Shown in pieces: positions 1 to 64,000 of a stretch of DNA of 64,000 bases. The notes beneath the pieces were generated by a model that did not search any database, was not told the origin of the DNA, and worked only from the letters and a program-made list of their open reading frames with translations. The DNA is from Gammaproteobacteria bacterium. Lineage in GTDB: Bacteria; Pseudomonadota; Gammaproteobacteria; Steroidobacterales; Steroidobacteraceae. The stretch covers positions 1 through 64,000 of the forward strand of contig JAQGOG010000089.1 of the NCBI GenBank assembly GCA_028293765.1, in the 5' to 3' direction. Numbering within the stretch: the stretch's first letter is position 1; the number at the start of each line of letters is the position of its first letter. A program made the translations under genes and the position numbers.

Positions 1-1252
1 GCCAGGTGGCGCTCGGCGAGAAGCAGGTGGACGTGAGGGTGGTGTTATAGCCCGTTCCCGGACCATAGCACTGGTAGTAGTCGGCATAGACGCCGCGCGC
101 GTAATTGGTGTAGTCGCCGACCTGTTCGACGTTGCGCACGAGATAGCCGCCGGTATAGACGGCCTTCAAATCGCCGAACTTGCCATTCACCGTCCAGGCG
201 GTGCTCTCGAACTTATCCTTGTTGAAGGAGTCGTTGAATACCGTGACTTCGAGCGGCTTCAGCGGCGCGCCATCCGACGCATTGGGCTGCTGGTAGAACA
301 CACCCCGCGAATCCATGGTCTGGTACGACTGTGTGATCAGCACGTCCCAGTCATCGTTAAACTTGTACAGCGCCTCGGCGCGCACTCCCTGGTACGTGAC
401 GGGGTTGATGGCTCTTGCAGCCAAGCTGTAGTTGCTGACGGTCGGGCTGCCGGGCGGCACGCAAAAGCCACCGTTCGGCTGGCCGTCCGGACATTGTCCG
501 TTGACCGCTGGGTAGTTCGCATAGTGAATGCCAATGTCGGTGTTCTTGCGCGTAAAAGTCGCCGGGACGTTGTCGATGTAGCCGCCACGTTTGTCGTTGT
601 AGATCACCCCGCGCACGGCCAGGGTGTCAGGGATCAGCGGGAGGTTCAACACCGCCGTCAGGTCGGTATTCGGATCGCCGTGAGCGGTCACTCCGTAGCC
701 GGCCTTGACGCTCGCTTCCGTGACGTCGAGCTTTGGTTCGTTCGTGATGTAGCGGATCACGCCGGCCTCGGCGCCGGCACCGTACAGCGTGCCCTGCGGA
801 CCCTCCAGAACCTCGATGCGATTCAGATCGGCCGCATAGATGTCGAGATTGCGATTGGGGAGTTGACCAGATTGATTATCCAGGTAGATCGCGACATTCG
901 GCCACAAGCCTGTCGACGCGCTGCCCTGGCTGGGCTGCGAGCCGGCGCTGAGACCGCGCATGAAAACCTCGTTCTGGCCCGGTCCGTTGTTTGCCGTCGT
1001 CACATTCGGCAGATACTTGATGTAGTCATCGAGTGTCGAGACGTTCAGCTGCTGCAGCGTTTGTGCGGTAAAAGCCTGCATCGAGATCGGCACATTTTGC
1101 ATGCTCTCACTGCGGCGCTGCGCGGTGACGGTGATCTCGGCGAGCCCCTCGATACCGGTTTCGGTACTGCCGGTCGGCGGTTCGGCAGCGGGAGCTCCCA
1201 AGGACGCGCCTCCCAAGATGGCCGCTACCGCATATGAGACCTTCGAGTTCAT
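1..1252 (-). CDS. TonB-dependent outer-membrane receptor (5' part, runs off window)
   Basis: The reverse-strand frame is open from an ATG at 1252 to the left edge, about 417 codons without a stop, so only the N-terminal half is present. After a signal-peptide-like start (MNSKVSYAVAAILGG) comes a TonB-box region EITVTAQRRSE. It is followed by plug-domain hallmarks: NVPISMQAF, RIEVLEGPQGTLYGAGAEAGVI and a downstream segment rich in alternating aromatic and polar residues, as expected for barrel strands. The family imports siderophores, glycans, vitamins or aromatic/steroid ligands across the outer membrane using TonB energy. This variant (VTAQRR box, GPQGTLYG) belongs to the large oligosaccharide/aromatic-type group, but the substrate cannot be read from sequence. 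Its promoter must lie in 1253-1525. Confidence 0.93.
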   Translation of the reverse strand, partial: MNSKVSYAVAAILGGASLGAPAAEPPTGSTETGIEGLAEITVTAQRRSESMQNVPISMQAFTAQTLQQLNVSTLDDYIKYLPNVTTANNGPGQNEVFMRGLSAGSQPSQGSASTGLWPNVAIYLDNQSGQLPNRNLDIYAADLNRIEVLEGPQGTLYGAGAEAGVIRYITNEPKLDVTEASVKAGYGVTAHGDPNTDLTAVLNLPLIPDTLAVRGVIYNDKRGGYIDNVPATFTRKNTDIGIHYANYPAVNGQCPDGQPNGGFCVPPGSPTVSNYSLAARAINPVTYQGVRAEALYKFNDDWDVLITQSYQTMDSRGVFYQQPNASDGAPLKPLEVTVFNDSFNKDKFESTAWTVNGKFGDLKAVYTGGYLVRNVEQVGDYTNYARGVYADYYQCYGPGTGYNTTLTSTCFSPSATW

Positions 1253-1422
1253 GAACGATTCCCCAGTTCGCCATCGAGACCGCATCTACAGCATCCGGTT
1301 CGCGACCGGTTGTTGGTAGCGACCTTCAGCGGATCGCCTGCCAATAATTAGATACGACGCGTCCAGTGCTTCGATTGAATAGACGCGTCATCCGCCTGTT
1401 ATCGTTCCGCCCTCGTCGACTG

Positions 1423-1450
1423 GCGAAAAGACGCCTGCGGCGCTTTTCGC
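1423..1450. repeat. Imperfectly spaced 8-bp inverted repeat upstream of the receptor
   Basis: GCGAAAAG at 1423-1430 is the reverse complement of CTTTTCGC at 1443-1450, with 12 nt between. The word GCGAAAAGC appears once more at 1505-1513. It sits in the 273-bp gap between the regulator's stop and the receptor's start. It could be an operator or part of a terminator; the sequence does not decide. Confidence 0.35.
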
Positions 1451-1477
1451 GAGCGCACCGACCAGCGGTTCACCGCA

Positions 1478-1507
1478 CGCGGGCACAAAGCGTGGTTTGT
1501 GCCCGCG
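1478..1507 (-). terminator. Strong hairpin just downstream of the GlxA-type regulator
   Basis: A perfect 12-bp stem (CGCGGGCACAAA at 1478-1489 with TTTGTGCCCGCG at 1496-1507) closes a 6-nt loop. It begins 18 nt beyond the regulator's stop codon on the same strand, a typical terminator position. No T-run follows on either strand, so Rho-independent termination is not certain. Confidence 0.45.
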
Positions 1508-1525
1508 AAAAGCAGGCCGGTTGCG

Positions 1526-2629
1526 CTATTCGAATACGCGCGCACGGGCGGCGTCACCGTTCAATGTACGCGCCGGCTGCAGCCGGCGTGTGGATGGGGA
1601 GAGACCGTAGGCGTCCTTGAACTGACGAGAGAAGTGGGCACAGTCGGCGAAGCCCGCCTCAATGGCGATTTCAGTGACGGAGCGGTCGGTGTTCTCGATC
1701 AGCCAGTTGGCATAGCGCATCCGCAATTGCCGATAGAGCGAGGCGGGGCCTGATCCCACGTGTTCCCGGCAGAGGCGCTCCAGTTGTCGCACGGACATGC
1801 CGAGTTCGTCCGCAACCGTGGCGATCGCCATGGGGCGGGTGAGATTCTGCTCCATTAGCAGCAATGCTCGCCGGACGCGGGGCTCGGTCACGGTTTCCGA
1901 CAACGGGGGATGAGGTTGCGCGTCGCTGCCGGCGCGTGGCCGGTCGAACAACAACACCTGACTCGCCTTGTGGGCGACGGCCGGCCCGAGGTGGCGCTCG
2001 ATCAGATGGGTTGCGAGCGCGGCCGCCCCGGCGGCGCCTCCGGCGCACGTGATGCGCGGGCCATCGGCGAGGAAGAGGCGGTCGGCCACGACATCGTGAT
2101 CCGGAAAGGCCTCGAGAAAATCCTGGTAGTGATACCAGCTCACGCAGGAGCGGCGGCCGCGCATCAGGCCGGCGCGGCAGAGGATGAAACTCCCCGTGCA
2201 GATCCCGATCAGCGGGACGGAGGTTGCAGCGACTTCGCGCAGATAGACAGTAGTGGGCGCGTCGATCTGCGGGCCCGCGTGCAGGAGGCCGCCGATCACG
2301 ACTACGTAGTCGAGCGATTCCGGCGGCAGAAAGCGGCTCGTCGGCTCGATGAGGACGCCGCAACTGGCGGGCACGGAATCCTGCCGGTTTGACATGATCG
2401 ACCATTGCACGTGGAGCGGCCGGCTGCGGTCGCCTTCGTCGGCGGCGAGGCGCAGGTGATCGATGAAAACGGCAAAGGCGGACAGCGTGAAGTGTTCGGC
2501 GAGAATGACGCCGACCCGCAGCGGCACGCGCGCCCCGCGAGTCGCGAAAGAAACCTGCTGGAATCCGCCAAGATGGGCCATTGAACAGCCACTCAATATT
2601 ATGGGCCCCCTCAAGCGGCTATATTCCAT
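1526..2629 (-). CDS. GlxA/CdhR-type transcriptional regulator (DJ-1/PfpI domain + AraC HTH)
   Basis: A 367-residue protein. The N-terminal half is a DJ-1/PfpI-like (class I glutamine amidotransferase fold) sensor: RVGVILAEHFTLSAFA, then LDYVVVIGGLLHAG and the nucleophile-elbow-like GICTGSFILCRAGLM. The C-terminal part is an AraC double helix-turn-helix: MAIATVADELGMSVRQLERL, then VTEIAIEAGFADCAHFSRQF. Relatives control catabolism of carnitine, choline, glycine betaine and arginine. Here the neighbours are a TonB receptor and a GMC oxidoreductase remnant, so the ligand is unknown. The ATG at 2629 follows a TTG at 2632 and has an AGG a few bases upstream; an internal ATG at 2578 is an alternative start. 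Confidence 0.9.
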   Translation of the reverse strand: MEYSRLRGPIILSGCSMAHLGGFQQVSFATRGARVPLRVGVILAEHFTLSAFAVFIDHLRLAADEGDRSRPLHVQWSIMSNRQDSVPASCGVLIEPTSRFLPPESLDYVVVIGGLLHAGPQIDAPTTVYLREVAATSVPLIGICTGSFILCRAGLMRGRRSCVSWYHYQDFLEAFPDHDVVADRLFLADGPRITCAGGAAGAAALATHLIERHLGPAVAHKASQVLLFDRPRAGSDAQPHPPLSETVTEPRVRRALLLMEQNLTRPMAIATVADELGMSVRQLERLCREHVGSGPASLYRQLRMRYANWLIENTDRSVTEIAIEAGFADCAHFSRQFKDAYGLSPSTRRLQPARTLNGDAARARVFE

Positions 2630-2853
2630 CAAGGCCTGATGTGATGCAAGAACTAACGGGGTGTCACCAATATGGATAACAAAATTAGCGAGTTATCGGA
2701 TATATATACAGTCATTCCGAGGATAAAGATGCGTTTACCCGATTGAATGCTTATTCAGGCGGGTGCCGGTAGTGTTGGACGGCGAGCCGCGGGGACCGTT
2801 GCCGCGATGAGCGTGCGACCGTGAGGCGGACGCCGCGTTGCACGCATGCGTGA

Positions 2854-3093
2854 GCGCAGAGAGCAAAGCTCGAGGCCTGCATTCGTGCGAACGCAGGCGT
2901 TACGCATCCCGTCGAAACGTGCGCCATGGGAGCCGGTCAGGATGTCAACGTCGATGCGCGCTTGCGGGTGCGGGGAGTAGAAGGCTTGCACTTCGCCGAT
3001 GCGTCGATCTTGCCGACGCTGCCGGGCGGCAACACGAATGCCGCGCCGATCATGGTGGGCGAGAAGGCCTCGGATCTCATTCTGGGCGACTGA
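2854..3093 (+). pseudogene. 3' remnant of a GMC-family oxidoreductase
   Basis: The frame ending at TGA 3091-3093 reads as the C-terminus of a glucose-methanol-choline oxidoreductase. It contains the family signatures HPVETCAMG (usually HPVGTCAMG), LRVRGVEGLHFADASILP, and GGNTNAAPIMVGEKASDLIL just before the stop. An in-frame TGA lies at 2851-2853 and there is no start codon or FAD-binding part upstream, so only about 80 codons of a protein normally over 500 residues long remain. The preceding 2630-2853 is unusually AT-rich around 2660-2755 and shows no gene. The original substrate cannot be inferred. Confidence 0.85.
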
Positions 3094-3149
3094 CCGAACG
3101 GAGCCGCTCCTGATCCGCTACGCTGGCGCTCTACGCCGACTTGTGTCGC

Positions 3150-3731
3150 TTAGCGAAGAACGGCGAGCCTGGCGAGGTTCGCCTGCACCACAGCGTCGTG
3201 GCAGGCGCTCTGCGCATACCAGCGCCGCGTAGCTTCGACGAGTATGGTGCAAACTTCTATGGCGTCGTTTCCCTGAGGGGCGAGTGCTTCGGCGCGGCCG
3301 GACTTGAAGCCTCTAGGGGGAGTTCGCACTAGCCGTCGCAGGCGTAACCGCCGCAGAGCACGCGACGGAACCGTCTCGGACGCGGCGCTCTCGTTAGACA
3401 CCGCGCGCTCATAGACTGCCGCGCTCACTCGTTCGTAGTCCGCGCCCCTGGCATTAAGATCCGGATCCTCCGGGCGGATCCACTCTTGACACCAGGCTTT
3501 GCGGCGCTCGTCGGACGTACTCAGTTGCGGGTCACCCAGGGAGACAGCCAGTAGCGGGAGGTCCAGCGCTTCGCGCAACGCGGCTTCCCACTGCTGCTCG
3601 TCGAGCAGCTGCTCGATATCCGCCAGGTAGTTCGCGAGCATGCGCGAACTGGAGGGCGAAATTCGCGGCTCGGCGCCGAGGGCCGCCGTTTTGGCGCGCG
3701 GCTCATGCTGTTGGGTTCCGTGATCTTGCAT
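3150..3731 (-). CDS. Hypothetical protein
   Basis: A 193-residue protein that I do not recognise. The ATG at 3731 is preceded by AAGGGGA at a good ribosome-binding distance, which favours it over an ATG at 3833. The N-terminus is polar. Residues from about 30 on form a probable amphipathic helix (MLANYLADIEQLLDEQQWEA) followed by an EALDLPLLAVSLGDPQ segment. A basic region RALRRLRLRRLVRTPPRGF precedes a final Ala-rich helix. It has no signal peptide, membrane segment or clear catalytic motif. Codon use resembles the neighbours, and an intact frame of this length with a good Shine-Dalgarno site supports a real gene. Confidence 0.6.
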   Translation of the reverse strand: MQDHGTQQHEPRAKTAALGAEPRISPSSSRMLANYLADIEQLLDEQQWEAALREALDLPLLAVSLGDPQLSTSDERRKAWCQEWIRPEDPDLNARGADYERVSAAVYERAVSNESAASETVPSRALRRLRLRRLVRTPPRGFKSGRAEALAPQGNDAIEVCTILVEATRRWYAQSACHDAVVQANLARLAVLR

Positions 3732-3799
3732 GGTCAAGTCCCCTTGGGCGCGGGCGATAACCGCGCTTCCGCTGTGATGTCGCACCCGCCTCGAGGCGG

Positions 3800-3842
3800 C
3801 ATGCCCTGCAGTGACATGCCCTGCAGGCGGCATGCCCTGCAG
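3800..3842. repeat. Three copies of a 12-bp word upstream of the hypothetical gene
   Basis: The word catgccctgcag occurs at 3800-3811, 3815-3826 and 3831-3842, spaced 15 and 16 bp start to start. The array lies about 70-110 bp upstream of the ATG at 3731, in a promoter position. Each copy contains the palindrome CTGCAG. It could be a small tandem array without function or a set of binding sites. Confidence 0.6.
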
Positions 3843-3905
3843 GCTGCGCGCCCTACAGGAGGCGCGCCCCGGTGTCCCTCAAAACATCGGACTTCGCGTG
3901 AAGCG

Positions 3906-4589
3906 TCAAGGTTTCTGCTCGGTCGTTGCGCTGTCCGCAGGTGCGCTATCGACTGTTGGGCGCTCTTCCAGGTTGCCCGGCTGCGCCGTTTCAACAGGCG
4001 CCGCCGGCGTCGTGGAGTCTTTTCGCGGCCGCGGTGGGGTTGGCCGCTTAGTGGTCTGTTGTGCTCGTGCGGCGTTCTTGCTCCGCGTCTTCGCGGGCGC
4101 CTGCTTCACGCGAGGCGGAGGAGCCCGTTTCGCAGTGGTTTGTGTCACTCGCGCCGTCTTTGCGGCTGAGGCACTGGGAGGCTGCGGTTTGGCGGACCGT
4201 GCGCTGACCTGGCGTGCCTGCGCCGCCTGTTTGCGTGCCGCCGCTTTCTTCGCCGCCAGCTTGCCCTTCGCGGGCGCTGCAGCCGGCTGCGCTTTTTTCC
4301 CGCCGCGACGCCGCCTGCCACGGGTGGCTGGTTTCGCGCCGGAGTTGTCGACCTCGCGCTGCGCTTCCTTCCAGACCTTGCGCGTGGAGGCTGCCTGTTT
4401 GCGCGCCCGCCGGGCTTCGCGCTTTGCTTCCTTGAGACGTTTGCGCGCGCGCTTCAGCTCTTCCTTGGCGATTCGCACGCGTTGCTTGGCTACGTCGGCC
4501 TGAAGTCGGGCCCGTTCCGCAGGCTCCGCCGGCGTGGCTTTTCCAGCTTCAGATTCTTCGGGCGGAATTTCGCTGCCGGTCTTCTTCAT
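3906..4589 (-). CDS. Lys/Ala/Arg-rich histone-H1-like or AlgP-like protein
   Basis: About 227 residues from the ATG at 4589 (an upstream ATG at 4622 is possible). Residues roughly 25-90 are a long highly charged helix, probably coiled coil (KQRVRIAKEELKRARKRLKE). The rest is low-complexity Ala, Lys, Pro, Arg and Thr with PAAAPAKGKLAAKKAAARKQ-like stretches, resembling eukaryotic histone H1 tails and bacterial AlgP/Hc1 proteins. Such proteins bind DNA nonspecifically and may compact the nucleoid. The assignment rests on composition, not on a conserved domain. No partner gene is evident. The next gene in the same direction is the hypothetical at 3150. Confidence 0.65.
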   Translation of the reverse strand: MKKTGSEIPPEESEAGKATPAEPAERARLQADVAKQRVRIAKEELKRARKRLKEAKREARRARKQAASTRKVWKEAQREVDNSGAKPATRGRRRRGGKKAQPAAAPAKGKLAAKKAAARKQAAQARQVSARSAKPQPPSASAAKTARVTQTTAKRAPPPRVKQAPAKTRSKNAARAQQTTKRPTPPRPRKDSTTPAAPVETAQPGNLEERPTVDSAPADSATTEQKP

Positions 4590-4690
4590 CCGCGGGCCTG
4601 CGAAGTGAGCGAAGGGCGGCAAGTCTCACACAAGCGACGCAGGGTTGCCACCGCGACCGCTGTGCCGCAACCCGGCATTCGCACTACGAC

Positions 4691-4713
4691 TTATCCACAG
4701 AATTTGTGCATAA
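4691..4713. promoter_or_regulatory. Pair of inverted DnaA-box-like sequences
   Basis: TTATCCACA at 4691-4699 is a consensus DnaA box (TTATNCACA). TGTGCATAA at 4705-4713 is the reverse complement of a second, TTATGCACA. A weaker TGTGGACAG follows at 4717-4725. The cluster lies in the gap between the Lys-rich protein's start and the diguanylate cyclase's end, inside a short AT-richer patch. No dnaA, dnaN, rpmH or gidA is nearby, so this is not an obvious origin. It could be a DnaA-titration or regulatory site for the Lys-rich protein gene. Confidence 0.5.
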
Positions 4714-4874
4714 CTATGTGGACAGACGCGAGTCGCGAGCGCAAAGCACAGCACCAGCAAGGGCTTGCATCAGTCTGCTCGACTTTTCGCCACCCACGGA
4801 TTCGGCATCCACTTCAGCCCGTCCTATACCAAGCTACGTACAGCAAGGTATTAGCAAGCTACGCTCCCGTGGTT

Positions 4875-5912
4875 TTAGGGAGCTTCATCGGTGAGCATCG
4901 TGGCCGTGACTCGGTTGCGTCCGGCGTGTTTGCTGCGGTAGAGGGCGGCATCCGCCACCTTCAGCATGTGCTCGGGAATCTTGCGCTCGCCAGCGGGTAC
5001 GTGGTCGAGACCGCACAGACCGAAGCTCGCCGTCACCTTGACTTCCTGGCCCTGCACGCTGAAGGATTTGTTGGCGATACCGGAGCGCAGAGCGCGCGCG
5101 GCGACGAGTGCGGGCTGGTAGCCGGTCTCGGGCAGCACGATTGCGAACTCCTCGCCGCCGATGCGCGCGACCCAGTCGACGTTCCGACGCAGCATCTGTT
5201 GTATGCGCGCCCCGAACTGCATGAGCACCTGGTCGCCGCCTGCATGACCGAGCGTGTCGTTGACATTCTTGAAGAAGTCGATGTCGCACAGGATGAGCGA
5301 CAAGGCGCGTCCATAACGCGCGGCACGCTCGACTTCGCGCGGAAAGTGTTTGCTGAAGAAGCGTCTGCTCGCGACGCGCGTGAGATCGTCCGTGGTGGAG
5401 AGCTTGCGGTTTTCAATCAACGCGATGCGCAGTACTGCTTCGAGTTCCGCGATGCGGCGTGCCGCACCAACGCGTGCGCGCAACTCGCTCTCCGGCGAGC
5501 GGCGCCCGATGCAGTCGTCGGCTCCCGCTGTGAGTCCTGCTTCCCGCTCGTGCCCCTCATCGAGCTCCGAGATGTAGACGATGAACGGGACGCGCTCCGA
5601 TTGCCGCGAGCGCAAGCCACGAATCACCTCGAGGCTGTCCGTGAGGACGACGGGACGGAATTCGGCAGCGAACAGGTGGAGAGCTTTGGCGTCATCGGCA
5701 GCAGCTTCGAAGTCGAACATGTCCGGCGCGATGCGGCTTTGGATCTGGCTGCGAAGGATCGCGTCGCCAATTGCCAGCAGCGCCCGCGGCGGCGGCAGGC
5801 AACGCAGCATGACTGCGATCGTCGATGACGTGTCTTCCTGAATCGTCGGCGGCTGCTGCGCGCGGCGTTCGAGCACGCGCTGAATGACGGTTGTTTGGCC
5901 GCCTGCCCGCAT
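4875..5912 (-). CDS. Diguanylate cyclase (receiver-like domain + GGDEF)
   Basis: A 345-residue soluble protein. Residues about 40-150 resemble a response-regulator receiver with an acidic residue at the expected phospho-site (LTDS, Asp 92), although the usual conserved Lys near residue 137 is replaced by GRR. Residues about 170-340 form a GGDEF domain: DDLTRVASRRFF, ILCDIDFFKNVNDTLGHAGGD, then the active-site GGEEF at 252-256. An RxxD product-inhibition I-site (RNVD, 243-246) sits five residues before GGEEF. It should make cyclic di-GMP from two GTP. No cognate histidine kinase is adjacent. The gene is monocistronic, with its upstream gap 5913-6005 as promoter region. Confidence 0.92.
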   Translation of the reverse strand: MRAGGQTTVIQRVLERRAQQPPTIQEDTSSTIAVMLRCLPPPRALLAIGDAILRSQIQSRIAPDMFDFEAAADDAKALHLFAAEFRPVVLTDSLEVIRGLRSRQSERVPFIVYISELDEGHEREAGLTAGADDCIGRRSPESELRARVGAARRIAELEAVLRIALIENRKLSTTDDLTRVASRRFFSKHFPREVERAARYGRALSLILCDIDFFKNVNDTLGHAGGDQVLMQFGARIQQMLRRNVDWVARIGGEEFAIVLPETGYQPALVAARALRSGIANKSFSVQGQEVKVTASFGLCGLDHVPAGERKIPEHMLKVADAALYRSKHAGRNRVTATMLTDEAP

Positions 5913-6005
5913 TTATCGCCCCCACTGATGTTGCGGTCACATTACAGTGCCTTGAGGGGAAATATCTGTGACCACCAGACCAACGGCTGCCGAAATATGA
6001 CGCCT

Positions 6006-7625
6006 TTATTGTGCGCCGCAATATGTAACGTCTACTGGCGACGGCGGCCGGGCGTGTGGTGCGACGGTCCGCACGGTGATGAGCTCCACGCCCGGAGGCG
6101 GCAGTTCCTCTTTCAGGCTAACTCCTTTCCCTGGGGGGATCGTCGTGACGACGGGCCTGAAATCGTCCTGCTCGGAAATGCGACACCGTTCGATGACGTA
6201 ACTCCGGTCGGGTGGCAGGTGATCGACCGCCAGGTCGAAGCCGGAATTGTTGCGGTAGGAAATGCTGCGGCGGGCGAGCAGCCTCACGTCGAAGACGGGC
6301 GGCACATGCAATACGTCTTCGCCGGCGCGACGCCCCAGGAATTGCGGGGGGATCTGGTAGTTGCTGATCAGGATCCGCAGCACCTGCCCGTCGCGCGAGC
6401 GGCCGGCCACGACCGCGAATCCAGCGGAATCGCCGCCTGCCACGGCTAAGCGTACCGGTGTGCTCTTCAGCTGGCCGAGCGCGATGAGTGCTTGCCCTGT
6501 CTTGTCGGGTGTCGCGCCGTCGACGCCGAAGACGTTGTCCGCCCGATACAGCGCCGCGGCATCGATCGGTGCGTCTTGCATGTAGAGCAGCGCGCTGGTG
6601 ATGAAGCTCGCGCGCACCAGAGGGGAGGGCGGAGGATCGGAGAGTCCGTAATTCCACTCGGTGAGCAGGGATCGGGCATTGGCGAATCCGTACCGGTCGA
6701 GCCTCGAGCGCAGGTCCACACCGATCCGGGCGAAGTCGCGCGGATCGTTCGAGTCGGTGGCGTACCAGTGCCACGAATAGAAATCGAGCGGCACATGAGC
6801 GGCTCGGACCGAGCGCAGAAATTCGTCCCGATAGGGCGAGGCATCGTTAGGCTTCGCGATGGCCGGCCCCCCGACGAGAGCGTTCTCGTCGGCCGCTTTG
6901 ACCGCGTGCGCCAGTTTGCCGTAGAGATCGAAGAACTGCTGTGGTGTGCCGGCCCAGAACAGATTCCCGAGATCGGGCTCGTTCCACACTTCCCAGTAGC
7001 GGATACCGTAGTGATGGCCGTTTGCCCAGCCGCGGTTGTAGTGAAGCACGATATGCTTCGCGATCGCCGCGTACTTGTCGAAGTCCGGCGGCGGCCGGGG
7101 ATCGGCGCCCTCGCTGCGGCCCAGGCGGAAGATCACCTGCGCGCCGATATTTTCGATGGAGGCGATGAGCTGGTCCGTCGGTCCGAAGCGGTAGCTGGCC
7201 GGGTCGTCCGGATCCGCGTCGAGGTTCGGGAAGATAGTGAAAACGTCGCGCTCCGCCGAGATCAAGGCGCCTTTCGGTGCCGCCGCGCTTGCGAACTTCG
7301 CGTCGATGTCGCCCGGTCCGTACCCGTCGTGAGTGCGCACCAGGTCGATGCGGGCCATCCGATAACCGGCCGACGCATCGACGTCGTCGCGCATGTTCCA
7401 GCCCCCGAACTTGAAGTATTCCGGCTTGTGGCCGCCGGGTCCGGGTGCGCCGTTCACCCCTTGCAGAGAGCGCAGGGTGCCGGTTACGGAGATAGCGTTT
7501 ACTGTTATTTTTCTTAAACCGGATTGTCCTAAACTGCGTTGTCCCGGCGCGGTGTCCGCTGTGGACACGTGAGCTGCAGCGACGCCTGCCAGACACGCGA
7601 TGATGGGGACAATGGATCGTGGCAC
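6006..7625 (-). CDS. Secreted GH39-like glycoside hydrolase
   Basis: A GTG at 7625, preceded by GGAG eight bases upstream, gives a 539-residue protein with a signal peptide (PRSIVPIIACLAGVAAAHVSTA). In-frame codons further upstream overlap the divergent dioxygenase gene and are unlikely starts. The catalytic (beta/alpha)8 domain carries YWEVWNEPDLGNLFW, where Glu 216 would be the acid/base, and LLTEWNYGLSDPP, where Glu 323 would be the nucleophile. Both match GH39 and related clan GH-A families (beta-xylosidase, alpha-L-iduronidase). The C-terminal ~150 residues look like the beta-sandwich usual in GH39. Exact substrate is unknown. No other polysaccharide-use genes are adjacent apart from the distant TonB receptor. 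Confidence 0.82.
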   Translation of the reverse strand: MPRSIVPIIACLAGVAAAHVSTADTAPGQRSLGQSGLRKITVNAISVTGTLRSLQGVNGAPGPGGHKPEYFKFGGWNMRDDVDASAGYRMARIDLVRTHDGYGPGDIDAKFASAAAPKGALISAERDVFTIFPNLDADPDDPASYRFGPTDQLIASIENIGAQVIFRLGRSEGADPRPPPDFDKYAAIAKHIVLHYNRGWANGHHYGIRYWEVWNEPDLGNLFWAGTPQQFFDLYGKLAHAVKAADENALVGGPAIAKPNDASPYRDEFLRSVRAAHVPLDFYSWHWYATDSNDPRDFARIGVDLRSRLDRYGFANARSLLTEWNYGLSDPPPSPLVRASFITSALLYMQDAPIDAAALYRADNVFGVDGATPDKTGQALIALGQLKSTPVRLAVAGGDSAGFAVVAGRSRDGQVLRILISNYQIPPQFLGRRAGEDVLHVPPVFDVRLLARRSISYRNNSGFDLAVDHLPPDRSYVIERCRISEQDDFRPVVTTIPPGKGVSLKEELPPPGVELITVRTVAPHARPPSPVDVTYCGAQ

Positions 7626-7679
7626 TCGATTGACTCCGACGCAGGACGGGAATGACACCTTAATTGAGCGACGCAAATT

Positions 7680-8504
7680 ATGAGCCGAACCTCTGAGCGC
7701 CTGCCGACCCTGTACATCCCGCATGGCGGAGGACCGTGCTTTTTCATGGATACGCCGCCGGGACTGCCGCGCGATCTGTGGGAGCGGATGGGGGCCCATC
7801 TGCGCGGTATCGACGCATCGCTCGGCACGCGACCGAAAAGCGTGCTCGTGATTTCGGGTCACTGGGAGACGGAGCGTCCGACCGTGAATACGGCGACGCG
7901 GCCACCGCTTCTATTCGATTACTACGGATTTCCTGAACACACGTACCGGCTCACCTATCCAGCCGCTGGCTCTCCGGAGCTCGCGCGGCGTGTCCGCGAG
8001 CTGCTTACGGCGGCCGATATTCCCTCGGACGAGGAGCCGGAGCGCGGGCTCGATCACGGTGTCTTCGTGCCGTTCAAGCTCATCTACCCCGATGCGGACG
8101 TGCCTGTGGTGCAGTTGTCATTGAATAGAACTCTGGACGCCGCGACTCATCTCGCCATCGGCCGCGCCCTGGCGCCGTTGCGTGATGAAGGAATCCTGAT
8201 CGTCGGTAGTGGCATGAGCTATCACAACCTGCGCGATCTGTTCAGCGACGATCCGCGCGTGATGCGGGCGGCGGAAGATTTCGACCGTTGGCTTACCGAC
8301 GCGGTGACAGAGTCTGATCCTGCGGCGCGCGAGCGGAAGCTCGCCGCCTGGCATCAAGCGCCGGGCGCGCGTGCCTCGCACCCCCGGCCCGAGCATTTGA
8401 TCCCGCTCATGGTGGCGGCTGGCGCTGCTGGCGAAGACCTCGGGCGGGTGACCTACAACGAGCCGCTGCTGGGTAAGCCCGTCTCGGGATTTCAGTTCGG
8501 TTGA
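7680..8504 (+). CDS. DODA-type extradiol aromatic ring-opening dioxygenase (LigB/YgiD family)
   Basis: A 274-residue protein of the class III extradiol dioxygenase family, similar in layout to E. coli YgiD (4,5-DOPA dioxygenase). Metal-binding and catalytic histidines are visible in LYIPHGGGP, VLVISGHWE, RGLDHGVFVPF and ASHPRPEHLIPLM. The family cleaves catechol-type rings beside the hydroxyl pair using non-haem iron or zinc. It is transcribed divergently from the GH39-like gene, with a 54-bp gap to that gene's chosen start. No aromatic pathway genes sit next to it, so the physiological substrate is open. Confidence 0.88.
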   Translation: MSRTSERLPTLYIPHGGGPCFFMDTPPGLPRDLWERMGAHLRGIDASLGTRPKSVLVISGHWETERPTVNTATRPPLLFDYYGFPEHTYRLTYPAAGSPELARRVRELLTAADIPSDEEPERGLDHGVFVPFKLIYPDADVPVVQLSLNRTLDAATHLAIGRALAPLRDEGILIVGSGMSYHNLRDLFSDDPRVMRAAEDFDRWLTDAVTESDPAARERKLAAWHQAPGARASHPRPEHLIPLMVAAGAAGEDLGRVTYNEPLLGKPVSGFQFG

Positions 8505-8550
8505 TGCGACTTCTTCACGCTCCTAATGCAGTCCACATTATCATTGCGTG

Positions 8551-9108
8551 ATGGATGCACCCGCCGTTACGCGTTCTCGACGCCCATTTCTCGCCCCAGT
8601 CTGGCTCACCATGCTGGCGGTCCTGTTCGTGCTCTGCGCGGCCTTCGCGCTTTATCGCTCCGCTTCCACCACCGTGGTGGTCGTCGTGCGCCCCGCCGAG
8701 AAGGAAGCTGGCACCATCGATGATCCGCCACTCTCCGAGGTGGGCGAGCAGCGAGCGCAACGACTCGCGCAAATGCTCGGTGACGCGACGGGGGTCGGGC
8801 GGATCGAGGCTATTTATGTGAGCAACACGCGCCGTGCGCAGCAGACCGCCGCGCCGCTGGCCGACCGGCTTGGGAAACGAACGGTCGTCGTCGCAGGCAC
8901 TGACGCCCGGGCGGCTGTGAGCCAGGTGATGCGGGAGCACGATGGCGGAACGGTGCTCTTTGTTGGAAGCACCAGCAGCGTGCCGCAGCTCGTTCATGAG
9001 CTGAGTGGACTGGAAGTCGGCGCCGGCACGGAAATGGAGCACGATACTTTGTATGTCGTGAGCATTCCGACCTTCGGTCGGGCGAGCGTGCTCCGACTCA
9101 GATACTGA
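8551..9108 (+). CDS. Membrane-anchored histidine-phosphatase-fold protein lacking catalytic residues
   Basis: A 185-residue protein with one N-terminal membrane helix (about residues 15-36) followed by a phosphoglycerate-mutase/histidine-phosphatase-like domain. Family features are kept: PPLSEVGEQRAQRLAQML and YVSNTRRAQQTAAPLADRL. The phospho-acceptor motif, normally RHxE, reads VVVVVRPAEK, so the catalytic His is Pro 48. The second His motif, normally VGHSxxVP, reads FVGSTSSVPQ, with Ser 140 in place of His. Phosphatase activity is therefore unlikely, while the fold seems intact, suggesting a binding or structural role. A GTG at 8548 just ahead of the ATG is an alternative start; no clear ribosome site is visible. 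Confidence 0.8.
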   Translation: MDAPAVTRSRRPFLAPVWLTMLAVLFVLCAAFALYRSASTTVVVVVRPAEKEAGTIDDPPLSEVGEQRAQRLAQMLGDATGVGRIEAIYVSNTRRAQQTAAPLADRLGKRTVVVAGTDARAAVSQVMREHDGGTVLFVGSTSSVPQLVHELSGLEVGAGTEMEHDTLYVVSIPTFGRASVLRLRY

Positions 9109-9112
9109 CGAC

Positions 9113-9145
9113 GCGGCGAGGAGCGCCCGCGGCACGGCTTTTTTT
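9113..9145 (+). terminator. Possible terminator between two convergent genes
   Basis: A G+C-rich imperfect hairpin (GCGGCG at 9113-9118 with CGCCCGC at 9124-9130, one bulged base) is followed shortly by seven Ts at 9139-9145. The stem is short, so confidence is low. The position between the convergent phosphatase-like and peroxiredoxin genes is right. Confidence 0.3.
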
Positions 9146-9603
9146 CAGTTGCCCGCGCTGAGCGCCACCGCTGTGCGGATGAAATCCTCATGCAGGCGGA
9201 TGCGGAAGTCCGCGAGCACCCCCGAGCGAATGTGCCGCGACTGGTCGATGAGGTAGGTCATGCGCCGTACTCCGAAGCCCAGCGGGCCGGCAGCGTCGTA
9301 CATTTTTATCACGACCTTCTCGGTATCCGACAAAAGCGTAAACGGCAGCTGGTACTTCTCGCGGAACTTGCGGTGAGTGTCGGGCCCCTGCGGACTGACC
9401 CCGACCACGTCGAGCCCGGCCTTCTGAATCTCCACGTGCAGGTCGCGAATGGAGCAGGCTTCGCGTGTGCACCCTGGTGTGAAGTCCGCGGGATAGAAGT
9501 AGAGGATCAGAGGGCCGGTCCTGAGGAGCGTGCTCAACGACGCGCTCTGTCCGGTGTGATCCGGGAGCGTAAATTCCGGTGCTCGGCCGCCGATTTCCAG
9601 CAT
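9145..9603 (-). CDS. Thioredoxin-dependent peroxiredoxin, BCP/PrxQ type
   Basis: A 152-residue AhpC/TSA-family protein. The active-site segment YFYPADFTPGCTREAC contains the peroxidatic Cys within PxxxTxxC and a second Cys five residues later, the atypical two-Cys arrangement of PrxQ/BCP. It reduces H2O2 and alkyl hydroperoxides with thioredoxin as donor, probably in the cytoplasm since there is no signal peptide. The length matches the family. It stands alone, convergent with the phosphatase-like gene, with tRNA genes upstream on the other strand. Confidence 0.92.
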   Translation of the reverse strand: MLEIGGRAPEFTLPDHTGQSASLSTLLRTGPLILYFYPADFTPGCTREACSIRDLHVEIQKAGLDVVGVSPQGPDTHRKFREKYQLPFTLLSDTEKVVIKMYDAAGPLGFGVRRMTYLIDQSRHIRSGVLADFRIRLHEDFIRTAVALSAGN

Positions 9604-9706
9604 GCGTTCTTCTCCCGACCCCGTGTCCCTCGAGTCTGATCATAGCCGCCCGCCGTCAGCATCGGTTACCTGCCGCTCGCCATCGGCCCGGGGGGCGATT
9701 CTCCAC

Positions 9707-9734
9707 TGGACGTACTGATTCTCGATGCTAGAAT
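9707..9734 (+). promoter_or_regulatory. Likely sigma-70 promoter of the tRNA pair
   Basis: TAGAAT at 9729-9734 is a good -10 box and TGGACG at 9707-9712 a plausible -35, with a 16-bp spacer. A G+C-rich discriminator (cgcgcgcc) follows, as is usual for stringently controlled stable-RNA promoters. The tRNA-Ala gene begins 16 bp past the -10. Confidence 0.5.
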
Positions 9735-9749
9735 CGCGCGCCTTATCGT

Positions 9750-9825
<76 letters not shown>

Positions 9826-9864
9826 TTTCCCACCCAGCCTAAGCGACCGCAGCGTGACCGCAGC

Positions 9865-9940
9865 GTCCCCGTAGCTCAGCGGATAGAGCACTCGCCTCCT
9901 AAGCGAGGGGTCGCCGGTTCAATTCCGGCCGGGGACGCCA
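9865..9940 (+). tRNA. tRNA-Arg (anticodon CCT)
   Basis: The 76 nt fold as a cloverleaf. The acceptor GTCCCCG pairs with CGGGGAC, and the anticodon stem CTCGC/GCGAG has loop CTCCTAA giving CCT. The T-arm is GCCGG TTCAATT CCGGC, and CCA is encoded. It reads the Arg codon AGG. It lies 39 bp after tRNA-Ala and is probably co-transcribed. Confidence 0.96.
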
Positions 9941-10046
9941 TTCCATTCTCAACAGTGCCCAAAATCAATTGGTTACGGACTTATTCTCGACACTGGAGTA
10001 TCGTTGAGCCGTTACGCCGACGTGCGGCATTCAACTGGAGCGAAGC

Positions 10047-10160
10047 ATGACCAAGGGCATGGATCGGAAGAAAGAAGGCAAGAAAAAGCCGGCGAAGTCG
10101 TTGCAGGAAAAGCGTGCCGCCAAGAAGGAGAAAAAGGCCAACAAGGGCTTCCACGTGTGA
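10047..10160 (+). CDS. Small Lys-rich protein, 37 residues
   Basis: ATG at 10047 is preceded by GGAG at about eight bases. The frame ends with TGA at 10158-10160. The product starts MTKGMDRKKEGKKKPAKS, is almost entirely Lys, Ala, Glu and Gly, and ends KKANKGFHV. I recall short basic proteins of this pattern as conserved hypotheticals in many proteobacteria, with no known function. Such composition suits nucleic-acid or ribosome contact, which is inference. An inverted repeat CTGCTCC/GGAGCAG (10187-10193 and 10202-10208) downstream may end the transcript. Confidence 0.6.
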   Translation: MTKGMDRKKEGKKKPAKSLQEKRAAKKEKKANKGFHV

Positions 10161-10239
10161 CTTGACCACGTGCGCTAGCGTACTGACTGCTCCAGCGGAA
10201 CGGAGCAGGCTGCCCGGTCCGAGAACATAGGAGATGGAC

Positions 10240-11016
10240 ATGAGTGGCGATCGGGTTGCAACCAGCTGGCAGCGCCTTGCGAAGCTGCTGTTTTTCGCTG
10301 TGTCGTTGGCGGCCTCGGCCGGTATCGCTCTGGCCGACACCGGCACGGGCCTGATGCCGAGCCACGCTCAGGCGAGCTCCTATGGGGGCGGCTGGGAGTG
10401 TTCCCGAGGCTTTCATCAGGTGGGCGCGGCCTGCGCCGCGATCGATGTACCGGCGCATGGCTACCTGAGCGCGTATGGCAGCAGTTGGGACTGCGACCGC
10501 GGCTATTTGAAGAACGACAAGCAGTGCGTGGCCATCAAAGTGCCCGCCAACGCTTACGCCGATGACTCCTCGGTCGGCAAGGGCTGGCTCTGCAACCGCG
10601 GCTACCGCGCTGTGAGTGAGGGTTGCGCCCGTGCCGTCATACCGGCGAATGCCTTCTCCGCGGATTCGTCATATGGCAGCGGCTGGGAATGCAATCGCGG
10701 TTATCGTGCCAGTGGGGACGGTTGCGTGGCCGTGAAAGTGCCGGCTAACGGGTACCTGGTACGCCTGGGAGATGACTGGCGGTGCGAGCGCGGTTTCGTC
10801 AAACACGGTGACTCCTGCGAGCCGATTCCCGTGCCCAAGAACGGCTACCTCGATTCGACCGGCAACGACTGGAAATGCGAGCGTGGCTTCAAGCAGGAGA
10901 ACTCGGCCTGCACGGCTCTGAACGTCCCCGCCAACGCCTACATCGATTATTCCGGCAACGGTTGGCATTGCGAAGACGGCTTCCGCCGCCAGGGCGCACT
11001 GTGCGCAGTCAACTGA
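10240..11016 (+). CDS. Exported protein of seven Cys-containing ~30-residue repeats
   Basis: A 258-residue protein with a signal peptide (LAKLLFFAVSLAASAGIALA) followed by seven tandem repeats. Each contains W-x-C-x-R-G-[YF], then a second Cys about ten residues on, then VPANxY leading to the next repeat. Examples are WDCDRGYLKNDKQCVAIKVP and WKCERGFKQENSACTALNVP. The 14 cysteines pair naturally two per repeat, so one disulfide per repeat in the periplasm or outside the cell is likely. Start choice: GGAG at 10230-10233 is six bases ahead of the ATG at 10240, while the ATG at 10234 is too close. Function unknown; no catalytic motif is seen. Confidence 0.75.
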   Translation: MSGDRVATSWQRLAKLLFFAVSLAASAGIALADTGTGLMPSHAQASSYGGGWECSRGFHQVGAACAAIDVPAHGYLSAYGSSWDCDRGYLKNDKQCVAIKVPANAYADDSSVGKGWLCNRGYRAVSEGCARAVIPANAFSADSSYGSGWECNRGYRASGDGCVAVKVPANGYLVRLGDDWRCERGFVKHGDSCEPIPVPKNGYLDSTGNDWKCERGFKQENSACTALNVPANAYIDYSGNGWHCEDGFRRQGALCAVN

Positions 11017-11039
11017 AGCCCCGCGTGCCTGCGAGGCCT

Positions 11040-12110
11040 TCACGGCACCAGAGCTAGAAATAGAAAGGCGGCGAAGATCACGATGTGCACGGCGCCCTGC
11101 ATGATGTGAGTGCGGCCGGATACCAGCGTAATGGAGGCGACGAGAAAGGTCAGGACTAACAGGACCAACTCCTTGGCCTGCAGGCCGAGCACCAGCGGCA
11201 TACCGATGAGCACGGACGTGAGAGCCACCGCCGGGATCGTCAACCCGATGCTCGAAAGGGCGGAACCGAGCGCGAGATTCAAGCTGGTCTGCAACCTGTT
11301 GGCATGAGCCGCGCGCACTGCCGCCCAGGTCTCGGGTAGCAGCACCAACATCGCGATCACGATGCCCAGCACCGTCTTGGGTGCGCCCGCCGAGTCGAGC
11401 GCGGACTCGATGCTGGGCGAAATCACTTTCGACAGACCGACCACCGACACCAGCGCGACGAACAGCAGGCCGAAGCTCGCCAACGCGAGCGGAATGGACG
11501 GCGGTGGCGCGTGCATATCCTCGTCGGCGACGTTGTCGACCGGCAAAAAATAATCGCGGTGACGGACCGTCTGTATGAAGACGAATGCGCCCCACAGCGC
11601 CAACGATGCGATCGCGGCAAAAGTCAGTTGCGCGGTCGTGTAGGTCATGCCGTTCGAGCTCGTCGTGAACGCGGGCAGGACCAGCGAGAGCGTACTGAGC
11701 GCGATCAGCGTCGCCAGGGCGGTGTTTGCGCCGACGATATGAAAGGTCTGCTCATGGTGCCGCAGGCCGCCGATGAGCAGGCAGAGGCCGACTACGCCGT
11801 TACAGATGATCATGATCGTGGAGAAGATCGTATCGCGGGGCAGGGTGGCCTTGTCCGGCCCTCCCAGCATGATCGTCACGATGAGCGCGACCTCGATGAT
11901 TGTGATCGACGCGGTCAGCACCAGAGTGCCGAACGGTTCGCCGAGACGATGCGCCACGACCTCGGCGTGATGAACGGCGGCGATGACGGCACCAATGAGT
12001 GCCAGCCCACAAAGGACGACCAGCGTCGTGCCCACCGGCAACAGTAGGGCGGCCATTAGCAGCGCTGCCGCCCCCACGGGAAGCAGCAACGCCCACAAAG
12101 GCATGCGCAT
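11040..12110 (-). CDS. chaA: Calcium/sodium:proton antiporter, ChaA family
   Basis: A 356-residue integral membrane protein with about eleven hydrophobic helices and two CaCA-family alpha-repeat segments. The first is around HHAEVVAHRLGEPFGTLVL and SITIIEVALI. The second is around LPETWAAVRAAHANRLQTSLNLALGSALSSIG. Conserved acidic residues in both are expected to bind the cation. ChaA-type proteins extrude Ca2+, Na+ or K+ in exchange for protons, mainly at alkaline pH. A cytoplasmic loop with acidic residues (NVADEDMHAPPP) separates the halves. The gene is convergent with the repeat protein. Confidence 0.9.
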   Translation of the reverse strand: MRMPLWALLLPVGAAALLMAALLLPVGTTLVVLCGLALIGAVIAAVHHAEVVAHRLGEPFGTLVLTASITIIEVALIVTIMLGGPDKATLPRDTIFSTIMIICNGVVGLCLLIGGLRHHEQTFHIVGANTALATLIALSTLSLVLPAFTTSSNGMTYTTAQLTFAAIASLALWGAFVFIQTVRHRDYFLPVDNVADEDMHAPPPSIPLALASFGLLFVALVSVVGLSKVISPSIESALDSAGAPKTVLGIVIAMLVLLPETWAAVRAAHANRLQTSLNLALGSALSSIGLTIPAVALTSVLIGMPLVLGLQAKELVLLVLTFLVASITLVSGRTHIMQGAVHIVIFAAFLFLALVP

Positions 12111-12218
12111 GAGCGATTCCTTCCGACAACATTCCCCAGATGCGGGGGCGGTCGATGGTAATCGATATTGCGCAGCGCCTACGCCGGACGCGCGCTACAG
12201 GATCGGCGTGCCGCGCCG

Positions 12219-12569
12219 TCAGCCCAACAGCTCTTCGAGCTTCGCCGGCTTGTTCTGCTGGAGGATTTTGCGGGCGCTCGCGATTTCGTAGTCCGCGCGC
12301 GGGTGCACGGTGACAGCCGAGGCGCCTTTGAGCACGCGCGCGGCGAAATCTTCGGCCTGCGCCTGCTCCTGGTTCTGATCGAAAATCGTATGGAAGTAAT
12401 TCGCGACGCGCTCGCCGAAGGCGTCCCCGGGTTCCGCGTCCGCCTGGCCCGCCTCGAGTCGGGAGGTGACTTCGACACGGTCGGTCGCGAACCCGTCGGC
12501 GACGAGTTGTGTCCTGACACGGGTGGCGATTCCGTAGTCGTCATAAAGCGCAACGATCACTGGCGTCAT
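12219..12569 (-). CDS. Small protein resembling the GSP17M/YflT stress-protein domain
   Basis: A 116-residue soluble protein. The opening MTPVIVALYDDYGIATRVRTQLVADGF and a later VANYFHTIF ... EDFAARVLKGASAVTVHP ... ARKILQQNKPAKLEELL match the pattern I know from the general stress protein 17M-like (YflT) domain: a beta-alpha start, an Arg/Lys-Gly turn, a Val-rich strand and a closing helix. The assignment is by pattern memory and not certain. No catalytic residues are seen. Its promoter would lie in 12570-12680, opposite the DUF5658-type gene. Confidence 0.5.
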   Translation of the reverse strand: MTPVIVALYDDYGIATRVRTQLVADGFATDRVEVTSRLEAGQADAEPGDAFGERVANYFHTIFDQNQEQAQAEDFAARVLKGASAVTVHPRADYEIASARKILQQNKPAKLEELLG

Positions 12570-12679
12570 AGAGCCCTCCTCGATAGCAAACGGCCGGCTA
12601 CGGCGCCGGTTCCGGGTGCCTCGGGGATGTGAGCCCCGTCACGCTCTGGCCGCCGCCCCTGCGGGGCCGCGCCGTTACA

Positions 12680-13222
12680 ATGAGCGCTCGAGGGATAGCC
12701 CATTCACTGGAAAAGCAAGAAATCGTGACCATTGAGTCCCAGAGCCAGGGAACGGCCACACCCGCGGAGGGTGACGGGGACCGTCGTCGCGCCTCGGATC
12801 GCCGCAAGGAGCCTCTGCGTGCACTGCTGCACGGGAGCTTCAATCCCCGCCGCCGCGGCTCGCGGCGTGATGGTGAGAGGAGCGTGAGCGGTCTGGATTG
12901 GCATCACCCGCAATGGCTCGCCGTGGCGATGCTCATTGTGCTGTTTTCCTGCGCCGATGCGTTTCTGACGCTGACGCTGATGGATCGCGGCGCGTACGAG
13001 GTCAATCCCCTCATGGCGCCCCTGGTGGGCGGCTCGGCCCTGGCGTTCGCGATGGTCAAGATAGGGCTTACCTCTGGCGGCGTCGTCCTGCTGACGCTTC
13101 TCGCCCGGATGAAGGCATTCGGCCGGCTCCCGGTGAGTCTGCTGCTCTACACGGTGCTCGCGGGCTATGGCGTGCTCATCGCGTACGAGTTCCAGCTGCT
13201 GCAGGAGGCGCTGCCGTCCTGA
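12680..13222 (+). CDS. DUF5658-like small membrane protein
   Basis: About 180 residues from the ATG at 12680. Other possible starts are 12629 and a GTG at 12725, and none has a convincing ribosome site. The N-terminal ~75 residues are polar and Arg-rich with DRRRASDRRKEP. Three membrane helices follow, with the signature DAFLTLTLMDRGAYEVNPLM between the first and second. The Asp in the first helix and the E-x-NPLM motif are typical of DUF5658, whose function is unknown. It lies upstream of sucA in the same direction but 105 bp away. Confidence 0.65.
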   Translation: MSARGIAHSLEKQEIVTIESQSQGTATPAEGDGDRRRASDRRKEPLRALLHGSFNPRRRGSRRDGERSVSGLDWHHPQWLAVAMLIVLFSCADAFLTLTLMDRGAYEVNPLMAPLVGGSALAFAMVKIGLTSGGVVLLTLLARMKAFGRLPVSLLLYTVLAGYGVLIAYEFQLLQEALPS

Positions 13223-13327
13223 TCCGGCTGGGCTGAATCGGAACGGCGTCACGGTGCATTGAGGTGAACGCGTTTCCTCGCGGACGGTATTCCGCTAAAC
13301 TAGCGCTTCGCTGTTTGCTTCTTCAGC

Positions 13328-16267
13328 ATGCTTGAACCCACACCTCTCTACGGCGGTAACGCCGATTTCCTCGACGCCCTCTACGAGCAATACCTTCGCG
13401 ACCCCGCGAGCGTAGAAGAGCGTTGGCGTACTTATTTCGAGCGCCTCGCACCGCCAGCCGCGGGCGAGCGCCCGCACGGCCCAGTGCAAGCGGCTATTGC
13501 CGAGCGCGCCCAGCAACCTCGTGCCGCCGCGGCGCAGGCACCCACCGATCCAGGGGGAGCTGGGAATGCCAAGCAGGCCGCGGTCTCCCGCCTCATCCAG
13601 ATCTGGACAAATCGCGGCCATCTGCTCGCGAAAGTCGATCCGCTGGAACTGATGCATCGTCCGCGTCCGCGCGTGCTCGATCTCGATTATTTCGGACTTT
13701 CGGAAGCGGATCTGGAAACCGAGTTCTTCACCGGCAGTCGCACCGAAGCGGTGCCGAAACGGATGAAGCTGCGGGAGATCCTGGCGCAGCTCGAATTCAT
13801 CTACGGAGGACCCATCGGCGCGGAATTCGCGCACGTCTCGGACTCCACCGAACGCCTCTGGCTGCAGGACCAGTTTCAATCCGGCCGCCTGCTGGATCGC
13901 TTTAGCATTGAAGAGCGCCGGAACATTCTCTGGCAGCTCACGGCGGCGGAAGGTCTCGAGCGTTACCTGCACACGAAGTACGTCGGCCAGAAGCGCTTCT
14001 CGCTCGAGGGCGGCGACGCGTTCATTCCTCTTCTGGATGACCTCATTCAGCAGTGCGGCTCCGCCGCTATCGAAGAGGTGGTTATCGGCATGGCCCATCG
14101 CGGGCGGTTGAACGTGCTGGTGAACCTGCTCGGTAAGTCGCCGTCCGTCCTGTTCTCGGAGTTCGAGGGTAAATACGACCTGAGCCATCTCAAGGGCTCC
14201 GGGGACGTGAAGTATCACAAAGGTTTCTCTGCGGATCTGCGCACGGCGAGCGGCAATCTTCACACCGTTCTCGCATTCAACCCTTCACACCTCGAAGTGG
14301 TGGACCCCGTAGTGGAGGGGTCGGTGCGGGCTCGCCAGGAGCGTCGCGGCGATCAGCTTGGCGATCGCGTGTTGCCGTTGCTCGTGCACGGCGATGCTTC
14401 GTTCGCAGGGCAGGGCGTTGTCATGGAGACTCTGCAGCTGTCGCAGGCTCGCGGCTTCTACACGGGCGGCACCGTGCACATCGTCATCAACAACCAGGTC
14501 GGCTTCACCACCTCGGAACCGAGTGACGCTCGCTCGACGATCTATTGTAGCGATGTGGCGAAGATGCTCGAAGCCCCGATCTTCCACGTCAACGCCGACG
14601 ATCCCGAAGCGGTCGTGTTTGTTGCGCGCCTCGCGCTCAAGTACCGCATGAAGTTTCACAAGGACGTCGTCATCGATCTCGTGTGCTACCGGCGCCACGG
14701 CCATAACGAGGCCGACGAGCCGGCCGCGACGCAGCCCGGCATGTACCGGGTGATTCGACAGCATCCGACGGCGCGCAAGCTCTACGCCGACAAGTTGGTT
14801 GCCGAAGGCGTGCTGCCCGAGAACGAAGCCGAAGGAATGGTGGAGCAGTATCGCAACGGCCTGGACGAGGGCCGCCCCCAGGCGCGGGCTTCTCTCGGCA
14901 TGATCGGCAACAACTACACGGTTGACTGGAGCACGTACGCGCAGATCGATTGGACCGCCCGTATCCAAACCGGTGTAGAGATCCGGCGCCTGCGCTCTCT
15001 GGGAGAGCGCATCGTCAACTACCCGGCTGGATTTACCCTGCACCCCCGCGTGGCGCAGGTGATTGCCAACAGAAAGAAAATGCTTGCCGGCGAGCTGCCG
15101 CTCGATTGGGGCTGCGCCGAGACGCTCGCGTATTCGGCGCTCATCGAGGACGGCTTCTCGGTCCGCATCACGGGCCAGGACAGCGGCCGGGGCACGTTCT
15201 TTCATCGCCATGCGGTTTTGCACGAGCAGAATTCCGACGCCACCTACATCCCGCTGCAGCACATCGCCGACCATCAACCCCGTGTGCAGGTGATCGATTC
15301 CGTGCTGTCCGAAGAAGCCGTCATGGGCTTCGAATACGGCTATTCGACGACTGAGCCCAACTGCCTCGTCATCTGGGAAGGCCAGTACGGCGATTTCGCC
15401 AACGGGGCGCAGGTCATCATCGATCAGTTCATCAGCTCTGGGGAAGCCAAGTGGGAGCGCTTCTGCGGACTCGTTCTTTTCCTGCCCCATGGCTACGAAG
15501 GTGCCGGCCCGGAGCATTCCTCCGCGCGTCTCGAGCGCTTCCTGCAACTATGTGCCGAGTGGAACATGCAGGTGTGCGTGCCCTCGACGCCGGCGCAGAT
15601 GTTCCACATGCTCCGGCGCCAGATGCTGCAGCCGTTCCGAAAGCCGCTCATCGTGATGACGCCGAAGAGCCTCCTGCGAAACGACATGTCCGTGTCCTCG
15701 CTGGAAGATCTCACCCAAGGCAGCTTCGCTCGCGTGATCGACGAAGTTGACGATCTCTCGCCGCAGCAGGTACGTCGTCTCGTCTTCTGCAGCGGCAGGG
15801 TGTACTTCGATCTGCTCAAGGCACGGCGCAAGGACGGCATCCGTGATGTCGCGGTCGTCCGCATAGAGCAGCTGTATCCGTTTCCAAGCGAAGAGTATGA
15901 AGCCGTCCTGAATCGCTACCCTAACGCCCGCGAAATCGTGTGGTGCCAGGAAGAGCCGCAGAATCAGGGCGCGTGGTACCAGATTCGCCACCGACTGCAG
16001 GAATTGCTTGGCGGACGCCGGCAGGTGCTCTACGCGGGCCGCGCGCCAGCCGCGGCACCGGCGACTGGGATCAGTAAAATTCACGAGGCCGAGCAAAACG
16101 CGTTGATCGACGCGGCATTGCATGCGACGGCCACGGAGGACTCCGCGAGGGAGACCACGCGGTTGACGGCGACCACCGGCGCTCCGGCAGCGATGCCCGC
16201 TGCCGCGACGGTAACCACGGCCGCCGTCGGCGCGGCGCCCGCGACTCCATTGAGAAAAACTAAATGA
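13328..16267 (+). CDS. sucA: 2-oxoglutarate dehydrogenase E1 component
   Basis: A 979-residue thiamine-diphosphate enzyme that decarboxylates 2-oxoglutarate and passes the succinyl group to lipoyl-E2 in the TCA cycle. The start [19 protein letters not shown] is the E2-binding N-terminal segment. Active-site regions are clear: [38 protein letters not shown] and [12 protein letters not shown], then [14 protein letters not shown]-like [19 protein letters not shown]. The natural end near NALIDAAL is followed by an unusual tail of about 40 residues rich in Ala, Thr and Pro. The stop overlaps the sucB start by four bases (ATGA), so the two are translationally coupled. Confidence 0.98.
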
Positions 16268-17565
16268 CGACTGAAATCCGGGTTCCCCAACTGCCCGAAT
16301 CCGTGGCGGACGCGACGCTCGTGGCGTGGCACAAACAGCCTGGCGATGCAATCAAGCGCGACGAGAACCTGGCCGACCTGGAGACCGATAAGGTCGTTCT
16401 GGAGGTCCCGGCGCCCGCCAACGGCGTGGTCCGCGAGATCAAAGTGCAAAGCGGCACGGTCGTCACCAGCGGCCAGCTGCTAGCGATCATTGAAGTCGGC
16501 GCCGCAGCCACGGCATCGACTGGAAAAGCTGCCGCCTCCGCGAGCGCGCCTGCTTCGGCGACCGCTGCGAAAGCCGCTTCCACGGCAAGTGTGTTGCTAG
16601 CCGCCGAGGGCCAGGCCAACAGCGGCGATGGCGCCAACAAACTCAGCCCCTCCGTGCGCCGCCTCGTCGAGGAGAACAAGCTCAATCCTGGCGCCATTCC
16701 CGCGTCCGGCAAAGATGGCCGGCTGACTAAGTCGGACGTCGTCGATTTCCTTGGCAAGAAGGAGCCGGACACGGCTGCGCCGGCGGCACGGTCGGAACCA
16801 GCGGTGGCAACCGCACCTGCCGCGCGAGCCCCGGCTCCCACGCCCGGTGCCCGGCAGGGCGGCAGCCGCACCGAACAGCGCGTGACAATGACGCGACTGC
16901 GCCAGCGCATCGCTCAGAGACTCGTCGAGGCCCAGTCCACACAAGCCCTCCTGACTTCCTTCAACGAAGTCGACATGACGGCCGTGATGGAGCTGCGCAA
17001 CCGTTACAAGGACCGTTTCGAGAAAGAACAGGGTGTGAAGCTCGGTTTCATGTCGTTCTTCGTGAAGGCGTCGATCGAAGCGCTCAAGAAGTTTCCGGCC
17101 GTGAACGCGTCCGTTGACGGCAACGATGTCATCTACCACGAGTACTACGACATCGGTGTCGCCGTCTCGACGGACCGTGGACTCATGGTTCCGATCGTGC
17201 GGGACGCGGACGTCAAGAGCTTCGCGACGATCGAAAAGGAAATCGGAAACTTCGCCAAGAAGGCACGCGAAGGCACGATTGCGATCGAGGACCTTACCGG
17301 CGGCACGTTCACCATCACCAACGGCGGGGTATTCGGTTCGCTCATGTCGACGCCGATCGTGAACGCCCCGCAGAGCGCGATTCTCGGCATGCACAAGACG
17401 CAGGAGCGGCCGATGGTGGTCAACGGGCAGATCGTCATCCGGCCGATGATGTACCTCGCCGTCACCTACGATCACCGGATTATCGACGGGCGGGAAGCGG
17501 TGCAATTCCTCGTGACTGTGAAAGAGTCCCTCGAAGACCCCGGCAGGATGTTGTTGGGCGTCTAG
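16264..17565 (+). CDS. sucB: 2-oxoglutarate dehydrogenase E2, dihydrolipoyl succinyltransferase
   Basis: A 433-residue E2. The N-terminal lipoyl domain carries the modified Lys 43 in [14 protein letters not shown]. An Ala-rich linker leads to the E1/E3-binding domain ([20 protein letters not shown]), a second Ala/Pro linker, and the catalytic acyltransferase domain ending [17 protein letters not shown] with the HxxxDG motif. It transfers the succinyl group to CoA and forms the 24-mer core of the complex. It is co-transcribed with sucA. The lpd gene follows after 96 bp. Confidence 0.97.
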
Positions 17566-17576
17566 CCCCCGCGCTT

Positions 17577-17594
17577 TCCCGCAACTGCGCGGGA
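17577..17594. terminator. Small hairpin between sucB and lpd
   Basis: TCCCGC at 17577-17582 pairs with GCGGGA at 17589-17594 around a 6-nt loop, 12 nt past the sucB stop. No T-run follows. It may lower readthrough or protect the 3' end of sucAB mRNA rather than terminate fully. Confidence 0.3.
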
Positions 17595-17661
17595 GGTTGC
17601 GCCCCGCCACTTCGCCCCAATAAATTAGCCTAAAGGCAAGCAGCCTAAGCTGGAGCTTTCA

Positions 17662-19089
17662 ATGTCCGACCATTTCGATGTCGTCGTCATCGGCGGCGGT
17701 CCCGCCGGCTATCCGGCCGCGATCCGCGCAGCCCAGAATAAACTCAGCGTCGCCTGCATCGACGAATGGAAGAACAAAGACGGCGCGCCCGCGTTCGGCG
17801 GCACCTGCCTGAATGCCGGCTGCATTCCCTCCAAGGCGCTACTCGAGTCCACCGAGCTCGTTCACCGTGCGAATCACGAATTCGCGGCCCACGGGATTAC
17901 CACGTCTAACGTCAGTGTCGACCTCGGGCAGATGCAGAAGCGCAAGTCCGGCATCGTCAAGACGATGACCCAGGGAATCCTCGCTCTCTTCAAGGCAGCC
18001 GGCGTGACGCCTCTGCAGGGCCACGGCAAGCTGCTTTCCGGTCACCGCATCGAGTTTACGGCTCACGACGGGACCAAGCGTGAGCTCACTGCCAAGAACA
18101 TCATCCTGGCTGCGGGCTCCGCTCCGGTCGAGCTGCGCTCGGCGCCGTTCCAAACCCCACAGATCGTCGACTCCTGGGGCGCGCTGGATTTCGACTCCGT
18201 ACCGAAGCGCCTTGGCGTCATCGGCGCGGGCGTGATCGGACTGGAGCTGGGTAGCGTCTGGCGACGCCTCGGGAGCGAGGTCGTGGTGCTCGAGGCGCTG
18301 CCTGACTTTCTCGCAATCGCCGATCAACAGCTGGCGAAGGAAGCTCTGCGCCACTTCAAGAAGCTCGGCCTCGATGTCCGGCTCGGTGCCAAAGTGACGG
18401 GAGCCACTATCGCGGGCGACGCCGTCGATGTGACTTACACCGACGCCAAGGGCGAGCAGAAACTGACGGTCGACAGGCTCGTGGTTGCGATCGGCCGCCG
18501 TCCTTACACGCAAGACCTGCTGGGCACCGAGACCGGTGTCGAGCTCGACGAGCGCGGGTTCATCAAGGTCGATCATGAATGCCGCACCGGCGCGGAGGCA
18601 ATCTGGGCTGTCGGCGATTGTGTGCGTGGCCCGATGCTGGCTCACAAGGGCAAGGAAGAGGGCGTGATGGTTGCAGACCTGATTGCCGGCCGCTTTGCAG
18701 AGGTCAACTACAAGACTGTTCCGTCCGTCATCTACACCGCGCCGGAGATCGCGTGGGTGGGACTCACCGAGGAACAGGTGAAGGCGCAGGGTACGGCATA
18801 CAAAGTGGGCGTCTTCCCGTTCCTGGCCAGCGGTCGTGCGCGCGCGATGGAGCAGGCACAGGGATTCACCAAACTCATCGCCGCAAAGGAGGACGACGAG
18901 ATCCTCGGCGTGCACATCATCGGCCCGATGGCGGGCGAGCTGATCGCCGAGGCCGTTCTGGCGATGGAGTATTCGGCGAGCAGCGAAGACCTGCAGCGTA
19001 CGATCCATGCACATCCCACTCTGTCCGAGGGGTTGCATGAGGCGGCGTTGGCGGTCGACAAGCGCGCCATCGATTCGATCAACAAGTAG
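17662..19089 (+). CDS. lpd: Dihydrolipoyl dehydrogenase (E3)
   Basis: A 475-residue FAD-dependent disulfide oxidoreductase. The FAD-binding GGGPAGYPAAIRAAQ is followed by the redox disulfide GGTCLNAGCIPSKALL. The NAD-binding motif is GVIGAGVIGLELGSVW, the second FAD segment is AIWAVGDCVRGPMLAHK, and the catalytic His-Glu lies in IHAHPTLSEG. It reoxidises dihydrolipoamide on SucB and passes electrons to NAD+. It is the third gene of the sucA-sucB-lpd cluster. sucC, sucD and sdh genes are not in this window. Confidence 0.98.
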   Translation: MSDHFDVVVIGGGPAGYPAAIRAAQNKLSVACIDEWKNKDGAPAFGGTCLNAGCIPSKALLESTELVHRANHEFAAHGITTSNVSVDLGQMQKRKSGIVKTMTQGILALFKAAGVTPLQGHGKLLSGHRIEFTAHDGTKRELTAKNIILAAGSAPVELRSAPFQTPQIVDSWGALDFDSVPKRLGVIGAGVIGLELGSVWRRLGSEVVVLEALPDFLAIADQQLAKEALRHFKKLGLDVRLGAKVTGATIAGDAVDVTYTDAKGEQKLTVDRLVVAIGRRPYTQDLLGTETGVELDERGFIKVDHECRTGAEAIWAVGDCVRGPMLAHKGKEEGVMVADLIAGRFAEVNYKTVPSVIYTAPEIAWVGLTEEQVKAQGTAYKVGVFPFLASGRARAMEQAQGFTKLIAAKEDDEILGVHIIGPMAGELIAEAVLAMEYSASSEDLQRTIHAHPTLSEGLHEAALAVDKRAIDSINK

Positions 19090-19107
19090 CGGCCGTCTCT
19101 CGAGCCC

Positions 19108-19127
19108 GCGGCGGCCAGCGCCGCCGC
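19108..19127. terminator. Hairpin at the convergent end of lpd
   Basis: GCGGCGGC at 19108-19115 pairs perfectly with GCCGCCGC at 19120-19127 around a 4-nt loop, 18 nt after the lpd stop. Flanking CGAGC/CTCG may extend it. It lacks a T-run. The position between lpd and the convergent TonB fusion gene supports a terminator serving one or both. Confidence 0.45.
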
Positions 19128-19192
19128 TCGACCCAGGCGCCAAGCCAGGTCTGGCTGCTGGTCCTATCTGCCTGCACGTGACCAGGAGCCGG

Positions 19193-20878
19193 CTATGGTT
19201 CGTGCTGGTCCAGCTTGAATTGCAGGCGCAACTGGACATGCGCCGCGACCGGAGCGCCATTTACGGTCTTCGGCTCGTATTTCCAGCGACGTACGGCTGT
19301 AAGCGCCGAGTGATTGAAAACGTCGGGGGGATCCGAGTGCACAACGGTCACATCGCTTACCGATCCGTCGCTCGAGACTGTAACGGCGACGTCGACCACG
19401 CCTTCGATGCCCCTATTGGCGGCACTTGGCGGGTATTCCGCGGATACGTGTTTGACGAGCCGCGCTTCCCGGGTGACCGGCGGCGACGCGTCGAATCTTG
19501 GCGCAGGGGTTGCCGTTGCTTGCGAGGGAGTCACGCTGTGCTGCGAGATTATGCCGCCGTTGGAGTCTTCCAGGGTTTTCCCGGGGAAAGTTCCGTGTGA
19601 CGAGGGGCCGGGCGCGGACGCAGCCGTTGCAGCAGTTGCCGCAGGCGCTGGAGCAGGGCGCGTCGCCTCATCGAAGCCAGGTGTGTGCGCGGAAGCCGGA
19701 GCAGGTTGTGTCCCTTGACCGTCCATTGCGGTAGTCGTGGATGCTCGCGCCGCGGACAACGTGTTTGATCCGTTAGCTCCGTTAGCTCCGTCAGCGGGTC
19801 GCGATTTTCTGAGAAGAGGAGTCGCATTGCGAACGTGCGCGGGTTCGCGGGGCGGCGAGGCTGACGTCGCAGCGGAGGTTCGACGTTGTGTTCCCCGTTC
19901 GGGCCGGGCCGACGTTACGATCGGTGCCGCAGCGGAGCTGTCTCCGTGCCGCCTGAGAAGGGATTCGAAGAACGACAACCGCGGATGATTGGGTGCAATC
20001 TGGTGCAGGGTCTGCACGTCTGCGCGCGCACGCCTGAAGTCGTCTTGCTGCAGAGCTGTTTCGGTCTCAGCGACGAGCTTGATCACTTCGGCAGAGTAGT
20101 GCGGCGTCCGCACCACTGACACGCCGGTCGCGGCCGGGGACGATTCAGCGCTTGGGTTAAAGAGCTTGAACGCAATTTCCATCACGCCGAGTACGAGGAC
20201 GACGCTCGCACCCACCAGGAAGGCACGGCGTTTGGTGCCGGTGTCTTCGGTCAACCGAGGGTGCCTGGAGCGGGCCGCCATCGCCATCCGGGACGCTTCC
20301 GACAGGGAGTCGCGTTCCGGACGCGCTGCTGCGCGCAGACGCGAAGCAGGTTCACCGGATGTGCGCGACGGCGGAGTGACCCCGTAAGCCGCGGAGCGCG
20401 ACTGACTGGATGGCGACATAGCGCGGCGCGTCGGTGCGGTGGGCCGCACTGGCGCTGGCGCGGGCGGAGATTCTTCGACGCCGTCGCCCTGCTGGATGTC
20501 GGCCATGTCGTCGGCAGCGTCGTTCGGAGCGCCGGCGGCTGACAGCGCGGCGAGCAGTTGGCGAGCCTCTATGGGGTAAGACAGGGTTCGGAACAGCCCG
20601 AACGGTCCCAGGCGGCCTTGCAGCAGTTTCAACCGTTCCCGCTCGGCGGCGAAAATCCTCAGCATGCCCGGACGGTGTTTGCCCAGCTGCCCCAACAGCT
20701 CCAGACCCGAGCCGTCCTCGAGACGCTCGCCGGCTACGATGACCTCGAACTCGTTAGCTCGCAGGAGATCGAGGCAATCCGCCTTCGTGGTGACCGCGTC
20801 GATGGCGCAATACCGGCCCAGCGACTGCGTGATCGCTGTGAGAAGTGCGGAATCCTGATCGACGAGGAGTACGCGCAT
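19193..20878 (-). CDS. Degenerate receiver domain - transmembrane - TonB C-terminal fusion protein
   Basis: A 561-residue protein with an unusual domain order. Residues 1-110 look like a response-regulator receiver (MRVLLVDQDSALLTAI; FEVIVAGERLEDGSGLELL), but the phospho-accepting Asp is Gly 50 and the conserved Lys-Pro is Tyr-Pro at 101-102. A disordered Pro/Ala/Arg linker follows, then one membrane helix at about 217-240 (RRAFLVGASVVLVLGVMEIAF). A long, presumably periplasmic Ala/Pro/Ser/Thr region ends in a TonB domain: KHVSAEYPPSAANRGIEG and RRWKYEPKTVNG. The topology would put the receiver in the cytoplasm and TonB in the periplasm, so it may link an intracellular signal to outer-membrane transport. 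No exbB/exbD is adjacent. It lies downstream of relA on the same strand, separated by 210 bp and a strong hairpin. Confidence 0.85.
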   Translation of the reverse strand: MRVLLVDQDSALLTAITQSLGRYCAIDAVTTKADCLDLLRANEFEVIVAGERLEDGSGLELLGQLGKHRPGMLRIFAAERERLKLLQGRLGPFGLFRTLSYPIEARQLLAALSAAGAPNDAADDMADIQQGDGVEESPPAPAPVRPTAPTRRAMSPSSQSRSAAYGVTPPSRTSGEPASRLRAAARPERDSLSEASRMAMAARSRHPRLTEDTGTKRRAFLVGASVVLVLGVMEIAFKLFNPSAESSPAATGVSVVRTPHYSAEVIKLVAETETALQQDDFRRARADVQTLHQIAPNHPRLSFFESLLRRHGDSSAAAPIVTSARPERGTQRRTSAATSASPPREPAHVRNATPLLRKSRPADGANGANGSNTLSAARASTTTAMDGQGTQPAPASAHTPGFDEATRPAPAPAATAATAASAPGPSSHGTFPGKTLEDSNGGIISQHSVTPSQATATPAPRFDASPPVTREARLVKHVSAEYPPSAANRGIEGVVDVAVTVSSDGSVSDVTVVHSDPPDVFNHSALTAVRRWKYEPKTVNGAPVAAHVQLRLQFKLDQHEP

Positions 20879-20966
20879 AAGCCCGTGAATGCTCCGATCC
20901 TACGAACCATTGCAGACCAATGGGCGCCGGCATGGGGCGCGGTGAGTGAATATCTGTCGCAACGGG

Positions 20967-20995
20967 GTCCTGCCACTCGCGTCGAGTGGCAGGAC
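20967..20995 (-). terminator. 13-bp perfect hairpin between relA and the TonB fusion gene
   Basis: GTCCTGCCACTCG at 20967-20979 is exactly complementary to CGAGTGGCAGGAC at 20983-20995, with a 3-nt loop. It lies about 95 bp past the relA stop and about 90 bp before the fusion gene's start. There is no T-run, so it could be a relA terminator, an attenuator in the fusion gene's leader, or a protein-binding palindrome. Confidence 0.5.
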
Positions 20996-21088
20996 GCGGA
21001 CCGACTTCATGTCTTCATAACGCGACAGGCACCGTGCGGGCGCCGTTGCAGATCACGTTTCCATAGTACCGAAATCGATGTGGGTGTC

Positions 21089-23257
21089 TTATCGCACTCG
21101 CCGTGCATGGATCACATTCGGGACCGACGTGAGTCGCTTCAGTATCCGCGCGAGCTGTTCCAGATCGCTGACAGCCACCGCGACCAGTACGTGGGCAGTG
21201 CCGGCTGCGCGATCGGTTGTCGTGGTCATCGCCTCTATGCTCAGACGCTCGACCGCCAGGATGTCGGTCACGTCACGCACCAGGCCTCGACGGTCGTATG
21301 CACTGACTGACAATTCGACACTCAGGTTCCCGGTGTCCGCCGTCGTCCATTCGACCTTCAGCACTCGGTCAGGTTTGGCGGCGCGCATGCGTAGCAGGCT
21401 CGGGCAATCGCCGCGGTGGATCGTCACTCCGCGGCCCAGAGTCACGTACCCCGCGATCGGCTGCGGCCGCAGGGGCGCACAGCAGCGGGCGAGGGTGGTG
21501 GGCAGATCTCCCACACCTTCAATCTCAACAGGCGCGCTGCGGCGGCGCGCGCTCGCGCGCGCCGGGCGCACCGACGGCCCGTGCCGATGAACCACTGCTG
21601 GTTGCGGGTGGGACAGACGCGCAGCCGCTTGGAGGAGTTGAGTGACGGTAATCTCGCCTTCGCCGACAAGTTGGTATAGATGATCGGCGTCCCGCGCCTT
21701 GAGCTCCTGCACCAGGGCGGCGAACTGCTCCGGTCTGGGGGCGGACGCCGTTCCCAGCCGCGCCAGCTCGCGTTCCGCGATGGTGCGGCCGGCGCTGCGG
21801 TTGTCGCCGACATCCTGTTTCCGGAACCAGGCGCGGACTTTCGAGCGGTTGCGGGCGGAGACGAGATAGCCTTGTTCCGGTGCCATCCAGTCCCGGCTCG
21901 GTGCGTCCTGTTTCGCGGTGATGATCTCCACGATTTCGCCGTTTGAAAGGCAGTATGTGAGCGGCACGATGCGGCCGTTCACCTTCGCGCCCCGGCAACG
22001 ATGACCGAGCGAAGTGTGTACGTTGTATGCGAAGTCGAGCGGCGTTGCCCCGCGGGGCAGGTCGACGACTTCGCCTTTCGGCGTGAGAGCATAGACACGG
22101 TCCTCGAACAGCTCCGTGCGCACGCCTTCGAGGAAGTCCCGATCCGAATCGGCAGGCGCGGACGGGGTGGCGGCTTCGTGCGGCTCCAGAAGCCGCCGCA
22201 CCCATTCGATCTTGCGCTGGTACTGCGTGTCCCGCGGGCCGCCTTCCTTGTAGGTCCAGTGAGCTGCGACGCCGAGCTCGGCATGCTCGTGCATCTCGCG
22301 CGTACGGATCTGTACCTCCACACTCTTTCCCTGCGGTCCCATGACGGCCGTGTGGATCGAGCGATAGAAGTTGTCCTTGGGAGTTGCGATGTAATCGTCG
22401 AACTCCCCCTGGATGTAAGGCCATGACCCGTGAACCACTCCGAGCGCGGCGTAGCAGTCGGGTATCGAGGCCACTACCACCCGCACGGCGCGCACGTCAA
22501 ACAACTGCTCGAAGGCAAGTTGCTTGCGCGCCATCTTCCTGTAGATGCTGTACATGTGCTTCGGCCGTCCATAGACCTCCGCTTGCACGCCTGCTTTCTC
22601 AATCTCTTCGCGCAGGGTTGCACACAGCGCCTCGATGTAACGTTCGCGGTCCGCGCGCCGCTCGTTGAGAGCGGTGGCGATACGGCGGTATTCCTCAGGC
22701 TCCAGGTACCGGAATGCGAGATCTTCGAGCTCCCACTTGAGCTGCCAGACGCCGAGGCGATTGGCCAGAGGTGCGAAAATGGCCCGGGCTTCCACGGCGA
22801 GACGCTCGCGCTCTCCCGTGGTCATTTCCCGCGCATGCCGGAGGCCGACTAGCTGCTCTGCAAGCCGCGCAAGCACGAGTCGTGGATCGCTTACGACGGC
22901 GAGCAGCATCTTGCGGAGCGTCTCGGCTTGGCGCGTGTCGAGGCCTTGCGCCGGCGACCAGTCCCGCGGTAGACCGAGTTCCCCGAGGCGTAGTAGAGCG
23001 AGCGCGATGTCCGTGGCTACCCGCCCGACGATGCCGGCAAGCATTTCTGCTGTTAGCCCTTCCCGGCCGATCACCGGCCTCACCAGGACGGCGGTAGCCA
23101 GCTCGACATCTTCAGTGAGAGCGCCCATGACCTCCGCGGCCTCGGCGCCTACTGCCAGGTCGGGGAGTAGCACCAGGGGGCTCGCCTGCTCGATGGCTAA
23201 GCGGGCGGCGGCGATCGCGTCGCGGATGGCCGGAGGGCAGGTTTGAATAGTCTCCAC
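21089..23257 (-). CDS. relA: (p)ppGpp synthetase RelA
   Basis: A 722-residue Rel family protein. The N-terminal hydrolase-like domain lacks the His-Asp motif needed for ppGpp hydrolysis. The synthetase domain is intact: YGRPKHMYSIYRKM, FDVRAVRVVV, YIATPKDNFYRSIHTAVMG and VEVQIRTREMHEHAELGVAA. The ExDD motif (GEFDDYIA) marks it as the monofunctional RelA rather than the bifunctional SpoT type. A TGS domain (VYALTPKGEVVDLPRGATPL), a Cys-containing segment (ARCCAPLRP) and a C-terminal ACT domain (LSVSAYDRRGLVRDVTDIL) follow. It makes the alarmone on starved ribosomes. Translation starts at a GTG at 23257. Confidence 0.96.
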   Translation of the reverse strand: METIQTCPPAIRDAIAAARLAIEQASPLVLLPDLAVGAEAAEVMGALTEDVELATAVLVRPVIGREGLTAEMLAGIVGRVATDIALALLRLGELGLPRDWSPAQGLDTRQAETLRKMLLAVVSDPRLVLARLAEQLVGLRHAREMTTGERERLAVEARAIFAPLANRLGVWQLKWELEDLAFRYLEPEEYRRIATALNERRADRERYIEALCATLREEIEKAGVQAEVYGRPKHMYSIYRKMARKQLAFEQLFDVRAVRVVVASIPDCYAALGVVHGSWPYIQGEFDDYIATPKDNFYRSIHTAVMGPQGKSVEVQIRTREMHEHAELGVAAHWTYKEGGPRDTQYQRKIEWVRRLLEPHEAATPSAPADSDRDFLEGVRTELFEDRVYALTPKGEVVDLPRGATPLDFAYNVHTSLGHRCRGAKVNGRIVPLTYCLSNGEIVEIITAKQDAPSRDWMAPEQGYLVSARNRSKVRAWFRKQDVGDNRSAGRTIAERELARLGTASAPRPEQFAALVQELKARDADHLYQLVGEGEITVTQLLQAAARLSHPQPAVVHRHGPSVRPARASARRRSAPVEIEGVGDLPTTLARCCAPLRPQPIAGYVTLGRGVTIHRGDCPSLLRMRAAKPDRVLKVEWTTADTGNLSVELSVSAYDRRGLVRDVTDILAVERLSIEAMTTTTDRAAGTAHVLVAVAVSDLEQLARILKRLTSVPNVIHARRVR

Positions 23258-23392
23258 GGGACGTGCGATTCGTTAGGCGGGCGAGGGCTTGGCGGCGTGT
23301 CGTCCGCAGGGGTTTACGGCTATCATACCCCCCTGTTTTCTCAAGCGGCGCCGAAGCTTAGCGTCGTGTCGGGCACCTCCCCTCTAAGATTC

Positions 23393-23989
23393 ATGGCAGG
23401 TCACAGCAAGTGGGCTAGCATCCAGCGCCTCAGGGAGGCACGGGCGGGGAAGCGCGAGAAAAAAACGGTCCACGCGGTGCTCGGCGAGTTCAAGGTCGAG
23501 CGCTTCGAGGGGTACGGCCCCGGTGGGGCAGCGGTGGTCGTCGATTGTGTGACCGACGAGCGGAATCGCACCGGCAGCGAGATTCGCGACGCATTCACGC
23601 AGTACGGCGGCAATATGGGCGCGCAGGGCTCCGTGAACTACCTATTTCATACGGTGGGCCTCATGGCGTACCCGGCCGGCACGGATGAGGGCCGCCTGAT
23701 GCAAGTTGCCCTGGATGCCGGTGCTGAGGATGTGATTCTGAACGCCGACTCCTCCTTGGAGGTGCTCGCCGATCCAGTCGAGTTCGAGACGGTGCGCGCC
23801 ATACTCACGCAAAGCGGGTTCGCGCCCGCCACCGCCGAAGTGACCGAACGCGCTTCGACCGCCACGCAGTTGTCCGGCATGGCGGCAGAGTTGATGGTGC
23901 ATTTGCTGGAAACCCTGGAAGACCTGGACGACGTGCGGGACGTCTATTCCAATGCCGAGATCTCGAACGAAGTCCTGGCGCGCATCTAG
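23393..23989 (+). CDS. YebC/TACO1-family protein with a large internal deletion
   Basis: The ATG at 23393 begins with the family's invariant MAGHSKWASIQ, and the C-terminal two domains are recognisable (EGYGPGGAAVVVDCVTDERN, GGNMGAQGSVNYLF, ALDAGAEDVI, EISNEVLARI). Between KREKK and EGYGPGG only about 14 residues remain where full-length YebC has about 65. Most of the helical N-terminal domain is missing and the protein is 198 rather than about 246 residues. YebC proteins bind the ribosome or DNA and relieve stalling at proline runs. Whether this shortened form works is unclear. The frame is otherwise intact. A second yebC 3' end occurs 1.2 kb downstream, next to ruvC, where yebC normally sits. 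Confidence 0.85.
   Translation: MAGHSKWASIQRLREARAGKREKKTVHAVLGEFKVERFEGYGPGGAAVVVDCVTDERNRTGSEIRDAFTQYGGNMGAQGSVNYLFHTVGLMAYPAGTDEGRLMQVALDAGAEDVILNADSSLEVLADPVEFETVRAILTQSGFAPATAEVTERASTATQLSGMAAELMVHLLETLEDLDDVRDVYSNAEISNEVLARI
23945..23983. repeat. 39-bp imperfect direct repeat, copy 1 (in the yebC 3' end)
   Basis: This segment matches 25174-25212 in 35 of 39 positions, all four differences being substitutions. Both encode the YebC C-terminus. The two copies bracket about 1.2 kb holding a nitroreductase gene and a broken VOC gene. Confidence 0.85.
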
Positions 23990-24059
23990 ATCAAGCGGCT
24001 ACTGGCAGCCGGTCGGAGATACCACAACTCATCCGGCATGTATGACCTGTGGTCTTTGG

Positions 24060-24692
24060 CTACAGAAGCATGCATGCCTCGTCGAACTGCAACCGTGGGC
24101 TGCGGGGAAAGAGCTTTGTCGGGTCGCCGTAGCCGAGATTGCACAGAAAGTTGGATCGGACGTGACCCTCGGGGAGAAATTCCTCATCGCAGCCTGAGCA
24201 TTTATCGGTGGCGAAGAATTCCTCATCGACCTTCGCGTTGTCGAAGCCGGACATCGGGCCACAATCCAAGCCGACGGCGCGGGCGGCGAGAATGAAATAG
24301 GCGCCTTGCAATGACGAGTTGCGCCGGGCCGTCGGGTCGATTAATTGCGGGGCGTTGATGAAGGCTTCGCACATGGCGGGGTTATGCGGGAACAGTCGCG
24401 GGAGCTTCTCGTAGAACTTCAAATCGTAAGCGATGATGGCTGTGACCGGCGCAGTCCGCGTCTTCTCGACATTGCCCGGGGCCAGGGCTGGTAACAACCT
24501 GGCCTTCGCTTGCTGCGTGCGCAGGAACAGGATCCGCGCCGGGGACGAGTTGGCGCTCGTCGGCCCCCATTTCAGCAGATCGTAGAGTTGGTGCAGCGTA
24601 GCGTCACTCACGGGTTGCTCCAGCCAATCGTTGTGAGTACGTGCTGCCCGGAACAGCAGATCCATTCCCTCTTCGTTCAGAGTCTTGGTCAT
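24060..24692 (-). CDS. RutE/HadB-type NAD(P)H-dependent nitroreductase family protein
   Basis: The ATG at 24692 gives 210 residues, close to the ~196 of E. coli RutE. Features are LLFRAARTHNDWLEQPVSD, a nitroreductase FMN-phosphate segment KWGPTSANSSPARILFLR, and a C-terminal FLCNLGYGDPTKLFPRSPR. RutE reduces malonic semialdehyde to 3-hydroxypropionate in uracil breakdown. Other family members reduce nitro groups or quinones. No rut genes are nearby, so the pathway is open. The gene lies in the segment inserted between the yebC copies, on the strand opposite the yebC-ruv genes. Confidence 0.88.
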   Translation of the reverse strand: MTKTLNEEGMDLLFRAARTHNDWLEQPVSDATLHQLYDLLKWGPTSANSSPARILFLRTQQAKARLLPALAPGNVEKTRTAPVTAIIAYDLKFYEKLPRLFPHNPAMCEAFINAPQLIDPTARRNSSLQGAYFILAARAVGLDCGPMSGFDNAKVDEEFFATDKCSGCDEEFLPEGHVRSNFLCNLGYGDPTKLFPRSPRLQFDEACMLL

Positions 24693-24807
24693 GGCAGCCT
24701 CCGTAAGCGCGTCGCGCGCTGCGAGTCTCGCGCAACAGCAAGGCTTTGACCAGCTTTCGAAACTGACGAGCCTACGGCTCAGCACAGCAACAACATCGCG
24801 ATGTCGG

Positions 24808-25062
24808 ATCCTGGTGAACTGCACTTCCCAAGCGGAGATCGATCGCTACTGGAACGCGCTGCTTGAAAATGGCGGCAAGCCCCAGGCATGCGGCTGGATC
24901 ATCGACAAGTACGGCGTCCGCTGGCAGATCGTGCCGACCGCGCTCGGCGAGATGATTGCGGACTCGGACGAGACCAAAGCCAAGCGCGCGGCCGAGGAGA
25001 TGCTGAAACAGGTGAAGTTCGATATCGCGAAGCTCGAGGCTGCATTCCAGGGCGGTCGCTAG
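24808..25062 (+). pseudogene. 3' remnant of a PhnB-like VOC-superfamily protein
   Basis: The frame ending at TAG 25060-25062 encodes VNCTSQAEIDRYWNALLE, GGKPQACGWIIDKYGVRWQI and VPTALGEMIAD, closing in KFDIAKLEAAFQGG. This is the C-terminal half of the small VOC family often annotated PhnB-like or 3-demethylubiquinone methyltransferase-like. The N-terminal half (about 70 residues) is missing; upstream codons read into the 5' region of the nitroreductase on the other strand. It is therefore a truncated gene, broken at the same locus as the yebC rearrangement. Confidence 0.82.
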
Positions 25063-25167
25063 AAAGGCAAGGGTGCGGGCATGACTGGGCATGCCCGGGA
25101 ATGCGTAAGTCCTTGTTTTCAGATACCCTAAGCGTGGCCAGTCATACTCAATCCAGTGCTTAGACGA

Positions 25168-25218
25168 AACGCTTATTCTAATGTCGAGATATCGGACGAA
25201 GTCCTGGCGCGCGTTTGA
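25168..25218 (+). pseudogene. Remnant of a second yebC (last 16 codons)
   Basis: The frame reads NAYSNVEISDEVLARV then TGA at 25216-25218. This matches the end of the upstream YebC (VYSNAEISNEVLARI) and the C-terminus of YebC proteins in general. Nothing of yebC is detectable before 25168. Its place directly before ruvC is the usual yebC-ruvC arrangement, so this is probably the tail of the ancestral gene. Confidence 0.85.
25174..25212. repeat. 39-bp imperfect direct repeat, copy 2
   Basis: Second copy of the repeat at 23945-23983, differing at four positions. It lies in the yebC remnant and also contains the ATG used by ruvC in another frame. Confidence 0.85.
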
Positions 25219-25813
25219 GCCGGGCGTCGCTACGCCGGGCGTCGGTACGCCGGGCGTCGCTGGCGCGGGTAGGAAGCGCGCAGAGGTTCGCTTTGCGCCG
25301 TCCGCGAAGCTGCGGATCCTCGGTGTCGATCCGGGCTCGCGACGCACGGGCTTCGGCGTCATCGAATGCCGGGGTGCCGACTATGTGCACATTGCACACG
25401 GCTGCCTCAACGTCGGTGGAGCATTGATGGCGGAGCGCCTGCGCATGATTTTCGAGGGTCTCGAGGCGCTCATCGGCGAGCACCAGCCCGGCGAAGTGGC
25501 AGTGGAGCGTGTGTTCGTCAATCGCAACGTGGAAAGCGCGCTGAAGCTCGGGCAGGCGCGCGGGGCAGCACTTTGTGCCGTGCCGAAGGGGCTGCCGGTG
25601 TTTGAATACGCGCCGCGGGCGATCAAGCTGGCCCTGGTGGGTTCGGGAGCGGCGGAGAAAGGTCAGGTGGCTCATATGATCAAAACGCTGCTGGGCCTTC
25701 CGGAGCGAGTCGGACCTGACGCATCGGATGCGCTCGCGGTGGCCGTGTGTCACGCACACGCCCGTCGGCTGCACGTCCTCATGCAGGCGCCGTCTATGAA
25801 GCCGGTCGCCTGA
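25181..25813 (+). CDS. ruvC: Holliday junction endonuclease RuvC, with N-terminal extension
   Basis: The RuvC core begins at KLRILGVDPGSRRTGFGVIE, with catalytic Asp in GVDPGS, Glu in VAVERVFV, and the distal acidic cluster GPDASDALAVAVCHAH. It resolves Holliday junctions with RuvAB. No ATG, GTG or TTG lies in frame between the core and an ATG at 25181. The predicted protein (210 residues) therefore has about 44 extra residues, including FEPGVATPGVGTPGVAGAG, and its start lies inside the yebC remnant in a different frame. Either the extension is translated or a non-standard start nearer 25310 (for example CTG) is used. ruvA follows after 13 bp. Confidence 0.92.
   Translation: MSRYRTKSWRAFEPGVATPGVGTPGVAGAGRKRAEVRFAPSAKLRILGVDPGSRRTGFGVIECRGADYVHIAHGCLNVGGALMAERLRMIFEGLEALIGEHQPGEVAVERVFVNRNVESALKLGQARGAALCAVPKGLPVFEYAPRAIKLALVGSGAAEKGQVAHMIKTLLGLPERVGPDASDALAVAVCHAHARRLHVLMQAPSMKPVA
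25217..25261. repeat. Three 15-bp tandem repeats in the ruvC 5' extension
   Basis: The units at 25217-25231, 25232-25246 and 25247-25261 share the core ccgggcgtcg and encode [E/T]PGV[A/G] pentapeptides. The array starts right at the end of the yebC remnant, suggesting slippage or repair-derived expansion at the rearrangement joint. Confidence 0.75.
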
Positions 25814-25826
25814 GGCTCCCTACGAA

Positions 25827-26420
25827 ATGATCGGATCAGTGCGCGGTCGCATCGCGTCCAAAACACCCCCACAGCTCATGGTGGACGTCGGCGGGCTCGG
25901 CTACGAGCTGGAGGCGCCCATGTCGACGTTCTTCCATCTGCCGCCTGTCGGAGAGGAAGTGCGCCTGCTCACGCACCTCGTCGTGCGCGAGGACGCGCAC
26001 ATCCTGTACGCATTCGCCACAGAAGGCGAACGGCGCCTGTTTCGGAGTTTGATCAGGGTCTCCGGTGTGGGGCCGAAGATCGCGCTGGCGCTATTGTCGG
26101 GAATCAGCGTCGAAGCGTTCTCGCGATGCGTCGTTAACGAGGACATTGCGGCGCTGATCCGCGTGCCCGGCATCGGGCGTAAGACAGCTGAGCGGCTGGT
26201 CATCGAGATGCGCGACCGCCTGACGACCCCAGAAACGACTCCAGGAGCCGCCCCGCTGGATGCCGGCGTGGTAAGCCCCGAAACCGAGGCTTACGGCGCG
26301 CTCATCGCCCTGGGTTACCGGCCAGCGGAGGCGACCCGCTTGCTGAAGGCGGCCGGTCCCGGTACACATTCCACCGAAGAACTGATCCGGCGTGCCCTGC
26401 AGGGCGCGAATCGGGAATAG
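25827..26420 (+). CDS. ruvA: Holliday junction branch-migration protein RuvA
   Basis: A 197-residue protein beginning MIGSVRGRIASKTPPQLMVDVGGLGYE. The N-terminal OB fold is followed by helix-hairpin-helix motifs ISGVGPKIALALLSG-like (VSGVGPKIALALLS) and VPGIGRKTAERLVIEMRDRL. A flexible acidic linker leads to domain III (ALIALGYRPAEATRLLKA), which binds RuvB. It forms the tetramer that holds the junction. It is co-transcribed with ruvC and ruvB. Confidence 0.97.
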   Translation: MIGSVRGRIASKTPPQLMVDVGGLGYELEAPMSTFFHLPPVGEEVRLLTHLVVREDAHILYAFATEGERRLFRSLIRVSGVGPKIALALLSGISVEAFSRCVVNEDIAALIRVPGIGRKTAERLVIEMRDRLTTPETTPGAAPLDAGVVSPETEAYGALIALGYRPAEATRLLKAAGPGTHSTEELIRRALQGANRE

Positions 26421-26454
26421 GGGCGGAAGATGCGACGAGCACTGAGGACCAGAG

Positions 26455-27495
26455 TTGGAAGCTGAACGAATCACTAGCGGCACGGCAGGTGGGGAGGATG
26501 AGGCGGTCGAGCGGGCCATTCGTCCGGCCCGGCTCGACGAATACATCGGCCAGGCCGCGGTGAAGGCACAGCTGGAAATCTTCGTTACCGCCGCTCGCCA
26601 GCGGGGTGAGGCTCTCGATCACGTCCTGATCTTCGGGCCCCCGGGCCTGGGCAAGACGACACTGGCCAACATCCTCGCGGCCGAGTTGGGCGTGAGCCTG
26701 CGCCAGACTTCCGGGCCGGTGCTCGAACGGCCCGGCGATCTCGCGGCCATCCTGACGAACCTGCAGCCGCGTGATGTGCTGTTCGTCGACGAGATCCATC
26801 GCCTGTCGCCCGTGGTGGAGGAAGTGCTCTACCCCGCGATGGAGGATTACCAGCTCGATATCATGATCGGCGAGGGTCCTGCGGCGCGCTCGATCAAGCT
26901 GAATCTGCCGCCGTTCACACTCGTCGGCGCGACTACGAGGGCGGGGCTGCTGACCTCGCCGCTGCGCGACCGTTTCGGGATCGTGCAACGGCTCGAATTC
27001 TATGGCATCGAGGATCTGGAGCTCATTGTGAAGCGGTCGGCCTCGATTCTGGGTGTGCCCATAGACGAAGGCGGGACTCACCGGATCGCGCAGCGCTCGC
27101 GCGGTACGCCACGGATCACCAACCGCCTGCTGCGCCGGGTCAGGGACTATGCGCAGGTGAAGGCCGACGGCCGGATCGATGCGCGCATCGCCGATGCCGC
27201 GCTCGATCTCCTCGAAGTGGACCCGCTGGGATTCGACACCCTCGATCGGAAGTTCCTGACGGCGATCATCGAGAGATTCGACGGCGGCCCGGTGGGGATC
27301 GACAGCATTGCGGCTGCGGTCGGTGAGGAGCGCGGCACGCTCGAGGACGTAGTCGAGCCCTTTCTCATTCAGAAGGGGTTTCTCGTGCGCACGGCGCGGG
27401 GCCGGATGGTGACACGCACTTCCTACCTGCATTTCGGCATCAAACCGCCCGAGCGCGTCACAACGACGCTGCAGTTGTTCGAGGAACAGCAGTGA
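26455..27495 (+). CDS. ruvB: Holliday junction branch-migration ATPase RuvB
   Basis: A 346-residue AAA+ motor. [12 protein letters not shown] opens the protein. Walker A is [11 protein letters not shown] and Walker B is [12 protein letters not shown], with sensor 1 in [11 protein letters not shown] and the arginine finger region in [16 protein letters not shown]-terminal winged helix ([13 protein letters not shown]) follows. The start is a TTG at 26455 with GAGG eight bases upstream; no ATG fits better. The stop overlaps the ybgC start (GTGA). Confidence 0.97.
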
Positions 27496-27914
27496 GTGTG
27501 TTTTCCTGGGCCGCCCGCGTCTATTGGGAGGACACGGACGGCGGCGGCATCGTTTACTATGCGAACTATCTGCGGTTCCTCGAGAGGGCGCGTACGGAGT
27601 GGCTGCGGTCCCTAGGTTACTCGCAGCAGGCGCTTGCGCAGGAGCCCGGAATCGTCTTCGCGGTAGCGAACCTGACAGTTGAATACCGCCGGCCGGCACG
27701 GTTGGATGACGAGTTGACCATCACGTGCGAACCGAAGGGCGAGCGCGCGGCGGCAATGCGTTTCGTGCAACGCATCTACCGACTCGGGAGCAACGCTGAC
27801 GAGTTGCTGCTGGTGGAGGCGAACGTAAGGGTGGTGTGCGTGGACGCGCGCACGCTGCGGCCGAAGAGACTGCCCGATTTTCTCATTGACGCATTGTTAC
27901 CGGAGCCCTCCTGA
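27492..27914 (+). CDS. ybgC: Tol-Pal associated acyl-CoA thioesterase YbgC
   Basis: A 140-residue hotdog-fold thioesterase. The active-site signature is [26 protein letters not shown], split here as [16 protein letters not shown] with the catalytic Asp in EDTD. It starts with a GTG that overlaps the ruvB stop by four bases and abuts tolQ. This is its standard place at the head of the tol-pal operon. It hydrolyses short or medium acyl-CoAs, and in some species acts on acyl carriers in phospholipid metabolism. Confidence 0.95.
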
Positions 27915-28631
27915 ATGGGTGAACAACTTTCGATCATCCGCCTCGTCGCGCAGGCCAGCATTCCGGTGCAGATCGTCATTGCGATACTGCTACTGGCCTC
28001 CCTGTACTCGTGGGCGATCATCTTCCGCAAGCGCCTCATGATCGGCCGTTCGCGGCGCGAGGCGGATCAGTTCGAGAATCACTTCTGGTCCGGCGGCGAT
28101 CTCGCGCAGCTGTACCGCACCATCGAGGCGCGCGGCGGCGCGACCGGCATGGCGAGCATATTCGAGTTCGGTTTCCGTGAGTTCGCTCGACTGCGCCAAC
28201 AGGGCTCGACCTCGTCCGACCAGTTGTTGGAAGGCTCCCGCCGCGCCATGCGTGTGGCGCAATTGAAGGAAATCGACCGCCTGGAGCAGAGCCTGGCGAC
28301 GCTTGCGACCGTCGGTTCCACCAGTCCCTATGTGGGCCTCTTCGGCACGGTCTGGGGCATCATGAGCGCGTTCTCGTCCCTGGGAAACGTACAGCAGGCG
28401 ACCCTCGCCATGGTGGCACCCGGCATCTCCGAAGCGCTCGTTGCCACAGCGTTCGGGCTCTTCGCGGCCATCCCCGCGGTCGTTGCCTACAACCGCTTCG
28501 CCGACCAGGTGACCCGTCTGGAGATGCGCTTCGATGCTTTCACGGAAGAGTTCTCGACGGTCCTGCAACGGCACGCCGCCCGGGGAGCCGGCCCGGGCGT
28601 TGCCGTTTCGGCCGCGGGCGTCGCGAGTTAG
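27915..28631 (+). CDS. tolQ: Tol-Pal proton channel subunit TolQ
   Basis: A 238-residue inner-membrane protein of the MotA/ExbB/TolQ family. It has a first helix near residues 16-36, a cytoplasmic loop, and two helices around LATVGSTSPYVGLFGTVWGIM and GISEALVATAFGLFAAIPAVVAYN, which line the proton path with TolR. It uses the proton gradient to drive TolA during cell constriction and outer-membrane maintenance. The start codon directly follows the ybgC stop. Confidence 0.97.
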   Translation: MGEQLSIIRLVAQASIPVQIVIAILLLASLYSWAIIFRKRLMIGRSRREADQFENHFWSGGDLAQLYRTIEARGGATGMASIFEFGFREFARLRQQGSTSSDQLLEGSRRAMRVAQLKEIDRLEQSLATLATVGSTSPYVGLFGTVWGIMSAFSSLGNVQQATLAMVAPGISEALVATAFGLFAAIPAVVAYNRFADQVTRLEMRFDAFTEEFSTVLQRHAARGAGPGVAVSAAGVAS

Positions 28632-28643
28632 GAGCACCTCACC

Positions 28644-29099
28644 ATGGCGAGCGTGACCAAAGGCCGGCGGCTCATGGGCGAGATCAACGTCGTACCGTAC
28701 ATCGACGTGATGCTCGTGCTGTTGATCATCTTCATGATCACTGCGCCCCTGCTGACGCAGGGGGTAAAGGTCGACCTGCCCAAGGCGGGTGCGGAACCTC
28801 TCGACCCCGAGATGCTCAAAAACACCATTCCGATCGTGTTATCGGTCGACAAAGAGGGCCGGTTGTATCTGAATATCGGTGGCAATCCGCAAGCCGTTCT
28901 CGATCCGGATGTCGTTGCCGACCGGACTACGGTCGCCCTGCGCAAGAATCCGCTGACGCCGGTGCTCGTCAAGGCGGATAACGCCGTTGCCTATGGACGG
29001 GTGGTGCAGGCGATGGTCATCCTGCAGAAAGCCGGCGCGAAAAAGGTCGGGTTCATCACCGATCCGTTGCCGCAACCGGCCACGCACCGCGGTAGCTGA
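28644..29099 (+). CDS. tolR: Tol-Pal proton channel subunit TolR
   Basis: A 151-residue ExbD/TolR protein. One N-terminal membrane helix contains the essential Asp in INVVPYIDVMLVLLIIFMIT. The periplasmic domain then includes VDLPKAGAEPLD and the closing VVQAMVILQKAGAKKVGFIT. Together with TolQ it forms the ion-driven motor. It lies 12 bp after tolQ. Confidence 0.97.
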   Translation: MASVTKGRRLMGEINVVPYIDVMLVLLIIFMITAPLLTQGVKVDLPKAGAEPLDPEMLKNTIPIVLSVDKEGRLYLNIGGNPQAVLDPDVVADRTTVALRKNPLTPVLVKADNAVAYGRVVQAMVILQKAGAKKVGFITDPLPQPATHRGS

Positions 29100-29117
29100 T
29101 GGGATACCTCGAGCCCA

Positions 29118-30044
29118 ATGGCTGAGCGGGCGAGCGATCGCTGGATATCGATTGTATTATCCGTGCTGCTGCACGGAGCGTTGCTCGCGGCAGTCGGGTA
29201 CGGCTGGTGGACGTACAAGAAGGAGCGGCCCAAACCCACCTTGGCGATCGAGGCTACGGTGGTGGACGCGCGCTCCCTAGCCGGTGCGGGTAAGCAGCCG
29301 CCGCAACCGCAGCCGCCGGCACCTGTGACGCCCCCGGAGCCGCCGCCACCGGTCGCAGAGCCCACGGGGCCGCCGCAGCCGACGCCTGAGGAATTGGCGA
29401 AGCGCGAGCAGGCGCAGAAAGAACAAGCCGAACGCGAGGCGCAGGAGAAGCGCCAGGCGGAGGACCAGCTGCGCAAGGCGCAGGAGCAGCAGCAAGAGGC
29501 TGCCTTGGCGCAAGAGAAGCGGGCTGAGGACAAGCGCGCGGAAGACAGGCGCGCCGAGGAGAAACGGCAGGCGGACGAGCAGCGCAAGGCGCAGGAGAAA
29601 GCGGAAGCGGACCGTAAGGCACGCGAGGCGGCGGAAGCCAAAAAGCACGCCGACGAGAAGCGTCTCGAGGACCAGAAGCGGCAGGCGGACGAGCAGGCCA
29701 GGGCGGATCGGGAGGCTGAGCTGAAGCGCAGTCTCGATCTGGAGATGCGCGCGGATGCGGCCCGCTCGAGCGGTGCGCTGGCGAGCTGGGTGTCGCAGAT
29801 CACCGCTCGAATCCAGCGGGCGTGGTTGAAGCCGCCATCGGCGAGGACGGGAATCGAGTGCGTGTTGTATGTAACCCAGGTACCTGGAGGGGAGGTGACG
29901 AACGTGCGCATCGGTGCCTGCAACGGCGATCAGGCCGTACGCGAGTCAATCGAAGCGGCGGTATACCGGGCGTCCCCGCTGCCGCCGCCCTCCGACCCGA
30001 CGCTGTTCGAGCGCGATCTGGTCATCACATTCCGGCCCAACTGA
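29118..30044 (+). CDS. tolA: Tol-Pal periplasm-spanning protein TolA
   Basis: A 308-residue protein. It has one N-terminal membrane helix (WISIVLSVLLHGALLAAVGY) with the His-containing S-x3-H-type motif seen in TolA and TonB. A Pro-rich stretch and a long Ala/Glu/Lys/Arg/Gln helix (about residues 95-210) span the periplasm. The C-terminal domain (ARIQRAWLKPPSARTGIECV, ending DLVITFRPN) contacts Pal/TolB. It transduces the force from TolQR to the outer membrane. Confidence 0.95.
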   Translation: MAERASDRWISIVLSVLLHGALLAAVGYGWWTYKKERPKPTLAIEATVVDARSLAGAGKQPPQPQPPAPVTPPEPPPPVAEPTGPPQPTPEELAKREQAQKEQAEREAQEKRQAEDQLRKAQEQQQEAALAQEKRAEDKRAEDRRAEEKRQADEQRKAQEKAEADRKAREAAEAKKHADEKRLEDQKRQADEQARADREAELKRSLDLEMRADAARSSGALASWVSQITARIQRAWLKPPSARTGIECVLYVTQVPGGEVTNVRIGACNGDQAVRESIEAAVYRASPLPPPSDPTLFERDLVITFRPN

Positions 30045-30068
30045 GGGTGAGGTGTTGAGTTGCATGCC

Positions 30069-31406
30069 ATGAGACTGACAACGCTATTTTTGCGCGCCTC
30101 GCGCTACTTTGCCGCGGCCCTGATCGGGACGGCGGCCGTCATGACAGCCACTGTGCGGCCCGCGCAGGCGCAACTGAAGATCGAGATCACCTCCGGCGTC
30201 ACCGATCCGGTGCCGATCGCCGTCGCTCCCTTCGGGCGCGCGGTCCCGGCCGATGGCGGCCTCGACGTGGCGCAGGTAATTCAACACGATCTCGAGGGCA
30301 GCGGGCGCTTTCGCGCCCTGACTCGCCAGCGTATGCCGGCAACTCCGACCCGCTTCGAAGACGTCGTGGCCGGGGACTGGAAAAATGCTGGCGCGGATTA
30401 CGTGGTGGTGGGTCGCGTAACCGCCATCGACGGCGGCCAGCTCGCCGTGGACTTCGATCTTCTCAACTCGCTGACGAATCAGAAGGTCGTGAGCCAACGT
30501 TTCGTGGGCGTGCCGAGCGCGCTGCGTAACGCCGCACATCGGGTGAGCGACGTCGTATACGAGAAGATTCTGGGCATCCGCGGTGCGTTCGCTACCCGCA
30601 TCGCCTATGTCGCCGTCGATGGCCAGCCGCCGGCGCAGACTTACCAGCTCATCATCGCCGACGCGGACGGCGAGAATCAGCGTTTGATCCTGCAATCGCG
30701 TTTCCCGCTCATGTCGCCCGCCTGGTCGCCGGACGGGCAGTGGCTGGCGTACGTGTCATTCGAGACCAAGCGCTCGGCGGTGTATGTGCAACTGGTGCGC
30801 AGCGGCGAGCGGCGGCAGGTTTCCGCTCGCGTCGGCATTAATGGCGCGCCTGCATGGTCGCCTGACGGTCGCAAGCTCGCGCTCACCCTCGGCGGCAGCA
30901 ACGGCAACCCGGACATTTACGTTCTCGACCTGGCGACCCAGAATCTGACCCGTATTACCGACGATCCGGCGATCGATACCGAGCCGACCTGGGCACCCGA
31001 CGGTCATTCGATCTATTTCACCTCGGACCGCGCGGGGGGCCCGCAGGTCTATAAGATCGGCGTGCAGCCGGGGGATAAGCCGAAGCGGATTACGTTCGGA
31101 GGCAATTACAATGCCCGGCCGCGGGTGTCCGCCGATGGAACCCTTCTCGCGATGGTTACGCTCGACAGTGGGAGCTACCGGATAGCGGTCCAGGATCTCT
31201 CGAGCGGCACCGTTCGCGTGCTCTCGCACGGTCGCCTCGATGAATCCCCGAGTTTTGCGCCCAACGGCGTGGCGCTCATGTATGCGGAGCGCCAGGGTAA
31301 TCAAGGCGCGCTCGACACGGTTTCGGTCGATGGCCTCACCGGATTACGCCTCAAGGCGGACCAGGGCGAAGTCCGTGAGCCGGCCTGGGGACCGTTCGTT
31401 CAATGA
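30069..31406 (+). CDS. tolB: Tol-Pal periplasmic beta-propeller TolB
   Basis: A 445-residue protein with a signal peptide ending around VRPAQA. The N-terminal alpha/beta domain starts LKIEITSGVTDPVPIAVAPF. The six-bladed propeller follows with repeated blades such as SPAWSPDGQWLAYVSF, APAWSPDGRKLALTLG and EPTWAPDGHSIYFTSDRAGG. It binds Pal and TolA. An in-frame TTG at 30060 precedes the ATG chosen here. The gene continues the operon, with pal after a 93-bp gap. Confidence 0.97.
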   Translation: MRLTTLFLRASRYFAAALIGTAAVMTATVRPAQAQLKIEITSGVTDPVPIAVAPFGRAVPADGGLDVAQVIQHDLEGSGRFRALTRQRMPATPTRFEDVVAGDWKNAGADYVVVGRVTAIDGGQLAVDFDLLNSLTNQKVVSQRFVGVPSALRNAAHRVSDVVYEKILGIRGAFATRIAYVAVDGQPPAQTYQLIIADADGENQRLILQSRFPLMSPAWSPDGQWLAYVSFETKRSAVYVQLVRSGERRQVSARVGINGAPAWSPDGRKLALTLGGSNGNPDIYVLDLATQNLTRITDDPAIDTEPTWAPDGHSIYFTSDRAGGPQVYKIGVQPGDKPKRITFGGNYNARPRVSADGTLLAMVTLDSGSYRIAVQDLSSGTVRVLSHGRLDESPSFAPNGVALMYAERQGNQGALDTVSVDGLTGLRLKADQGEVREPAWGPFVQ

Positions 31407-31499
31407 CCCGTGATGTTCGAAGACCAAGTGCGGGCGAACTGTCCGTGAGTTCAAGAAAAACGCTGCCGCATGCGCGGCGGGAAAGTTGGAGAAGGGTGT

Positions 31500-32048
31500 A
31501 TGCGTAGAATTCTCATTGTCATGTTGATGGCGTCCCTCGGTGTTGCCTGCGCGAGCAAGCATCCTAAGCCGACACCTCCGCCGCCGGCGTCCGAAGTGAA
31601 CGCCGGTGCAGACGCGGCGGGTGCTGGTGGTGCGAATGCCGCCGGCGGTGCCAACGCTGGCGAAGACGAAACCGCCGGGCCGCAGGCCGGGATGCTCGCC
31701 AAGCGGGTCATCTATTTCGATTACGACAGCAGCGAGATCAAAGGGGAGGGTACGGAGATCGTGGGTGCGCACGCGAAGTACCTCGCTAGCAACCCGAGCG
31801 CCCGTGTTCGGCTCGAGGGCCACACCGACGATCGCGGCTCTCGCGAGTACAACATCGGCCTCGGTGAGCGCCGTGCGCAGTCCGTGCGCCGCGCCCTGCT
31901 ATTGCAGGGGGCCTCGGAAGCGCAACTGTCGACCGTGAGCTACGGAAATGAGCGCCCCGCGGTCGCCGGACACGACGAGGCGGCCTGGTCGAAGAACCGG
32001 CGCGTCGAGGTTGTCTATCTGACGCCGTCCAATCAGCCCGCTAAGTAG
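31500..32048 (+). CDS. pal: Peptidoglycan-associated lipoprotein Pal
   Basis: The ATG at 31500, with GGAG/AAGG just upstream, gives a 182-residue lipoprotein. The signal peptide RRILIVMLMASLGVACAS carries a slightly atypical lipobox (GVAC, with Leu at -4). An Ala/Gly/Asn-rich spacer precedes the OmpA-like domain: VIYFDYDSSEIKGEG, RLEGHTDDRGSREYNIGLGE and NRRVEVVY. The Asp and Arg of the TDDRG...GERRA segments bind diaminopimelate in peptidoglycan. It tethers the outer membrane and partners TolB. Confidence 0.96.
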   Translation: MRRILIVMLMASLGVACASKHPKPTPPPPASEVNAGADAAGAGGANAAGGANAGEDETAGPQAGMLAKRVIYFDYDSSEIKGEGTEIVGAHAKYLASNPSARVRLEGHTDDRGSREYNIGLGERRAQSVRRALLLQGASEAQLSTVSYGNERPAVAGHDEAAWSKNRRVEVVYLTPSNQPAK

Positions 32049-32066
32049 CGGAAGGCGAGGATCACC

Positions 32067-32834
32067 ATGCGCCAGTCATGCTCCCACTCCATCAGCCGTC
32101 TCACGGCCGTCGCTCTGGTGACGGTGGTTGCCGCCGGCTGCGCCAGCACACCGGCCGAAAACGACCCGGTGCAGATGAAACTCAATGATATCGATGCGCG
32201 CATGGCCCGCATCGAGCACGTCATTTCGAATCAGAGCCTGGTGGATCTGGCGCAGCATCTAGATGCAGTGCAAGCGGACGTGCGCCAGCTGCGCGGCCGA
32301 ATCGAAGTCCTGGAGAACGGTACGGAGACGACGCGCAAGCAGCAGCGGGATCTTTATAGCGATCTCGACAAGCGCCTTACCGCCCTGGGCGGCGGCGCCC
32401 CGGGGAGTGCCGGCGCGGCTGCTCCGGCACCGACCCCTCCCGCGCCGGCCGCGTCCTCGGTCGAGCAGACGGTGTACGCGCAGGCGTTCGATTCGCTGAA
32501 AGCCGGGAGTTATTCGATTGCGATCACGGGGTTCAAGGACTTTCTCGCCACCTATCCCGCGAGCCCGCTAGCGGAGAACGCGCAGTATTGGCTCGGCGAG
32601 GCCTACTACGTGAATCGCGACTACGACGCAGCGTCGGGCGCCTTCCGGAACGTCCTGCAGAAGTGGCCCGACTCGCGTAAGGCTCCCGATGCCCTCCTGA
32701 AGCTGGGCTACACGCAGTACGAGCTGAAGAAAGTCTCCGAGGCGCGCACGACGTTGACGGAGGTCGGGCAGAAATACCCGAACAGCGATGCGGCAAAGCT
32801 TGCTAACGAGCGCCTGCAGCGTCTGACGAAGTAA
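32067..32834 (+). CDS. cpoB: Cell division coordinator CpoB (YbgF)
   Basis: A 255-residue protein. The signal sequence ends in VVAAGCAS, which looks like a lipobox, so it may be a lipoprotein here although E. coli CpoB is not. A coiled-coil trimerisation region (residues about 35-105, DIDARMARIEHVISNQ ... VRQLRGRIEVLEN) and an Ala/Pro linker follow. The C-terminal TPR domain has ITGFKDFLATYPASPLAENA and YWLGEAYYVNRDYDAAS. It coordinates Tol-Pal with PBP1B and LpoB at division. It closes the tol-pal operon. Confidence 0.95.
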   Translation: MRQSCSHSISRLTAVALVTVVAAGCASTPAENDPVQMKLNDIDARMARIEHVISNQSLVDLAQHLDAVQADVRQLRGRIEVLENGTETTRKQQRDLYSDLDKRLTALGGGAPGSAGAAAPAPTPPAPAASSVEQTVYAQAFDSLKAGSYSIAITGFKDFLATYPASPLAENAQYWLGEAYYVNRDYDAASGAFRNVLQKWPDSRKAPDALLKLGYTQYELKKVSEARTTLTEVGQKYPNSDAAKLANERLQRLTK

Positions 32835-32914
32835 GCGGTACTAGCAGCGGCAGGCTCGCTCCCTCGCGATCACGCCCGGGAGGGGGCAATCCGTGCCGCA
32901 TCCACGCGCCGCTG

Positions 32915-32920
32915 TAGTAT
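32915..32920 (+). promoter_or_regulatory. Possible -10 element of the tRNA-Lys promoter
   Basis: TAGTAT is followed by a G+C-rich discriminator region and lies 58 bp before the tRNA. No convincing -35 box is visible at the right spacing, so this is tentative. Confidence 0.25.
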
Positions 32921-32977
32921 CATGCCGCCCCCGCGAAGCGGCGGGCTCCAAAGAGACTTGCCGCAGGCTTCTCTCAC

Positions 32978-33053
32978 GGGTCGGTAGCTCAGTTGGTAGA
33001 GCAGTACCCTTTTAAGGTATTGGTCCTGGGTTCGAGCCCCAGCCGACCCACCA
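32978..33053 (+). tRNA. tRNA-Lys (anticodon TTT)
   Basis: The 76 nt fold as a cloverleaf. The acceptor GGGTCGG pairs with CCGACCC, the D-stem is GCTC/GAGC, and the anticodon stem GTACC/GGTAT has loop CTTTTAA giving TTT. The T-arm is CTGGG TTCGAGC CCCAG, and CCA is encoded. Confidence 0.97.
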
Positions 33054-33457
33054 TTTTCCTGTCTCGAATGTGAAGCGCGCGCGCAGTTTTGCCGGCGCTC
33101 GGCGATTCCCATGTCTCACGTCGGTGCTGCGATGCGGGGAGCGATCCGATCGGTAATGCGGACATTCCGCCGCCTGCCGCCGAGTTGTTGGATCGAGCGC
33201 GCAGCGCCCACATCAAACAACCTGATTACCGACGTCTCGCAGCGCGCATAACAATCCGGAAGCTGACCGCGAGGAGGGCGTTGGTCCGCCGACTTTACAA
33301 TATGTCTTAAGGGCTAGGGCGCCGGTGGGGGGCTGGCACAGCGTGTGCATATTTCGCGAGCGGCACTGATGACGGCGGGCGACGGCACAAAGTGGCCCCT
33401 TGAAAACTGTTGCCACGGAGCCAATTAAAGCCATTGTTGGGGACAGGGGAGAGCGCC
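33054..33457. other. 404-bp stretch without a recognisable gene
   Basis: Between tRNA-Lys and the small hypothetical gene I see no credible coding frame. A 73-codon open frame from 33089 has no ribosome site and no family resemblance. The last ~50 bases should hold the promoter and leader of the following gene, which has GGGGAG just before its start. Confidence 0.5.
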
Positions 33458-33886
33458 ATGAAATTATTGGATTCCGGGATTCGAGTCTTCACTCTTGCGC
33501 AAGGTACGGGTGTTCGTTGGTTGAAGGAGGAGCTCGGCTCCCTGAACGTCAAGATCCGGCTGTCGGAAGGCTGTCTCGAGGAGCTGGTGCGCGATGCGGA
33601 TAGCGCGGCCTGGCAGGCTGTGGCCGCCTCGACCGGCGAAACGTCCTACCTGACGCACCTTCGCCAACAGTTAGGACTGCAGGCGACCTTGGTCAATCGC
33701 TGGACGGGCTCGGACGAGAAGCTCGCCGCCGACGATGCAAGCGCTCAGGCGTTTGTAAGAATTGCTCGTAAATACGCGCTGCCGCGCCCGTGGAAGTTGT
33801 CGGATCCCGTCGCGGTCGAGTCGCGCCGCCTGCGGCCCTCGAACTGGAAATGGGCCACGGCCATCGAAGCCCGTTCTGTTGCGTAA
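33458..33886 (+). CDS. Hypothetical protein
   Basis: The ATG at 33458 has GGGGAG upstream at a proper distance and gives 142 residues. It begins MKLLDSGIRVFTLAQGTGVR, continues with a predicted helical middle (LSEGCLEELVRDADSAAWQA; SYLTHLRQQLGLQATLV) and ends in a basic Trp-containing segment (RRLRPSNWKWATAIEARS). It has no signal peptide, membrane helix or motif I recognise. Ribosome site and composition argue that it is real. It stands alone between tRNA-Lys and the convergent permease gene. Confidence 0.6.
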   Translation: MKLLDSGIRVFTLAQGTGVRWLKEELGSLNVKIRLSEGCLEELVRDADSAAWQAVAASTGETSYLTHLRQQLGLQATLVNRWTGSDEKLAADDASAQAFVRIARKYALPRPWKLSDPVAVESRRLRPSNWKWATAIEARSVA

Positions 33887-33935
33887 ATCTGACGAATGAC
33901 GCGGCCTGGGCGCGGGCGGGTTCTCCCGTCCGCGC

Positions 33936-35372
33936 CTAAGTGCCGACGCGGTTGTCCGCATCGAGGCCGAAATCCGCCCTCGCAGCCAGCGTTTTCTCGT
34001 GCTCCAGATCAATTGAGCGGCAGGCGGCCAGATAGACCAGCGCCGCGATCGGCAATCCCACCAGCATTGCGATATCCGCTCCCCCCAGCGCGCGAGCGAT
34101 CGGTCCCTGGTAAATCCCAGTGCTGAAGAACGGGATCATCGCTACGAAACCAACCGCGTAAGCCAGCAGGCCGCGCCAGTTCCACTGTCCGTACATCCCG
34201 TCCGGATTGAAAATCTCGCGTATCGAGTAGTGCCCTTTGCGAACCACATAGAAGTCGACCAGGTTGATCGCGGTCCAGGGCGTAAACAGATACAGCAGCA
34301 GAGCGAGCAGATCCGCGAAGCGATTGATGAACTCGCCCGACGCGCTCAGCGCAATTCCCGTCGACACCAGCATTGCCGCCAGCAGGCTGACAATCCGTTT
34401 GCTCACCGTGCACTGCAGCGGCCTGAAGGTGTCGGCCACGCTCAGTAGCGTCAGCGAGGCGCCATAGAAGTTGAGAGCCGAAACCGTCACCAGTCCGAGC
34501 AGACCGCCGAGCAACAGTACCTTTCCAAGTCCGGGAATGATCGCATCGGCAGCACGTTCCATCGCAGCCGCAACATCGAGCTTGGGACTGGTGGCAGCGG
34601 CGGCGATGGTGCCGACGAGCATCATCCACGTGCCGCCTATGAAGGCGCCAAGATACGTCCACCAGAACGATGCGCGGACGCCAACGTCGCGCGGCAGATA
34701 GCGCGAATAGTCTGACACGTAAATCGACCAACTCAGTTGGTACGATGCCGCCGCAAACAACTCCGCGAGGAAGGGCACGGCTTTGAAACCCGCCAGGTCC
34801 CACTGCACCGCGGGAACTTCGAGCCTGAACAGTGCCCCGACCGAGAAGACGGACAGAATCGCGATCATCAGATAGGCAAATGCCCGTTGGGCAAAGTGGA
34901 TCTTGTCGTACCCGACGATGGCGAGCGCCACGGCCGCCGCCGCAAACAGAATGATTGCGACCGGCGAGGCCGGGGCAATGGAGCCGGACAGTTGATGCAG
35001 CGCCTGGGCGGCGAGGACCTGATTGAAAGCGTTGAAGCCGATGTAGGCGATCAGGGCCACGGCCCACACCAGCAGCGCACCGGTGTACCCAAACTGCGGC
35101 CGTGACTGGATCATCTGCGGTAGTCCGAGTCGCGGACCCTGCGTGGAATGAAACGCCATGAAGAACGTGCCGAGCGCACATCCTGCGATGACCGCAATTC
35201 CAGTCCACAGCAGGTTCCCACCGAGCGTAATCCCGAGCACGCCCACTGCGAGCGTCGCGAGATGAGCATCGCCCGAGAACCACACGGTCCACAGATGCCA
35301 TACCTTCCCGTGACGTTCAGCGAGCGGCACGTAGTCGATCGAGCGCTTTTCCATGAGCGAAGCGTTGTTCAT
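33936..35372 (-). CDS. NCS1-family permease (purine/cytosine permease-like)
   Basis: About 478 residues from the ATG at 35372 (a TTG at 35399 and an ATG at 35354 are alternatives). It shows the NCS1 opening SIDYVPLAERHGKVWHLWTVWF, about twelve membrane helices and the family's RPQFGYTGALLVWAVALIAYIGFNAF. NCS1 carriers import nucleobases, hydantoins, thiamine precursors or related small cations by Na+ or H+ symport. The gene is divergent from the carnitine dehydrogenase fusion with only 151 bp between. It may therefore supply a quaternary-ammonium substrate to this cluster, which would be unusual, since carnitine is normally taken up by BCCT or ABC systems. Confidence 0.88.
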   Translation of the reverse strand: MNNASLMEKRSIDYVPLAERHGKVWHLWTVWFSGDAHLATLAVGVLGITLGGNLLWTGIAVIAGCALGTFFMAFHSTQGPRLGLPQMIQSRPQFGYTGALLVWAVALIAYIGFNAFNQVLAAQALHQLSGSIAPASPVAIILFAAAAVALAIVGYDKIHFAQRAFAYLMIAILSVFSVGALFRLEVPAVQWDLAGFKAVPFLAELFAAASYQLSWSIYVSDYSRYLPRDVGVRASFWWTYLGAFIGGTWMMLVGTIAAAATSPKLDVAAAMERAADAIIPGLGKVLLLGGLLGLVTVSALNFYGASLTLLSVADTFRPLQCTVSKRIVSLLAAMLVSTGIALSASGEFINRFADLLALLLYLFTPWTAINLVDFYVVRKGHYSIREIFNPDGMYGQWNWRGLLAYAVGFVAMIPFFSTGIYQGPIARALGGADIAMLVGLPIAALVYLAACRSIDLEHEKTLAARADFGLDADNRVGT

Positions 35373-35434
35373 CGTGCCGGCTGAGCCTTTCTCCCCCAAT
35401 CGAGTCGCCCGGAATGTACGCGTGCGGTGCCGTT

Positions 35435-35462
35435 TATTATATTATTACGACGACATTATAAA
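35435..35462. promoter_or_regulatory. AT-rich candidate operator/promoter between permease and carnitine dehydrogenase genes
   Basis: The divergent gap contains ATTATATTATT at 35436-35446, then eight bases, then ATTATAA. The same 11-bp word occurs in inverse orientation at 43318-43328, upstream of the BKACE operon. Such an AT block stands out in this G+C-rich DNA. It could be a promoter core, the operator of the TetR-type regulator encoded two genes away, or both. Confidence 0.45.
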
Positions 35463-35523
35463 AGCGAACGCGCGGCTGCCCGCAAGCCCGGGAGCGGCGG
35501 TTCGGCGAGTGGACGAGGCGAGG

Positions 35524-37035
35524 ATGGCGAAAATGATGCGACAGGTGAAAACGCTGGGGCTGCTGGGTACGGGCGTCATCGGGGGCGGCTGGGCGGCCCG
35601 GGCGCTGCATTTTGGGATCGACGTCCTGGCGGCCGACGTGAAGCCGGAAATGGAGGCCTGGATTCGCGGCGCCGTCGAGAATGCGGAAGGGGCGCTGTCC
35701 CGCCTGACGTTCGCGCCGCTGCCGCCGAAGGGGAAGTTGTCGTTCACGACGGACCTGGCCGCTATGGCGCGGCAGGTGGACTTCATTCAGGAGAACATCC
35801 CGGAGCAGCTCGAGTTGAAACAGCGAGTGCTCGCTGAAGTCAGCCACCACGCAGCGTCCGACGTCATCATCGCTTCCAGCACATCCGGCCTGATGCCTTC
35901 CGACCTGCAACGGGACATGGCAGCGCCGGAGCGGTTTCTCGTCGCTCATCCCTTCAATCCCGTCTACCTCTTGCCGCTGGTGGAGCTGGTCGGCGGCAAC
36001 GCGACCTCACCCGAGGCTCTGGATGCCGCCAGCCGTTTCTTCACCGAAATCGGCATGCATCCCCTCAAGGTGCGGCGAGAAATCCCCGGCCATTTGACCG
36101 ATCGGCTGCAGGAGGCGCTGTGGCGCGAGATCCTGCATCTCGTCAACGACGGAGTGGCCACCACCGGCGAGCTCGATGACTCGATCGTGTACGGTCCGGG
36201 CTTGCGCTGGGCGGCGATGGGCACGAACCTGATCTATCATCTTGCCGGCGGCGAGCCCGGCATGCGCCACATGCTCAAGCAGTTCGGTCCCTGCCTGAAA
36301 TGGCCGTGGACGAAGCTCGAGGCCCCGGAGCTCACCGAGCAGCTGATCGACCGGATGGTCGAGGGCACGCAGGCCCAGGCCAACGGCCGCTCGATCCGGG
36401 AGATCGAGCGCCTCAGGGACGACTACCTCGTCGCCATCCAGCAGGTGCTGCGGCAATACAACATCGGCGCCGGATCGACCTTGCGGGCTCTCGAGGAACG
36501 CCTCTACGAGCGGAATGGGGCAGCGGCGCGAGCCGGTAGCGGCGCGGCCGCCGGCGAAGATTGTGCGCAGCCTCTGCGTCTCATCGAGACTCATGTCCGT
36601 CCGGAGTGGGTCGACTACAACGGCCACATGACCGACTCGCGCTACCTGCAGGTATTCGGAGATGCAACGGACGCGCTGTACCGATCGGTAGGGGTGGACG
36701 ATGCGTATCGTCAGTCAGGACGAGCCCTGTACGCCGTCGAATCGCACATGACCCACAATGCCGAAGCGCAGGCGTTGGAGCCGCTCTATGTCACGACGCG
36801 GGTGGTTGGTGTGGACGAGAAACGAGTTCACCTGTTTCATTGCCTGCACCGACGGCGCGACGATGCCCTGGTTGCGACGGGTGAGCACATCTACCTGCAT
36901 GTGAATTCCACGGCCAAAAAGGCCGCACCCATGGACCCGGCCGTCCGCGCGAAACTGGAGAAGATCCACACGGCGCAGGCGGCGCTCCCGGCGCCTGTGC
37001 AGGTCGGCCGGCACGTCGGCATGCCCAGGAGTTGA
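35524..37035 (+). CDS. L-carnitine dehydrogenase fused to a hotdog thioesterase
   Basis: About 503 residues. Residues 1-330 are a 3-hydroxyacyl-CoA-dehydrogenase-like NAD enzyme of the L-carnitine dehydrogenase group: GLLGTGVIGGGWAARAL (GxGxxG at 15-20), ASSTSGLMPSDLQ and the catalytic His 142 in AHPFNPVYLLPLVELVGG. It oxidises L-carnitine to 3-dehydrocarnitine. Residues about 350-500 are a thioesterase domain (RPEWVDYNGHMTDSRYLQV), a fusion known from rhizobial carnitine dehydrogenases and thought to hydrolyse betainyl-CoA. The ATG at 35524 or one at 35533 could start it; the latter has GAGG at better spacing. A TetR gene follows after 9 bp. Confidence 0.88.
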   Translation: MAKMMRQVKTLGLLGTGVIGGGWAARALHFGIDVLAADVKPEMEAWIRGAVENAEGALSRLTFAPLPPKGKLSFTTDLAAMARQVDFIQENIPEQLELKQRVLAEVSHHAASDVIIASSTSGLMPSDLQRDMAAPERFLVAHPFNPVYLLPLVELVGGNATSPEALDAASRFFTEIGMHPLKVRREIPGHLTDRLQEALWREILHLVNDGVATTGELDDSIVYGPGLRWAAMGTNLIYHLAGGEPGMRHMLKQFGPCLKWPWTKLEAPELTEQLIDRMVEGTQAQANGRSIREIERLRDDYLVAIQQVLRQYNIGAGSTLRALEERLYERNGAAARAGSGAAAGEDCAQPLRLIETHVRPEWVDYNGHMTDSRYLQVFGDATDALYRSVGVDDAYRQSGRALYAVESHMTHNAEAQALEPLYVTTRVVGVDEKRVHLFHCLHRRRDDALVATGEHIYLHVNSTAKKAAPMDPAVRAKLEKIHTAQAALPAPVQVGRHVGMPRS

Positions 37036-37044
37036 GGAGTCCAG

Positions 37045-37710
37045 ATGCCCAAGATCGTCGATCACGAACAACGCCGCGACGAGATCGCGCTCGTCGCCTG
37101 CCGGGTCGTGGCGGAACACGGCTTCGATCAGGCCACCATTGTCCGCATAGCGCGCGAAGCGGGCTACACGACCGGCATGGTGGCGCATTATTTCGATACC
37201 AAGCAGGAGATCGTCATCGCGGCTTTGCGGTTGATCCTGCGCCGTATCGAGGAGCGACTCACGCGACCTGACGAGGACGTGCAGGCGGACCTGCTGACGG
37301 TGCTGACGGAGGCCCTCCCGGTCGATGAGCACCGCTTTACCGAATGCGCCTTCTGGACGGCCTTTTGGGGCCAGGTGTCCGCCGACAAGAAGCTGAAGCG
37401 CATCAACGCCTGGGTGCACCGGGAGTACATGCGGCTGTTCGAGCGTTGCCTCGCCCAGGGATGGCCGGAGTGGGGACAGTGGTCGCCAGGTGTGCGCGAA
37501 CAGATCCTGCGGTCCGTGATGACGTTCATCAACGGCCTCACGGCCAGCGCAGTGGCCAGCCAGAGCGACTGGCCGGCGGCGAAACAGATCGAACAGCTGC
37601 GATTGCAACTCCAACTGCTGCACGCCTGGGCGGTGGATATGGCGGTGGCGAGTCCTGAGAAGCTCAGAAAGAGCCAGAAGACGTCCGCGTCGGGATCGTC
37701 TGCCGCGTAA
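37045..37710 (+). CDS. BetI-like TetR family transcriptional regulator
   Basis: A 221-residue protein. The N-terminal helix-turn-helix is RRDEIALVACRVVAEHGFDQ, ATIVRIAREAGYTTGMVAHY and FDTKQEIVIAAL. The ligand domain contains WTAFWGQVSADKKLKRIN and ends in QLQLLHAWAVDM, as in BetI-type repressors that sense choline or related betaines. It lies between the carnitine dehydrogenase and acyl-CoA dehydrogenase genes in one operon, so local repression with a carnitine-type ligand or its CoA ester is plausible. Confidence 0.9.
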   Translation: MPKIVDHEQRRDEIALVACRVVAEHGFDQATIVRIAREAGYTTGMVAHYFDTKQEIVIAALRLILRRIEERLTRPDEDVQADLLTVLTEALPVDEHRFTECAFWTAFWGQVSADKKLKRINAWVHREYMRLFERCLAQGWPEWGQWSPGVREQILRSVMTFINGLTASAVASQSDWPAAKQIEQLRLQLQLLHAWAVDMAVASPEKLRKSQKTSASGSSAA

Positions 37711-37740
37711 GCATCGATTTATTGCAGGGGGAGGTGCCCG

Positions 37741-38904
37741 ATGGATTTCGCTCTCACTGAAGAACAGCAGATGATCGTCAAGGCCACGCGCGACTTCGTG
37801 CGCGAGGAGCTCATGCCTCACGAGCAGGAGGTGGAGGCGACGGGCGAGTTGCGCCAAGAGCTGTTGGGCGAGCTGAAAGCGAGGGCGATCGAAGCCGGGC
37901 TGTACGCCGCCAACATGCCTGCCGAAGTGGGCGGCGTGGGGCTGGACACCGTGACCTGGGTGCTCTACGAGAAAGAGCTCGGCCGCACGAGTTACGTTCT
38001 CCACTACGCCTGCGTTGCAAGACCGTCGAACATCCTGCTCGCGTGCGCAGGGGAGCAGCGGGAGCGGTATCTGCTTCCCGCCGTGCGCGGCGAGAGGACC
38101 GAATGCCTGGCGATGACCGAGCCGGACGCGGGCTCGGACCTGCGCGGCATGAAGACCACGGCCGTCGAGAAGGATGGCGACTTCATCATCAATGGCACGA
38201 AGCACTTCATCAGCCACGTCGATCATGCGGACTTCGTCATCCTGTTCGCGGCCACGGGCGAGGAGGAGATTCCACGGGGCAAGCGCAAGCTCATCACGGC
38301 ATTCCTGGTGGACGTGGGTACACCGGGTTTCGAGGTGCGGCCCGGCTACAGGAACGTCTCACATCGCGGCTACACCAACAGCATCCTGCAGTTCACCGAC
38401 TGCCGGATCCCGAAGTCGGCCGTGCTCGGTGGGCTTCACCAAGGATTCGAAGTCGCGAACACCTGGCTCGGCGCGACTCGCCTGCAAGTGGCGGCCAACT
38501 GCCTGGGCCGAGCGGAGCGGGCTCTCGAGCTCGCCAAGCAGTGGGCGGTGGATCGAGTGCAGTTCGGTCAGCAGATCGGAAAGTTCCAGGGGGTCGCTTT
38601 CAAGCTCGCGGATATGGCCGTGGAGCTGCGTGCGGCGGAGTTGCTTACGCTGGAGGCTGCCTGGAAGTTGGATCACAGAACCGCCACGGACATGGATATG
38701 GCGATCGCGAAGCTCAAGGCGAGCGAGATGCTTGCCATGGTGGCCGACGAGGCGCTGCAGATTCACGGCGGGATGGGGTTGATGTCGGATCTGCCGCTCG
38801 AGCGGATCTGGCGGGATGCGCGGATCGAGCGAATTTGGGATGGGACCAGCGAGGTGCAGCGGCACATCATCTCGCGTGCATTGCTGCGGCCTTTAGGGGG
38901 ATGA
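37741..38904 (+). CDS. Acyl-CoA dehydrogenase (candidate gamma-butyrobetainyl-CoA dehydrogenase)
   Basis: A 387-residue flavin acyl-CoA dehydrogenase with MDFALTEEQQMIVKATRDFV, the FAD/substrate motif CLAMTEPDAGSDLRGMKTTA, NGTKHFISHVDHADF, RVQFGQQIGKFQGV, and ALQIHGGMGLMSDLPLERIW before the C-terminal RDARIERIWDGTSEVQ. Family enzymes introduce a 2,3-double bond into acyl-CoAs. Context (CaiD-like hydratase, carnitine dehydrogenase, acyl-CoA ligase) suggests oxidation of gamma-butyrobetainyl-CoA to crotonobetainyl-CoA; the substrate is inference. It is the third gene of the operon and convergent with the CaiD-like gene 18 bp away. Confidence 0.85.
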   Translation: MDFALTEEQQMIVKATRDFVREELMPHEQEVEATGELRQELLGELKARAIEAGLYAANMPAEVGGVGLDTVTWVLYEKELGRTSYVLHYACVARPSNILLACAGEQRERYLLPAVRGERTECLAMTEPDAGSDLRGMKTTAVEKDGDFIINGTKHFISHVDHADFVILFAATGEEEIPRGKRKLITAFLVDVGTPGFEVRPGYRNVSHRGYTNSILQFTDCRIPKSAVLGGLHQGFEVANTWLGATRLQVAANCLGRAERALELAKQWAVDRVQFGQQIGKFQGVAFKLADMAVELRAAELLTLEAAWKLDHRTATDMDMAIAKLKASEMLAMVADEALQIHGGMGLMSDLPLERIWRDARIERIWDGTSEVQRHIISRALLRPLGG

Positions 38905-38922
38905 AAAGCTGACGAGCTTAGG

Positions 38923-39699
38923 TTATTTCCCGGTCCAGGTTGGTTTGCGCTTTGCGGCGAAGGCGCGCGCGCCTTCCACGAGATCGTCCGACCGGATGAC
39001 CTTTTGAACTGCGTGGAGATTGTCGTGCAGCTCGAACGCCTGATGTTCGGGCACCATCTCGGTATGACGCAGGAGCTGCTTGATTGCCGGAAACAGCAGA
39101 GGCGGACCGTCGGCCAGCTGCTTGGCGATCTCGCGAGCCTTAGTGAGACTCTGACCTGTCGGGACGACGTGGTTGGCCAGGCCCCAGTGCCTGGCTTCTG
39201 TCGCGTCCATCCACCGGCCAGTCATCAGGAATTCTACGGCGATGTGGTAGGGGATGCGGCGACGGAGCTTGATCGTGCCGGCGTCCGCCAATACCGCGAC
39301 GTTGATTTCCGGGAGCGCAAAGCGGGCATGCTCTTCCATGACGATGATGTCCGTTCCGAGGACGATCTCGAAGCCGCCGCCGCATGCGATGCCGTTTACC
39401 GCGGAGATAAGTGGTTTGTCCAGGTTGCGCGGGTAGTTCAGGCCGCCGAATCCGCCGCTGCCCCAATCCTCGTCGGATTTTTCGCCTTCCGCCGCCGCTT
39501 TGAGATCCCAACCGGCGCAGAAGAAGCGGTCGCCGCTCCCCGTAACGATCGCGACGCGCAGCTGGGGGTCGTCGCGGAACGCAGTGAACACGTCATTCAG
39601 TCGGCGGCTGGCCGCCAGGTTGATCGCGTTTGCCTTGGGGCGATTGAGCGTTACCTCGAGAATCGCGCCGTCGGTGGTGACCTCAATACCATCTGACAT
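38923..39699 (-). CDS. CaiD-like enoyl-CoA hydratase (crotonobetainyl-CoA hydratase)
   Basis: A 258-residue crotonase. It follows E. coli CaiD closely in places: ILEVTLNRPKANAI, FRDDPQLRVAIVTGSGDRFF and AGWDLKAAAEGEKSD, then the oxyanion-hole segment VNGIACGGGFEIVLGTDIIV and a C-terminal AFAAKRKPTWTGK. CaiD hydrates crotonobetainyl-CoA to L-carnitinyl-CoA. The position in an operon with BKACE, a thioesterase and an acyl-CoA synthetase fits that role. It is the last gene of the reverse-strand operon and starts 1 bp after the synthetase stop. Confidence 0.88.
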   Translation of the reverse strand: MSDGIEVTTDGAILEVTLNRPKANAINLAASRRLNDVFTAFRDDPQLRVAIVTGSGDRFFCAGWDLKAAAEGEKSDEDWGSGGFGGLNYPRNLDKPLISAVNGIACGGGFEIVLGTDIIVMEEHARFALPEINVAVLADAGTIKLRRRIPYHIAVEFLMTGRWMDATEARHWGLANHVVPTGQSLTKAREIAKQLADGPPLLFPAIKQLLRHTEMVPEHQAFELHDNLHAVQKVIRSDDLVEGARAFAAKRKPTWTGK

Positions 39700-39700
39700 A

Positions 39701-41767
39701 TCAGTGCTCCTCCAGGAGGCGGATCAGCGCGTCCACTGCGACAGCGCCGAGGCCTGCCGGTCGAACGATGACGGGGTTGATGTCCAGCTCGAGGAGAGTA
39801 TCAACATTTGCTTCGGCGTAGCGCGTGCAGGCCAAGGCAGCCTCTACCAGAGCTGTAACGTCGGCTGGGGGGCGACCGCGATAACCGGTGAGCAGTTTTG
39901 CTACGGCGAGCTTGCCTATCGCCGCTTCGATTGCCGTTGCGGTAAAGGGCGGCAGCAGGCTGACGGTGTCTCGCAACAGCTCCGTCAGGACACCGCCGGC
40001 ACCGAGTACGAGGATCTGACCGAACTGCGGGTCGACGGTCATGCCAATGAGTACTTCCGCGACGCCGTCCGTCACCATTTCCTCGACGAGCATCGCGTCC
40101 GAGAGTCGCGAGAGTCGCTCCGCCGCGGCCTTCGCGTCAGCAGAATTTCGTATGTTGATGACGACGCCGCCGACGTCCGATTTGTGTTCCAGCGCAGCGC
40201 TTGCAGCCTTGATGACGACCGGAAAGCCGATTGCTTCGGCAGCATCCGTGACATCGGGCGGGCTCACGACCCGCGAGCGGGGTACGCGCACTCCGAAGGC
40301 AGCCAACGCCTCTTTTCCCTCCTGCTCGGAGAGCGTTCTCGAGGGGCGCAAAGTGTCGCTGAGACGAGGTATCCGTAGCTCCACGCGTTGGCCACTTGCC
40401 CAGACTTCTCCAATTCCGGCGGCGAGATCCAGCGCCTCCAGGGCTTGGCGCTGCCCTTGTAGCGGCACGATTCCGGCGGCCAGGCACTTCTCGCGGGTCT
40501 CGGCGGCTAGCGATTCCGGTAACGAGCAAATCACTGCGCCGCGAGTCGGCGCGCCGGGGAATGCGGCTATGAATTCGTCGATTACGGCAACGTAGCTCGC
40601 GGAATCAGCCTTCGCTGCGGGCGGGCAGTCGACCATGAAGCCGACGGCGTCGAACCCGGCTCGCTGGACGACGGAAAACATCGAACGCAGCGCGGGGCGG
40701 TCGAACCACACGTGCGTGTGGAAATCGAATGGGTTGGAGATATGGACCCGGTCGCTCAGGATCGCGCGGAGGCTGGTGACCGAGTCGGCGGGAATCGGCG
40801 GAAACTCGACCCCAAGGTCGCGGGACGCGTCCGCGGTCATTGCCATGTCGCCGCCGGATGCACCCATCACGAGCACCCGCCGGCCGGTAAGGGGACCTCC
40901 GCTGTGGAGCACCTTCAAGGTCTCACAGAGGGTCGCGAGCGAATCGCAGCGCGCGAGCCCCGCTTGCTTACAGAACGAGTCAAAGACCGCATCGGCTCCA
41001 GCCAAGGCTCCAGTATGGCTGCGCGCCGTTCTTGCGGCGGCTTCGGTGCGCCCGGCTTTGACGATGGCAATGGGCTTGCCGGCGGCTCTGGCTTTAGCGA
41101 CCGCGCGAGCGAAACGTGCGGCGTCTTTGATGCCTTCCACGTAAAGGCCGAATGCCGTGACTCGCTCGTCCTGCGAGAGCAGCTCGATCATGTCTTCGAC
41201 GGCGAGGCATGTCTGGTTGCCGACCGTCAGGACATAACCGATCGGCAGCGACCGCTCATTGAAGAGCAGATTCAATGCAATGGTGCCGCTCTGGCAGATG
41301 AGGGCCACCCCGCGCTCGCGCCGACCACCGACGACTTGGTCCGGCCAGAGCGCAGCCGCGTCGAAGAAGTTGATGAACCCGTAACAGTTCGGGCCGAAGA
41401 ACGGCAAGTCGCCGGCGCTGGCAACCAGCTCCTGCGTCAGGCGTACGCCTGCCTCGCTTGCGGTTTCGGAAAAGCCCGCCGCAAAACACACGAATCCGCC
41501 CGCCCCGCGACGCGAAAGCGCCGCCGCTATGTTGGGCACTTCGACATTCGGAGCGGCGATGAACGTGGCGTCCGGCGCGCCGGGAAGCTCATCGACCGAG
41601 CGGAAGTAGGGTGTGCCAGTGGAGGAGGGCCGTTTCGGATGAACGCGCCACACTTCGCCGGTGTAGCCGATGGAGAGCGAGGCTGCGGCGACCGCATCGG
41701 CCCACGCGCCACCGATAAGCGCGATACTGCGCGGGGCGAGAAGTCGCTTGATGGCCGAGGGACTCAT
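39701..41767 (-). CDS. ADP-forming acyl-CoA synthetase (acetyl-CoA synthetase/Pat-like, alpha-beta fused)
   Basis: A 688-residue protein. The CoA-binding domain (LLAPRSIALIGGAWADAVAA; FFGPNCYGFINFF) is followed by succinyl-CoA-ligase-like domains with the phosphohistidine in ARSHTGALAGADAVFD (His 251), and a C-terminal ATP-grasp domain (GFPVVIKAASAALEHKSDVG; LVEEMVTDGVAEVLIGM). It joins a carboxylate to CoA with ATP giving ADP and phosphate. In this operon the likely substrate is gamma-butyrobetaine, crotonobetaine or carnitine, taking the place of the AMP-forming CaiC known from E. coli. No acetyltransferase domain is present, so it is not a Pat-type regulator. Confidence 0.87.
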   Translation of the reverse strand: MSPSAIKRLLAPRSIALIGGAWADAVAAASLSIGYTGEVWRVHPKRPSSTGTPYFRSVDELPGAPDATFIAAPNVEVPNIAAALSRRGAGGFVCFAAGFSETASEAGVRLTQELVASAGDLPFFGPNCYGFINFFDAAALWPDQVVGGRRERGVALICQSGTIALNLLFNERSLPIGYVLTVGNQTCLAVEDMIELLSQDERVTAFGLYVEGIKDAARFARAVAKARAAGKPIAIVKAGRTEAAARTARSHTGALAGADAVFDSFCKQAGLARCDSLATLCETLKVLHSGGPLTGRRVLVMGASGGDMAMTADASRDLGVEFPPIPADSVTSLRAILSDRVHISNPFDFHTHVWFDRPALRSMFSVVQRAGFDAVGFMVDCPPAAKADSASYVAVIDEFIAAFPGAPTRGAVICSLPESLAAETREKCLAAGIVPLQGQRQALEALDLAAGIGEVWASGQRVELRIPRLSDTLRPSRTLSEQEGKEALAAFGVRVPRSRVVSPPDVTDAAEAIGFPVVIKAASAALEHKSDVGGVVINIRNSADAKAAAERLSRLSDAMLVEEMVTDGVAEVLIGMTVDPQFGQILVLGAGGVLTELLRDTVSLLPPFTATAIEAAIGKLAVAKLLTGYRGRPPADVTALVEAALACTRYAEANVDTLLELDINPVIVRPAGLGAVAVDALIRLLEEH

Positions 41768-41851
41768 TTACTAAGCCACAAATCTCCACCGTAACCGCAA
41801 GTAGGGGCGGCGCTTGCGTCCAGCGTTGCATACAGAGTGATGCGAGCTAAC

Positions 41852-42328
41852 CTATCTACGGCGCAATTCGATGCTGCGCGAGCCCGGCCAAGAGGCAGGC
41901 GCGTTCGCCGTTGCCTCGACAAGCGCTGCGATCGCGCCGCTGATCTCGGGCGGAAAGGGCGCAGTGGCTACCGTTTCCCCCTGATGTACGTGCAAGAGCA
42001 GGAGCTCAGCACTTGCGGCCGCATCCGCGTCGCCCTCGCGTGTGAGATCGAAGGCCGCGTGGATTCTCTTGTGATCGGCGCCGAGCATACGCACGGTCAC
42101 CAGCACGGCGTCCGATTTCTTGACCTCGCGGAGATAGTGGATGTGCATCTCCACGGTGTACAGCGTATTGCGCGTCCGCTCGCGATAGGGCGCGTCCATC
42201 CCCAGCCGGTCCATGAGCGCGTCGCTCGCGTAACTCACGATCAGACCGTAGTACGCGTCCCGCAGATGACCGTTGTAGTCGATCCACTCCGGCTCGAGCG
42301 CAGTCCGATAAATGAGTTCTCCCGCCAC
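41852..42328 (-). CDS. Hotdog thioesterase of the carnitine cluster
   Basis: About 158 residues from a GTG at 42328, which has GAGGGAG eight bases upstream; a GTG at 42346 lacks such a site. The signature EPEWIDYNGHLRDAYYGLIV resembles that of the domain fused to carnitine dehydrogenase (RPEWVDYNGHMTDSRYLQV), so the two are homologues. In known carnitine clusters such enzymes hydrolyse betainyl-CoA to glycine betaine. With two copies here, one may instead release carnitine from carnitinyl-CoA. It lies between BKACE and the acyl-CoA synthetase in the reverse-strand operon. Confidence 0.85.
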   Translation of the reverse strand: MAGELIYRTALEPEWIDYNGHLRDAYYGLIVSYASDALMDRLGMDAPYRERTRNTLYTVEMHIHYLREVKKSDAVLVTVRMLGADHKRIHAAFDLTREGDADAAASAELLLLHVHQGETVATAPFPPEISGAIAALVEATANAPASWPGSRSIELRRR

Positions 42329-42374
42329 GGTCCACTTCTCCCTCACTGCGGTCGAACCGCTGGGTGCGGTTTCA

Positions 42375-43274
42375 TCAACCCAGTTTCAGTCGCTCCCGCG
42401 TCTGCGCCGGAGTGAGAACGCGAGCTCCCATGGCTTCGATGATCGTGCGCGCCTTCTCGACCAACTGCGCATTGCTCGCATACACACCGCGGCTCAAGTA
42501 CAGATTGTCCTCGAGACCCACCCGCACATTGCCGCCGAGGAGGAGGGATTGGGCCACCCATGGCATCTGCATGCGGCTAACGGCGAAGGACGTCCAAATC
42601 GCGCCCGGGGGCAGCGTATTCACCATTGCGAGCAGGTGACCCGTATCCGCGGGCACACCGTACGGAATTCCCATGCAGAGCTGGATCAAGGCGGGCGAGG
42701 GGATGAGGTCCTCCTTGATCATCTGCCTGACGAACCAGAGATTGCCCGTGTCGAACACTTCGAGCTCCGGCTTCACTCCGAGGTCCCGCAGAATGCCGGC
42801 GCCTTTGCGCAGGTAATTCGGCGTGGAGATATAAGCGCGGTTGCCATCGCCGAAGTTGAGACTGCCGCAGTCGAGTGTGGCGATGTCGGGGCGATAGAGG
42901 CCCTCCTGGCACAGGTCGATTACGTGCCGCATCCGGTCTTCCTGGCTCACGAAATCCGTGCCCGGCGCGGGTGTGTCTTGCAGACCATTGTCGCCGACAC
43001 AGATGTAGCCACCCATGCCGCAGGTGAGGTTGACGATCACGTCGACCTTGCTCTCGCGGATTCGCTTCACGACCTCGCGATAGTGGCGCGTCTCCATGCT
43101 GAAAGCGCCGGTCTCGGGGTCGCGCACGTGGATGTGCACGATAGCGGCGCCAGCCTTTGCGGCCTCGATCGCCGTAGTGGCGATCTGCTCAGGCGTGATC
43201 GCGCAATGGGGGCTTTTGGTGACCTTGGTGTCGTCGCCCGTAACGGCGCACGTGATGATGACGTCAGGATTCAT
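42375..43274 (-). CDS. BKACE (DUF849) beta-keto acid cleavage enzyme, likely dehydrocarnitine-cleaving
   Basis: A 299-residue TIM-barrel zinc enzyme. MNPDVIITCAVTGDDTKVTK opens it. Zinc ligands His 47 and His 49 are in AIVHIHVRDPETGAF, with more active-site residues in LDCGSLNFGDGNR and VRVGLEDNLYLSRG. BKACE enzymes condense a beta-keto acid with acetyl-CoA. Genes linked to carnitine dehydrogenase act on 3-dehydrocarnitine, giving betainyl-CoA and acetoacetate. It is the first gene of the reverse-strand operon, with the AT-rich candidate operator 30-55 bp upstream. Confidence 0.92.
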   Translation of the reverse strand: MNPDVIITCAVTGDDTKVTKSPHCAITPEQIATTAIEAAKAGAAIVHIHVRDPETGAFSMETRHYREVVKRIRESKVDVIVNLTCGMGGYICVGDNGLQDTPAPGTDFVSQEDRMRHVIDLCQEGLYRPDIATLDCGSLNFGDGNRAYISTPNYLRKGAGILRDLGVKPELEVFDTGNLWFVRQMIKEDLIPSPALIQLCMGIPYGVPADTGHLLAMVNTLPPGAIWTSFAVSRMQMPWVAQSLLLGGNVRVGLEDNLYLSRGVYASNAQLVEKARTIIEAMGARVLTPAQTRERLKLG

Positions 43275-43303
43275 GGCAGCCTCGCAAGGAGCCCGCGGCG
43301 GTT

Positions 43304-43328
43304 AATATTATGGGGTCAATAATATAAT
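43304..43328. promoter_or_regulatory. AT-rich inverted repeat upstream of the BKACE operon
   Basis: ATATTAT at 43305-43311 and ATAATAT at 43319-43325 form a perfect 7-bp inverted repeat with a 7-bp spacer. The overlapping word AATAATATAAT (43318-43328) is the exact reverse complement of the word at 35436-35446. It lies 30 bp upstream of the BKACE start codon, a fitting place for an operator overlapping the promoter, and 116 bp upstream of murJ. Confidence 0.5.
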
Positions 43329-43444
43329 GTGGCGGCAGCGCGCCGCAAGCGACCTTGGTGGGTATCCCCCGCGGTCACTCTTCTGCCCGCCGGAGCACCG
43401 TTGCGATGGCCGGACCGCCTTGCGGATGCTACCTTGGCGCCCGC

Positions 43445-45085
43445 ATGCCACCAGGCGATATACCCGCGACCGGAGCGCCCACGCCGCTTCCGGATTCCCG
43501 CGCTGAAAAACTGAATACCAAAGCCGCTGGCATCGTAGGCCTCGCGGTGCTGTGCAGTCGTGTGCTGGGGCTTGCTCGTGAGCAGATCTTCGCCGCGATC
43601 TTTGGCGGCGGGCGGCTCATGGACGCCTTCACCATCGCCTTTCGCATTCCGAACCTGCTCCGCGATCTGTTCGCCGAGGGTGCGCTGTCAACCGCCTTCG
43701 TAACCACGTTCAGCAAGACGACTGCGGTGCAGGGCGACGCAGCGGCGTGGCGACTGGCCGATAAGGTGGCCACTCTCGCCATCATCGTCCTCAGTGCCAT
43801 CACCATAGCGGGGATAATTTCCGCCCCCTGGCTCGTGTCCGTTCTCGCCCCGGGTTTCGATGGCGACAAGGCGGCTCTCACCGTCACTCTCACCCGGGTC
43901 ATGTATCCGTTCATCCTGCTCGTCTCGCTGGCGGCGCTGGTGATGGGAATGTTGAACGCGAAGAACGTGTTCGGCGTGCCGGCGATGGCCTCGAGCTTTT
44001 TCAACCTGGGTTCGATCGTCGCCGGGGTGCTGCTCGGCTGGTGGCTGGACCATGATTTCGGCACGCGCTCGATATTGGGTCTGGCGATAGGGACGCTCAT
44101 CGGCGGCGGGCTGCAGTTGGCCGTGCAACTGCCGTCGGTCCGCCGGCTGGGTTACGTGTTTCATCCGGATTTCCAGTGGCGCGACCCAGGCGTGAAAGCG
44201 ATCCTGCGCCTGATGGGACCGTCAGTCGTGGCGGCCAGTACGACGCAGGTGAACGTGCTGGTCAACTCGGTGTTCGCCTCGCAGCTCGGCGATGGTCCGA
44301 CATTCTGGCTCACCGTTGCTTTCCGTTTGATGCAACTGCCTCTGGGCATCTTCGGCGTAGCGCTCGGCACCGTTGCGTTGCCATTGCTGGCCAGAATGGC
44401 CGCCAACGGCAACATGGTGTCATTTCGCAGCGAGCTGGCGCGCGGCATGCGCCTGGCATTCCTGATGACGATTCCGGCGAGCGTCGGCTTGATCATGCTC
44501 GCCGAGCCGATCATCTCGGTGCTGTACCAACACGGGAAATTCGGCGCTCACGAGACGGCGGAGTCGGCGGGCGCTCTGCGCTTCTACGCCATCGGACTCT
44601 GCGGCTACGCCGCGCTCAAGGTGCTCGTCAATGCGTTCTATGCGCTCGATCAGCGCAAGACACCCATGGTCGTCAGCTTCATCGCGGTCGGGCTCAACCT
44701 GGTGCTCAATTGGTTCTTCACTCTGCACCTGGGGTGGGGGCATCGGGGCCTGGCATTCTCGACAGCGTGCATTGCGACCACGAATTTTCTGATCTTGTAT
44801 TTCCTGATGCGCCGCCATCTGGGCTACCTCGAGTCGAGCGCGATGCTGCGCCTGCTATCGCGGCTCGCCGCGGCGTCCGCCGTGCTCGCCCTGATCTGCT
44901 GGGCGGGCGCCCATTTTCTCCTCGCCGATTGGGCTACCCAGCCCTTCTGGACCAAGCTCGGAGCGCTCACCCTTGTCATCGCGACGGGCGTTGTTGCGTT
45001 CTTCCTGTCTGCGACGGCGCTAGGCATCACCGAACTGCGTGAGATCACCCACGCGATGAAGCGTAGGTTGCGCCGCCGCGGTTGA
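43445..45085 (+). CDS. murJ: Lipid II flippase MurJ
   Basis: About 546 residues from the ATG at 43445, with some fourteen membrane helices of the MOP superfamily. The MurJ signatures are GLAVLCSRVLGLAREQIFAA, GRLMDAFTIAFRIPNLLRDL and FAEGALSTAFVTTFS. Later features include FPFILLVSLAAL-like MYPFILLVSLAALVMGMLNA and FYALDQRKTPMVVSF. It flips the peptidoglycan precursor lipid II across the inner membrane and is normally essential. It is transcribed away from the carnitine cluster. The exact start is uncertain since several upstream codons are open. Confidence 0.95.
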   Translation: MPPGDIPATGAPTPLPDSRAEKLNTKAAGIVGLAVLCSRVLGLAREQIFAAIFGGGRLMDAFTIAFRIPNLLRDLFAEGALSTAFVTTFSKTTAVQGDAAAWRLADKVATLAIIVLSAITIAGIISAPWLVSVLAPGFDGDKAALTVTLTRVMYPFILLVSLAALVMGMLNAKNVFGVPAMASSFFNLGSIVAGVLLGWWLDHDFGTRSILGLAIGTLIGGGLQLAVQLPSVRRLGYVFHPDFQWRDPGVKAILRLMGPSVVAASTTQVNVLVNSVFASQLGDGPTFWLTVAFRLMQLPLGIFGVALGTVALPLLARMAANGNMVSFRSELARGMRLAFLMTIPASVGLIMLAEPIISVLYQHGKFGAHETAESAGALRFYAIGLCGYAALKVLVNAFYALDQRKTPMVVSFIAVGLNLVLNWFFTLHLGWGHRGLAFSTACIATTNFLILYFLMRRHLGYLESSAMLRLLSRLAAASAVLALICWAGAHFLLADWATQPFWTKLGALTLVIATGVVAFFLSATALGITELREITHAMKRRLRRRG

Positions 45086-45308
45086 TGCCTGGCGGAGCTG
45101 CCACATCGCCGGAGGGATCCGGGCACGATGCATGCGACGCCGACGCGCACTTACTGCAAAGGTCCCATGCTGCGACGCATTCGTTGCCCGGATGCAACGC
45201 AGCGTGTGCGCAAGCGGGTGCGACCGTGCGTCGCACGGGTATCCCACCAGGGAATGCCCCGGGGTCGACGATGAGCACGCGGAGCGTGCGCAATCGGAGA
45301 ATCTGAAC
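45086..45308. other. Hairpin-rich intergenic region between murJ and the barrel protein
   Basis: The 223-bp gap has no credible gene but several perfect inverted repeats. GTGCGAC (45218-45224) pairs with GTCGCAC (45230-45236), and GCACGC (45275-45280) with GCGTGC (45284-45289). Further partial pairs lie around 45170-45200. One may be the murJ terminator, and the last is in the leader of the barrel gene. Confidence 0.45.
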
Positions 45309-45977
45309 ATGAAGCGTTATATCTGGTCGTTAGGCGCGATGCTGTTGGTTGGCACCTGCGTACCCGCGCTCGCACAGGTCTATGACCCGCAGCAGCGGCC
45401 ACTTCAGTGGCACATTGACGCAGGATATAGCCTCACCACTGGCCGCACGGCTGACTTTCTCGACAACGGCTGGTCGATCGGGTCAGGGGTGACGTGGCGA
45501 CCGTTAGCCGACTCGCCGCTCGCGCTGCGGGCCGACTTGCATTACACCCGCTTCAACGCTACCGACACGCTTCTGAACCTCGGCGAGGTTGCGAACCAGA
45601 CCCGTATCGACGCCGGCAACGGCCAGATCGTGGGTCTCGATGTCGACGCTGTTTTTAACGTTCCGCTCGGTAGGGGTGTGCGCGGCTATCTGTTGGCGGG
45701 TGTCGGTGTCGACTATCGTCGCATCGAGCTCACGCAGACCGTAGCCGTAGCCGGTTACGTATGCGATGCCTGGTGGGGTTTCTGCGGCCGGGCAGTTTTC
45801 CCGGGCGACGTGCTCGTCGACCGCGAGGAGACGACCCGGTTCGCGTGGAATGCCGGCGTCGGCGTTGAATTCGCGCTGTATGGCGGGCAATCGTGGTTCA
45901 TCGAGGCGCGCTACAACCGAATGGAAACGCAGCAACCGACCGAGTTCATTCCAATTCGGGTCGGCCTTCGGTTTTGA
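45309..45977 (+). CDS. Outer-membrane beta-barrel protein
   Basis: A 222-residue protein with a signal peptide (MKRYIWSLGAMLLVGTCVPALAQ). The mature part has alternating hydrophobic/polar strands typical of small OmpA/OmpX-like barrels: WHIDAGYSLTTGRTADFLD, GWSIGSGVTWRPL, LALRADLHYTRFNAT, RGYLLAGVGVDYRRIELTQ and WFIEARYNRMETQ. It ends in a C-terminal aromatic, IPIRVGLRF, the outer-membrane insertion signal. A loop carries CDAWWGFCG, probably disulfide bonded. Function unknown. Its stop codon abuts that of convergent hutG. Confidence 0.8.
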   Translation: MKRYIWSLGAMLLVGTCVPALAQVYDPQQRPLQWHIDAGYSLTTGRTADFLDNGWSIGSGVTWRPLADSPLALRADLHYTRFNATDTLLNLGEVANQTRIDAGNGQIVGLDVDAVFNVPLGRGVRGYLLAGVGVDYRRIELTQTVAVAGYVCDAWWGFCGRAVFPGDVLVDREETTRFAWNAGVGVEFALYGGQSWFIEARYNRMETQQPTEFIPIRVGLRF

Positions 45978-46814
45978 TCAAGTCGCCGAGGTTGCGAACT
46001 GCGCGCACGCCCGCAGGACGCGCTCGAGCAATGCGCGCATTGGCATGGCCAACGCCTCATCGTAGGCGGTCGGCCAATCGGCAGGGCCGACCGCCTCGCG
46101 TGGCTCGCGCATATAGCCGCGACAGGCAAGCTCCATCTGCATGGCGTGCACGCCATCGACGGGGTGCCCGTAATGGCGCGTCGTGTAACCGCCTTTGAAG
46201 CGCCCGTTCGTCACGCGACTGAAGTCCCCATCACTGCAGATCGCCTCAACTTGCGCCGTCAACACTGGCGAGCAACTCAAGCCGCTGTTTGTCCCGATGT
46301 TGAAGTTGGGCAACATGCCCTCGAACAGGCGCGGAATCCGCGAGCGGATTGCGTGACAGTCATACAGTGTTACGACGCAGTGCCGCGCACGCAACCGTGC
46401 GATTTCTGCGGCTACGGCTCGATGATAAGGTTCGAAGTAGGCAAGCCTGCGAGCTGCAATTTCTTTCTCACCCGGAGCGTGACCCGCGCGATAAAGGGGC
46501 TCACCGTCGAACGTCGTGGTGGGACACAGTTCGGTCGTCGCCTGCCCGGGGTAAAGTGAGACGCCGGATGGGTCGCGGTTGACGTCGATTACGGTGCGGG
46601 AGATCGCCGTTCGGATGACCGTCGCTCCGAGGCTACCGGCGAAGTCGTACAGCTTGTCGATCCACCAGTCCGCGTCCCTGCGTGCCAACCACGAAGACAC
46701 CAATCCGCCCTCGATCCCTGCTACGAGCTCTGTTCCAGTGTGCGGCATCGTCACCACCAGGGGTCCTGACCCGCGCAGCACGGTCAACCATCGCGGCTCG
46801 GTCTCGTCATTCAC
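45978..46814 (-). CDS. hutG: N-formylglutamate deformylase
   Basis: A 278-residue N-formylglutamate amidohydrolase that releases glutamate and formate, the last step of the five-step histidine pathway. Metal-binding and substrate residues are visible in LVVTMPHTGTELV, RTVIDVNRDPSGVSLYPGQ, LYDCHAIRSRIPRLFEG and TNGRFKGGYTTRHYG. It starts at a GTG at 46814 with AAGGAG at good spacing. It is divergent from hutF, its pathway partner, across 90 bp. hutU, hutH and hutI are not in the window. Confidence 0.95.
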   Translation of the reverse strand: MNDETEPRWLTVLRGSGPLVVTMPHTGTELVAGIEGGLVSSWLARRDADWWIDKLYDFAGSLGATVIRTAISRTVIDVNRDPSGVSLYPGQATTELCPTTTFDGEPLYRAGHAPGEKEIAARRLAYFEPYHRAVAAEIARLRARHCVVTLYDCHAIRSRIPRLFEGMLPNFNIGTNSGLSCSPVLTAQVEAICSDGDFSRVTNGRFKGGYTTRHYGHPVDGVHAMQMELACRGYMREPREAVGPADWPTAYDEALAMPMRALLERVLRACAQFATSAT

Positions 46815-46904
46815 TCGTTCGGCTCCTTAGGCTGCTTTCACCGCAGCCAATCATCAATAATGTACGCCTGCGAGCCGGCAGCGCACGAGAAGGGGCAAGG
46901 GGGC

Positions 46905-48275
46905 ATGAAAAATCTGTGGTTCGAGACAGCGCTGCTGCCGGACGGTTGGGCTGCCAAGGTGCGGCTGACCGCCGTGGGTGGACGCATCGAACGAATTGAG
47001 GCCGGCGTCGCCCCCACGGAAGCGGATGAGCGGCATGCCATCGGCGTGCCGGGTGTCCCCAATGTTCACAGCCACGCTTTTCAGCGCGGCCTGGCTGGCC
47101 TGACGGAGCGTCGCGGACCCACTGGGGATAGCTTCTGGACGTGGCGCGAGCTCATGTACCGTTTCGTGGAGCGCCTGGAGCCCGATGAGTTCGAAGCTAT
47201 AGCGGCGCTCGCCTATGCCGAGATGCTCGAAGGCGGCTTTACGCACGTCGGCGAATTCCACTATCTCCACCATGCTCCGGGTGGCACGCAGTTCGCCGAT
47301 CCTGGCGAACTGGCCAGCCGCATCGCGGCTGCGGCTGAGGAGACCGGGATCGGTCTCACTTTGCTGCCTACCTTTTATGCTCACAGTGGTTTTGGCGGCG
47401 CCGAGCCGACTTCCCGCCAGCGACGCTTCATCAATGACCCCGAGCGTTTTGCGCTCATCGTCGAAGCAAGCCGGACGGCGGTGAGCAGGCTCGCCGGCGC
47501 GACGGTCGGGGTGGCCCCTCACAGCCTGCGCGCCGTCACTCCAGAAGAGCTCACGGCAATCGTGCAGCTCGCGCAGGGAGATGTCATTCATATCCACATC
47601 GCCGAGCAGACGAAGGAGGTCGAGGACTGCATTGCCTGGTCGGGCCGGCGTCCGATCGAGTGGCTGCTGGAAACGCAGCCGGTCGATGAGCGCTGGTGCC
47701 TCGTGCATGCCACGCATGCGACGGACGCAGAGTTGCGAGGTGTGGCCGCAAGCCGGGCCGTCGTCGGTCTGTGTCCGATTACAGAGGCCAACCTCGGCGA
47801 CGGCACCTTTCCGGCCCCCGCGTTCCTGGCGCAGCAAGGCCGCTTCGGAATCGGCTCTGATTCGAACATCCTGCTGGATGCGGCCGAAGAACTCCGGACC
47901 TTGGAATATTCGCAGCGCCTCGCTCACCGCGCCCGCAATGTGCTGGCCTCGGCCCAGAATCACTCGACAGGCCGCAGTCTCTTCGACGGCGCATTGTCCG
48001 GGGGAACCCAGGCACTGCATTCAGAAGCGCGCCGCGGGTCCGTTGGCCTGAAGGTGGGCGCATCCGCGGACGTCGTAAGCCTGGCATCGGATCATCCGAC
48101 CCTCATCGAACGCCGTCACGACCAGATTCTCGACACCTGGATCTTCGCCAGCGGCCGCGGAGTGGTCGATTCCGTCTGGCGCGCGGGCGTGAAGGTTGTT
48201 ATCAATGGCCGTCACTACCGGCGAGATGCAATCGCGGCGCGCTATGGCCGCGCGCTGAAGAGCTTGCTCGCCTGA
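46905..48275 (+). CDS. hutF: Formimidoylglutamate deiminase
   Basis: A 456-residue amidohydrolase of the HutF family. The zinc ligands are in VPNVHSHAFQRGLAGLTERR, further ligands in VIHIHIAEQTKEVEDC and CLVHATHATDAELRG, and the catalytic Asp in FGIGSDSNILLDAAEELR. It converts N-formimino-L-glutamate to N-formyl-L-glutamate and ammonia, feeding HutG. The ATG at 46905 has AAGGGGG upstream; an earlier ATG at 46860 lacks this. It is divergent from hutG, likely sharing a regulatory region. Confidence 0.96.
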   Translation: MKNLWFETALLPDGWAAKVRLTAVGGRIERIEAGVAPTEADERHAIGVPGVPNVHSHAFQRGLAGLTERRGPTGDSFWTWRELMYRFVERLEPDEFEAIAALAYAEMLEGGFTHVGEFHYLHHAPGGTQFADPGELASRIAAAAEETGIGLTLLPTFYAHSGFGGAEPTSRQRRFINDPERFALIVEASRTAVSRLAGATVGVAPHSLRAVTPEELTAIVQLAQGDVIHIHIAEQTKEVEDCIAWSGRRPIEWLLETQPVDERWCLVHATHATDAELRGVAASRAVVGLCPITEANLGDGTFPAPAFLAQQGRFGIGSDSNILLDAAEELRTLEYSQRLAHRARNVLASAQNHSTGRSLFDGALSGGTQALHSEARRGSVGLKVGASADVVSLASDHPTLIERRHDQILDTWIFASGRGVVDSVWRAGVKVVINGRHYRRDAIAARYGRALKSLLA

Positions 48276-48364
48276 AGGATGTGGCGACCAAAGTCTCGCA
48301 TCTGCGCTAATCTCGGATGGTGCAGTGCGGTTCGCGTTTCGGTGCAGGAGGGGGTGGTTTTCAG

Positions 48365-50449
48365 ATGAACAAGATGTGGGGCGTGGTGCTCGCGGTGATA
48401 GGGGGGTTCGCGCTCGGCGGGATCGCTTTGTACCGTCAAGAGCCAATCAATTCACTGTGGATCGTCGTTGCGGCCGTCTGCGTCTACATGCTCGGGTACC
48501 GCTTCTACGCGGCATGGATCGCGGCGAAGGTCTTCGTCGTCGACCCAACTCGCGCGACTCCCGCCGAGCGCCTCAACAACGGCCGGGATTTCGTTCCCAC
48601 TCACAAATGGGTGGCCTTCGGCCATCACTTCGCGGCCATTGCCGGCCCCGGACCGCTGGTAGGTCCGACGCTGGCGGCACAGTTCGGTTATCTCCCCGGC
48701 ACTTTGTGGATCATCATCGGCTCGGTCCTCGGCGGCTGCGTGCAGGACATGACGATCCTGATGCTCTCCACACGCCGCGACGGACGCAGCCTCGGCCAGA
48801 TGGCCCGCGACGAGTTGGGGCCGCTCGGGGGTTTCGCCGCGCTGATTGGTACCCTGATGATCATGATCATTCTCATCGCCGTGCTCGGCCTCGTGGTCGT
48901 CAACGCGATGAAGCACAGCCCCTGGGCGACATCGACCGTGTTTGCCACGATCCCCGTCGCGATCTTCGTTGGCTTCTACATGCGCTCGTGGCGGCCCGGA
49001 CGGGTGCTCGAGGCGTCCGTGCTCGGCGTGGCGCTCATCTTCCTCTCGGTATTCGGCGGCGGGTGGATCGATCACCAGCCGTTGCTGCGCACGGTATTCG
49101 ACTATCCCGCTATCTCGCTCGCGGCATTCGTCATCGTCTATGGCTGGCTCGCTGCCATTCTGCCGGTCTGGTTGCTGCTCGCACCGCGCGACTACCTCTC
49201 CACCTTCCTCAAGCTCGGTACCGTTTTCCTGCTCGCCATCGCTGTTCTGCTCATGCACCCGCAGATCAAGATGCCGGCCATCACGCAGTTCGTCGACGGC
49301 ACGGGTCCGTTGTTCAGTGGCAAGGTGTTTCCGTTCGTGTTCATCACGATCGCCTGCGGCGCCATCTCGGGATTCCACGCACTCGTCTCGAGCGGCACGA
49401 CGCCGAAGCTCATCGCTAACGAGCGGGATGTGCGCCTGATCGGCTACGGCAGCATGGCGCTCGAATCGCTGGTTGCCATCATGGCGATCATCGCAGCCAC
49501 ACTCCTCGATCCTGGCGTGTACTTTGCGATCAACGTCGGTGCGGGAGTCGTCGGGGCGACACCGGAACTGGCCGTCCACACGATCACCGGTTGGGGCTTC
49601 CCCGTTACCGCGGAGCAGATGGCGAACCTCGCTCACGACATGGGTGAGAGCAGTCTGTTTGCGCGCACGGGCGGCGCACCGTCGCTCGCGGTCGGCATGG
49701 CGAGCATCTTCGGCTCGACATTCGGCCGGGGCCTGCTCAGCGTCTGGTATCACTTCGCGATCATGTTCGAAGCGGTATTCATCCTGACGACCATCGATGC
49801 CGGCACCCGCGTCGGCCGCTTCATGTTGCAGGATCTCCTCGGCCATATCTCGAAGCCGCTCGGCCGCACATCGTGGTACCCGTCAGTGGTGCTCGCGAGC
49901 ACGCTGATCGTCGCGGGCTGGGGTTATTTCCTCTACGTAGGCGTGATCGATCCGAACGGCGGCATCAACATCCTGTGGCCGCTGTTTGGCATCTCCAATC
50001 AGATGCTGGCGTGTATAGCGCTCTGCGTAGCGACGGGCATAATCATCAAGTCGGGGAGGGCGCGTTACGCGCTCGTCACGGCGCTGCCGCTCGCCTGGCT
50101 CGCGCTCGTCACGACCGTAGCCGCGTGGCAGAAAATCGTGAGTGCCGATCCGAAGCTCGGGTTCTTCTCCGCTGCGAACGATATGGCGGCGAAGCTCGCT
50201 GCTGGAGCGTTGCCGCCGGATCGGGCGGCGGTGGCCGGGCAGCTCATCTTCAATCAGCGGCTCGACGGCTGGCTGACGATCTTCTTTACCGCGGTGCTGT
50301 GGTTCGTGATTCTCGACACGAGCCGCATCTGCCTGCGCCGGTTGCGCGGCTTGCCGGTACCCAACGGCTGCGAAGCTCCTTATCAGCCTACGAAGCTGGA
50401 AGGTGTCGAGGTGGCAGCGGGGCTGCAGGGTGCGCTGGGGAGTCATTGA
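48365..50449 (+). CDS. cstA: CstA family carbon-starvation transporter
   Basis: About 694 residues with many membrane helices. Characteristic segments are GRDFVPTHKWVAFGHHFAAI, AGPGPLVGPTLAAQFGYLPG, VLGGCVQDMTILMLSTRRDG and SGFHALVSSGTTPKLIANE. CstA-type proteins import pyruvate or peptides on carbon starvation. It is followed by ybdD with a one-base overlap, the common pair. The start at 48365 has GGAGGGGG upstream; an earlier ATG at 48317 is less likely. Confidence 0.95.
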   Translation: MNKMWGVVLAVIGGFALGGIALYRQEPINSLWIVVAAVCVYMLGYRFYAAWIAAKVFVVDPTRATPAERLNNGRDFVPTHKWVAFGHHFAAIAGPGPLVGPTLAAQFGYLPGTLWIIIGSVLGGCVQDMTILMLSTRRDGRSLGQMARDELGPLGGFAALIGTLMIMIILIAVLGLVVVNAMKHSPWATSTVFATIPVAIFVGFYMRSWRPGRVLEASVLGVALIFLSVFGGGWIDHQPLLRTVFDYPAISLAAFVIVYGWLAAILPVWLLLAPRDYLSTFLKLGTVFLLAIAVLLMHPQIKMPAITQFVDGTGPLFSGKVFPFVFITIACGAISGFHALVSSGTTPKLIANERDVRLIGYGSMALESLVAIMAIIAATLLDPGVYFAINVGAGVVGATPELAVHTITGWGFPVTAEQMANLAHDMGESSLFARTGGAPSLAVGMASIFGSTFGRGLLSVWYHFAIMFEAVFILTTIDAGTRVGRFMLQDLLGHISKPLGRTSWYPSVVLASTLIVAGWGYFLYVGVIDPNGGINILWPLFGISNQMLACIALCVATGIIIKSGRARYALVTALPLAWLALVTTVAAWQKIVSADPKLGFFSAANDMAAKLAAGALPPDRAAVAGQLIFNQRLDGWLTIFFTAVLWFVILDTSRICLRRLRGLPVPNGCEAPYQPTKLEGVEVAAGLQGALGSH

Positions 50450-50658
50450 TGAGCGATCGGACGCCTGGCGATCGGACCGTGCTGCGCTGGCTGGCAGCGG
50501 CATGGCGTTATATACGGGCCGTCTCGGGAGATGATGCCTACGACCGTTATCTTGCCCATCATGCTCGCGAGCATGCGGACGAGCCGGTCATGACCCGCAA
50601 GGCCTTTTTCGCCGACTGCCAGCGCCAGAAATGGACCGGAGTGACCCGCTGCTGTTGA
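50449..50658 (+). CDS. ybdD: YbdD/YjiX family small protein (CstA partner)
   Basis: A 69-residue protein, start overlapping the cstA stop (TGATG). The segment WRYIRAVSGDDAYDRYLAHH, then MTRKAFFADCQRQKW, is the hallmark of the YbdD/YjiX (DUF466) family. These short proteins accompany CstA or BtsT and are needed for pyruvate uptake by the transporter. Coupled translation supports a subunit role. Confidence 0.93.
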   Translation: MSDRTPGDRTVLRWLAAAWRYIRAVSGDDAYDRYLAHHAREHADEPVMTRKAFFADCQRQKWTGVTRCC

Positions 50659-50702
50659 GCTGCTCGCGAACCGGCCTATCACCTAGCGGGCTGGGCGCCC
50701 CC

Positions 50703-50724
50703 GGCAAAAGCCGCGCGTTTTGCC
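50703..50724. terminator. Hairpin after ybdD
   Basis: GGCAAAA at 50703-50709 pairs with TTTTGCC at 50718-50724 around an 8-nt loop, 44 nt beyond the ybdD stop. The T-rich right arm could help release, but no T-run follows. Confidence 0.4.
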
Positions 50725-50754
50725 AGTGTGCAGCGACCCTCCCTAGTCGCGCTC

Positions 50755-50796
50755 GCTGAAAGCGCCGCAGGCTGCGCGCCCCGGGCGACTTTCAGC
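50755..50796. terminator. Long hairpin before the convergent ExbB-like gene's end
   Basis: GCTGAAAG (50755-50762) pairs with CTTTCAGC (50789-50796). The stem extends by CGCC/GGCG with one bulged A, giving about 12 bp. It lies 15 bp past the stop of the reverse-strand ExbB-like gene and probably ends that transcript. Confidence 0.45.
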
Positions 50797-50811
50797 CAAA
50801 TCAAAGAACAT

Positions 50812-51621
50812 TCAATGCACGCGCATGTTGCGGATCAGCCGCCGATCGATGTACATGCGGGCGTCGAGCACCAGGCGATCCTGCGCCTGTTGCAACTGGT
50901 GCAGGAAGAACATCACCAGGATGCATGACACGAGCGCTGTGAGCGTGGCGTTGAAAGTCACGCCGAGACCGAGCGTCACACCGGAAATGTCGCCGTGGAG
51001 CGCGCCCTGCGCCTCCTGCAGCGCCCGGCCGATGCCGCGCACCGTGCCGACGAATCCGACAGCGGGGATGGCCCACGCCGTAAAGCGGACCATCGACAGC
51101 TGCGCATCGAGCCGGTCGAGCTCGTTTTCGCACTCTGCCCTGACCGCCTCGGCGGAGTCCTGCACGCTGCGCGTCGCACCGAAGCGATTGAGCGCCACCA
51201 GCAGAGCGCGCGGCAGAAGCATTTCCTGCTCGTCGCGCGGCAGGCTCTCTATCGGCCGGCCGTAAGCGCGCGCGTCGTCGGGAAGCACGACGTGGCCTTC
51301 GCCCAGCTCGATGTAATCCTTCTCGAGCAGCAGCCGGTTGCGCGCGACCTCGCGCCCCTGGTAGCCGATGAGACAAAGCGCCCAGGTTGCCAGGATCAGC
51401 GCGATTTCCTGCTCGTAGTCCTTGAGAATGACGTACACGGAACGCAGGTTGTGCGTCACGGGCTCGCCAGACTTCTGCTGTCCCTGCGCAACGATTGGCT
51501 GCGCGAGGATGGCGTCCGCGCGGGGTCGGATGAGCGTCGCGTAGATCGTCTGGATCAGGATCGCGCTGAGCAGCAGTGCAATCGCGCTAAACAGAGCCTC
51601 GCGGCCGAAGACCGAACGCAT
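50812..51621 (-). CDS. MotA/TolQ/ExbB-family proton channel protein
   Basis: About 269 residues from the ATG at 51621 (AGAGGAG upstream); a TTG at 51684, also with a ribosome site, would add 21 residues. It has an N-terminal membrane helix (ALFSAIALLLSAILIQTIYAT), another near residue 80-95, a cytoplasmic loop, and the paired helices typical of the family: WAIPAVGFVGTVRGIGRAL and GVTLGLGVTFNATLTALVSC. Such proteins form ion-driven motors with an ExbD/TolR/MotB partner, but none is adjacent. The role is open; energising a TonB or gliding-type system is conceivable. Confidence 0.85.
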   Translation of the reverse strand: MRSVFGREALFSAIALLLSAILIQTIYATLIRPRADAILAQPIVAQGQQKSGEPVTHNLRSVYVILKDYEQEIALILATWALCLIGYQGREVARNRLLLEKDYIELGEGHVVLPDDARAYGRPIESLPRDEQEMLLPRALLVALNRFGATRSVQDSAEAVRAECENELDRLDAQLSMVRFTAWAIPAVGFVGTVRGIGRALQEAQGALHGDISGVTLGLGVTFNATLTALVSCILVMFFLHQLQQAQDRLVLDARMYIDRRLIRNMRVH

Positions 51622-51705
51622 GGAATGAGCTCCTCTTGCCTCGGGCTTGGTATCCCGCACAGCTTTGGTCAGGGGCGTGCTCAAAGGTTCCTCCGCGGCG
51701 ATGTC

Positions 51706-52593
51706 TCAGCGTGCCATCCGCTTGCGGAAGGTGGCCGGCGACTCTCCCGCGTGCTTGCTGAAGAAGCGCGAGAAGTACGCCGGATCGCTGAATCCGAGAT
51801 AGTAGGCGGTCTCCGCCACGGTCATATTCGTGTAGGTGAGATTTCGCTTCGCCTCGAGCAGCAGGCGTTCCTCCAGGACCCTCGCCGGCGGCTTTCCAGT
51901 TACCTCCAGACAGGCGGCGCGCAGCCGCGCCGGCGTGACACTCAATGCTTTCGCATACTGCGCGATGGACAACTCCATGCGCAGATGCGATTCCACTTTT
52001 TCGCGAAAGCGTGCCACCAGCGCGGCGCGCGCATTGCTCGCCGCCGAAGTCGGTTCGGATGGCGCGTGCAGTGCGCGCACCGCGCTGACCAACACCGTCA
52101 TGAGCCGTGCGGCGGCGGCGGCGCCGCTGGCGGGCGCTTTCCAAACCAGCTCGCGTCTGAGTTTCGGCAAGATATCCGCGAATTCCTGGGCGTGGGTGGG
52201 ATCGGCTGCGAGCGACGCGCAGGTTGGTGCCAGAAACAGCCTTTTGAAGGCCGCTTCCTCCCGAGCCAGAGCGCGCAGCAAGGTGTCCGCCAGAGTGACG
52301 ACGTACCCGTCCGTCTCGGCGGCGAAAGCAAATCCATGTACGACGCCCGCGGGTGCGATCAACAATGTGGGCGCATTGAAGGAGTGGCTCTGCGTTTCCG
52401 CCTGCATCTCGCCGCCGCCGGTGAATATGACGAGTAACTGATGCAGGTCGCGATGGGCGTGCGGACGGATCCGCCACTCGTACAGGCGGCTGCGATCCGC
52501 GATGGTCTCGACATGCAGGAAGCGCTCGTCCGCATCCCGGGGCGGCTCGCCGTACAGGAAAAATCGGGGGATTGCGGCACGCGGCTCCGTCAT
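51706..52593 (-). CDS. pobR: AraC-family regulator, likely activator of pobA
   Basis: About 295 residues from the ATG at 52593. The N-terminal cupin-like domain has RPHAHRDLHQLLVIFTGGGE and APAGVVHGFAF. The C-terminal AraC double helix-turn-helix has ELSIAQYAKALSVTPARLRA and VAETAYYLGFSDPAYFSRFF before the usual GESPATFRKR end. It is divergent from pobA across 135 bp, the arrangement of AraC-type PobR/PobC activators responding to 4-hydroxybenzoate. The symbol is given by this context. Confidence 0.85.
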   Translation of the reverse strand: MTEPRAAIPRFFLYGEPPRDADERFLHVETIADRSRLYEWRIRPHAHRDLHQLLVIFTGGGEMQAETQSHSFNAPTLLIAPAGVVHGFAFAAETDGYVVTLADTLLRALAREEAAFKRLFLAPTCASLAADPTHAQEFADILPKLRRELVWKAPASGAAAAARLMTVLVSAVRALHAPSEPTSAASNARAALVARFREKVESHLRMELSIAQYAKALSVTPARLRAACLEVTGKPPARVLEERLLLEAKRNLTYTNMTVAETAYYLGFSDPAYFSRFFSKHAGESPATFRKRMAR

Positions 52594-52728
52594 CAGGGCA
52601 ATTCCACGCAAAACGTTCTTTCCGGCGCGAATAATCCAAGCGGAACGCGTTTACGTCCATGGGCCGCCCGCGCCACCGGCACTACAGTCTAGCGCTTACC
52701 ACCCGATTCCCGGGCGTCGGAGCGTTGC

Positions 52729-53892
52729 ATGCGTACTCAGGTTGCCATCATTGGCGCAGGCCCCGCCGGGCTGCTGTTGGCACAGCTGCTGCACCAACGG
52801 GGCATCGAATGCGTCGTTCTCGAGGCCAGGACGCGCGAATACCTCGAACAGCGCGTTCGTGCAGGCGTGCTGGAGCACCAAAGCGTCGACATTTTGAACG
52901 CGGCCGGCGTCGGCGCCCGAATGATGCGCGACGGATTGCCCCATCACGGCATTTTCCTGCATTTCAAGGGCGAAAATCACCGGATCGATTTCGCGGAGCT
53001 CACCGGCAAGGCCGTGATGATCTACGGGCAGCAGGAGGTCGTGAGGGACCTTATCGAGGCGCGGCTCGAGGCGCGGCAGCCGCTGCACTTTGAAGTCGAG
53101 GACGTAGCAGTCAGTGACTTCGACACCGACCGCCCGCGTGTCCGTTATCGCGTGGGCGGACAGGAGCACACGCTCGAATGCGACTTTATAGCCGGCTGCG
53201 ATGGCTTTCACGGTATTTGCAGGCCGAGCATTCCGGAACGTGAGCTCACGCTATACGAACGCGTCTACCCGTTTGCCTGGCTGGGACTCCTCGCGGCAGC
53301 ACCCCCTGCCTCGCACGAGCTCATCTATGCGAATGACGCGCGGGGCTTCGCATTGCTCAGTATGCGATCGCCTGCCGTGAGCCGCCTTTATCTGCAATGT
53401 CTCCCCGACGCGGATCTCAACGACTGGCCCGACGAGCGCGTCTGGACCGAGCTGCAGGCGCGCCTGGGCTCTCAGCTGGCCATCGGGCCCGTCCTGCAGA
53501 AGTCCGTTACCCCGATGCGCAGTTTCGTGGTCGAGCCCATGAGCAGCGGGCGGCTGTTTCTGGCGGGGGATGCGGCCCACATCGTCCCCCCGACCGGCGC
53601 CAAGGGCATGAACCTGGCCATCGCGGACGTGCAGGTGCTCGGCACGGCCCTTGAACGATTCTATAAATCCGGCAGTACAGACGCCCTGAGCGCCTACTCG
53701 CAGACCTGCCTGCAGCGGGTCTGGAAGGTGCAGCGCTTTTCCTGGTGGATGACCGCACTTCTGCATCGTTTCGAGACCGACAACGCGTTCGACCAGCGGC
53801 GCCAGCTCGCGGAGCTCGAGTACATCGTCTCTTCGCGCGCCGCCGCCCAAACCCTCGCAGAGAACTACGTCGGCCTGCCGCTGTCCCTCTAA
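52729..53892 (+). CDS. pobA: 4-hydroxybenzoate 3-monooxygenase
   Basis: A 387-residue flavoprotein hydroxylase. The FAD dinucleotide motif is QVAIIGAGPAGLLLAQLL, the class A hydroxylase DG motif is FIAGCDGFHGICRPSIP, and the second FAD motif is LFLAGDAAHIVPPTGAKGMN. The QQEVVRDLIEAR and ERVYPFAWLGLLA segments match PobA specifically. It hydroxylates 4-hydroxybenzoate to protocatechuate with NADPH and O2. Ring-cleavage genes for protocatechuate are not in the window. Confidence 0.95.
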   Translation: MRTQVAIIGAGPAGLLLAQLLHQRGIECVVLEARTREYLEQRVRAGVLEHQSVDILNAAGVGARMMRDGLPHHGIFLHFKGENHRIDFAELTGKAVMIYGQQEVVRDLIEARLEARQPLHFEVEDVAVSDFDTDRPRVRYRVGGQEHTLECDFIAGCDGFHGICRPSIPERELTLYERVYPFAWLGLLAAAPPASHELIYANDARGFALLSMRSPAVSRLYLQCLPDADLNDWPDERVWTELQARLGSQLAIGPVLQKSVTPMRSFVVEPMSSGRLFLAGDAAHIVPPTGAKGMNLAIADVQVLGTALERFYKSGSTDALSAYSQTCLQRVWKVQRFSWWMTALLHRFETDNAFDQRRQLAELEYIVSSRAAAQTLAENYVGLPLSL

Positions 53893-54068
53893 CCTCAACG
53901 GGGGTTAGACGGCCGTTATGCGGCGGCGGCGCAGGCCGGCTCGCGGGCCTCGTTACCCCCCTGAAAATGCTACGATTCCGCCCTGCAGACCTGTCGCGGA
54001 TGAGGGGCTGGACCCCCGGACAGGCATAGTTCAAGCTGCGCGCCCGATAACGGGCTCGAAGGATGGAA

Positions 54069-55130
54069 ATGGCACTGAAAATCATGATTCTCGGAGCGAA
54101 CGGCTTCATTGGCAGCGCGCTCACCAACGCGATTCTGCGCACGCGCAACTGGGAGGTCTATGGAATCGACCTCGCCGACAACAAGCTCGGGGATCTGCCG
54201 CAAGGCACCGGCCGCTTTCACTTCGTCGAAGGCGACATCACGATCAACAAGGAATGGGTCGAGTATCACGTCAAGAAATGCGACGTCGTGGTGCCCCTCG
54301 TGGCGATCGCGAACCCGGCGCAGTACGTGACTCATCCGCTGCGAGTGTTCGAGCTCGACTTCGAAGCGAACCTCGAGATCGTGCGCCACTGCGTAAAGTA
54401 CGGCAAGCGCCTGATTTTCCCCTCGACGTCCGAGATCTACGGCATGTCGCCGGATCCCATCCTCGATGAGGAAACGAGCCCACTCGTCTACGGCCCGATC
54501 AACAAGCAGCGCTGGATCTACGCGGCCTCGAAGCAGATGCTCGATCGCGTGATCTATGCGTATGGCGTGCGCGATAACCTCGACTACACGCTGTTCCGGC
54601 CGTTCAACTTCATCGGCCCGAATCTCGATGACGTCGAGGAGCCGAAGGAGGGCAGCTCGCGTGTCTTCACGCAGTTCCTCTCGAACGTGCTCTACAAGCG
54701 GCCCATCAAGCTCGTCGACGGCGGCAGCCAGAAGCGCTCCTTCACCTTCATCGACGATGCAATCGAGGCACTGCTCACCATCCTCGAGAACAAGGATAGC
54801 CGCGCGACGCGCCGCATCTTCAACATCGGCAACCCCGCTAACTGCGTCTCGATCCGCGATCTGGCGCAGCGCACGATCCGCATTGCGCAGGAGTTTCCGG
54901 TCCTGCGCGAGAACGCCAAGGCCACCGAGATCATCGACGTCACGGCTGGCGATTACTACGGCAAGTACTACCAGGACATCCAGGTGCGCGTCCCGGCCAT
55001 CGAAGCGGCGAAGCGCGATCTGGGCTGGGCGCCGACGACCGATCTCGATACGGCCATCCGCCGCACGATCGACTACTACGTGAAGCAGGAAAACTTCGGC
55101 GCCCGCGCGGCCGCGATGTCGAGAACCTGA
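54069..55130 (+). CDS. arnA: UDP-glucuronate decarboxylase, ArnA dehydrogenase domain as a stand-alone protein
   Basis: About 353 residues from the ATG at 54069, which has AAGGA seven bases upstream. It is an extended SDR corresponding to the C-terminal half of E. coli ArnA: IMILGANGFIGSALTNAIL, FPSTSEIYGMSPDPILDEE, YGPINKQRWIYAASKQMLDR (the Y-x3-K pair) and DGGSQKRSFTFIDDAIEAL. It oxidatively decarboxylates UDP-glucuronate to UDP-4-keto-arabinose, the entry to L-Ara4N. The formyltransferase half is a separate gene at 59312. It is the first gene of the arn operon. Confidence 0.93.
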   Translation: MALKIMILGANGFIGSALTNAILRTRNWEVYGIDLADNKLGDLPQGTGRFHFVEGDITINKEWVEYHVKKCDVVVPLVAIANPAQYVTHPLRVFELDFEANLEIVRHCVKYGKRLIFPSTSEIYGMSPDPILDEETSPLVYGPINKQRWIYAASKQMLDRVIYAYGVRDNLDYTLFRPFNFIGPNLDDVEEPKEGSSRVFTQFLSNVLYKRPIKLVDGGSQKRSFTFIDDAIEALLTILENKDSRATRRIFNIGNPANCVSIRDLAQRTIRIAQEFPVLRENAKATEIIDVTAGDYYGKYYQDIQVRVPAIEAAKRDLGWAPTTDLDTAIRRTIDYYVKQENFGARAAAMSRT

Positions 55131-55146
55131 ACCGGCCGGCGCAAAT

Positions 55147-56790
55147 ATGGCGATAGAAGCGGGGCTGCGGCCGCGCGCTCGCGGACTTGGGTGGCTGCCG
55201 TGGATTGCGCTCGCGGCGGTCTGGTTTGCGACACTGCAGGTGCGCCCGATGCTCGACCCCGACGAAGGTCGTTATGCCGAAATACCGCGGGAGATGGTCG
55301 CGAGCGGTGACTGGCTCACGCCGCGGCTCGATGACCTGAAGTACTTCGAGAAACCGCCTTTGCAGTACTGGGCAACGGCGGCGGTGTACTCCGTCTTTGG
55401 GCTGAGCGAATGGACCTCACGGCTGTGGACGGTCGGCCTGGCGTTCGCCTGTCTGCCGATGGTTTTCGGCTGGACCACGCGCCTGTATGGCCGAAATGCC
55501 GGGCTGGCTGCTTTGGTGACCCTCGCGGTGAGTCCCTACTTTGGAGTACTGGGTCATCTCAACCTGCTCGATGCCGGGTTTACGTTCTGGCTGAGCGGCG
55601 CTGTGTTTGCCTTCACGCTGGCCCAGAGTGCCCCGGTCGGTGACCCGGCCGAGCGGCGTTGGATGCTGGCGGCGTGGGTTGCGGCGGCCCTGGCAATTCT
55701 GAGTAAGGGCATCGTTGTCGGAGTGCTTGCAGGTGTGACGCTGATCGTCTACACGCTCGTCGAGCGCGACGCGCGTCCGTGGAGGCGGCTGCACCTGAGC
55801 GTGGGACTACCACTCTTTCTGTTGGTGGCGGCGCCATGGTTCATTGCCGTCTCGGTACGCAATCCAGACTTTCCGGAATTCTTTTTCGTGCACGAGCATT
55901 TCGCCCGCTTCCTGACTACCGTGCATCAACGGGTGGAACCGGTGTGGTTCTTCCTTCCGCTGCTGCTTCTCGGCGTCCTGCCCTGGGTAGCGTCCGTCGT
56001 CGGCGCTTGTCGCAAAGGCTGGGTGGAGGCGGGACCGACGCGGGAATTCAAGCCGCTCAAATTCCTGGTGATCTTTGCGGGCGTCACACTCGTGTTTTTT
56101 TCGGCATCGGGATCCAAACTCGCTCCTTACATCCTGCCGATGTTTCCGCCACTAGCCGCGATCGTCGGCGCGTACGTTGCCGAACAACAGAAGTTCCTGC
56201 AGCGCGCGGCAAGCATCGGGGCGGCCATCATCGTTACTTTCTGCGTGGCACTGCTGATCTACTCAGCGCGACGCAATAGCTTCGTCCCTCAAGAGGCGCT
56301 CGCATGGTCGGCCGCCGCGATTGTGGCAGTGCTAGCGGCCGTGGTCGTTACCTGGAGGAGGCCGCTTCCGGGTGCATTCGGTGCGGCATTCGTAACCGCG
56401 GCAGCGGGGGTGCTCGCCTGGCAGTGTGTGTTGAGCGCCTTCGCCATTGTGCCGCCCGCCCACTCGGCTCGGGATCTGGTCGCGGCCGCGAGGCCTTGGG
56501 TGCATCCGCAAACCGCTTTGTTCAGTGTCGGACAGTATCGCGAGACTATCTCCCCATACCTGCAGCGAACGTTGACGCTCGTCGATTTCGAGGGCGAGCT
56601 TCAATTTGGCTTGCACGCCGAGCCCGGGAAACAAATGGCAACACCGGCTGACTTCGTGGCGCGCTGGAACTCGAGCACCGACGCGGTGGCTTTCTTTGGC
56701 CCAAGCGAGTGGGATGCCTATCGGCGCCGCGGCTTGCCGGGGCGGGTGATCGCAGCAGACAACAAAACGATCGCGGTGAGTCGCCTGTGA
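55147..56790 (+). CDS. arnT: ArnT-type undecaprenyl-phosphate glycosyltransferase (GT83)
   Basis: A 547-residue membrane protein with about twelve helices. The N-terminal catalytic loop has PMLDPDEGRYAEIPREMVAS and DDLKYFEKPPLQYW, as in ArnT and other phospholipid-linked glycosyltransferases. The C-terminal part is a small periplasmic domain. It transfers L-Ara4N from undecaprenyl phosphate to lipid A in the periplasm, giving polymyxin resistance. Placement in the arn operon supports ArnT rather than another GT83 enzyme. The stop overlaps the next start (GTGA). Confidence 0.9.
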   Translation: MAIEAGLRPRARGLGWLPWIALAAVWFATLQVRPMLDPDEGRYAEIPREMVASGDWLTPRLDDLKYFEKPPLQYWATAAVYSVFGLSEWTSRLWTVGLAFACLPMVFGWTTRLYGRNAGLAALVTLAVSPYFGVLGHLNLLDAGFTFWLSGAVFAFTLAQSAPVGDPAERRWMLAAWVAAALAILSKGIVVGVLAGVTLIVYTLVERDARPWRRLHLSVGLPLFLLVAAPWFIAVSVRNPDFPEFFFVHEHFARFLTTVHQRVEPVWFFLPLLLLGVLPWVASVVGACRKGWVEAGPTREFKPLKFLVIFAGVTLVFFSASGSKLAPYILPMFPPLAAIVGAYVAEQQKFLQRAASIGAAIIVTFCVALLIYSARRNSFVPQEALAWSAAAIVAVLAAVVVTWRRPLPGAFGAAFVTAAAGVLAWQCVLSAFAIVPPAHSARDLVAAARPWVHPQTALFSVGQYRETISPYLQRTLTLVDFEGELQFGLHAEPGKQMATPADFVARWNSSTDAVAFFGPSEWDAYRRRGLPGRVIAADNKTIAVSRL

Positions 56791-57158
56791 AGCTTGCGGA
56801 CTTCAGCGTCTTGTCATGCGGCGTGCTGCTAAACGCGTTCGCGCAGTTGTGGCTCAAGGCGGCGACGCGGATCAGCGGTCCCCTGGTGGGTTCCGATGCC
56901 AACGTCATGAGCAAGGGGCTGCAGCTTCTGGCGGTGCCGTCGCTGTGGTACGCCCTCACTGCGTACGGGCTGAGTGTGGTCGTCTGGATCGTCGGATTGT
57001 CCCGTGTTCCGGTCAGCCAGGCCTACCCGCTGCTGTCGCTGGGCTATGTGCTGAACATCGGGCTCGCCTGGTGGCTGTTCGGTGAAATGCCTAACACCCA
57101 GCGTGTGGTCGGGGTCGGCGTCATCATTGTTGGCGTGGTCCTCGTGGCCCGTTCCTGA
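56787..57158 (+). CDS. Small SMR/EamA-type flippase subunit, ArnE/ArnF-like
   Basis: A 123-residue protein with four membrane helices, starting at a GTG that overlaps the arnT stop. It contains LLNAFAQLWLKAATRISGP, WYALTAYGLSVVVWIVGLSR, VPVSQAYPLLSLGYVLNIGL and VGVGVIIVGVVLVARS, the pattern of the ArnE and ArnF subunits that flip L-Ara4N-phosphoundecaprenol. E. coli uses an ArnE-ArnF heterodimer. Only one such gene is present here, so it may work as a homodimer. Confidence 0.85.
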   Translation: MKLADFSVLSCGVLLNAFAQLWLKAATRISGPLVGSDANVMSKGLQLLAVPSLWYALTAYGLSVVVWIVGLSRVPVSQAYPLLSLGYVLNIGLAWWLFGEMPNTQRVVGVGVIIVGVVLVARS

Positions 57159-57174
57159 GAGGAAAGCGAAACAG

Positions 57175-58302
57175 ATGAAGAAGATGTTGCCCTTCACGCG
57201 TCCGACCATCGACGAGGAAACGATCCAGTCCGTCGTCGAGGTGCTGCGCTCCGGCTGGCTCGCCACGGGCCCGAAAGTCGCGGCTCTCGAAGCCGCCCTG
57301 TCGAGTTATCTCGGCGGGCGGCCGGTGCGTACCCAGACCTCTGCCACCGCTGGAATGGAGATGGCGCTGCTCGCTTGCGGGATCGGCAAGGGCGATGAGG
57401 TCATCACGCCCGCTTTGAGCTTCGTCGCTACCGCAAACGTCATCGTCCGCGTCGGCGCGCGCCCGGTTTTCGTGGATGTGGGTCTCGATTCGCGCAACAT
57501 CGATCTCGACCAGGTCGAGGCTGCCATAACCCCGCGCACGCGGGCCATCATGCCCGTGCATTTCGCGGGGCTCCCGGTGGACATGGACCGGCTCTACGCC
57601 ATTGCAGGCAAGCACAAGTTGCGGGTCATCGAGGACGCGGCCCACGCTATCGGCTCGGCCTGGCGCGGGCGCAAGATCGGCAGCTGCGGCGATCTCGTCT
57701 GTTTCAGCTTCCATCCCAACAAGAACCTCACCACCATCGAGGGCGGCGCGATTTCCGGCGGCTCGCCCGACGAAATCAAGACGATCGAGCTGCAGCGGTG
57801 GCATGGCCAGGTGAAATCCGGTGTCGATGGCTTCGACACCCTGATCGCCGGTGGCAAGTCGAATCTCTCGGACGTGGCGGCGGCGGTGGGCCTCGGCCAA
57901 TTGCGACACCTCGAGGAATTCAACGCCCGCCGGCGCCAATTGGTGGCGCGTTACTTCGAGCTCTGGAGCGACAGGCCGCCGGTGCGACTGCCGGAGCGAG
58001 GCGATGATGGGCACAGCTGGCACGTTTTCACTCCGCTGTTGCCGCTCGACACTTTGCGGATTTCGCGCCCGCGGTTCATCGAAGCGATGAAGGAGCAGGG
58101 CATCGGTGTCGGCGTGCACTATCCCGCCATCCATCTCTTCACTGCCTACCGGGAATTGGGCTATCGCGAGGGGCAATTTCCCAATGCGGAGCGAATCGGC
58201 CGCGAGACGGTCACGCTGCCGTTGTTTCCCGCGATGGAACTGTCCGATGTCGATCGAGTAGTCGAAGCCGCGACGCAGATCCTGCAAGGAGCGCGCAAAT
58301 GA
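57175..58302 (+). CDS. arnB: UDP-4-amino-4-deoxy-L-arabinose aminotransferase
   Basis: A 375-residue DegT/DnrJ/EryC1-type PLP aminotransferase. KKMLPFTRPTIDEETIQSVV opens it. The PLP phosphate and ring contacts are in TSATAGMEMALLACGIG and RVIEDAAHAIGSAWRG, and the Schiff-base Lys is in CFSFHPNKNLTTIEGGA. It aminates UDP-4-keto-arabinose with glutamate. It lies in the arn operon after the flippase gene, and its stop overlaps the arnC start by four bases. Confidence 0.95.
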   Translation: MKKMLPFTRPTIDEETIQSVVEVLRSGWLATGPKVAALEAALSSYLGGRPVRTQTSATAGMEMALLACGIGKGDEVITPALSFVATANVIVRVGARPVFVDVGLDSRNIDLDQVEAAITPRTRAIMPVHFAGLPVDMDRLYAIAGKHKLRVIEDAAHAIGSAWRGRKIGSCGDLVCFSFHPNKNLTTIEGGAISGGSPDEIKTIELQRWHGQVKSGVDGFDTLIAGGKSNLSDVAAAVGLGQLRHLEEFNARRRQLVARYFELWSDRPPVRLPERGDDGHSWHVFTPLLPLDTLRISRPRFIEAMKEQGIGVGVHYPAIHLFTAYRELGYREGQFPNAERIGRETVTLPLFPAMELSDVDRVVEAATQILQGARK

Positions 58303-59315
58303 ATGCGACTCTGTCGGTCGTCATTCCGGTCTACAACGAGGAGGCGGGACTGCAGTCCCTCTTCGATCGGCTTTATCCGGCGCTCGAGCAGTTGCGGCGG
58401 CGTTATGAAGTGATTTTCGTGGATGACGGCAGCAGCGATCGTTCCGTCGCCGTGCTGCGGGAGCAATTCCAGAAGCGGCCCGACTCGACACGAGTCATCG
58501 TACTTGCACGCAACGCGGGCCAGCACATGGCGATTCTCGCCGGCTTCGCACAATCGCGGGGCGACTACGTCATTACCCTCGACGCCGACCTGCAGAACCC
58601 GCCGGAAGAGATCGGCAAGATCGTTGCCGCGATGGACGACGGTGCGGACTACGTCGGCACAGTCAGGGCGCGGCGCCATGACGTGTATTGGCGCAAGGCG
58701 GCGTCGCGTTTGATGAATCGTGTCCGTGAGCGGACGACGCAGATCCGCATCAGCGACCAGGGCTGCATGCTGCGCGGCTATCACCGTAACATCGTCGACG
58801 CGATCAACCGTTGCCTCGAAGTGAGTACCTACGTTCCGGCGCTGGGCTACACATTCGCGCGCTACCCGGTGGAAATCGAAGTCGAGCATGCCCAGCGCCA
58901 GGCCGGGCAGTCGAAATATTCGCTCTACCGCTTGATCCGCCTCAACTTCGATCTGATGACGGGCTTTTCGGTCGCCCCGCTGCAGTTCTTCACCATGGCC
59001 GGAACGGCGCTGGCCCTTCTGTCGCTCATCGGGGTACTCGGGCTGGCAATCCGCCGCCTCATCGTCGGACCGGAGGCCGAGGGCGTCTTCACGCTGTTCG
59101 GAATCGCATTCTTCCTGATCGGTGTGCTGTTGATCGGGCTTGGCGTCGTAGGCGAGTATGTCGGCCGCATCTATGAGCAGGTGCGCCAGCGGCCGCGTTA
59201 CACGGTAGCCGCGGTCCTGGAAGAGGATGAATCGGCACACACCCAGCCGCCGCAGCAGGCGGTCGGCACGTATGCGCAGCAACGAAGCGAGCGCTCGCTG
59301 GGAGGGACAGAATGA
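58299..59315 (+). CDS. arnC: Undecaprenyl-phosphate Ara4FN transferase
   Basis: A 338-residue GT2 glycosyltransferase. The nucleotide-binding part has LSVVIPVYNEEAGLQSLF, EVIFVDDGSSDRSVAVL and ITLDADLQNPPEEIGKI. Two C-terminal membrane helices (FFTMAGTALALLSLIGVLGL and IAFFLIGVLLIGLGVVGEYV) anchor it. It transfers 4-formamido-arabinose from UDP to undecaprenyl phosphate. Its overlap with arnB and with the formyltransferase gene shows tight translational coupling. Confidence 0.95.
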   Translation: MNATLSVVIPVYNEEAGLQSLFDRLYPALEQLRRRYEVIFVDDGSSDRSVAVLREQFQKRPDSTRVIVLARNAGQHMAILAGFAQSRGDYVITLDADLQNPPEEIGKIVAAMDDGADYVGTVRARRHDVYWRKAASRLMNRVRERTTQIRISDQGCMLRGYHRNIVDAINRCLEVSTYVPALGYTFARYPVEIEVEHAQRQAGQSKYSLYRLIRLNFDLMTGFSVAPLQFFTMAGTALALLSLIGVLGLAIRRLIVGPEAEGVFTLFGIAFFLIGVLLIGLGVVGEYVGRIYEQVRQRPRYTVAAVLEEDESAHTQPPQQAVGTYAQQRSERSLGGTE

Positions 59316-60241
59316 GCGTGACTCGGGCCGTAGTATTTGCTTACCACGACGTAGGAGTGCGGTGCCTCAAGACGCTGCTGTCGGCGGGGGTCGAGGTGCC
59401 TCTCGTAGTCACGACCAAGGACGATCCGAACGAGACGCAGTGGTTTGCGAGCGCCGCCGCCACGGCTGCGGAATACGATCTGCCGCTCATTACACCGCCC
59501 GATGTGAATACGCCGGAGATCGAGCGTACGGTCACGGAGCTGCGGCCGGATTTCGTGTTCTCTTTCTATTTCCGCTCCATGATCGGGGCGCCTCTGCTGA
59601 ATGCCGCGCGGCTGGGCGCATTGAATATTCACGGCTCGATGCTGCCGCGCTATCGCGGCCGGGCACCGGTGAATTGGGCGATTCTGCACGGGGAGACTGA
59701 GACGGGCGCGACTCTGCACTACATGAACGAGCGTGCCGACGCCGGCGATATCGTGGACCAGCTGGCAGTGCCGATCCTCAAGGATGACGAAGCTCGCGAC
59801 GTGTTCGGCAAGGTCACGATCGCAGCGGAGATCATCCTGGCGCGCTCGCTGCCCGGCCTGATCAATGGCACGGCGCCAAAGATTCCGCAGCGGCTCGAAG
59901 CCGGGCAATATTTTGGCAGGCGCCGGCCGGAGGACGGCCGCATCGACTGGAGCCGGTCGGCGACGGACATTCACAACCTGGTACGGGCGGTGGCCCCGCC
60001 ATTTCCAGGGGCGTTCGCCCATGTCGAAGGACAGCGCTGGATGATCCACAAGACCCGGGTCGAGCCGCGAACCATCGAGCCGTCCGAGCGGGCACGGCTC
60101 TTCGGCGCCGACGGGCGCTGTTATGTCGCCTGTTGCGAGGGCGGAGTGTTGCAGATTCTCGCGGCGGTCACGGCTGCCGGGCCGGTGGACCTGCCGGTGC
60201 TCGCGCGCGAGCTGCAGAGTCACCCGGTGTCGTTGAGTTGA
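59312..60241 (+). CDS. arnA: UDP-Ara4N formyltransferase, ArnA N-terminal domain as a stand-alone protein
   Basis: A 309-residue formyltransferase matching the N-terminal half of E. coli ArnA. The active-site segment is LGALNIHGSMLPRYRGRAPV with the Asn and His of the Met-tRNA-formyltransferase family. GATLHYMNERADAGDIVDQ contains the catalytic Asp. A C-terminal OB-like domain has GRIDWSRSATDIHNLVRAVA. It formylates UDP-Ara4N using 10-formyl-tetrahydrofolate. In E. coli this domain is fused to the decarboxylase; here the two are separated by four genes. Confidence 0.93.
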   Translation: MSVTRAVVFAYHDVGVRCLKTLLSAGVEVPLVVTTKDDPNETQWFASAAATAAEYDLPLITPPDVNTPEIERTVTELRPDFVFSFYFRSMIGAPLLNAARLGALNIHGSMLPRYRGRAPVNWAILHGETETGATLHYMNERADAGDIVDQLAVPILKDDEARDVFGKVTIAAEIILARSLPGLINGTAPKIPQRLEAGQYFGRRRPEDGRIDWSRSATDIHNLVRAVAPPFPGAFAHVEGQRWMIHKTRVEPRTIEPSERARLFGADGRCYVACCEGGVLQILAAVTAAGPVDLPVLARELQSHPVSLS

Positions 60242-61140
60242 CCCCCACTATCGCCCTCAAGATCGATGTCGACACCTTTCGGGGCACGCGTGAAGGTGTA
60301 CCACGGTTGGCACAGGTGCTGTCGCAGGTCGACGCCCGGGCAACGTTTCTGTTCAGTGTCGGCCCCGATCACACGGGACGTGCGATCAAGCGTGTCTTTC
60401 GTCCCGGCTTCATGGGAAAGGTGAAGCGGACGTCGGTGGTCGAGCACTACGGCATCAAAACGCTCCTGTACGGAGTGCTGCTGCCGGGCCCGCATATCGG
60501 CAGGCGCTGCCGCGCGTTCATGCAGGAAGTCGCCCGCAACGGCTTCGAAGTGGGCGTGCACACATATGACCACATCAAATGGCAGGACGGTGTGGCGAGC
60601 GCGAATGAGCCGTGGACGCGCCGTGAGCTCACGCTTGCGTTCGAAGAGTTCACGCAGATCTTCGCGCATCGCCCGGTGGTGCACGGCGCGGCGGGGTGGC
60701 AAGTAAACTCATACGTCCCCGGTCTGGAGCAGGAGCTGGGGTTTCGTTATGCTTCCGACACTCGAGGAGTGTGTCCGTTCATACCGGTCGTTGCCGGAAC
60801 GGCGGTCACAGTGCCTCAATTGCCGACGACATTGCCGACTCTGGACGAGTTGATTGGCCGCCCGGATCTCGATGGCGGGGATCCGGTCGATCATCTGCTC
60901 GCCCTGACTGCGGAAGATGTGGAGCGTGATCACGTGTTCACGCTGCACGCTGAGTTGGAAGGCGGCGCCTATCTTGAATCGTTCGCGCGGCTGCTGCGGA
61001 CCTGGCGTGCTCGTGGGGTGCATCTCACGGATCTTGCGACGTATGCCGGAACGCTGGATTTGGAAAACCTGCCACGGTGCAAGATCGTGGCGGGCAGCGT
61101 ACCGGGTCGTTCGGGAATTCTCGCGATGCAGGGACAGTAG
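60238..61140 (+). CDS. arnD: Ara4FN-undecaprenyl phosphate deformylase
   Basis: A 300-residue NodB-type deacetylase starting at a TTG that overlaps the previous stop. The first metal motif is ALKIDVDTFRGTREGVPRL, the second is VGVHTYDHIKWQDGV with the HxxxH pair, and VVHGAAGWQVN and LHAELEGGAYL carry further residues. It removes the formyl group so the lipid-linked L-Ara4N can be flipped. It is the last arn gene. The outer-membrane factor gene follows with little or no gap. Confidence 0.93.
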   Translation: MTPTIALKIDVDTFRGTREGVPRLAQVLSQVDARATFLFSVGPDHTGRAIKRVFRPGFMGKVKRTSVVEHYGIKTLLYGVLLPGPHIGRRCRAFMQEVARNGFEVGVHTYDHIKWQDGVASANEPWTRRELTLAFEEFTQIFAHRPVVHGAAGWQVNSYVPGLEQELGFRYASDTRGVCPFIPVVAGTAVTVPQLPTTLPTLDELIGRPDLDGGDPVDHLLALTAEDVERDHVFTLHAELEGGAYLESFARLLRTWRARGVHLTDLATYAGTLDLENLPRCKIVAGSVPGRSGILAMQGQ

Positions 61141-62542
61141 TCGCGCAATCGTCGCGGCGCTGACGGCGGCGGTGCTCGCTGGGTGCGTCCACTACCTACC
61201 GCATCCACTACCCCCCGAGCAGATCGTCGCGGGCTTTGCGGATCGCAACCTGAACGATCCACAGCTGCGCACCGTTTTGGACGCGCAGCTTCCCTCGCGT
61301 GCTGGTGATTGGCCTCGGCAGAGGTGGGATCGCGCCGACCTTCTTTTTGCGATGCTGTATTTCAACCATGCCATCGCCGAAGGGCGCGCGGCCGTCAAGG
61401 TCGCCACCGCGGGCCGGCGCACGGCGCGCGAGCGGCCCAATCCCAGCGTCGCTCTACTAACCGAGTACGCGAATCAGCACGACAGAGCGCCGCTATGGCT
61501 GTGGGCTCTGACTCCTGACTGGCCGCTCGATGTCGGGACGAAGCGCGCGGCGCGCATAGCGGCTGCCGATTTGACAGCTCGGCAGGCGCGTTACGATTTC
61601 ACGGAAGTGGCCTGGAAGGAACGTATCGCATTGCGGCGCGCGGTCGTCGACCTGCTGATGACTGAACGCGAGGTCACTCTCCTCGAGAAGGTGCAAGCCG
61701 ATCGCGAGGCGCAGCTCGAGATGGCGCGTCGTCGGCTCGAAGCGGGAGCCGCTGCCCGCGGCGACCTCGATCGCCTGGTCGGGGATGCGGTTGCGGACGA
61801 GCAGCGTCTTCACGATGCCCGGCGGCGCGCCAGTGGGGCCCGAAGCGCGCTGGCGGCAACGATCGGGGTACCCCTTGCCGCGGTAGATTCGATTCAGCTC
61901 ACCTGGGACCGGCTTGATGACCCAGGCGACATCGATCAGGCCCAGGTGCAGCGCTGGCGCCAGGAAGCGCTGCTCGCGCGGGCCGACGTCCACAGCACCG
62001 TAGTCGGTTACAGTGTTGCTGAAGAAGCGCTTCGCCTGGAAGTCGCGAAACAATATCCGGAAGTGCACGTCGGTCCCGCACTCACGTGGGATCACGGCGT
62101 GCACAGGCTGCAGTTCAACCTCTCCCTGGCGCTGCCGATTCTGAATCAGAATGCTGGTGCAATAGGCGAGGCCGAAGCCCGGCGGGAGCAGGCCGGCGCC
62201 AAGCTCGAAGGGACGGTCGACACGGCATACCAGGAGATCGACGAGGCTATCCGCCAGTGGCGGCTCGCTCTTGAGCGGCTTGCCGACGCGCGTGGTCCAG
62301 TCTATGACGCTGCTCAACATATCTACGCGGAAGTCGAGCGGGGATTTGAGGCGGGGAGCAACGACCGCACGGAGCTCGTCGCCGCGCGAGTAGCTCAGTC
62401 ACTTGCCGAGTTGCAAGTGTTGGATGCGGTGCGTACGGCGCAGGAGGCGCTCGCGATGCTCGAGGATGCCATGCGTCGTCCGCTCGAAGGGCCCGAGGTA
62501 AATATCGCGGCATCGACTGCGATGCTGCCGGAGTTGAAGTAG
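61043..62542 (+). CDS. Outer-membrane efflux factor, TolC/CusC/CzcC-like lipoprotein
   Basis: The frame contains a lipoprotein signal (IVAALTAAVLAGC) and a TolC-type alpha-helical barrel with two similar halves: NPSVALLTEYANQ, REVTLLEKVQADREAQLEMA, LNLPILNQNAG-like NLSLALPILNQNAGAIGEAE, and AEVERGFEAGSNDRTELVAA. It should form the outer-membrane duct of the RND pump encoded next. The start is a problem: the only ATG near the signal peptide is at 61043, inside arnD, giving a 28-residue n-region before the hydrophobic core. No ATG, GTG or TTG occurs closer upstream of it. Either that ATG is used or the start is unconventional. Confidence 0.85.
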   Translation: MPERWIWKTCHGARSWRAAYRVVREFSRCRDSSRAIVAALTAAVLAGCVHYLPHPLPPEQIVAGFADRNLNDPQLRTVLDAQLPSRAGDWPRQRWDRADLLFAMLYFNHAIAEGRAAVKVATAGRRTARERPNPSVALLTEYANQHDRAPLWLWALTPDWPLDVGTKRAARIAAADLTARQARYDFTEVAWKERIALRRAVVDLLMTEREVTLLEKVQADREAQLEMARRRLEAGAAARGDLDRLVGDAVADEQRLHDARRRASGARSALAATIGVPLAAVDSIQLTWDRLDDPGDIDQAQVQRWRQEALLARADVHSTVVGYSVAEEALRLEVAKQYPEVHVGPALTWDHGVHRLQFNLSLALPILNQNAGAIGEAEARREQAGAKLEGTVDTAYQEIDEAIRQWRLALERLADARGPVYDAAQHIYAEVERGFEAGSNDRTELVAARVAQSLAELQVLDAVRTAQEALAMLEDAMRRPLEGPEVNIAASTAMLPELK

Positions 62543-62734
62543 GGGCCAGGCCAGAATGAGAAGAACTGAGTCAGTAGAACTGCATGACGAGGCCAGCACC
62601 ATGAGACACGAATGTTGAAGACAGAGCGTGGATGCGCGCCGGCTGAGGAGGTGCGTGGCAGTGCGTACGTCGCGCCTCTGGCAGGCGTGGTGTTTGGCAC
62701 ATCGCCTATTACGGATGCCCGGCCTCAGGCAGCA

Positions 62735-63742
62735 ATGTCTCATGGCCGCGGTGCGGGCGCCCGGACGCGCGCACTTTGGCTTGCCATTGCATTCGCCTTG
62801 ATTCGGACGTTCGCTCTCGCTTCGGCGGTTGCCGTGGCAGGCACAGCGGATGAGGCCGGAGGCGCGACCGAGAAGCAAGCCCCAAAGGCCATCACAGTGG
62901 ATGCGGCCGCGCAGACGCGCTTCGGTATCGCGATCACTACGTTGAAGTCGGTAAATGCACCGACGGGAAGTGCGACGACTGCTCGCGTGCTGGATCCGGG
63001 GTCATTACTCCAGTTGGACAGTGAGCTTTCGGCGGCTGCCGCGAGTCTTGTCGCGTCCCGCGCTGAAGCCGAGCGTACGCGGACGTTGTTTGCCCAGGAT
63101 CGAACGGCTTCTGCTCGTGCAGTAGAGGCAGCCAATGCGCAGGAGCAAGCGGATCTGCAACGCGTAACCGGCGCGCAACGGCGGCTCGCTCTCGAGTGGG
63201 GCGGAGCCCTTGCTGAATTGCCGACTAATAGGAGGGCTGTGCTGTTGAACGACCTGGCGCACGCCCGTGCGGAACTCATCCGAGTCGAGCTGCCGGCCAA
63301 CACGCCGGTCCCGAAGCCCGGTTCTACTATCGACGTGCGTGGCGCAAGCGACTCAGCCCTGACGGCAACAGTGCTTGGGACATTGCCGCTCGCGGACTCT
63401 CGGCTACAGACGCGCGGTGTACTTGCTGAATTGAAAGGCGCAGCGGCCAACCTGCCGATTGGACAGATGTTGACAGCAGAGATCCCAGCCGTGGTCGCGT
63501 CCGCCGCCGCGGGCGTCGTATTGCCGCGTTCGGCACTGTTGCGCCGGGACTCCCACGTGTGGGCGTATGTACAAACTGCGCCGACCACATTCGTGCGCCG
63601 GGAAGTCAGGAATTACCAGCCAGTCCTTGCGGGGTGGTTCGTTGCCGATGGTTTTGCGGGCGGCGACCGGATCGTCGCCTCCGGGGCGGCGGCATTGCTG
63701 GGCGTCGAGAGTCCGGCGTCTGCGGACGCGAGTGACGAGTGA
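62735..63742 (+). CDS. RND efflux periplasmic adaptor (membrane fusion protein)
   Basis: About 335 residues from the ATG at 62735, with an N-terminal membrane or signal helix (LWLAIAFALIRTFALASAVAVA). The ITVDAAAQTRFGIAITTLKS segment is typical of heavy-metal type adaptors (CusB/CzcB). A helical hairpin region rich in Ala/Glu/Arg (residues about 105-160) and beta-barrel segments follow (VLPRSALLRRDSHVWAYVQT; GGDRIVASGAAALLGVES). It would bridge pump and outer-membrane factor. The 192-bp gap before it holds no other gene. The pump gene starts 3 bp after its stop. Confidence 0.85.
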   Translation: MSHGRGAGARTRALWLAIAFALIRTFALASAVAVAGTADEAGGATEKQAPKAITVDAAAQTRFGIAITTLKSVNAPTGSATTARVLDPGSLLQLDSELSAAAASLVASRAEAERTRTLFAQDRTASARAVEAANAQEQADLQRVTGAQRRLALEWGGALAELPTNRRAVLLNDLAHARAELIRVELPANTPVPKPGSTIDVRGASDSALTATVLGTLPLADSRLQTRGVLAELKGAAANLPIGQMLTAEIPAVVASAAAGVVLPRSALLRRDSHVWAYVQTAPTTFVRREVRNYQPVLAGWFVADGFAGGDRIVASGAAALLGVESPASADASDE

Positions 63743-63745
63743 CCG

Positions 63746-64000
63746 ATGCTTGCCGCGATCATCCGCTGGTCCCTGCGCTTTCCGGCCGTGGTCTGCGCGC
63801 TGGCAGCGATTCTCACGGTGTACGGGGCCATCGTGCTGGCGCGCTCCAAGTACGATGTCTTTCCGGAATTCGTGCCGCCGCAGGCGAGTGTGCAGACGGA
63901 AGCTCCGGGACTCGTCGCGGAGCAGGTCGAGCTCCTCGTCACTTTGCCCATCGAACAGGCGATTAGCGGCGCGAGTGGCGTGGAGGCTGTGCGCTCCGAG
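63746..64000 (+). CDS. RND efflux pump, CusA/CzcA-like (5' part, runs off window)
   Basis: 85 codons are present, open to the right edge. MLAAIIRWSLRFPAVVCALA leads into the first membrane helix (ALAAILTVYGAIVLARS). KYDVFPEFVPPQASVQTEAP and VAEQVELLVTLPIEQAISGA follow, the conserved opening of heavy-metal RND pumps. Together with the two genes before it, it forms a tripartite proton-driven exporter. The metal or drug cannot be told, since the substrate-determining residues are further downstream. Confidence 0.93.
   Translation, partial: MLAAIIRWSLRFPAVVCALAAILTVYGAIVLARSKYDVFPEFVPPQASVQTEAPGLVAEQVELLVTLPIEQAISGASGVEAVRSE

Follow-up and report, generated by a model that had tools for sequence, protein, structure and literature searches.

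Do the eight adjacent genes on a contig of the Steroidobacteraceae, found in the 64,000-nucleotide stretch analysed here (the window), form a route from gamma-butyrobetaine or crotonobetaine through carnitine to glycine betaine, and how would the substrates enter it? We consider it quite probable that the island is a catabolic regulon for carnitine-type betaines leading from gamma-butyrobetaine and carnitine to glycine betaine. Protein families, clustering, co-occurrence and a shared palindrome were computed, and from these we infer the substrates, the direction of flow and the cargo of the permease. The regulatory switch of the island looks new; the route itself is already known from other bacteria.

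Content and conservation of the island

All eight genes that the initial annotation had placed between 33936 and 43274 were recovered as intact open reading frames, each with family matches in profile searches (Table 1). The island is bordered on the left by a TolA-binding YbgF-type protein and tRNA-Lys and on the right by MurJ. The start of the carnitine 3-dehydrogenase (CDH) is probably at 35536 (MRQVKT...) and not at the ORF start 35353, because an ATG is kept at the equivalent point in 12 of the 12 genus loci whose fetched stretch covers the CDH start. The bases ahead of 35536 are the promoter region.

Table 1. Features of the island and their positions in the window
Feature	Position	Strand	Assignment
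NCS1-family permease (PF02133)	33936..35372 (ORF 33936-35399)	-	start probably at 35372 or 35354; candidate betaine importer (carnitine-type)
Putative operator palindrome, NCS1/CDH divergent promoter region	35438..35460		2 mismatches to TATATTATN7ATAATA
Carnitine 3-dehydrogenase (CDH) fused to 4HBT_2 thioesterase domain	35536..37035 (ORF 35353-37035)	+	NF005716, 3HCDH_N, 3HCDH, 4HBT_2
TetR/BetI-like regulator	37045..37710	+	TetR_N, TetR_C_6; probable repressor of the predicted regulon
Acyl-CoA dehydrogenase (ACAD)	37741..38904	+	Acyl-CoA_dh_1, _M, _N; predicted gamma-butyrobetainyl-CoA dehydrogenase
CaiD-like enoyl-CoA hydratase (ECH)	38923..39699	-	best NCBIfam model NF002936; predicted crotonobetainyl-CoA hydratase
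ADP-forming acyl-CoA synthetase	39701..41767	-	CoA_binding_2, Succ_CoA_lig, ATP-grasp_5; predicted gamma-butyrobetaine/crotonobetaine-CoA ligase
Stand-alone 4HBT_2 thioesterase (TE2)	41852..42346	-	4HBT_2; putative betainyl-CoA or carnitinyl-CoA hydrolase
BKACE	42375..43274	-	PF05853; predicted 3-dehydrocarnitine : acetyl-CoA cleavage enzyme
Putative operator palindrome upstream of BKACE-TE2-ligase-ECH	43304..43326		exact consensus match

Of the 17 genus stretches that contain a BKACE orthologue, three (L023, L026, L029) have the complete set of eight in one cluster, and five more (L024, L030, L032, L036, L037) have seven of the genes, without the NCS1 permease; L024 and several other stretches end at contig ends. 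The gene neighbourhood is not chance, since these eight- and seven-gene sets recur in the genus. A search for conserved co-occurrence of all eight genes, which had been suggested as a check, found recurrent clustering but not a constant set of eight, the NCS1 gene not being found beside CDH in five genus loci (L030, L032, L034, L036, L037). Of 37 genomes of the genus, 21 encode both ligase and BKACE and 13 encode neither; two have BKACE only and one has the ligase only (Fisher p 3.8e-7, uncorrected for kinship and genome incompleteness).

The triad of ligase, ACAD and hydratase is not located between the CDH and BKACE blocks in four genus loci. In the same four loci the carnitine core encloses an alpha/beta hydrolase, whose N-terminus looks signal-like on visual inspection, together with a TonB receptor; the Pfam search of such pairs covered the one in L028. 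A replacement of the triad by hydrolase and receptor was rejected for three of these loci, ACAD, ECH and ligase being encoded elsewhere in the genome, and in the fourth genome (G022) a fragment of the ligase, lying at the end of a contig, was all that was found.

The shared palindrome and the permease

The TetR-type regulator resembles BetI at a score below the equivalog cut-off (TIGR03384: 69.8 bits, cut-off 201.3), and a PADLOC scan of this protein gave no match, a result with no bearing on its role. A palindrome with the consensus TATTAT-N7-ATAATA is present at both the BKACE and the CDH block. With up to three mismatches allowed, the window contains four strand-matches (two sites) against 0.12 expected, a number that none of 100 shuffles reached. 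The palindrome was found upstream of BKACE in 16/16 testable loci with at most one mismatch (12 exact) and upstream of CDH in 12/12 testable loci with one or two mismatches, the window being included in both counts. It is also located 20-23 bp upstream of all five genus-type ligases that do not adjoin BKACE. Given that it precedes BKACE, CDH and ligases distant from BKACE, there is good evidence that these blocks belong to one predicted regulon. We infer that the palindrome is bound by the BetI-like TetR, which would probably repress both transcription blocks through it.

A search of the own genome at up to one mismatch, a threshold that leaves out the CDH site with its two mismatches, returned only the BKACE site and C103:36307. 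No palindrome was found within two mismatches at the two loci of glycine-betaine type, C89 and C130, or in 20 stretches with BBOX-like genes (L188-L207), nor within one mismatch in 1.51 Mb of loci from other taxa. A second, Rhizobium-type cluster in genome G001 (L213) is without the palindrome.

The permease is assigned by its profile match to the NCS1 family (PF02133: 152.1 bits, cut-off 23.5) and not to the betaine/carnitine family BCCT; it falls below the cut-off of the subfamily TIGR00800 (111.5 bits, cut-off 353.1), and its placement also drew on a tree. A BCCT transporter as importer was rejected, the own genome giving no BCCT match. Outside the genus, close relatives of the permease are encoded beside the carnitine oxygenase CntA or CDH/BKACE in 4/7 distinct loci, compared with 0/36 for distant NCS1 proteins. 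In 337 genomes from the class to which G602 belongs, searched without a positive control, no NCS1 relative was found at 1e-120, and a comparison of NCS1 residues with Mhp1 was too weak for a binding site to be read. Two clusters with a close relative (Rhodococcus, L051, and Burkholderia family, L143) hold genes for alcohol/aldehyde oxidation.

The linkage of NCS1 genes to CntA or CDH/BKACE points to an unsuspected carnitine importer. The permease is likely to import carnitine-type betaines, a cargo deduced from its neighbours that looks new for a family thought to carry nucleobases. Even for P. aeruginosa, the consulted part of the published account proposes a carnitine transporter of unknown identity (PMC5806209). 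We incline slightly towards a wider proposal, in which the permease founds a subfamily importing carnitine-type betaines, outside the nucleobase/hydantoin range and independently paired with CDH/BKACE and CntAB, and in which the BetI-like repressor on TATTAT-N7-ATAATA runs the whole genus regulon including the gamma-butyrobetaine triad.

The proposed route and its alternatives

We propose that the betaines would be taken up by the NCS1 permease and that gamma-butyrobetaine or crotonobetaine would be activated by the ADP-forming ligase. ACAD would desaturate gamma-butyrobetainyl-CoA to crotonobetainyl-CoA, which the CaiD-like hydratase would convert to L-carnitinyl-CoA, and L-carnitine would be released by a thioesterase or by the ligase in reverse. 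CDH would oxidise L-carnitine to 3-dehydrocarnitine, BKACE would turn this and acetyl-CoA into betainyl-CoA and acetoacetate, and a thioesterase would free glycine betaine.

In the lower part of this route, CDH scores 603.6 bits against NF005716, above the NCBIfam equivalog cut-off of 592, and its fused thioesterase domain is a putative betainyl-CoA thioesterase. BKACE matches PF05853 with 302.9 bits (cut-off 24.8) as the only such protein of the own genome, and its best solved-structure match is 3c6c; its linkage to CDH supports a presumed specificity for 3-dehydrocarnitine. The stand-alone thioesterase matches 4HBT_2 (81 bits, cut-off 25.5), and in NCBIfam it hits nothing but the thioesterase portion of the CDH model, with 97.8 bits against a cut-off of 592.

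For the hydratase, the CaiD equivalog NF002936 scores highest among the 71 models matched at E 1e-5, though its 289.9 bits stay below the cut-off of 500; Glu111 and Glu131, which we take to be the two CaiD-type catalytic glutamates, are conserved in 93/93 relatives. The ligase carries its CoA-binding, Succ_CoA_lig and ATP-grasp domains on one chain, and His251, presumably the residue of known role in ADP-forming acyl-CoA synthetases, is invariant in 13/13 sequences. The named equivalogs for acetate, 4-hydroxybutyrate and 3-hydroxypropionate ligases (251-256 bits, cut-offs 1200-1300) were not reached. ACAD passes the Pfam cut-offs for all three of its domains, falls below the cut-off of the CaiA equivalog NF002885 (185.4 bits, cut-off 540) and shows 64-65% identity to its counterparts in two Rhizobium carnitine operons. 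Asp367 occupies the position of the usual catalytic Glu of ACADs; this residue is Asp in 62/83 and Glu in 21/83 relatives, and the two solved relatives with a displayed alignment carry Glu. We take the Glu of the C-terminal EGT motif to be the catalytic base.

The initial annotation had described a route without an O2-dependent dioxygenase. The case is not clean: a TmpA/BBOX-like gene (C103:36503) lies behind the shared palindrome elsewhere in the own genome, and BBOX-like genes are found beside CoA-route genes in the related loci L136 and L026. C103:36503 scores 268.6 bits against the gamma-butyrobetaine dioxygenase model TIGR02409, below its cut-off of 414.75, and is closer to TmpA (206.3 bits) than to BBOX (139.3 bits); it adjoins an HD-domain protein weakly like PhnZ/TmpB. 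Because it is nearer to TmpA and lies beside a PhnZ/TmpB-like gene, yet bears the palindrome, it is a candidate gamma-butyrobetaine dioxygenase that we neither claim nor dismiss. A second dioxygenase match in the own genome is partial and weak (55.9 bits).

The functional association of ligase, ACAD and hydratase with CDH/BKACE was upheld by co-occurrence, the palindrome and clustering in unrelated taxa, whereas the dioxygenase-free entry, the constancy of eight genes and the unusual joining of reactions were not. As judged from sequence, the three enzymes probably feed CoA-activated gamma-butyrobetaine/crotonobetaine into CDH/BKACE. CDH, BKACE or both are absent within ~10 kb of the triad in 17 of 50 well-flanked loci, so that the triad may have other partners. 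These loci weaken our main reading, as do the scores of ACAD and ECH under the CaiA/CaiD cut-offs, the Asp for Glu in ACAD, the TmpA/BBOX-like gene and the absence of the palindrome from L213.

A ligase and a CaiD-like hydratase, both present here, would chemically be enough for crotonobetaine. The triad might handle crotonobetaine or D-carnitine by dehydration and rehydration to L-carnitine, with gamma-butyrobetaine at most a side substrate. We regard this as unlikely: the ligase has both an ACAD and a hydratase beside it in 71/80 loci and in 50/50 with long flanks, and the use of crotonobetaine alone would not require an ACAD. It is less probable still that the triad oxidises short acyl chains freed from acylcarnitines beside a carnitine core. 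The hydrolase and TonB receptor in four genus loci would be expected for acylcarnitine use, and the P. aeruginosa operon, in the portion of the account drawn on, has the acylcarnitine hydrolase HocS (PMC5806209). However, these are the loci whose triad lies outside the two blocks, the hydratase is closest to CaiD, and, CDH aside, the eight proteins of the island include neither a thiolase nor a 3-hydroxyacyl-CoA dehydrogenase. A pathway for another similarly shaped trimethylammonium or dimethylsulfonio acid is the most improbable, for while the oxidation genes in L051 and L143 hint at other quaternary amines, the CDH of the same locus exceeds the carnitine 3-dehydrogenase equivalog cut-off.

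Relation to known systems

The following comparisons with published systems extend as far as the excerpts of the cited papers. The SAR11 island likewise combines CDH and BKACE with an entry of gamma-butyrobetaine, which proceeds through a dioxygenase and not a CoA route (PMC12421898). The enterobacterial caiTABCDE genes encode a hydratase and an ACAD of related chemistry, likewise acting on CoA thioesters, but operate anaerobically and in the reductive direction (PMC2131755, PMC6514802); unlike that system, the eight island proteins include no CoA-transferase, AMP-binding ligase or BCCT transporter by Pfam. In P. aeruginosa, caiX-cdhCAB-hocS also leads from carnitine to glycine betaine through cdh genes, though without ligase, ACAD and hydratase, and is controlled by the AraC-family CdhR on direct repeats in place of a TetR and a palindrome (PMC5806209).

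Plasmids of R. lentis and R. etli carry compact operons (L042, L045) with the same five enzymes, adjacent and in the order BKACE-CDH/TE-ACAD-ligase-CaiD, at 43-65% identity. These operons differ from the island by an AraC-type (GlxA-annotated) regulator and an ABC transporter (with oligopeptide-type annotation in L045) in place of TetR and NCS1, and a second thioesterase was not found in them. Of 73 ligase loci outside the genus, 40 contain all five genes, and the triad is frequently joined to CDH/BKACE in Rhizobiales and Rhodobacterales. This frequency, together with the route described for strain HK4 (PMC3546705, PMC2131755), does not bear out the earlier view that the island joins reactions usually split.

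Strain HK4, a relative of Agrobacterium/Rhizobium used by Lonza, follows an aerobic CoA-linked route like that proposed for the island: CoA activation of gamma-butyrobetaine, dehydrogenation and hydration to L-carnitine, then L-carnitine dehydrogenase (PMC3546705, PMC2131755). By family only, the HK4-type gene set of ligase, dehydrogenase, hydratase and carnitine dehydrogenase is found together in the island, whose host is a gammaproteobacterium (Steroidobacteraceae) and which adds a BetI-like regulator and an NCS1 permease, whereas HK4 is known here from physiology and not from genes. With the island, the aerobic CoA-linked conversion of gamma-butyrobetaine to glycine betaine gains a gene set and a regulon that can be tested; in the excerpts of the literature found, this conversion is described only as industrial-strain physiology. 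The same five-gene set is present in many bacteria.

Two converging blocks and a shared palindrome

The eight genes named in the initial annotation were confirmed by open reading frame and family profile matches as real, intact and in the order stated. From one divergent promoter region the permease runs leftward, and the fused carnitine 3-dehydrogenase/thioesterase (CDH), the BetI-like TetR regulator and the acyl-CoA dehydrogenase (ACAD) run rightward. The inferred 3-dehydrocarnitine cleavage enzyme (BKACE), a stand-alone thioesterase (TE2), the ADP-forming acyl-CoA synthetase (ligase) and the CaiD-like hydratase (ECH) run leftward from a second promoter region, so that the blocks converge with 18 bases between the ends of ACAD and ECH. 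The island is flanked by a YbgF-type protein, tRNA-Lys and MurJ in a genome of 6.64 Mb (completeness 98.8%).

The palindrome reads TATTAT-N7-ATAATA. A search of the window for it as TATATTATN7ATAATA with up to three mismatches gave four strand-matches, equivalent to two sites, where 0.12 were expected and 100 shuffles yielded three at most. Across 17 genus loci (the window and L022-L037), the palindrome lies upstream of BKACE in all 16 loci containing its start (12 exact, four with one mismatch) and, with one or two mismatches, upstream of CDH in all 12 containing that start. It also precedes by 20-23 bp each of five genus-type ligases not adjoining BKACE (L208, L209, L210, L212, L025; one or two mismatches depending on strand), and ACAD by 36 bp in L208 and L210 with two mismatches; at the ACAD of L209 none was found within two mismatches. 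Genome-wide, TATATTATN7ATWATA with up to one mismatch matched only the BKACE site and one site on contig C103, the reversed control pattern matched nothing, and the CDH site, having two mismatches, falls outside this search. We infer that the island TetR regulator binds the palindrome.

The C103 site is followed, after about 140 bp, by the likely ATG of a gene resembling TmpA and gamma-butyrobetaine dioxygenase (BBOX), and then by a gene for an HD-domain protein; these genes may convert a phosphonate to glycine betaine or act on gamma-butyrobetaine by hydroxylation. Since 20 other stretches with BBOX-like genes had no palindrome within two mismatches, this link is a single case. Elsewhere in the genome, a Rieske oxygenase resembling GbcA (444.4 bits against a cut-off of 670) is divergent from an MttB-superfamily methyltransferase, adjoined by a RACo-type corrinoid activator, making a candidate locus for glycine betaine demethylation.

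Location and coordinates of the features discussed
Location	Coordinates	Feature
Window	35438-35460	Palindrome, CDH site
Window	35536	CDH start, best placement by comparison of genus loci
Window	38839-38841	ACAD Asp367, in WDGTSE
Window	43304-43326	Palindrome, BKACE site
Own genome, C103	36307-36327	Palindrome
Own genome, C103	36307-37561 (L135, about 8306-10167)	Palindrome, TmpA/BBOX-like gene, HD-domain protein
Own genome, C89 (L186)	24151-29426	GbcA-like and MttB-superfamily genes
G001, C14 (L213)	about 8029-14284	Second cluster, BKACE-NCS1-ECH-ligase and GlxA-like gene
L025	14180-16544	MttB-superfamily gene beside island
L210	11353-12903	MttB-superfamily gene beside island
Rhodococcus sp. 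JS3073 plasmid (L051)	about 10852-19527	Cluster with close permease relative
G040, C35 (L136)		BBOX-like gene with island-type genes

Conservation of the gene set within and outside the genus

Of 37 genus genomes, our own counted, 23 have an orthologue of BKACE sharing more than 80% identity, four of the 23 being partial. Ligase and BKACE were both present in 21 genomes and both absent from 13, with BKACE alone in G018 (partial) and G022, which has a ligase fragment at a contig end (L025), and ligase alone in G013 (ligase cut-off 1e-80; a 34% match in G020 scored as absent); Fisher's test gave p = 3.8e-7, a value that ignores kinship and comes from many incomplete genomes. The proposed co-occurrence of all eight genes stood in part: among the 17 of 20 fetched genus stretches with a BKACE orthologue, ligase and/or hydratase plus ACAD lay beside it in 12, and the permease was not found beside CDH within the fetched stretch of L030, L032, L034, L036 and L037. 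One further stretch (L038) is too short to show the neighbours of BKACE; another contig of that genome (L211) reads TE2-ligase-ECH-ACAD-TetR-CDH.

In the remaining four (L022, L025, L027 and L028, from G014, G022, G003 and G006), the second thioesterase has as its neighbours a TonB-dependent receptor and an alpha/beta hydrolase in place of the triad of ACAD, ECH and ligase, which in G003, G006 and G014 lies elsewhere in the genome with its convergent order unchanged. This pair sits within the carnitine core and is possibly a module for acylcarnitine uptake and hydrolysis. MttB-superfamily genes adjoin the island in two genus genomes, one of which (L025) also has a second BetI-type regulator, and a tie to glycine betaine demethylation is possible. 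G001, which already has the island, carries a second cluster, in which the palindrome was not found.

Beyond the genus sample, a genome contig scan confirmed at least 577 relatives, of which the best 80 were taken; seven (L054-L060) are close to the genus, at least four repeating contigs of the genus sample. Of these best 80, 71 have ACAD and ECH alongside the ligase, 46 have CDH and BKACE, and 45 have all five genes (46 by a looser count); among the 73 loci outside the genus, all five occur in 40. Restricting the 80 to the 50 loci flanked by 7.5 kb or more on each side gives 50/50 for ACAD and ECH and 33/50 for all five. Five-gene loci among the matches listed include Rhizobiales, Rhodobacterales, Kiloniella, Nisaea, SAR116 and Acidimicrobiaceae. 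Ligase tblastn on plasmids likewise recovered Rhizobium operons of the order BKACE-CDH/thioesterase-ACAD-ligase-CaiD, and a Sinorhizobium numidicum stretch (L044) with ligase and CaiD, weak ACAD and BKACE matches (26% and 30%) and no CDH found.

The NCS1 permease

By Pfam profile the permease belongs to the NCS1 family; a single-sequence search against the PDB at 1e-5 gave no match, and in a profile search Mhp1 was the only solved match. Among plasmid homologues the best is from Burkholderia multivorans at 65% (one of two records viewed), followed by those of Novosphingobium (61%) and Rhodococcus (57%), the others being at about 45% and below. In B. multivorans the relative adjoins an oxygenase that scores 686.8 bits against CntA, a carnitine monooxygenase of solved structure; this pairing recurs in G906 and G971, of the family of G730. 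In Novosphingobium it lies near BKACE-CDH, in a stretch first retrieved via CDH yet also a top match in the permease search.

Close relatives outside the genus (57-68%) have CDH, BKACE or CntA in five of eight stretches, or, with L140 and L050 counted once as apparently one plasmid, in four of seven distinct loci. The others are L143, with a GMC oxidoreductase and aldehyde dehydrogenases, L134, a contig of 3.9 kb, and L051. The last of these, possibly a catabolic cluster for another quaternary amine, combines the permease relative with a BetI-type regulator, an ADP-forming ligase, an ACAD and both alcohol and aldehyde dehydrogenases. In contrast, none of 36 stretches with distant relatives (33-47%), some ending early at contig ends, had any of the three (4/7 versus 0/36, p = 0.0003). 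These 36 comprise 33 stretches covering all 34 outside matches (several from one genome), the second NCS1 of our own genome and two plasmid records taken from many with weaker matches. Seven genus stretches with the permease all have CDH and BKACE and, having been picked by BKACE or ligase, were kept out of this test. In a tree, the ten copies of at least 57% identity group together (support 93/97, just below the star mark of the tool); the copy in the second G001 cluster (60%) surfaced via the ligase search. The five genus loci with no NCS1 in the fetched stretch beside CDH count against the permease as candidate carnitine importer. BCCT transporters gave no match in our own genome and were positive in four of 14 control genomes. 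Among the papers listed in literature searches and in the excerpted text of PMC9379551, nothing on carnitine transport by NCS1 appeared.

Enzymes of the proposed route and comparison with known pathways

Glu111 and Glu131 of ECH are kept in 93/93 relatives (at least 40% identity over 230 residues, lower matches dropped). Glutamate is the usual catalytic residue of acyl-CoA dehydrogenases at the position that in the window ACAD is occupied by Asp367, and it is present in the two solved relatives shown. Among 83 ACAD relatives (at least 50% over 340 residues, lower matches dropped), Asp is found in 62 and Glu in 21, both forms occurring within the genus; some of these rows repeat one contig. The two thioesterase units would match two CoA releases, from carnitinyl-CoA and betainyl-CoA, or the ADP-forming ligase may work in reverse. 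In one other genome (L136), a BBOX-like gene adjoins BKACE, CDH, thioesterase, ACAD, hydratase and ligase, possibly placing both gamma-butyrobetaine entries within one cluster.

The genes of the HK4 pathway are the subject of patents. Strain HK4 metabolises gamma-butyrobetaine and crotonobetaine by forming CoA thioesters, followed by dehydrogenation and hydration; HK13, a derivative of HK4, is described as being without L-carnitine dehydrogenase (PMC3546705; PMC2131755, in excerpt). Excerpts of further papers report CdhABC of R. pomeroyi raised on N-osmolytes, carnitine among them (PMC12478193), islands of CDH, BKACE and BBOX in SAR11 (PMC12421898), a gut bbu route with CoA transferases and a TMA-lyase (PMC8364193), and a Psychrobacter plasmid combining a BCCT transporter with CntAB-type and caiA/caiB-like genes (PMC6514802). 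Therefore the island is a variant form of an already known pathway, and its novelty lies in the regulator, the palindrome and the permease.
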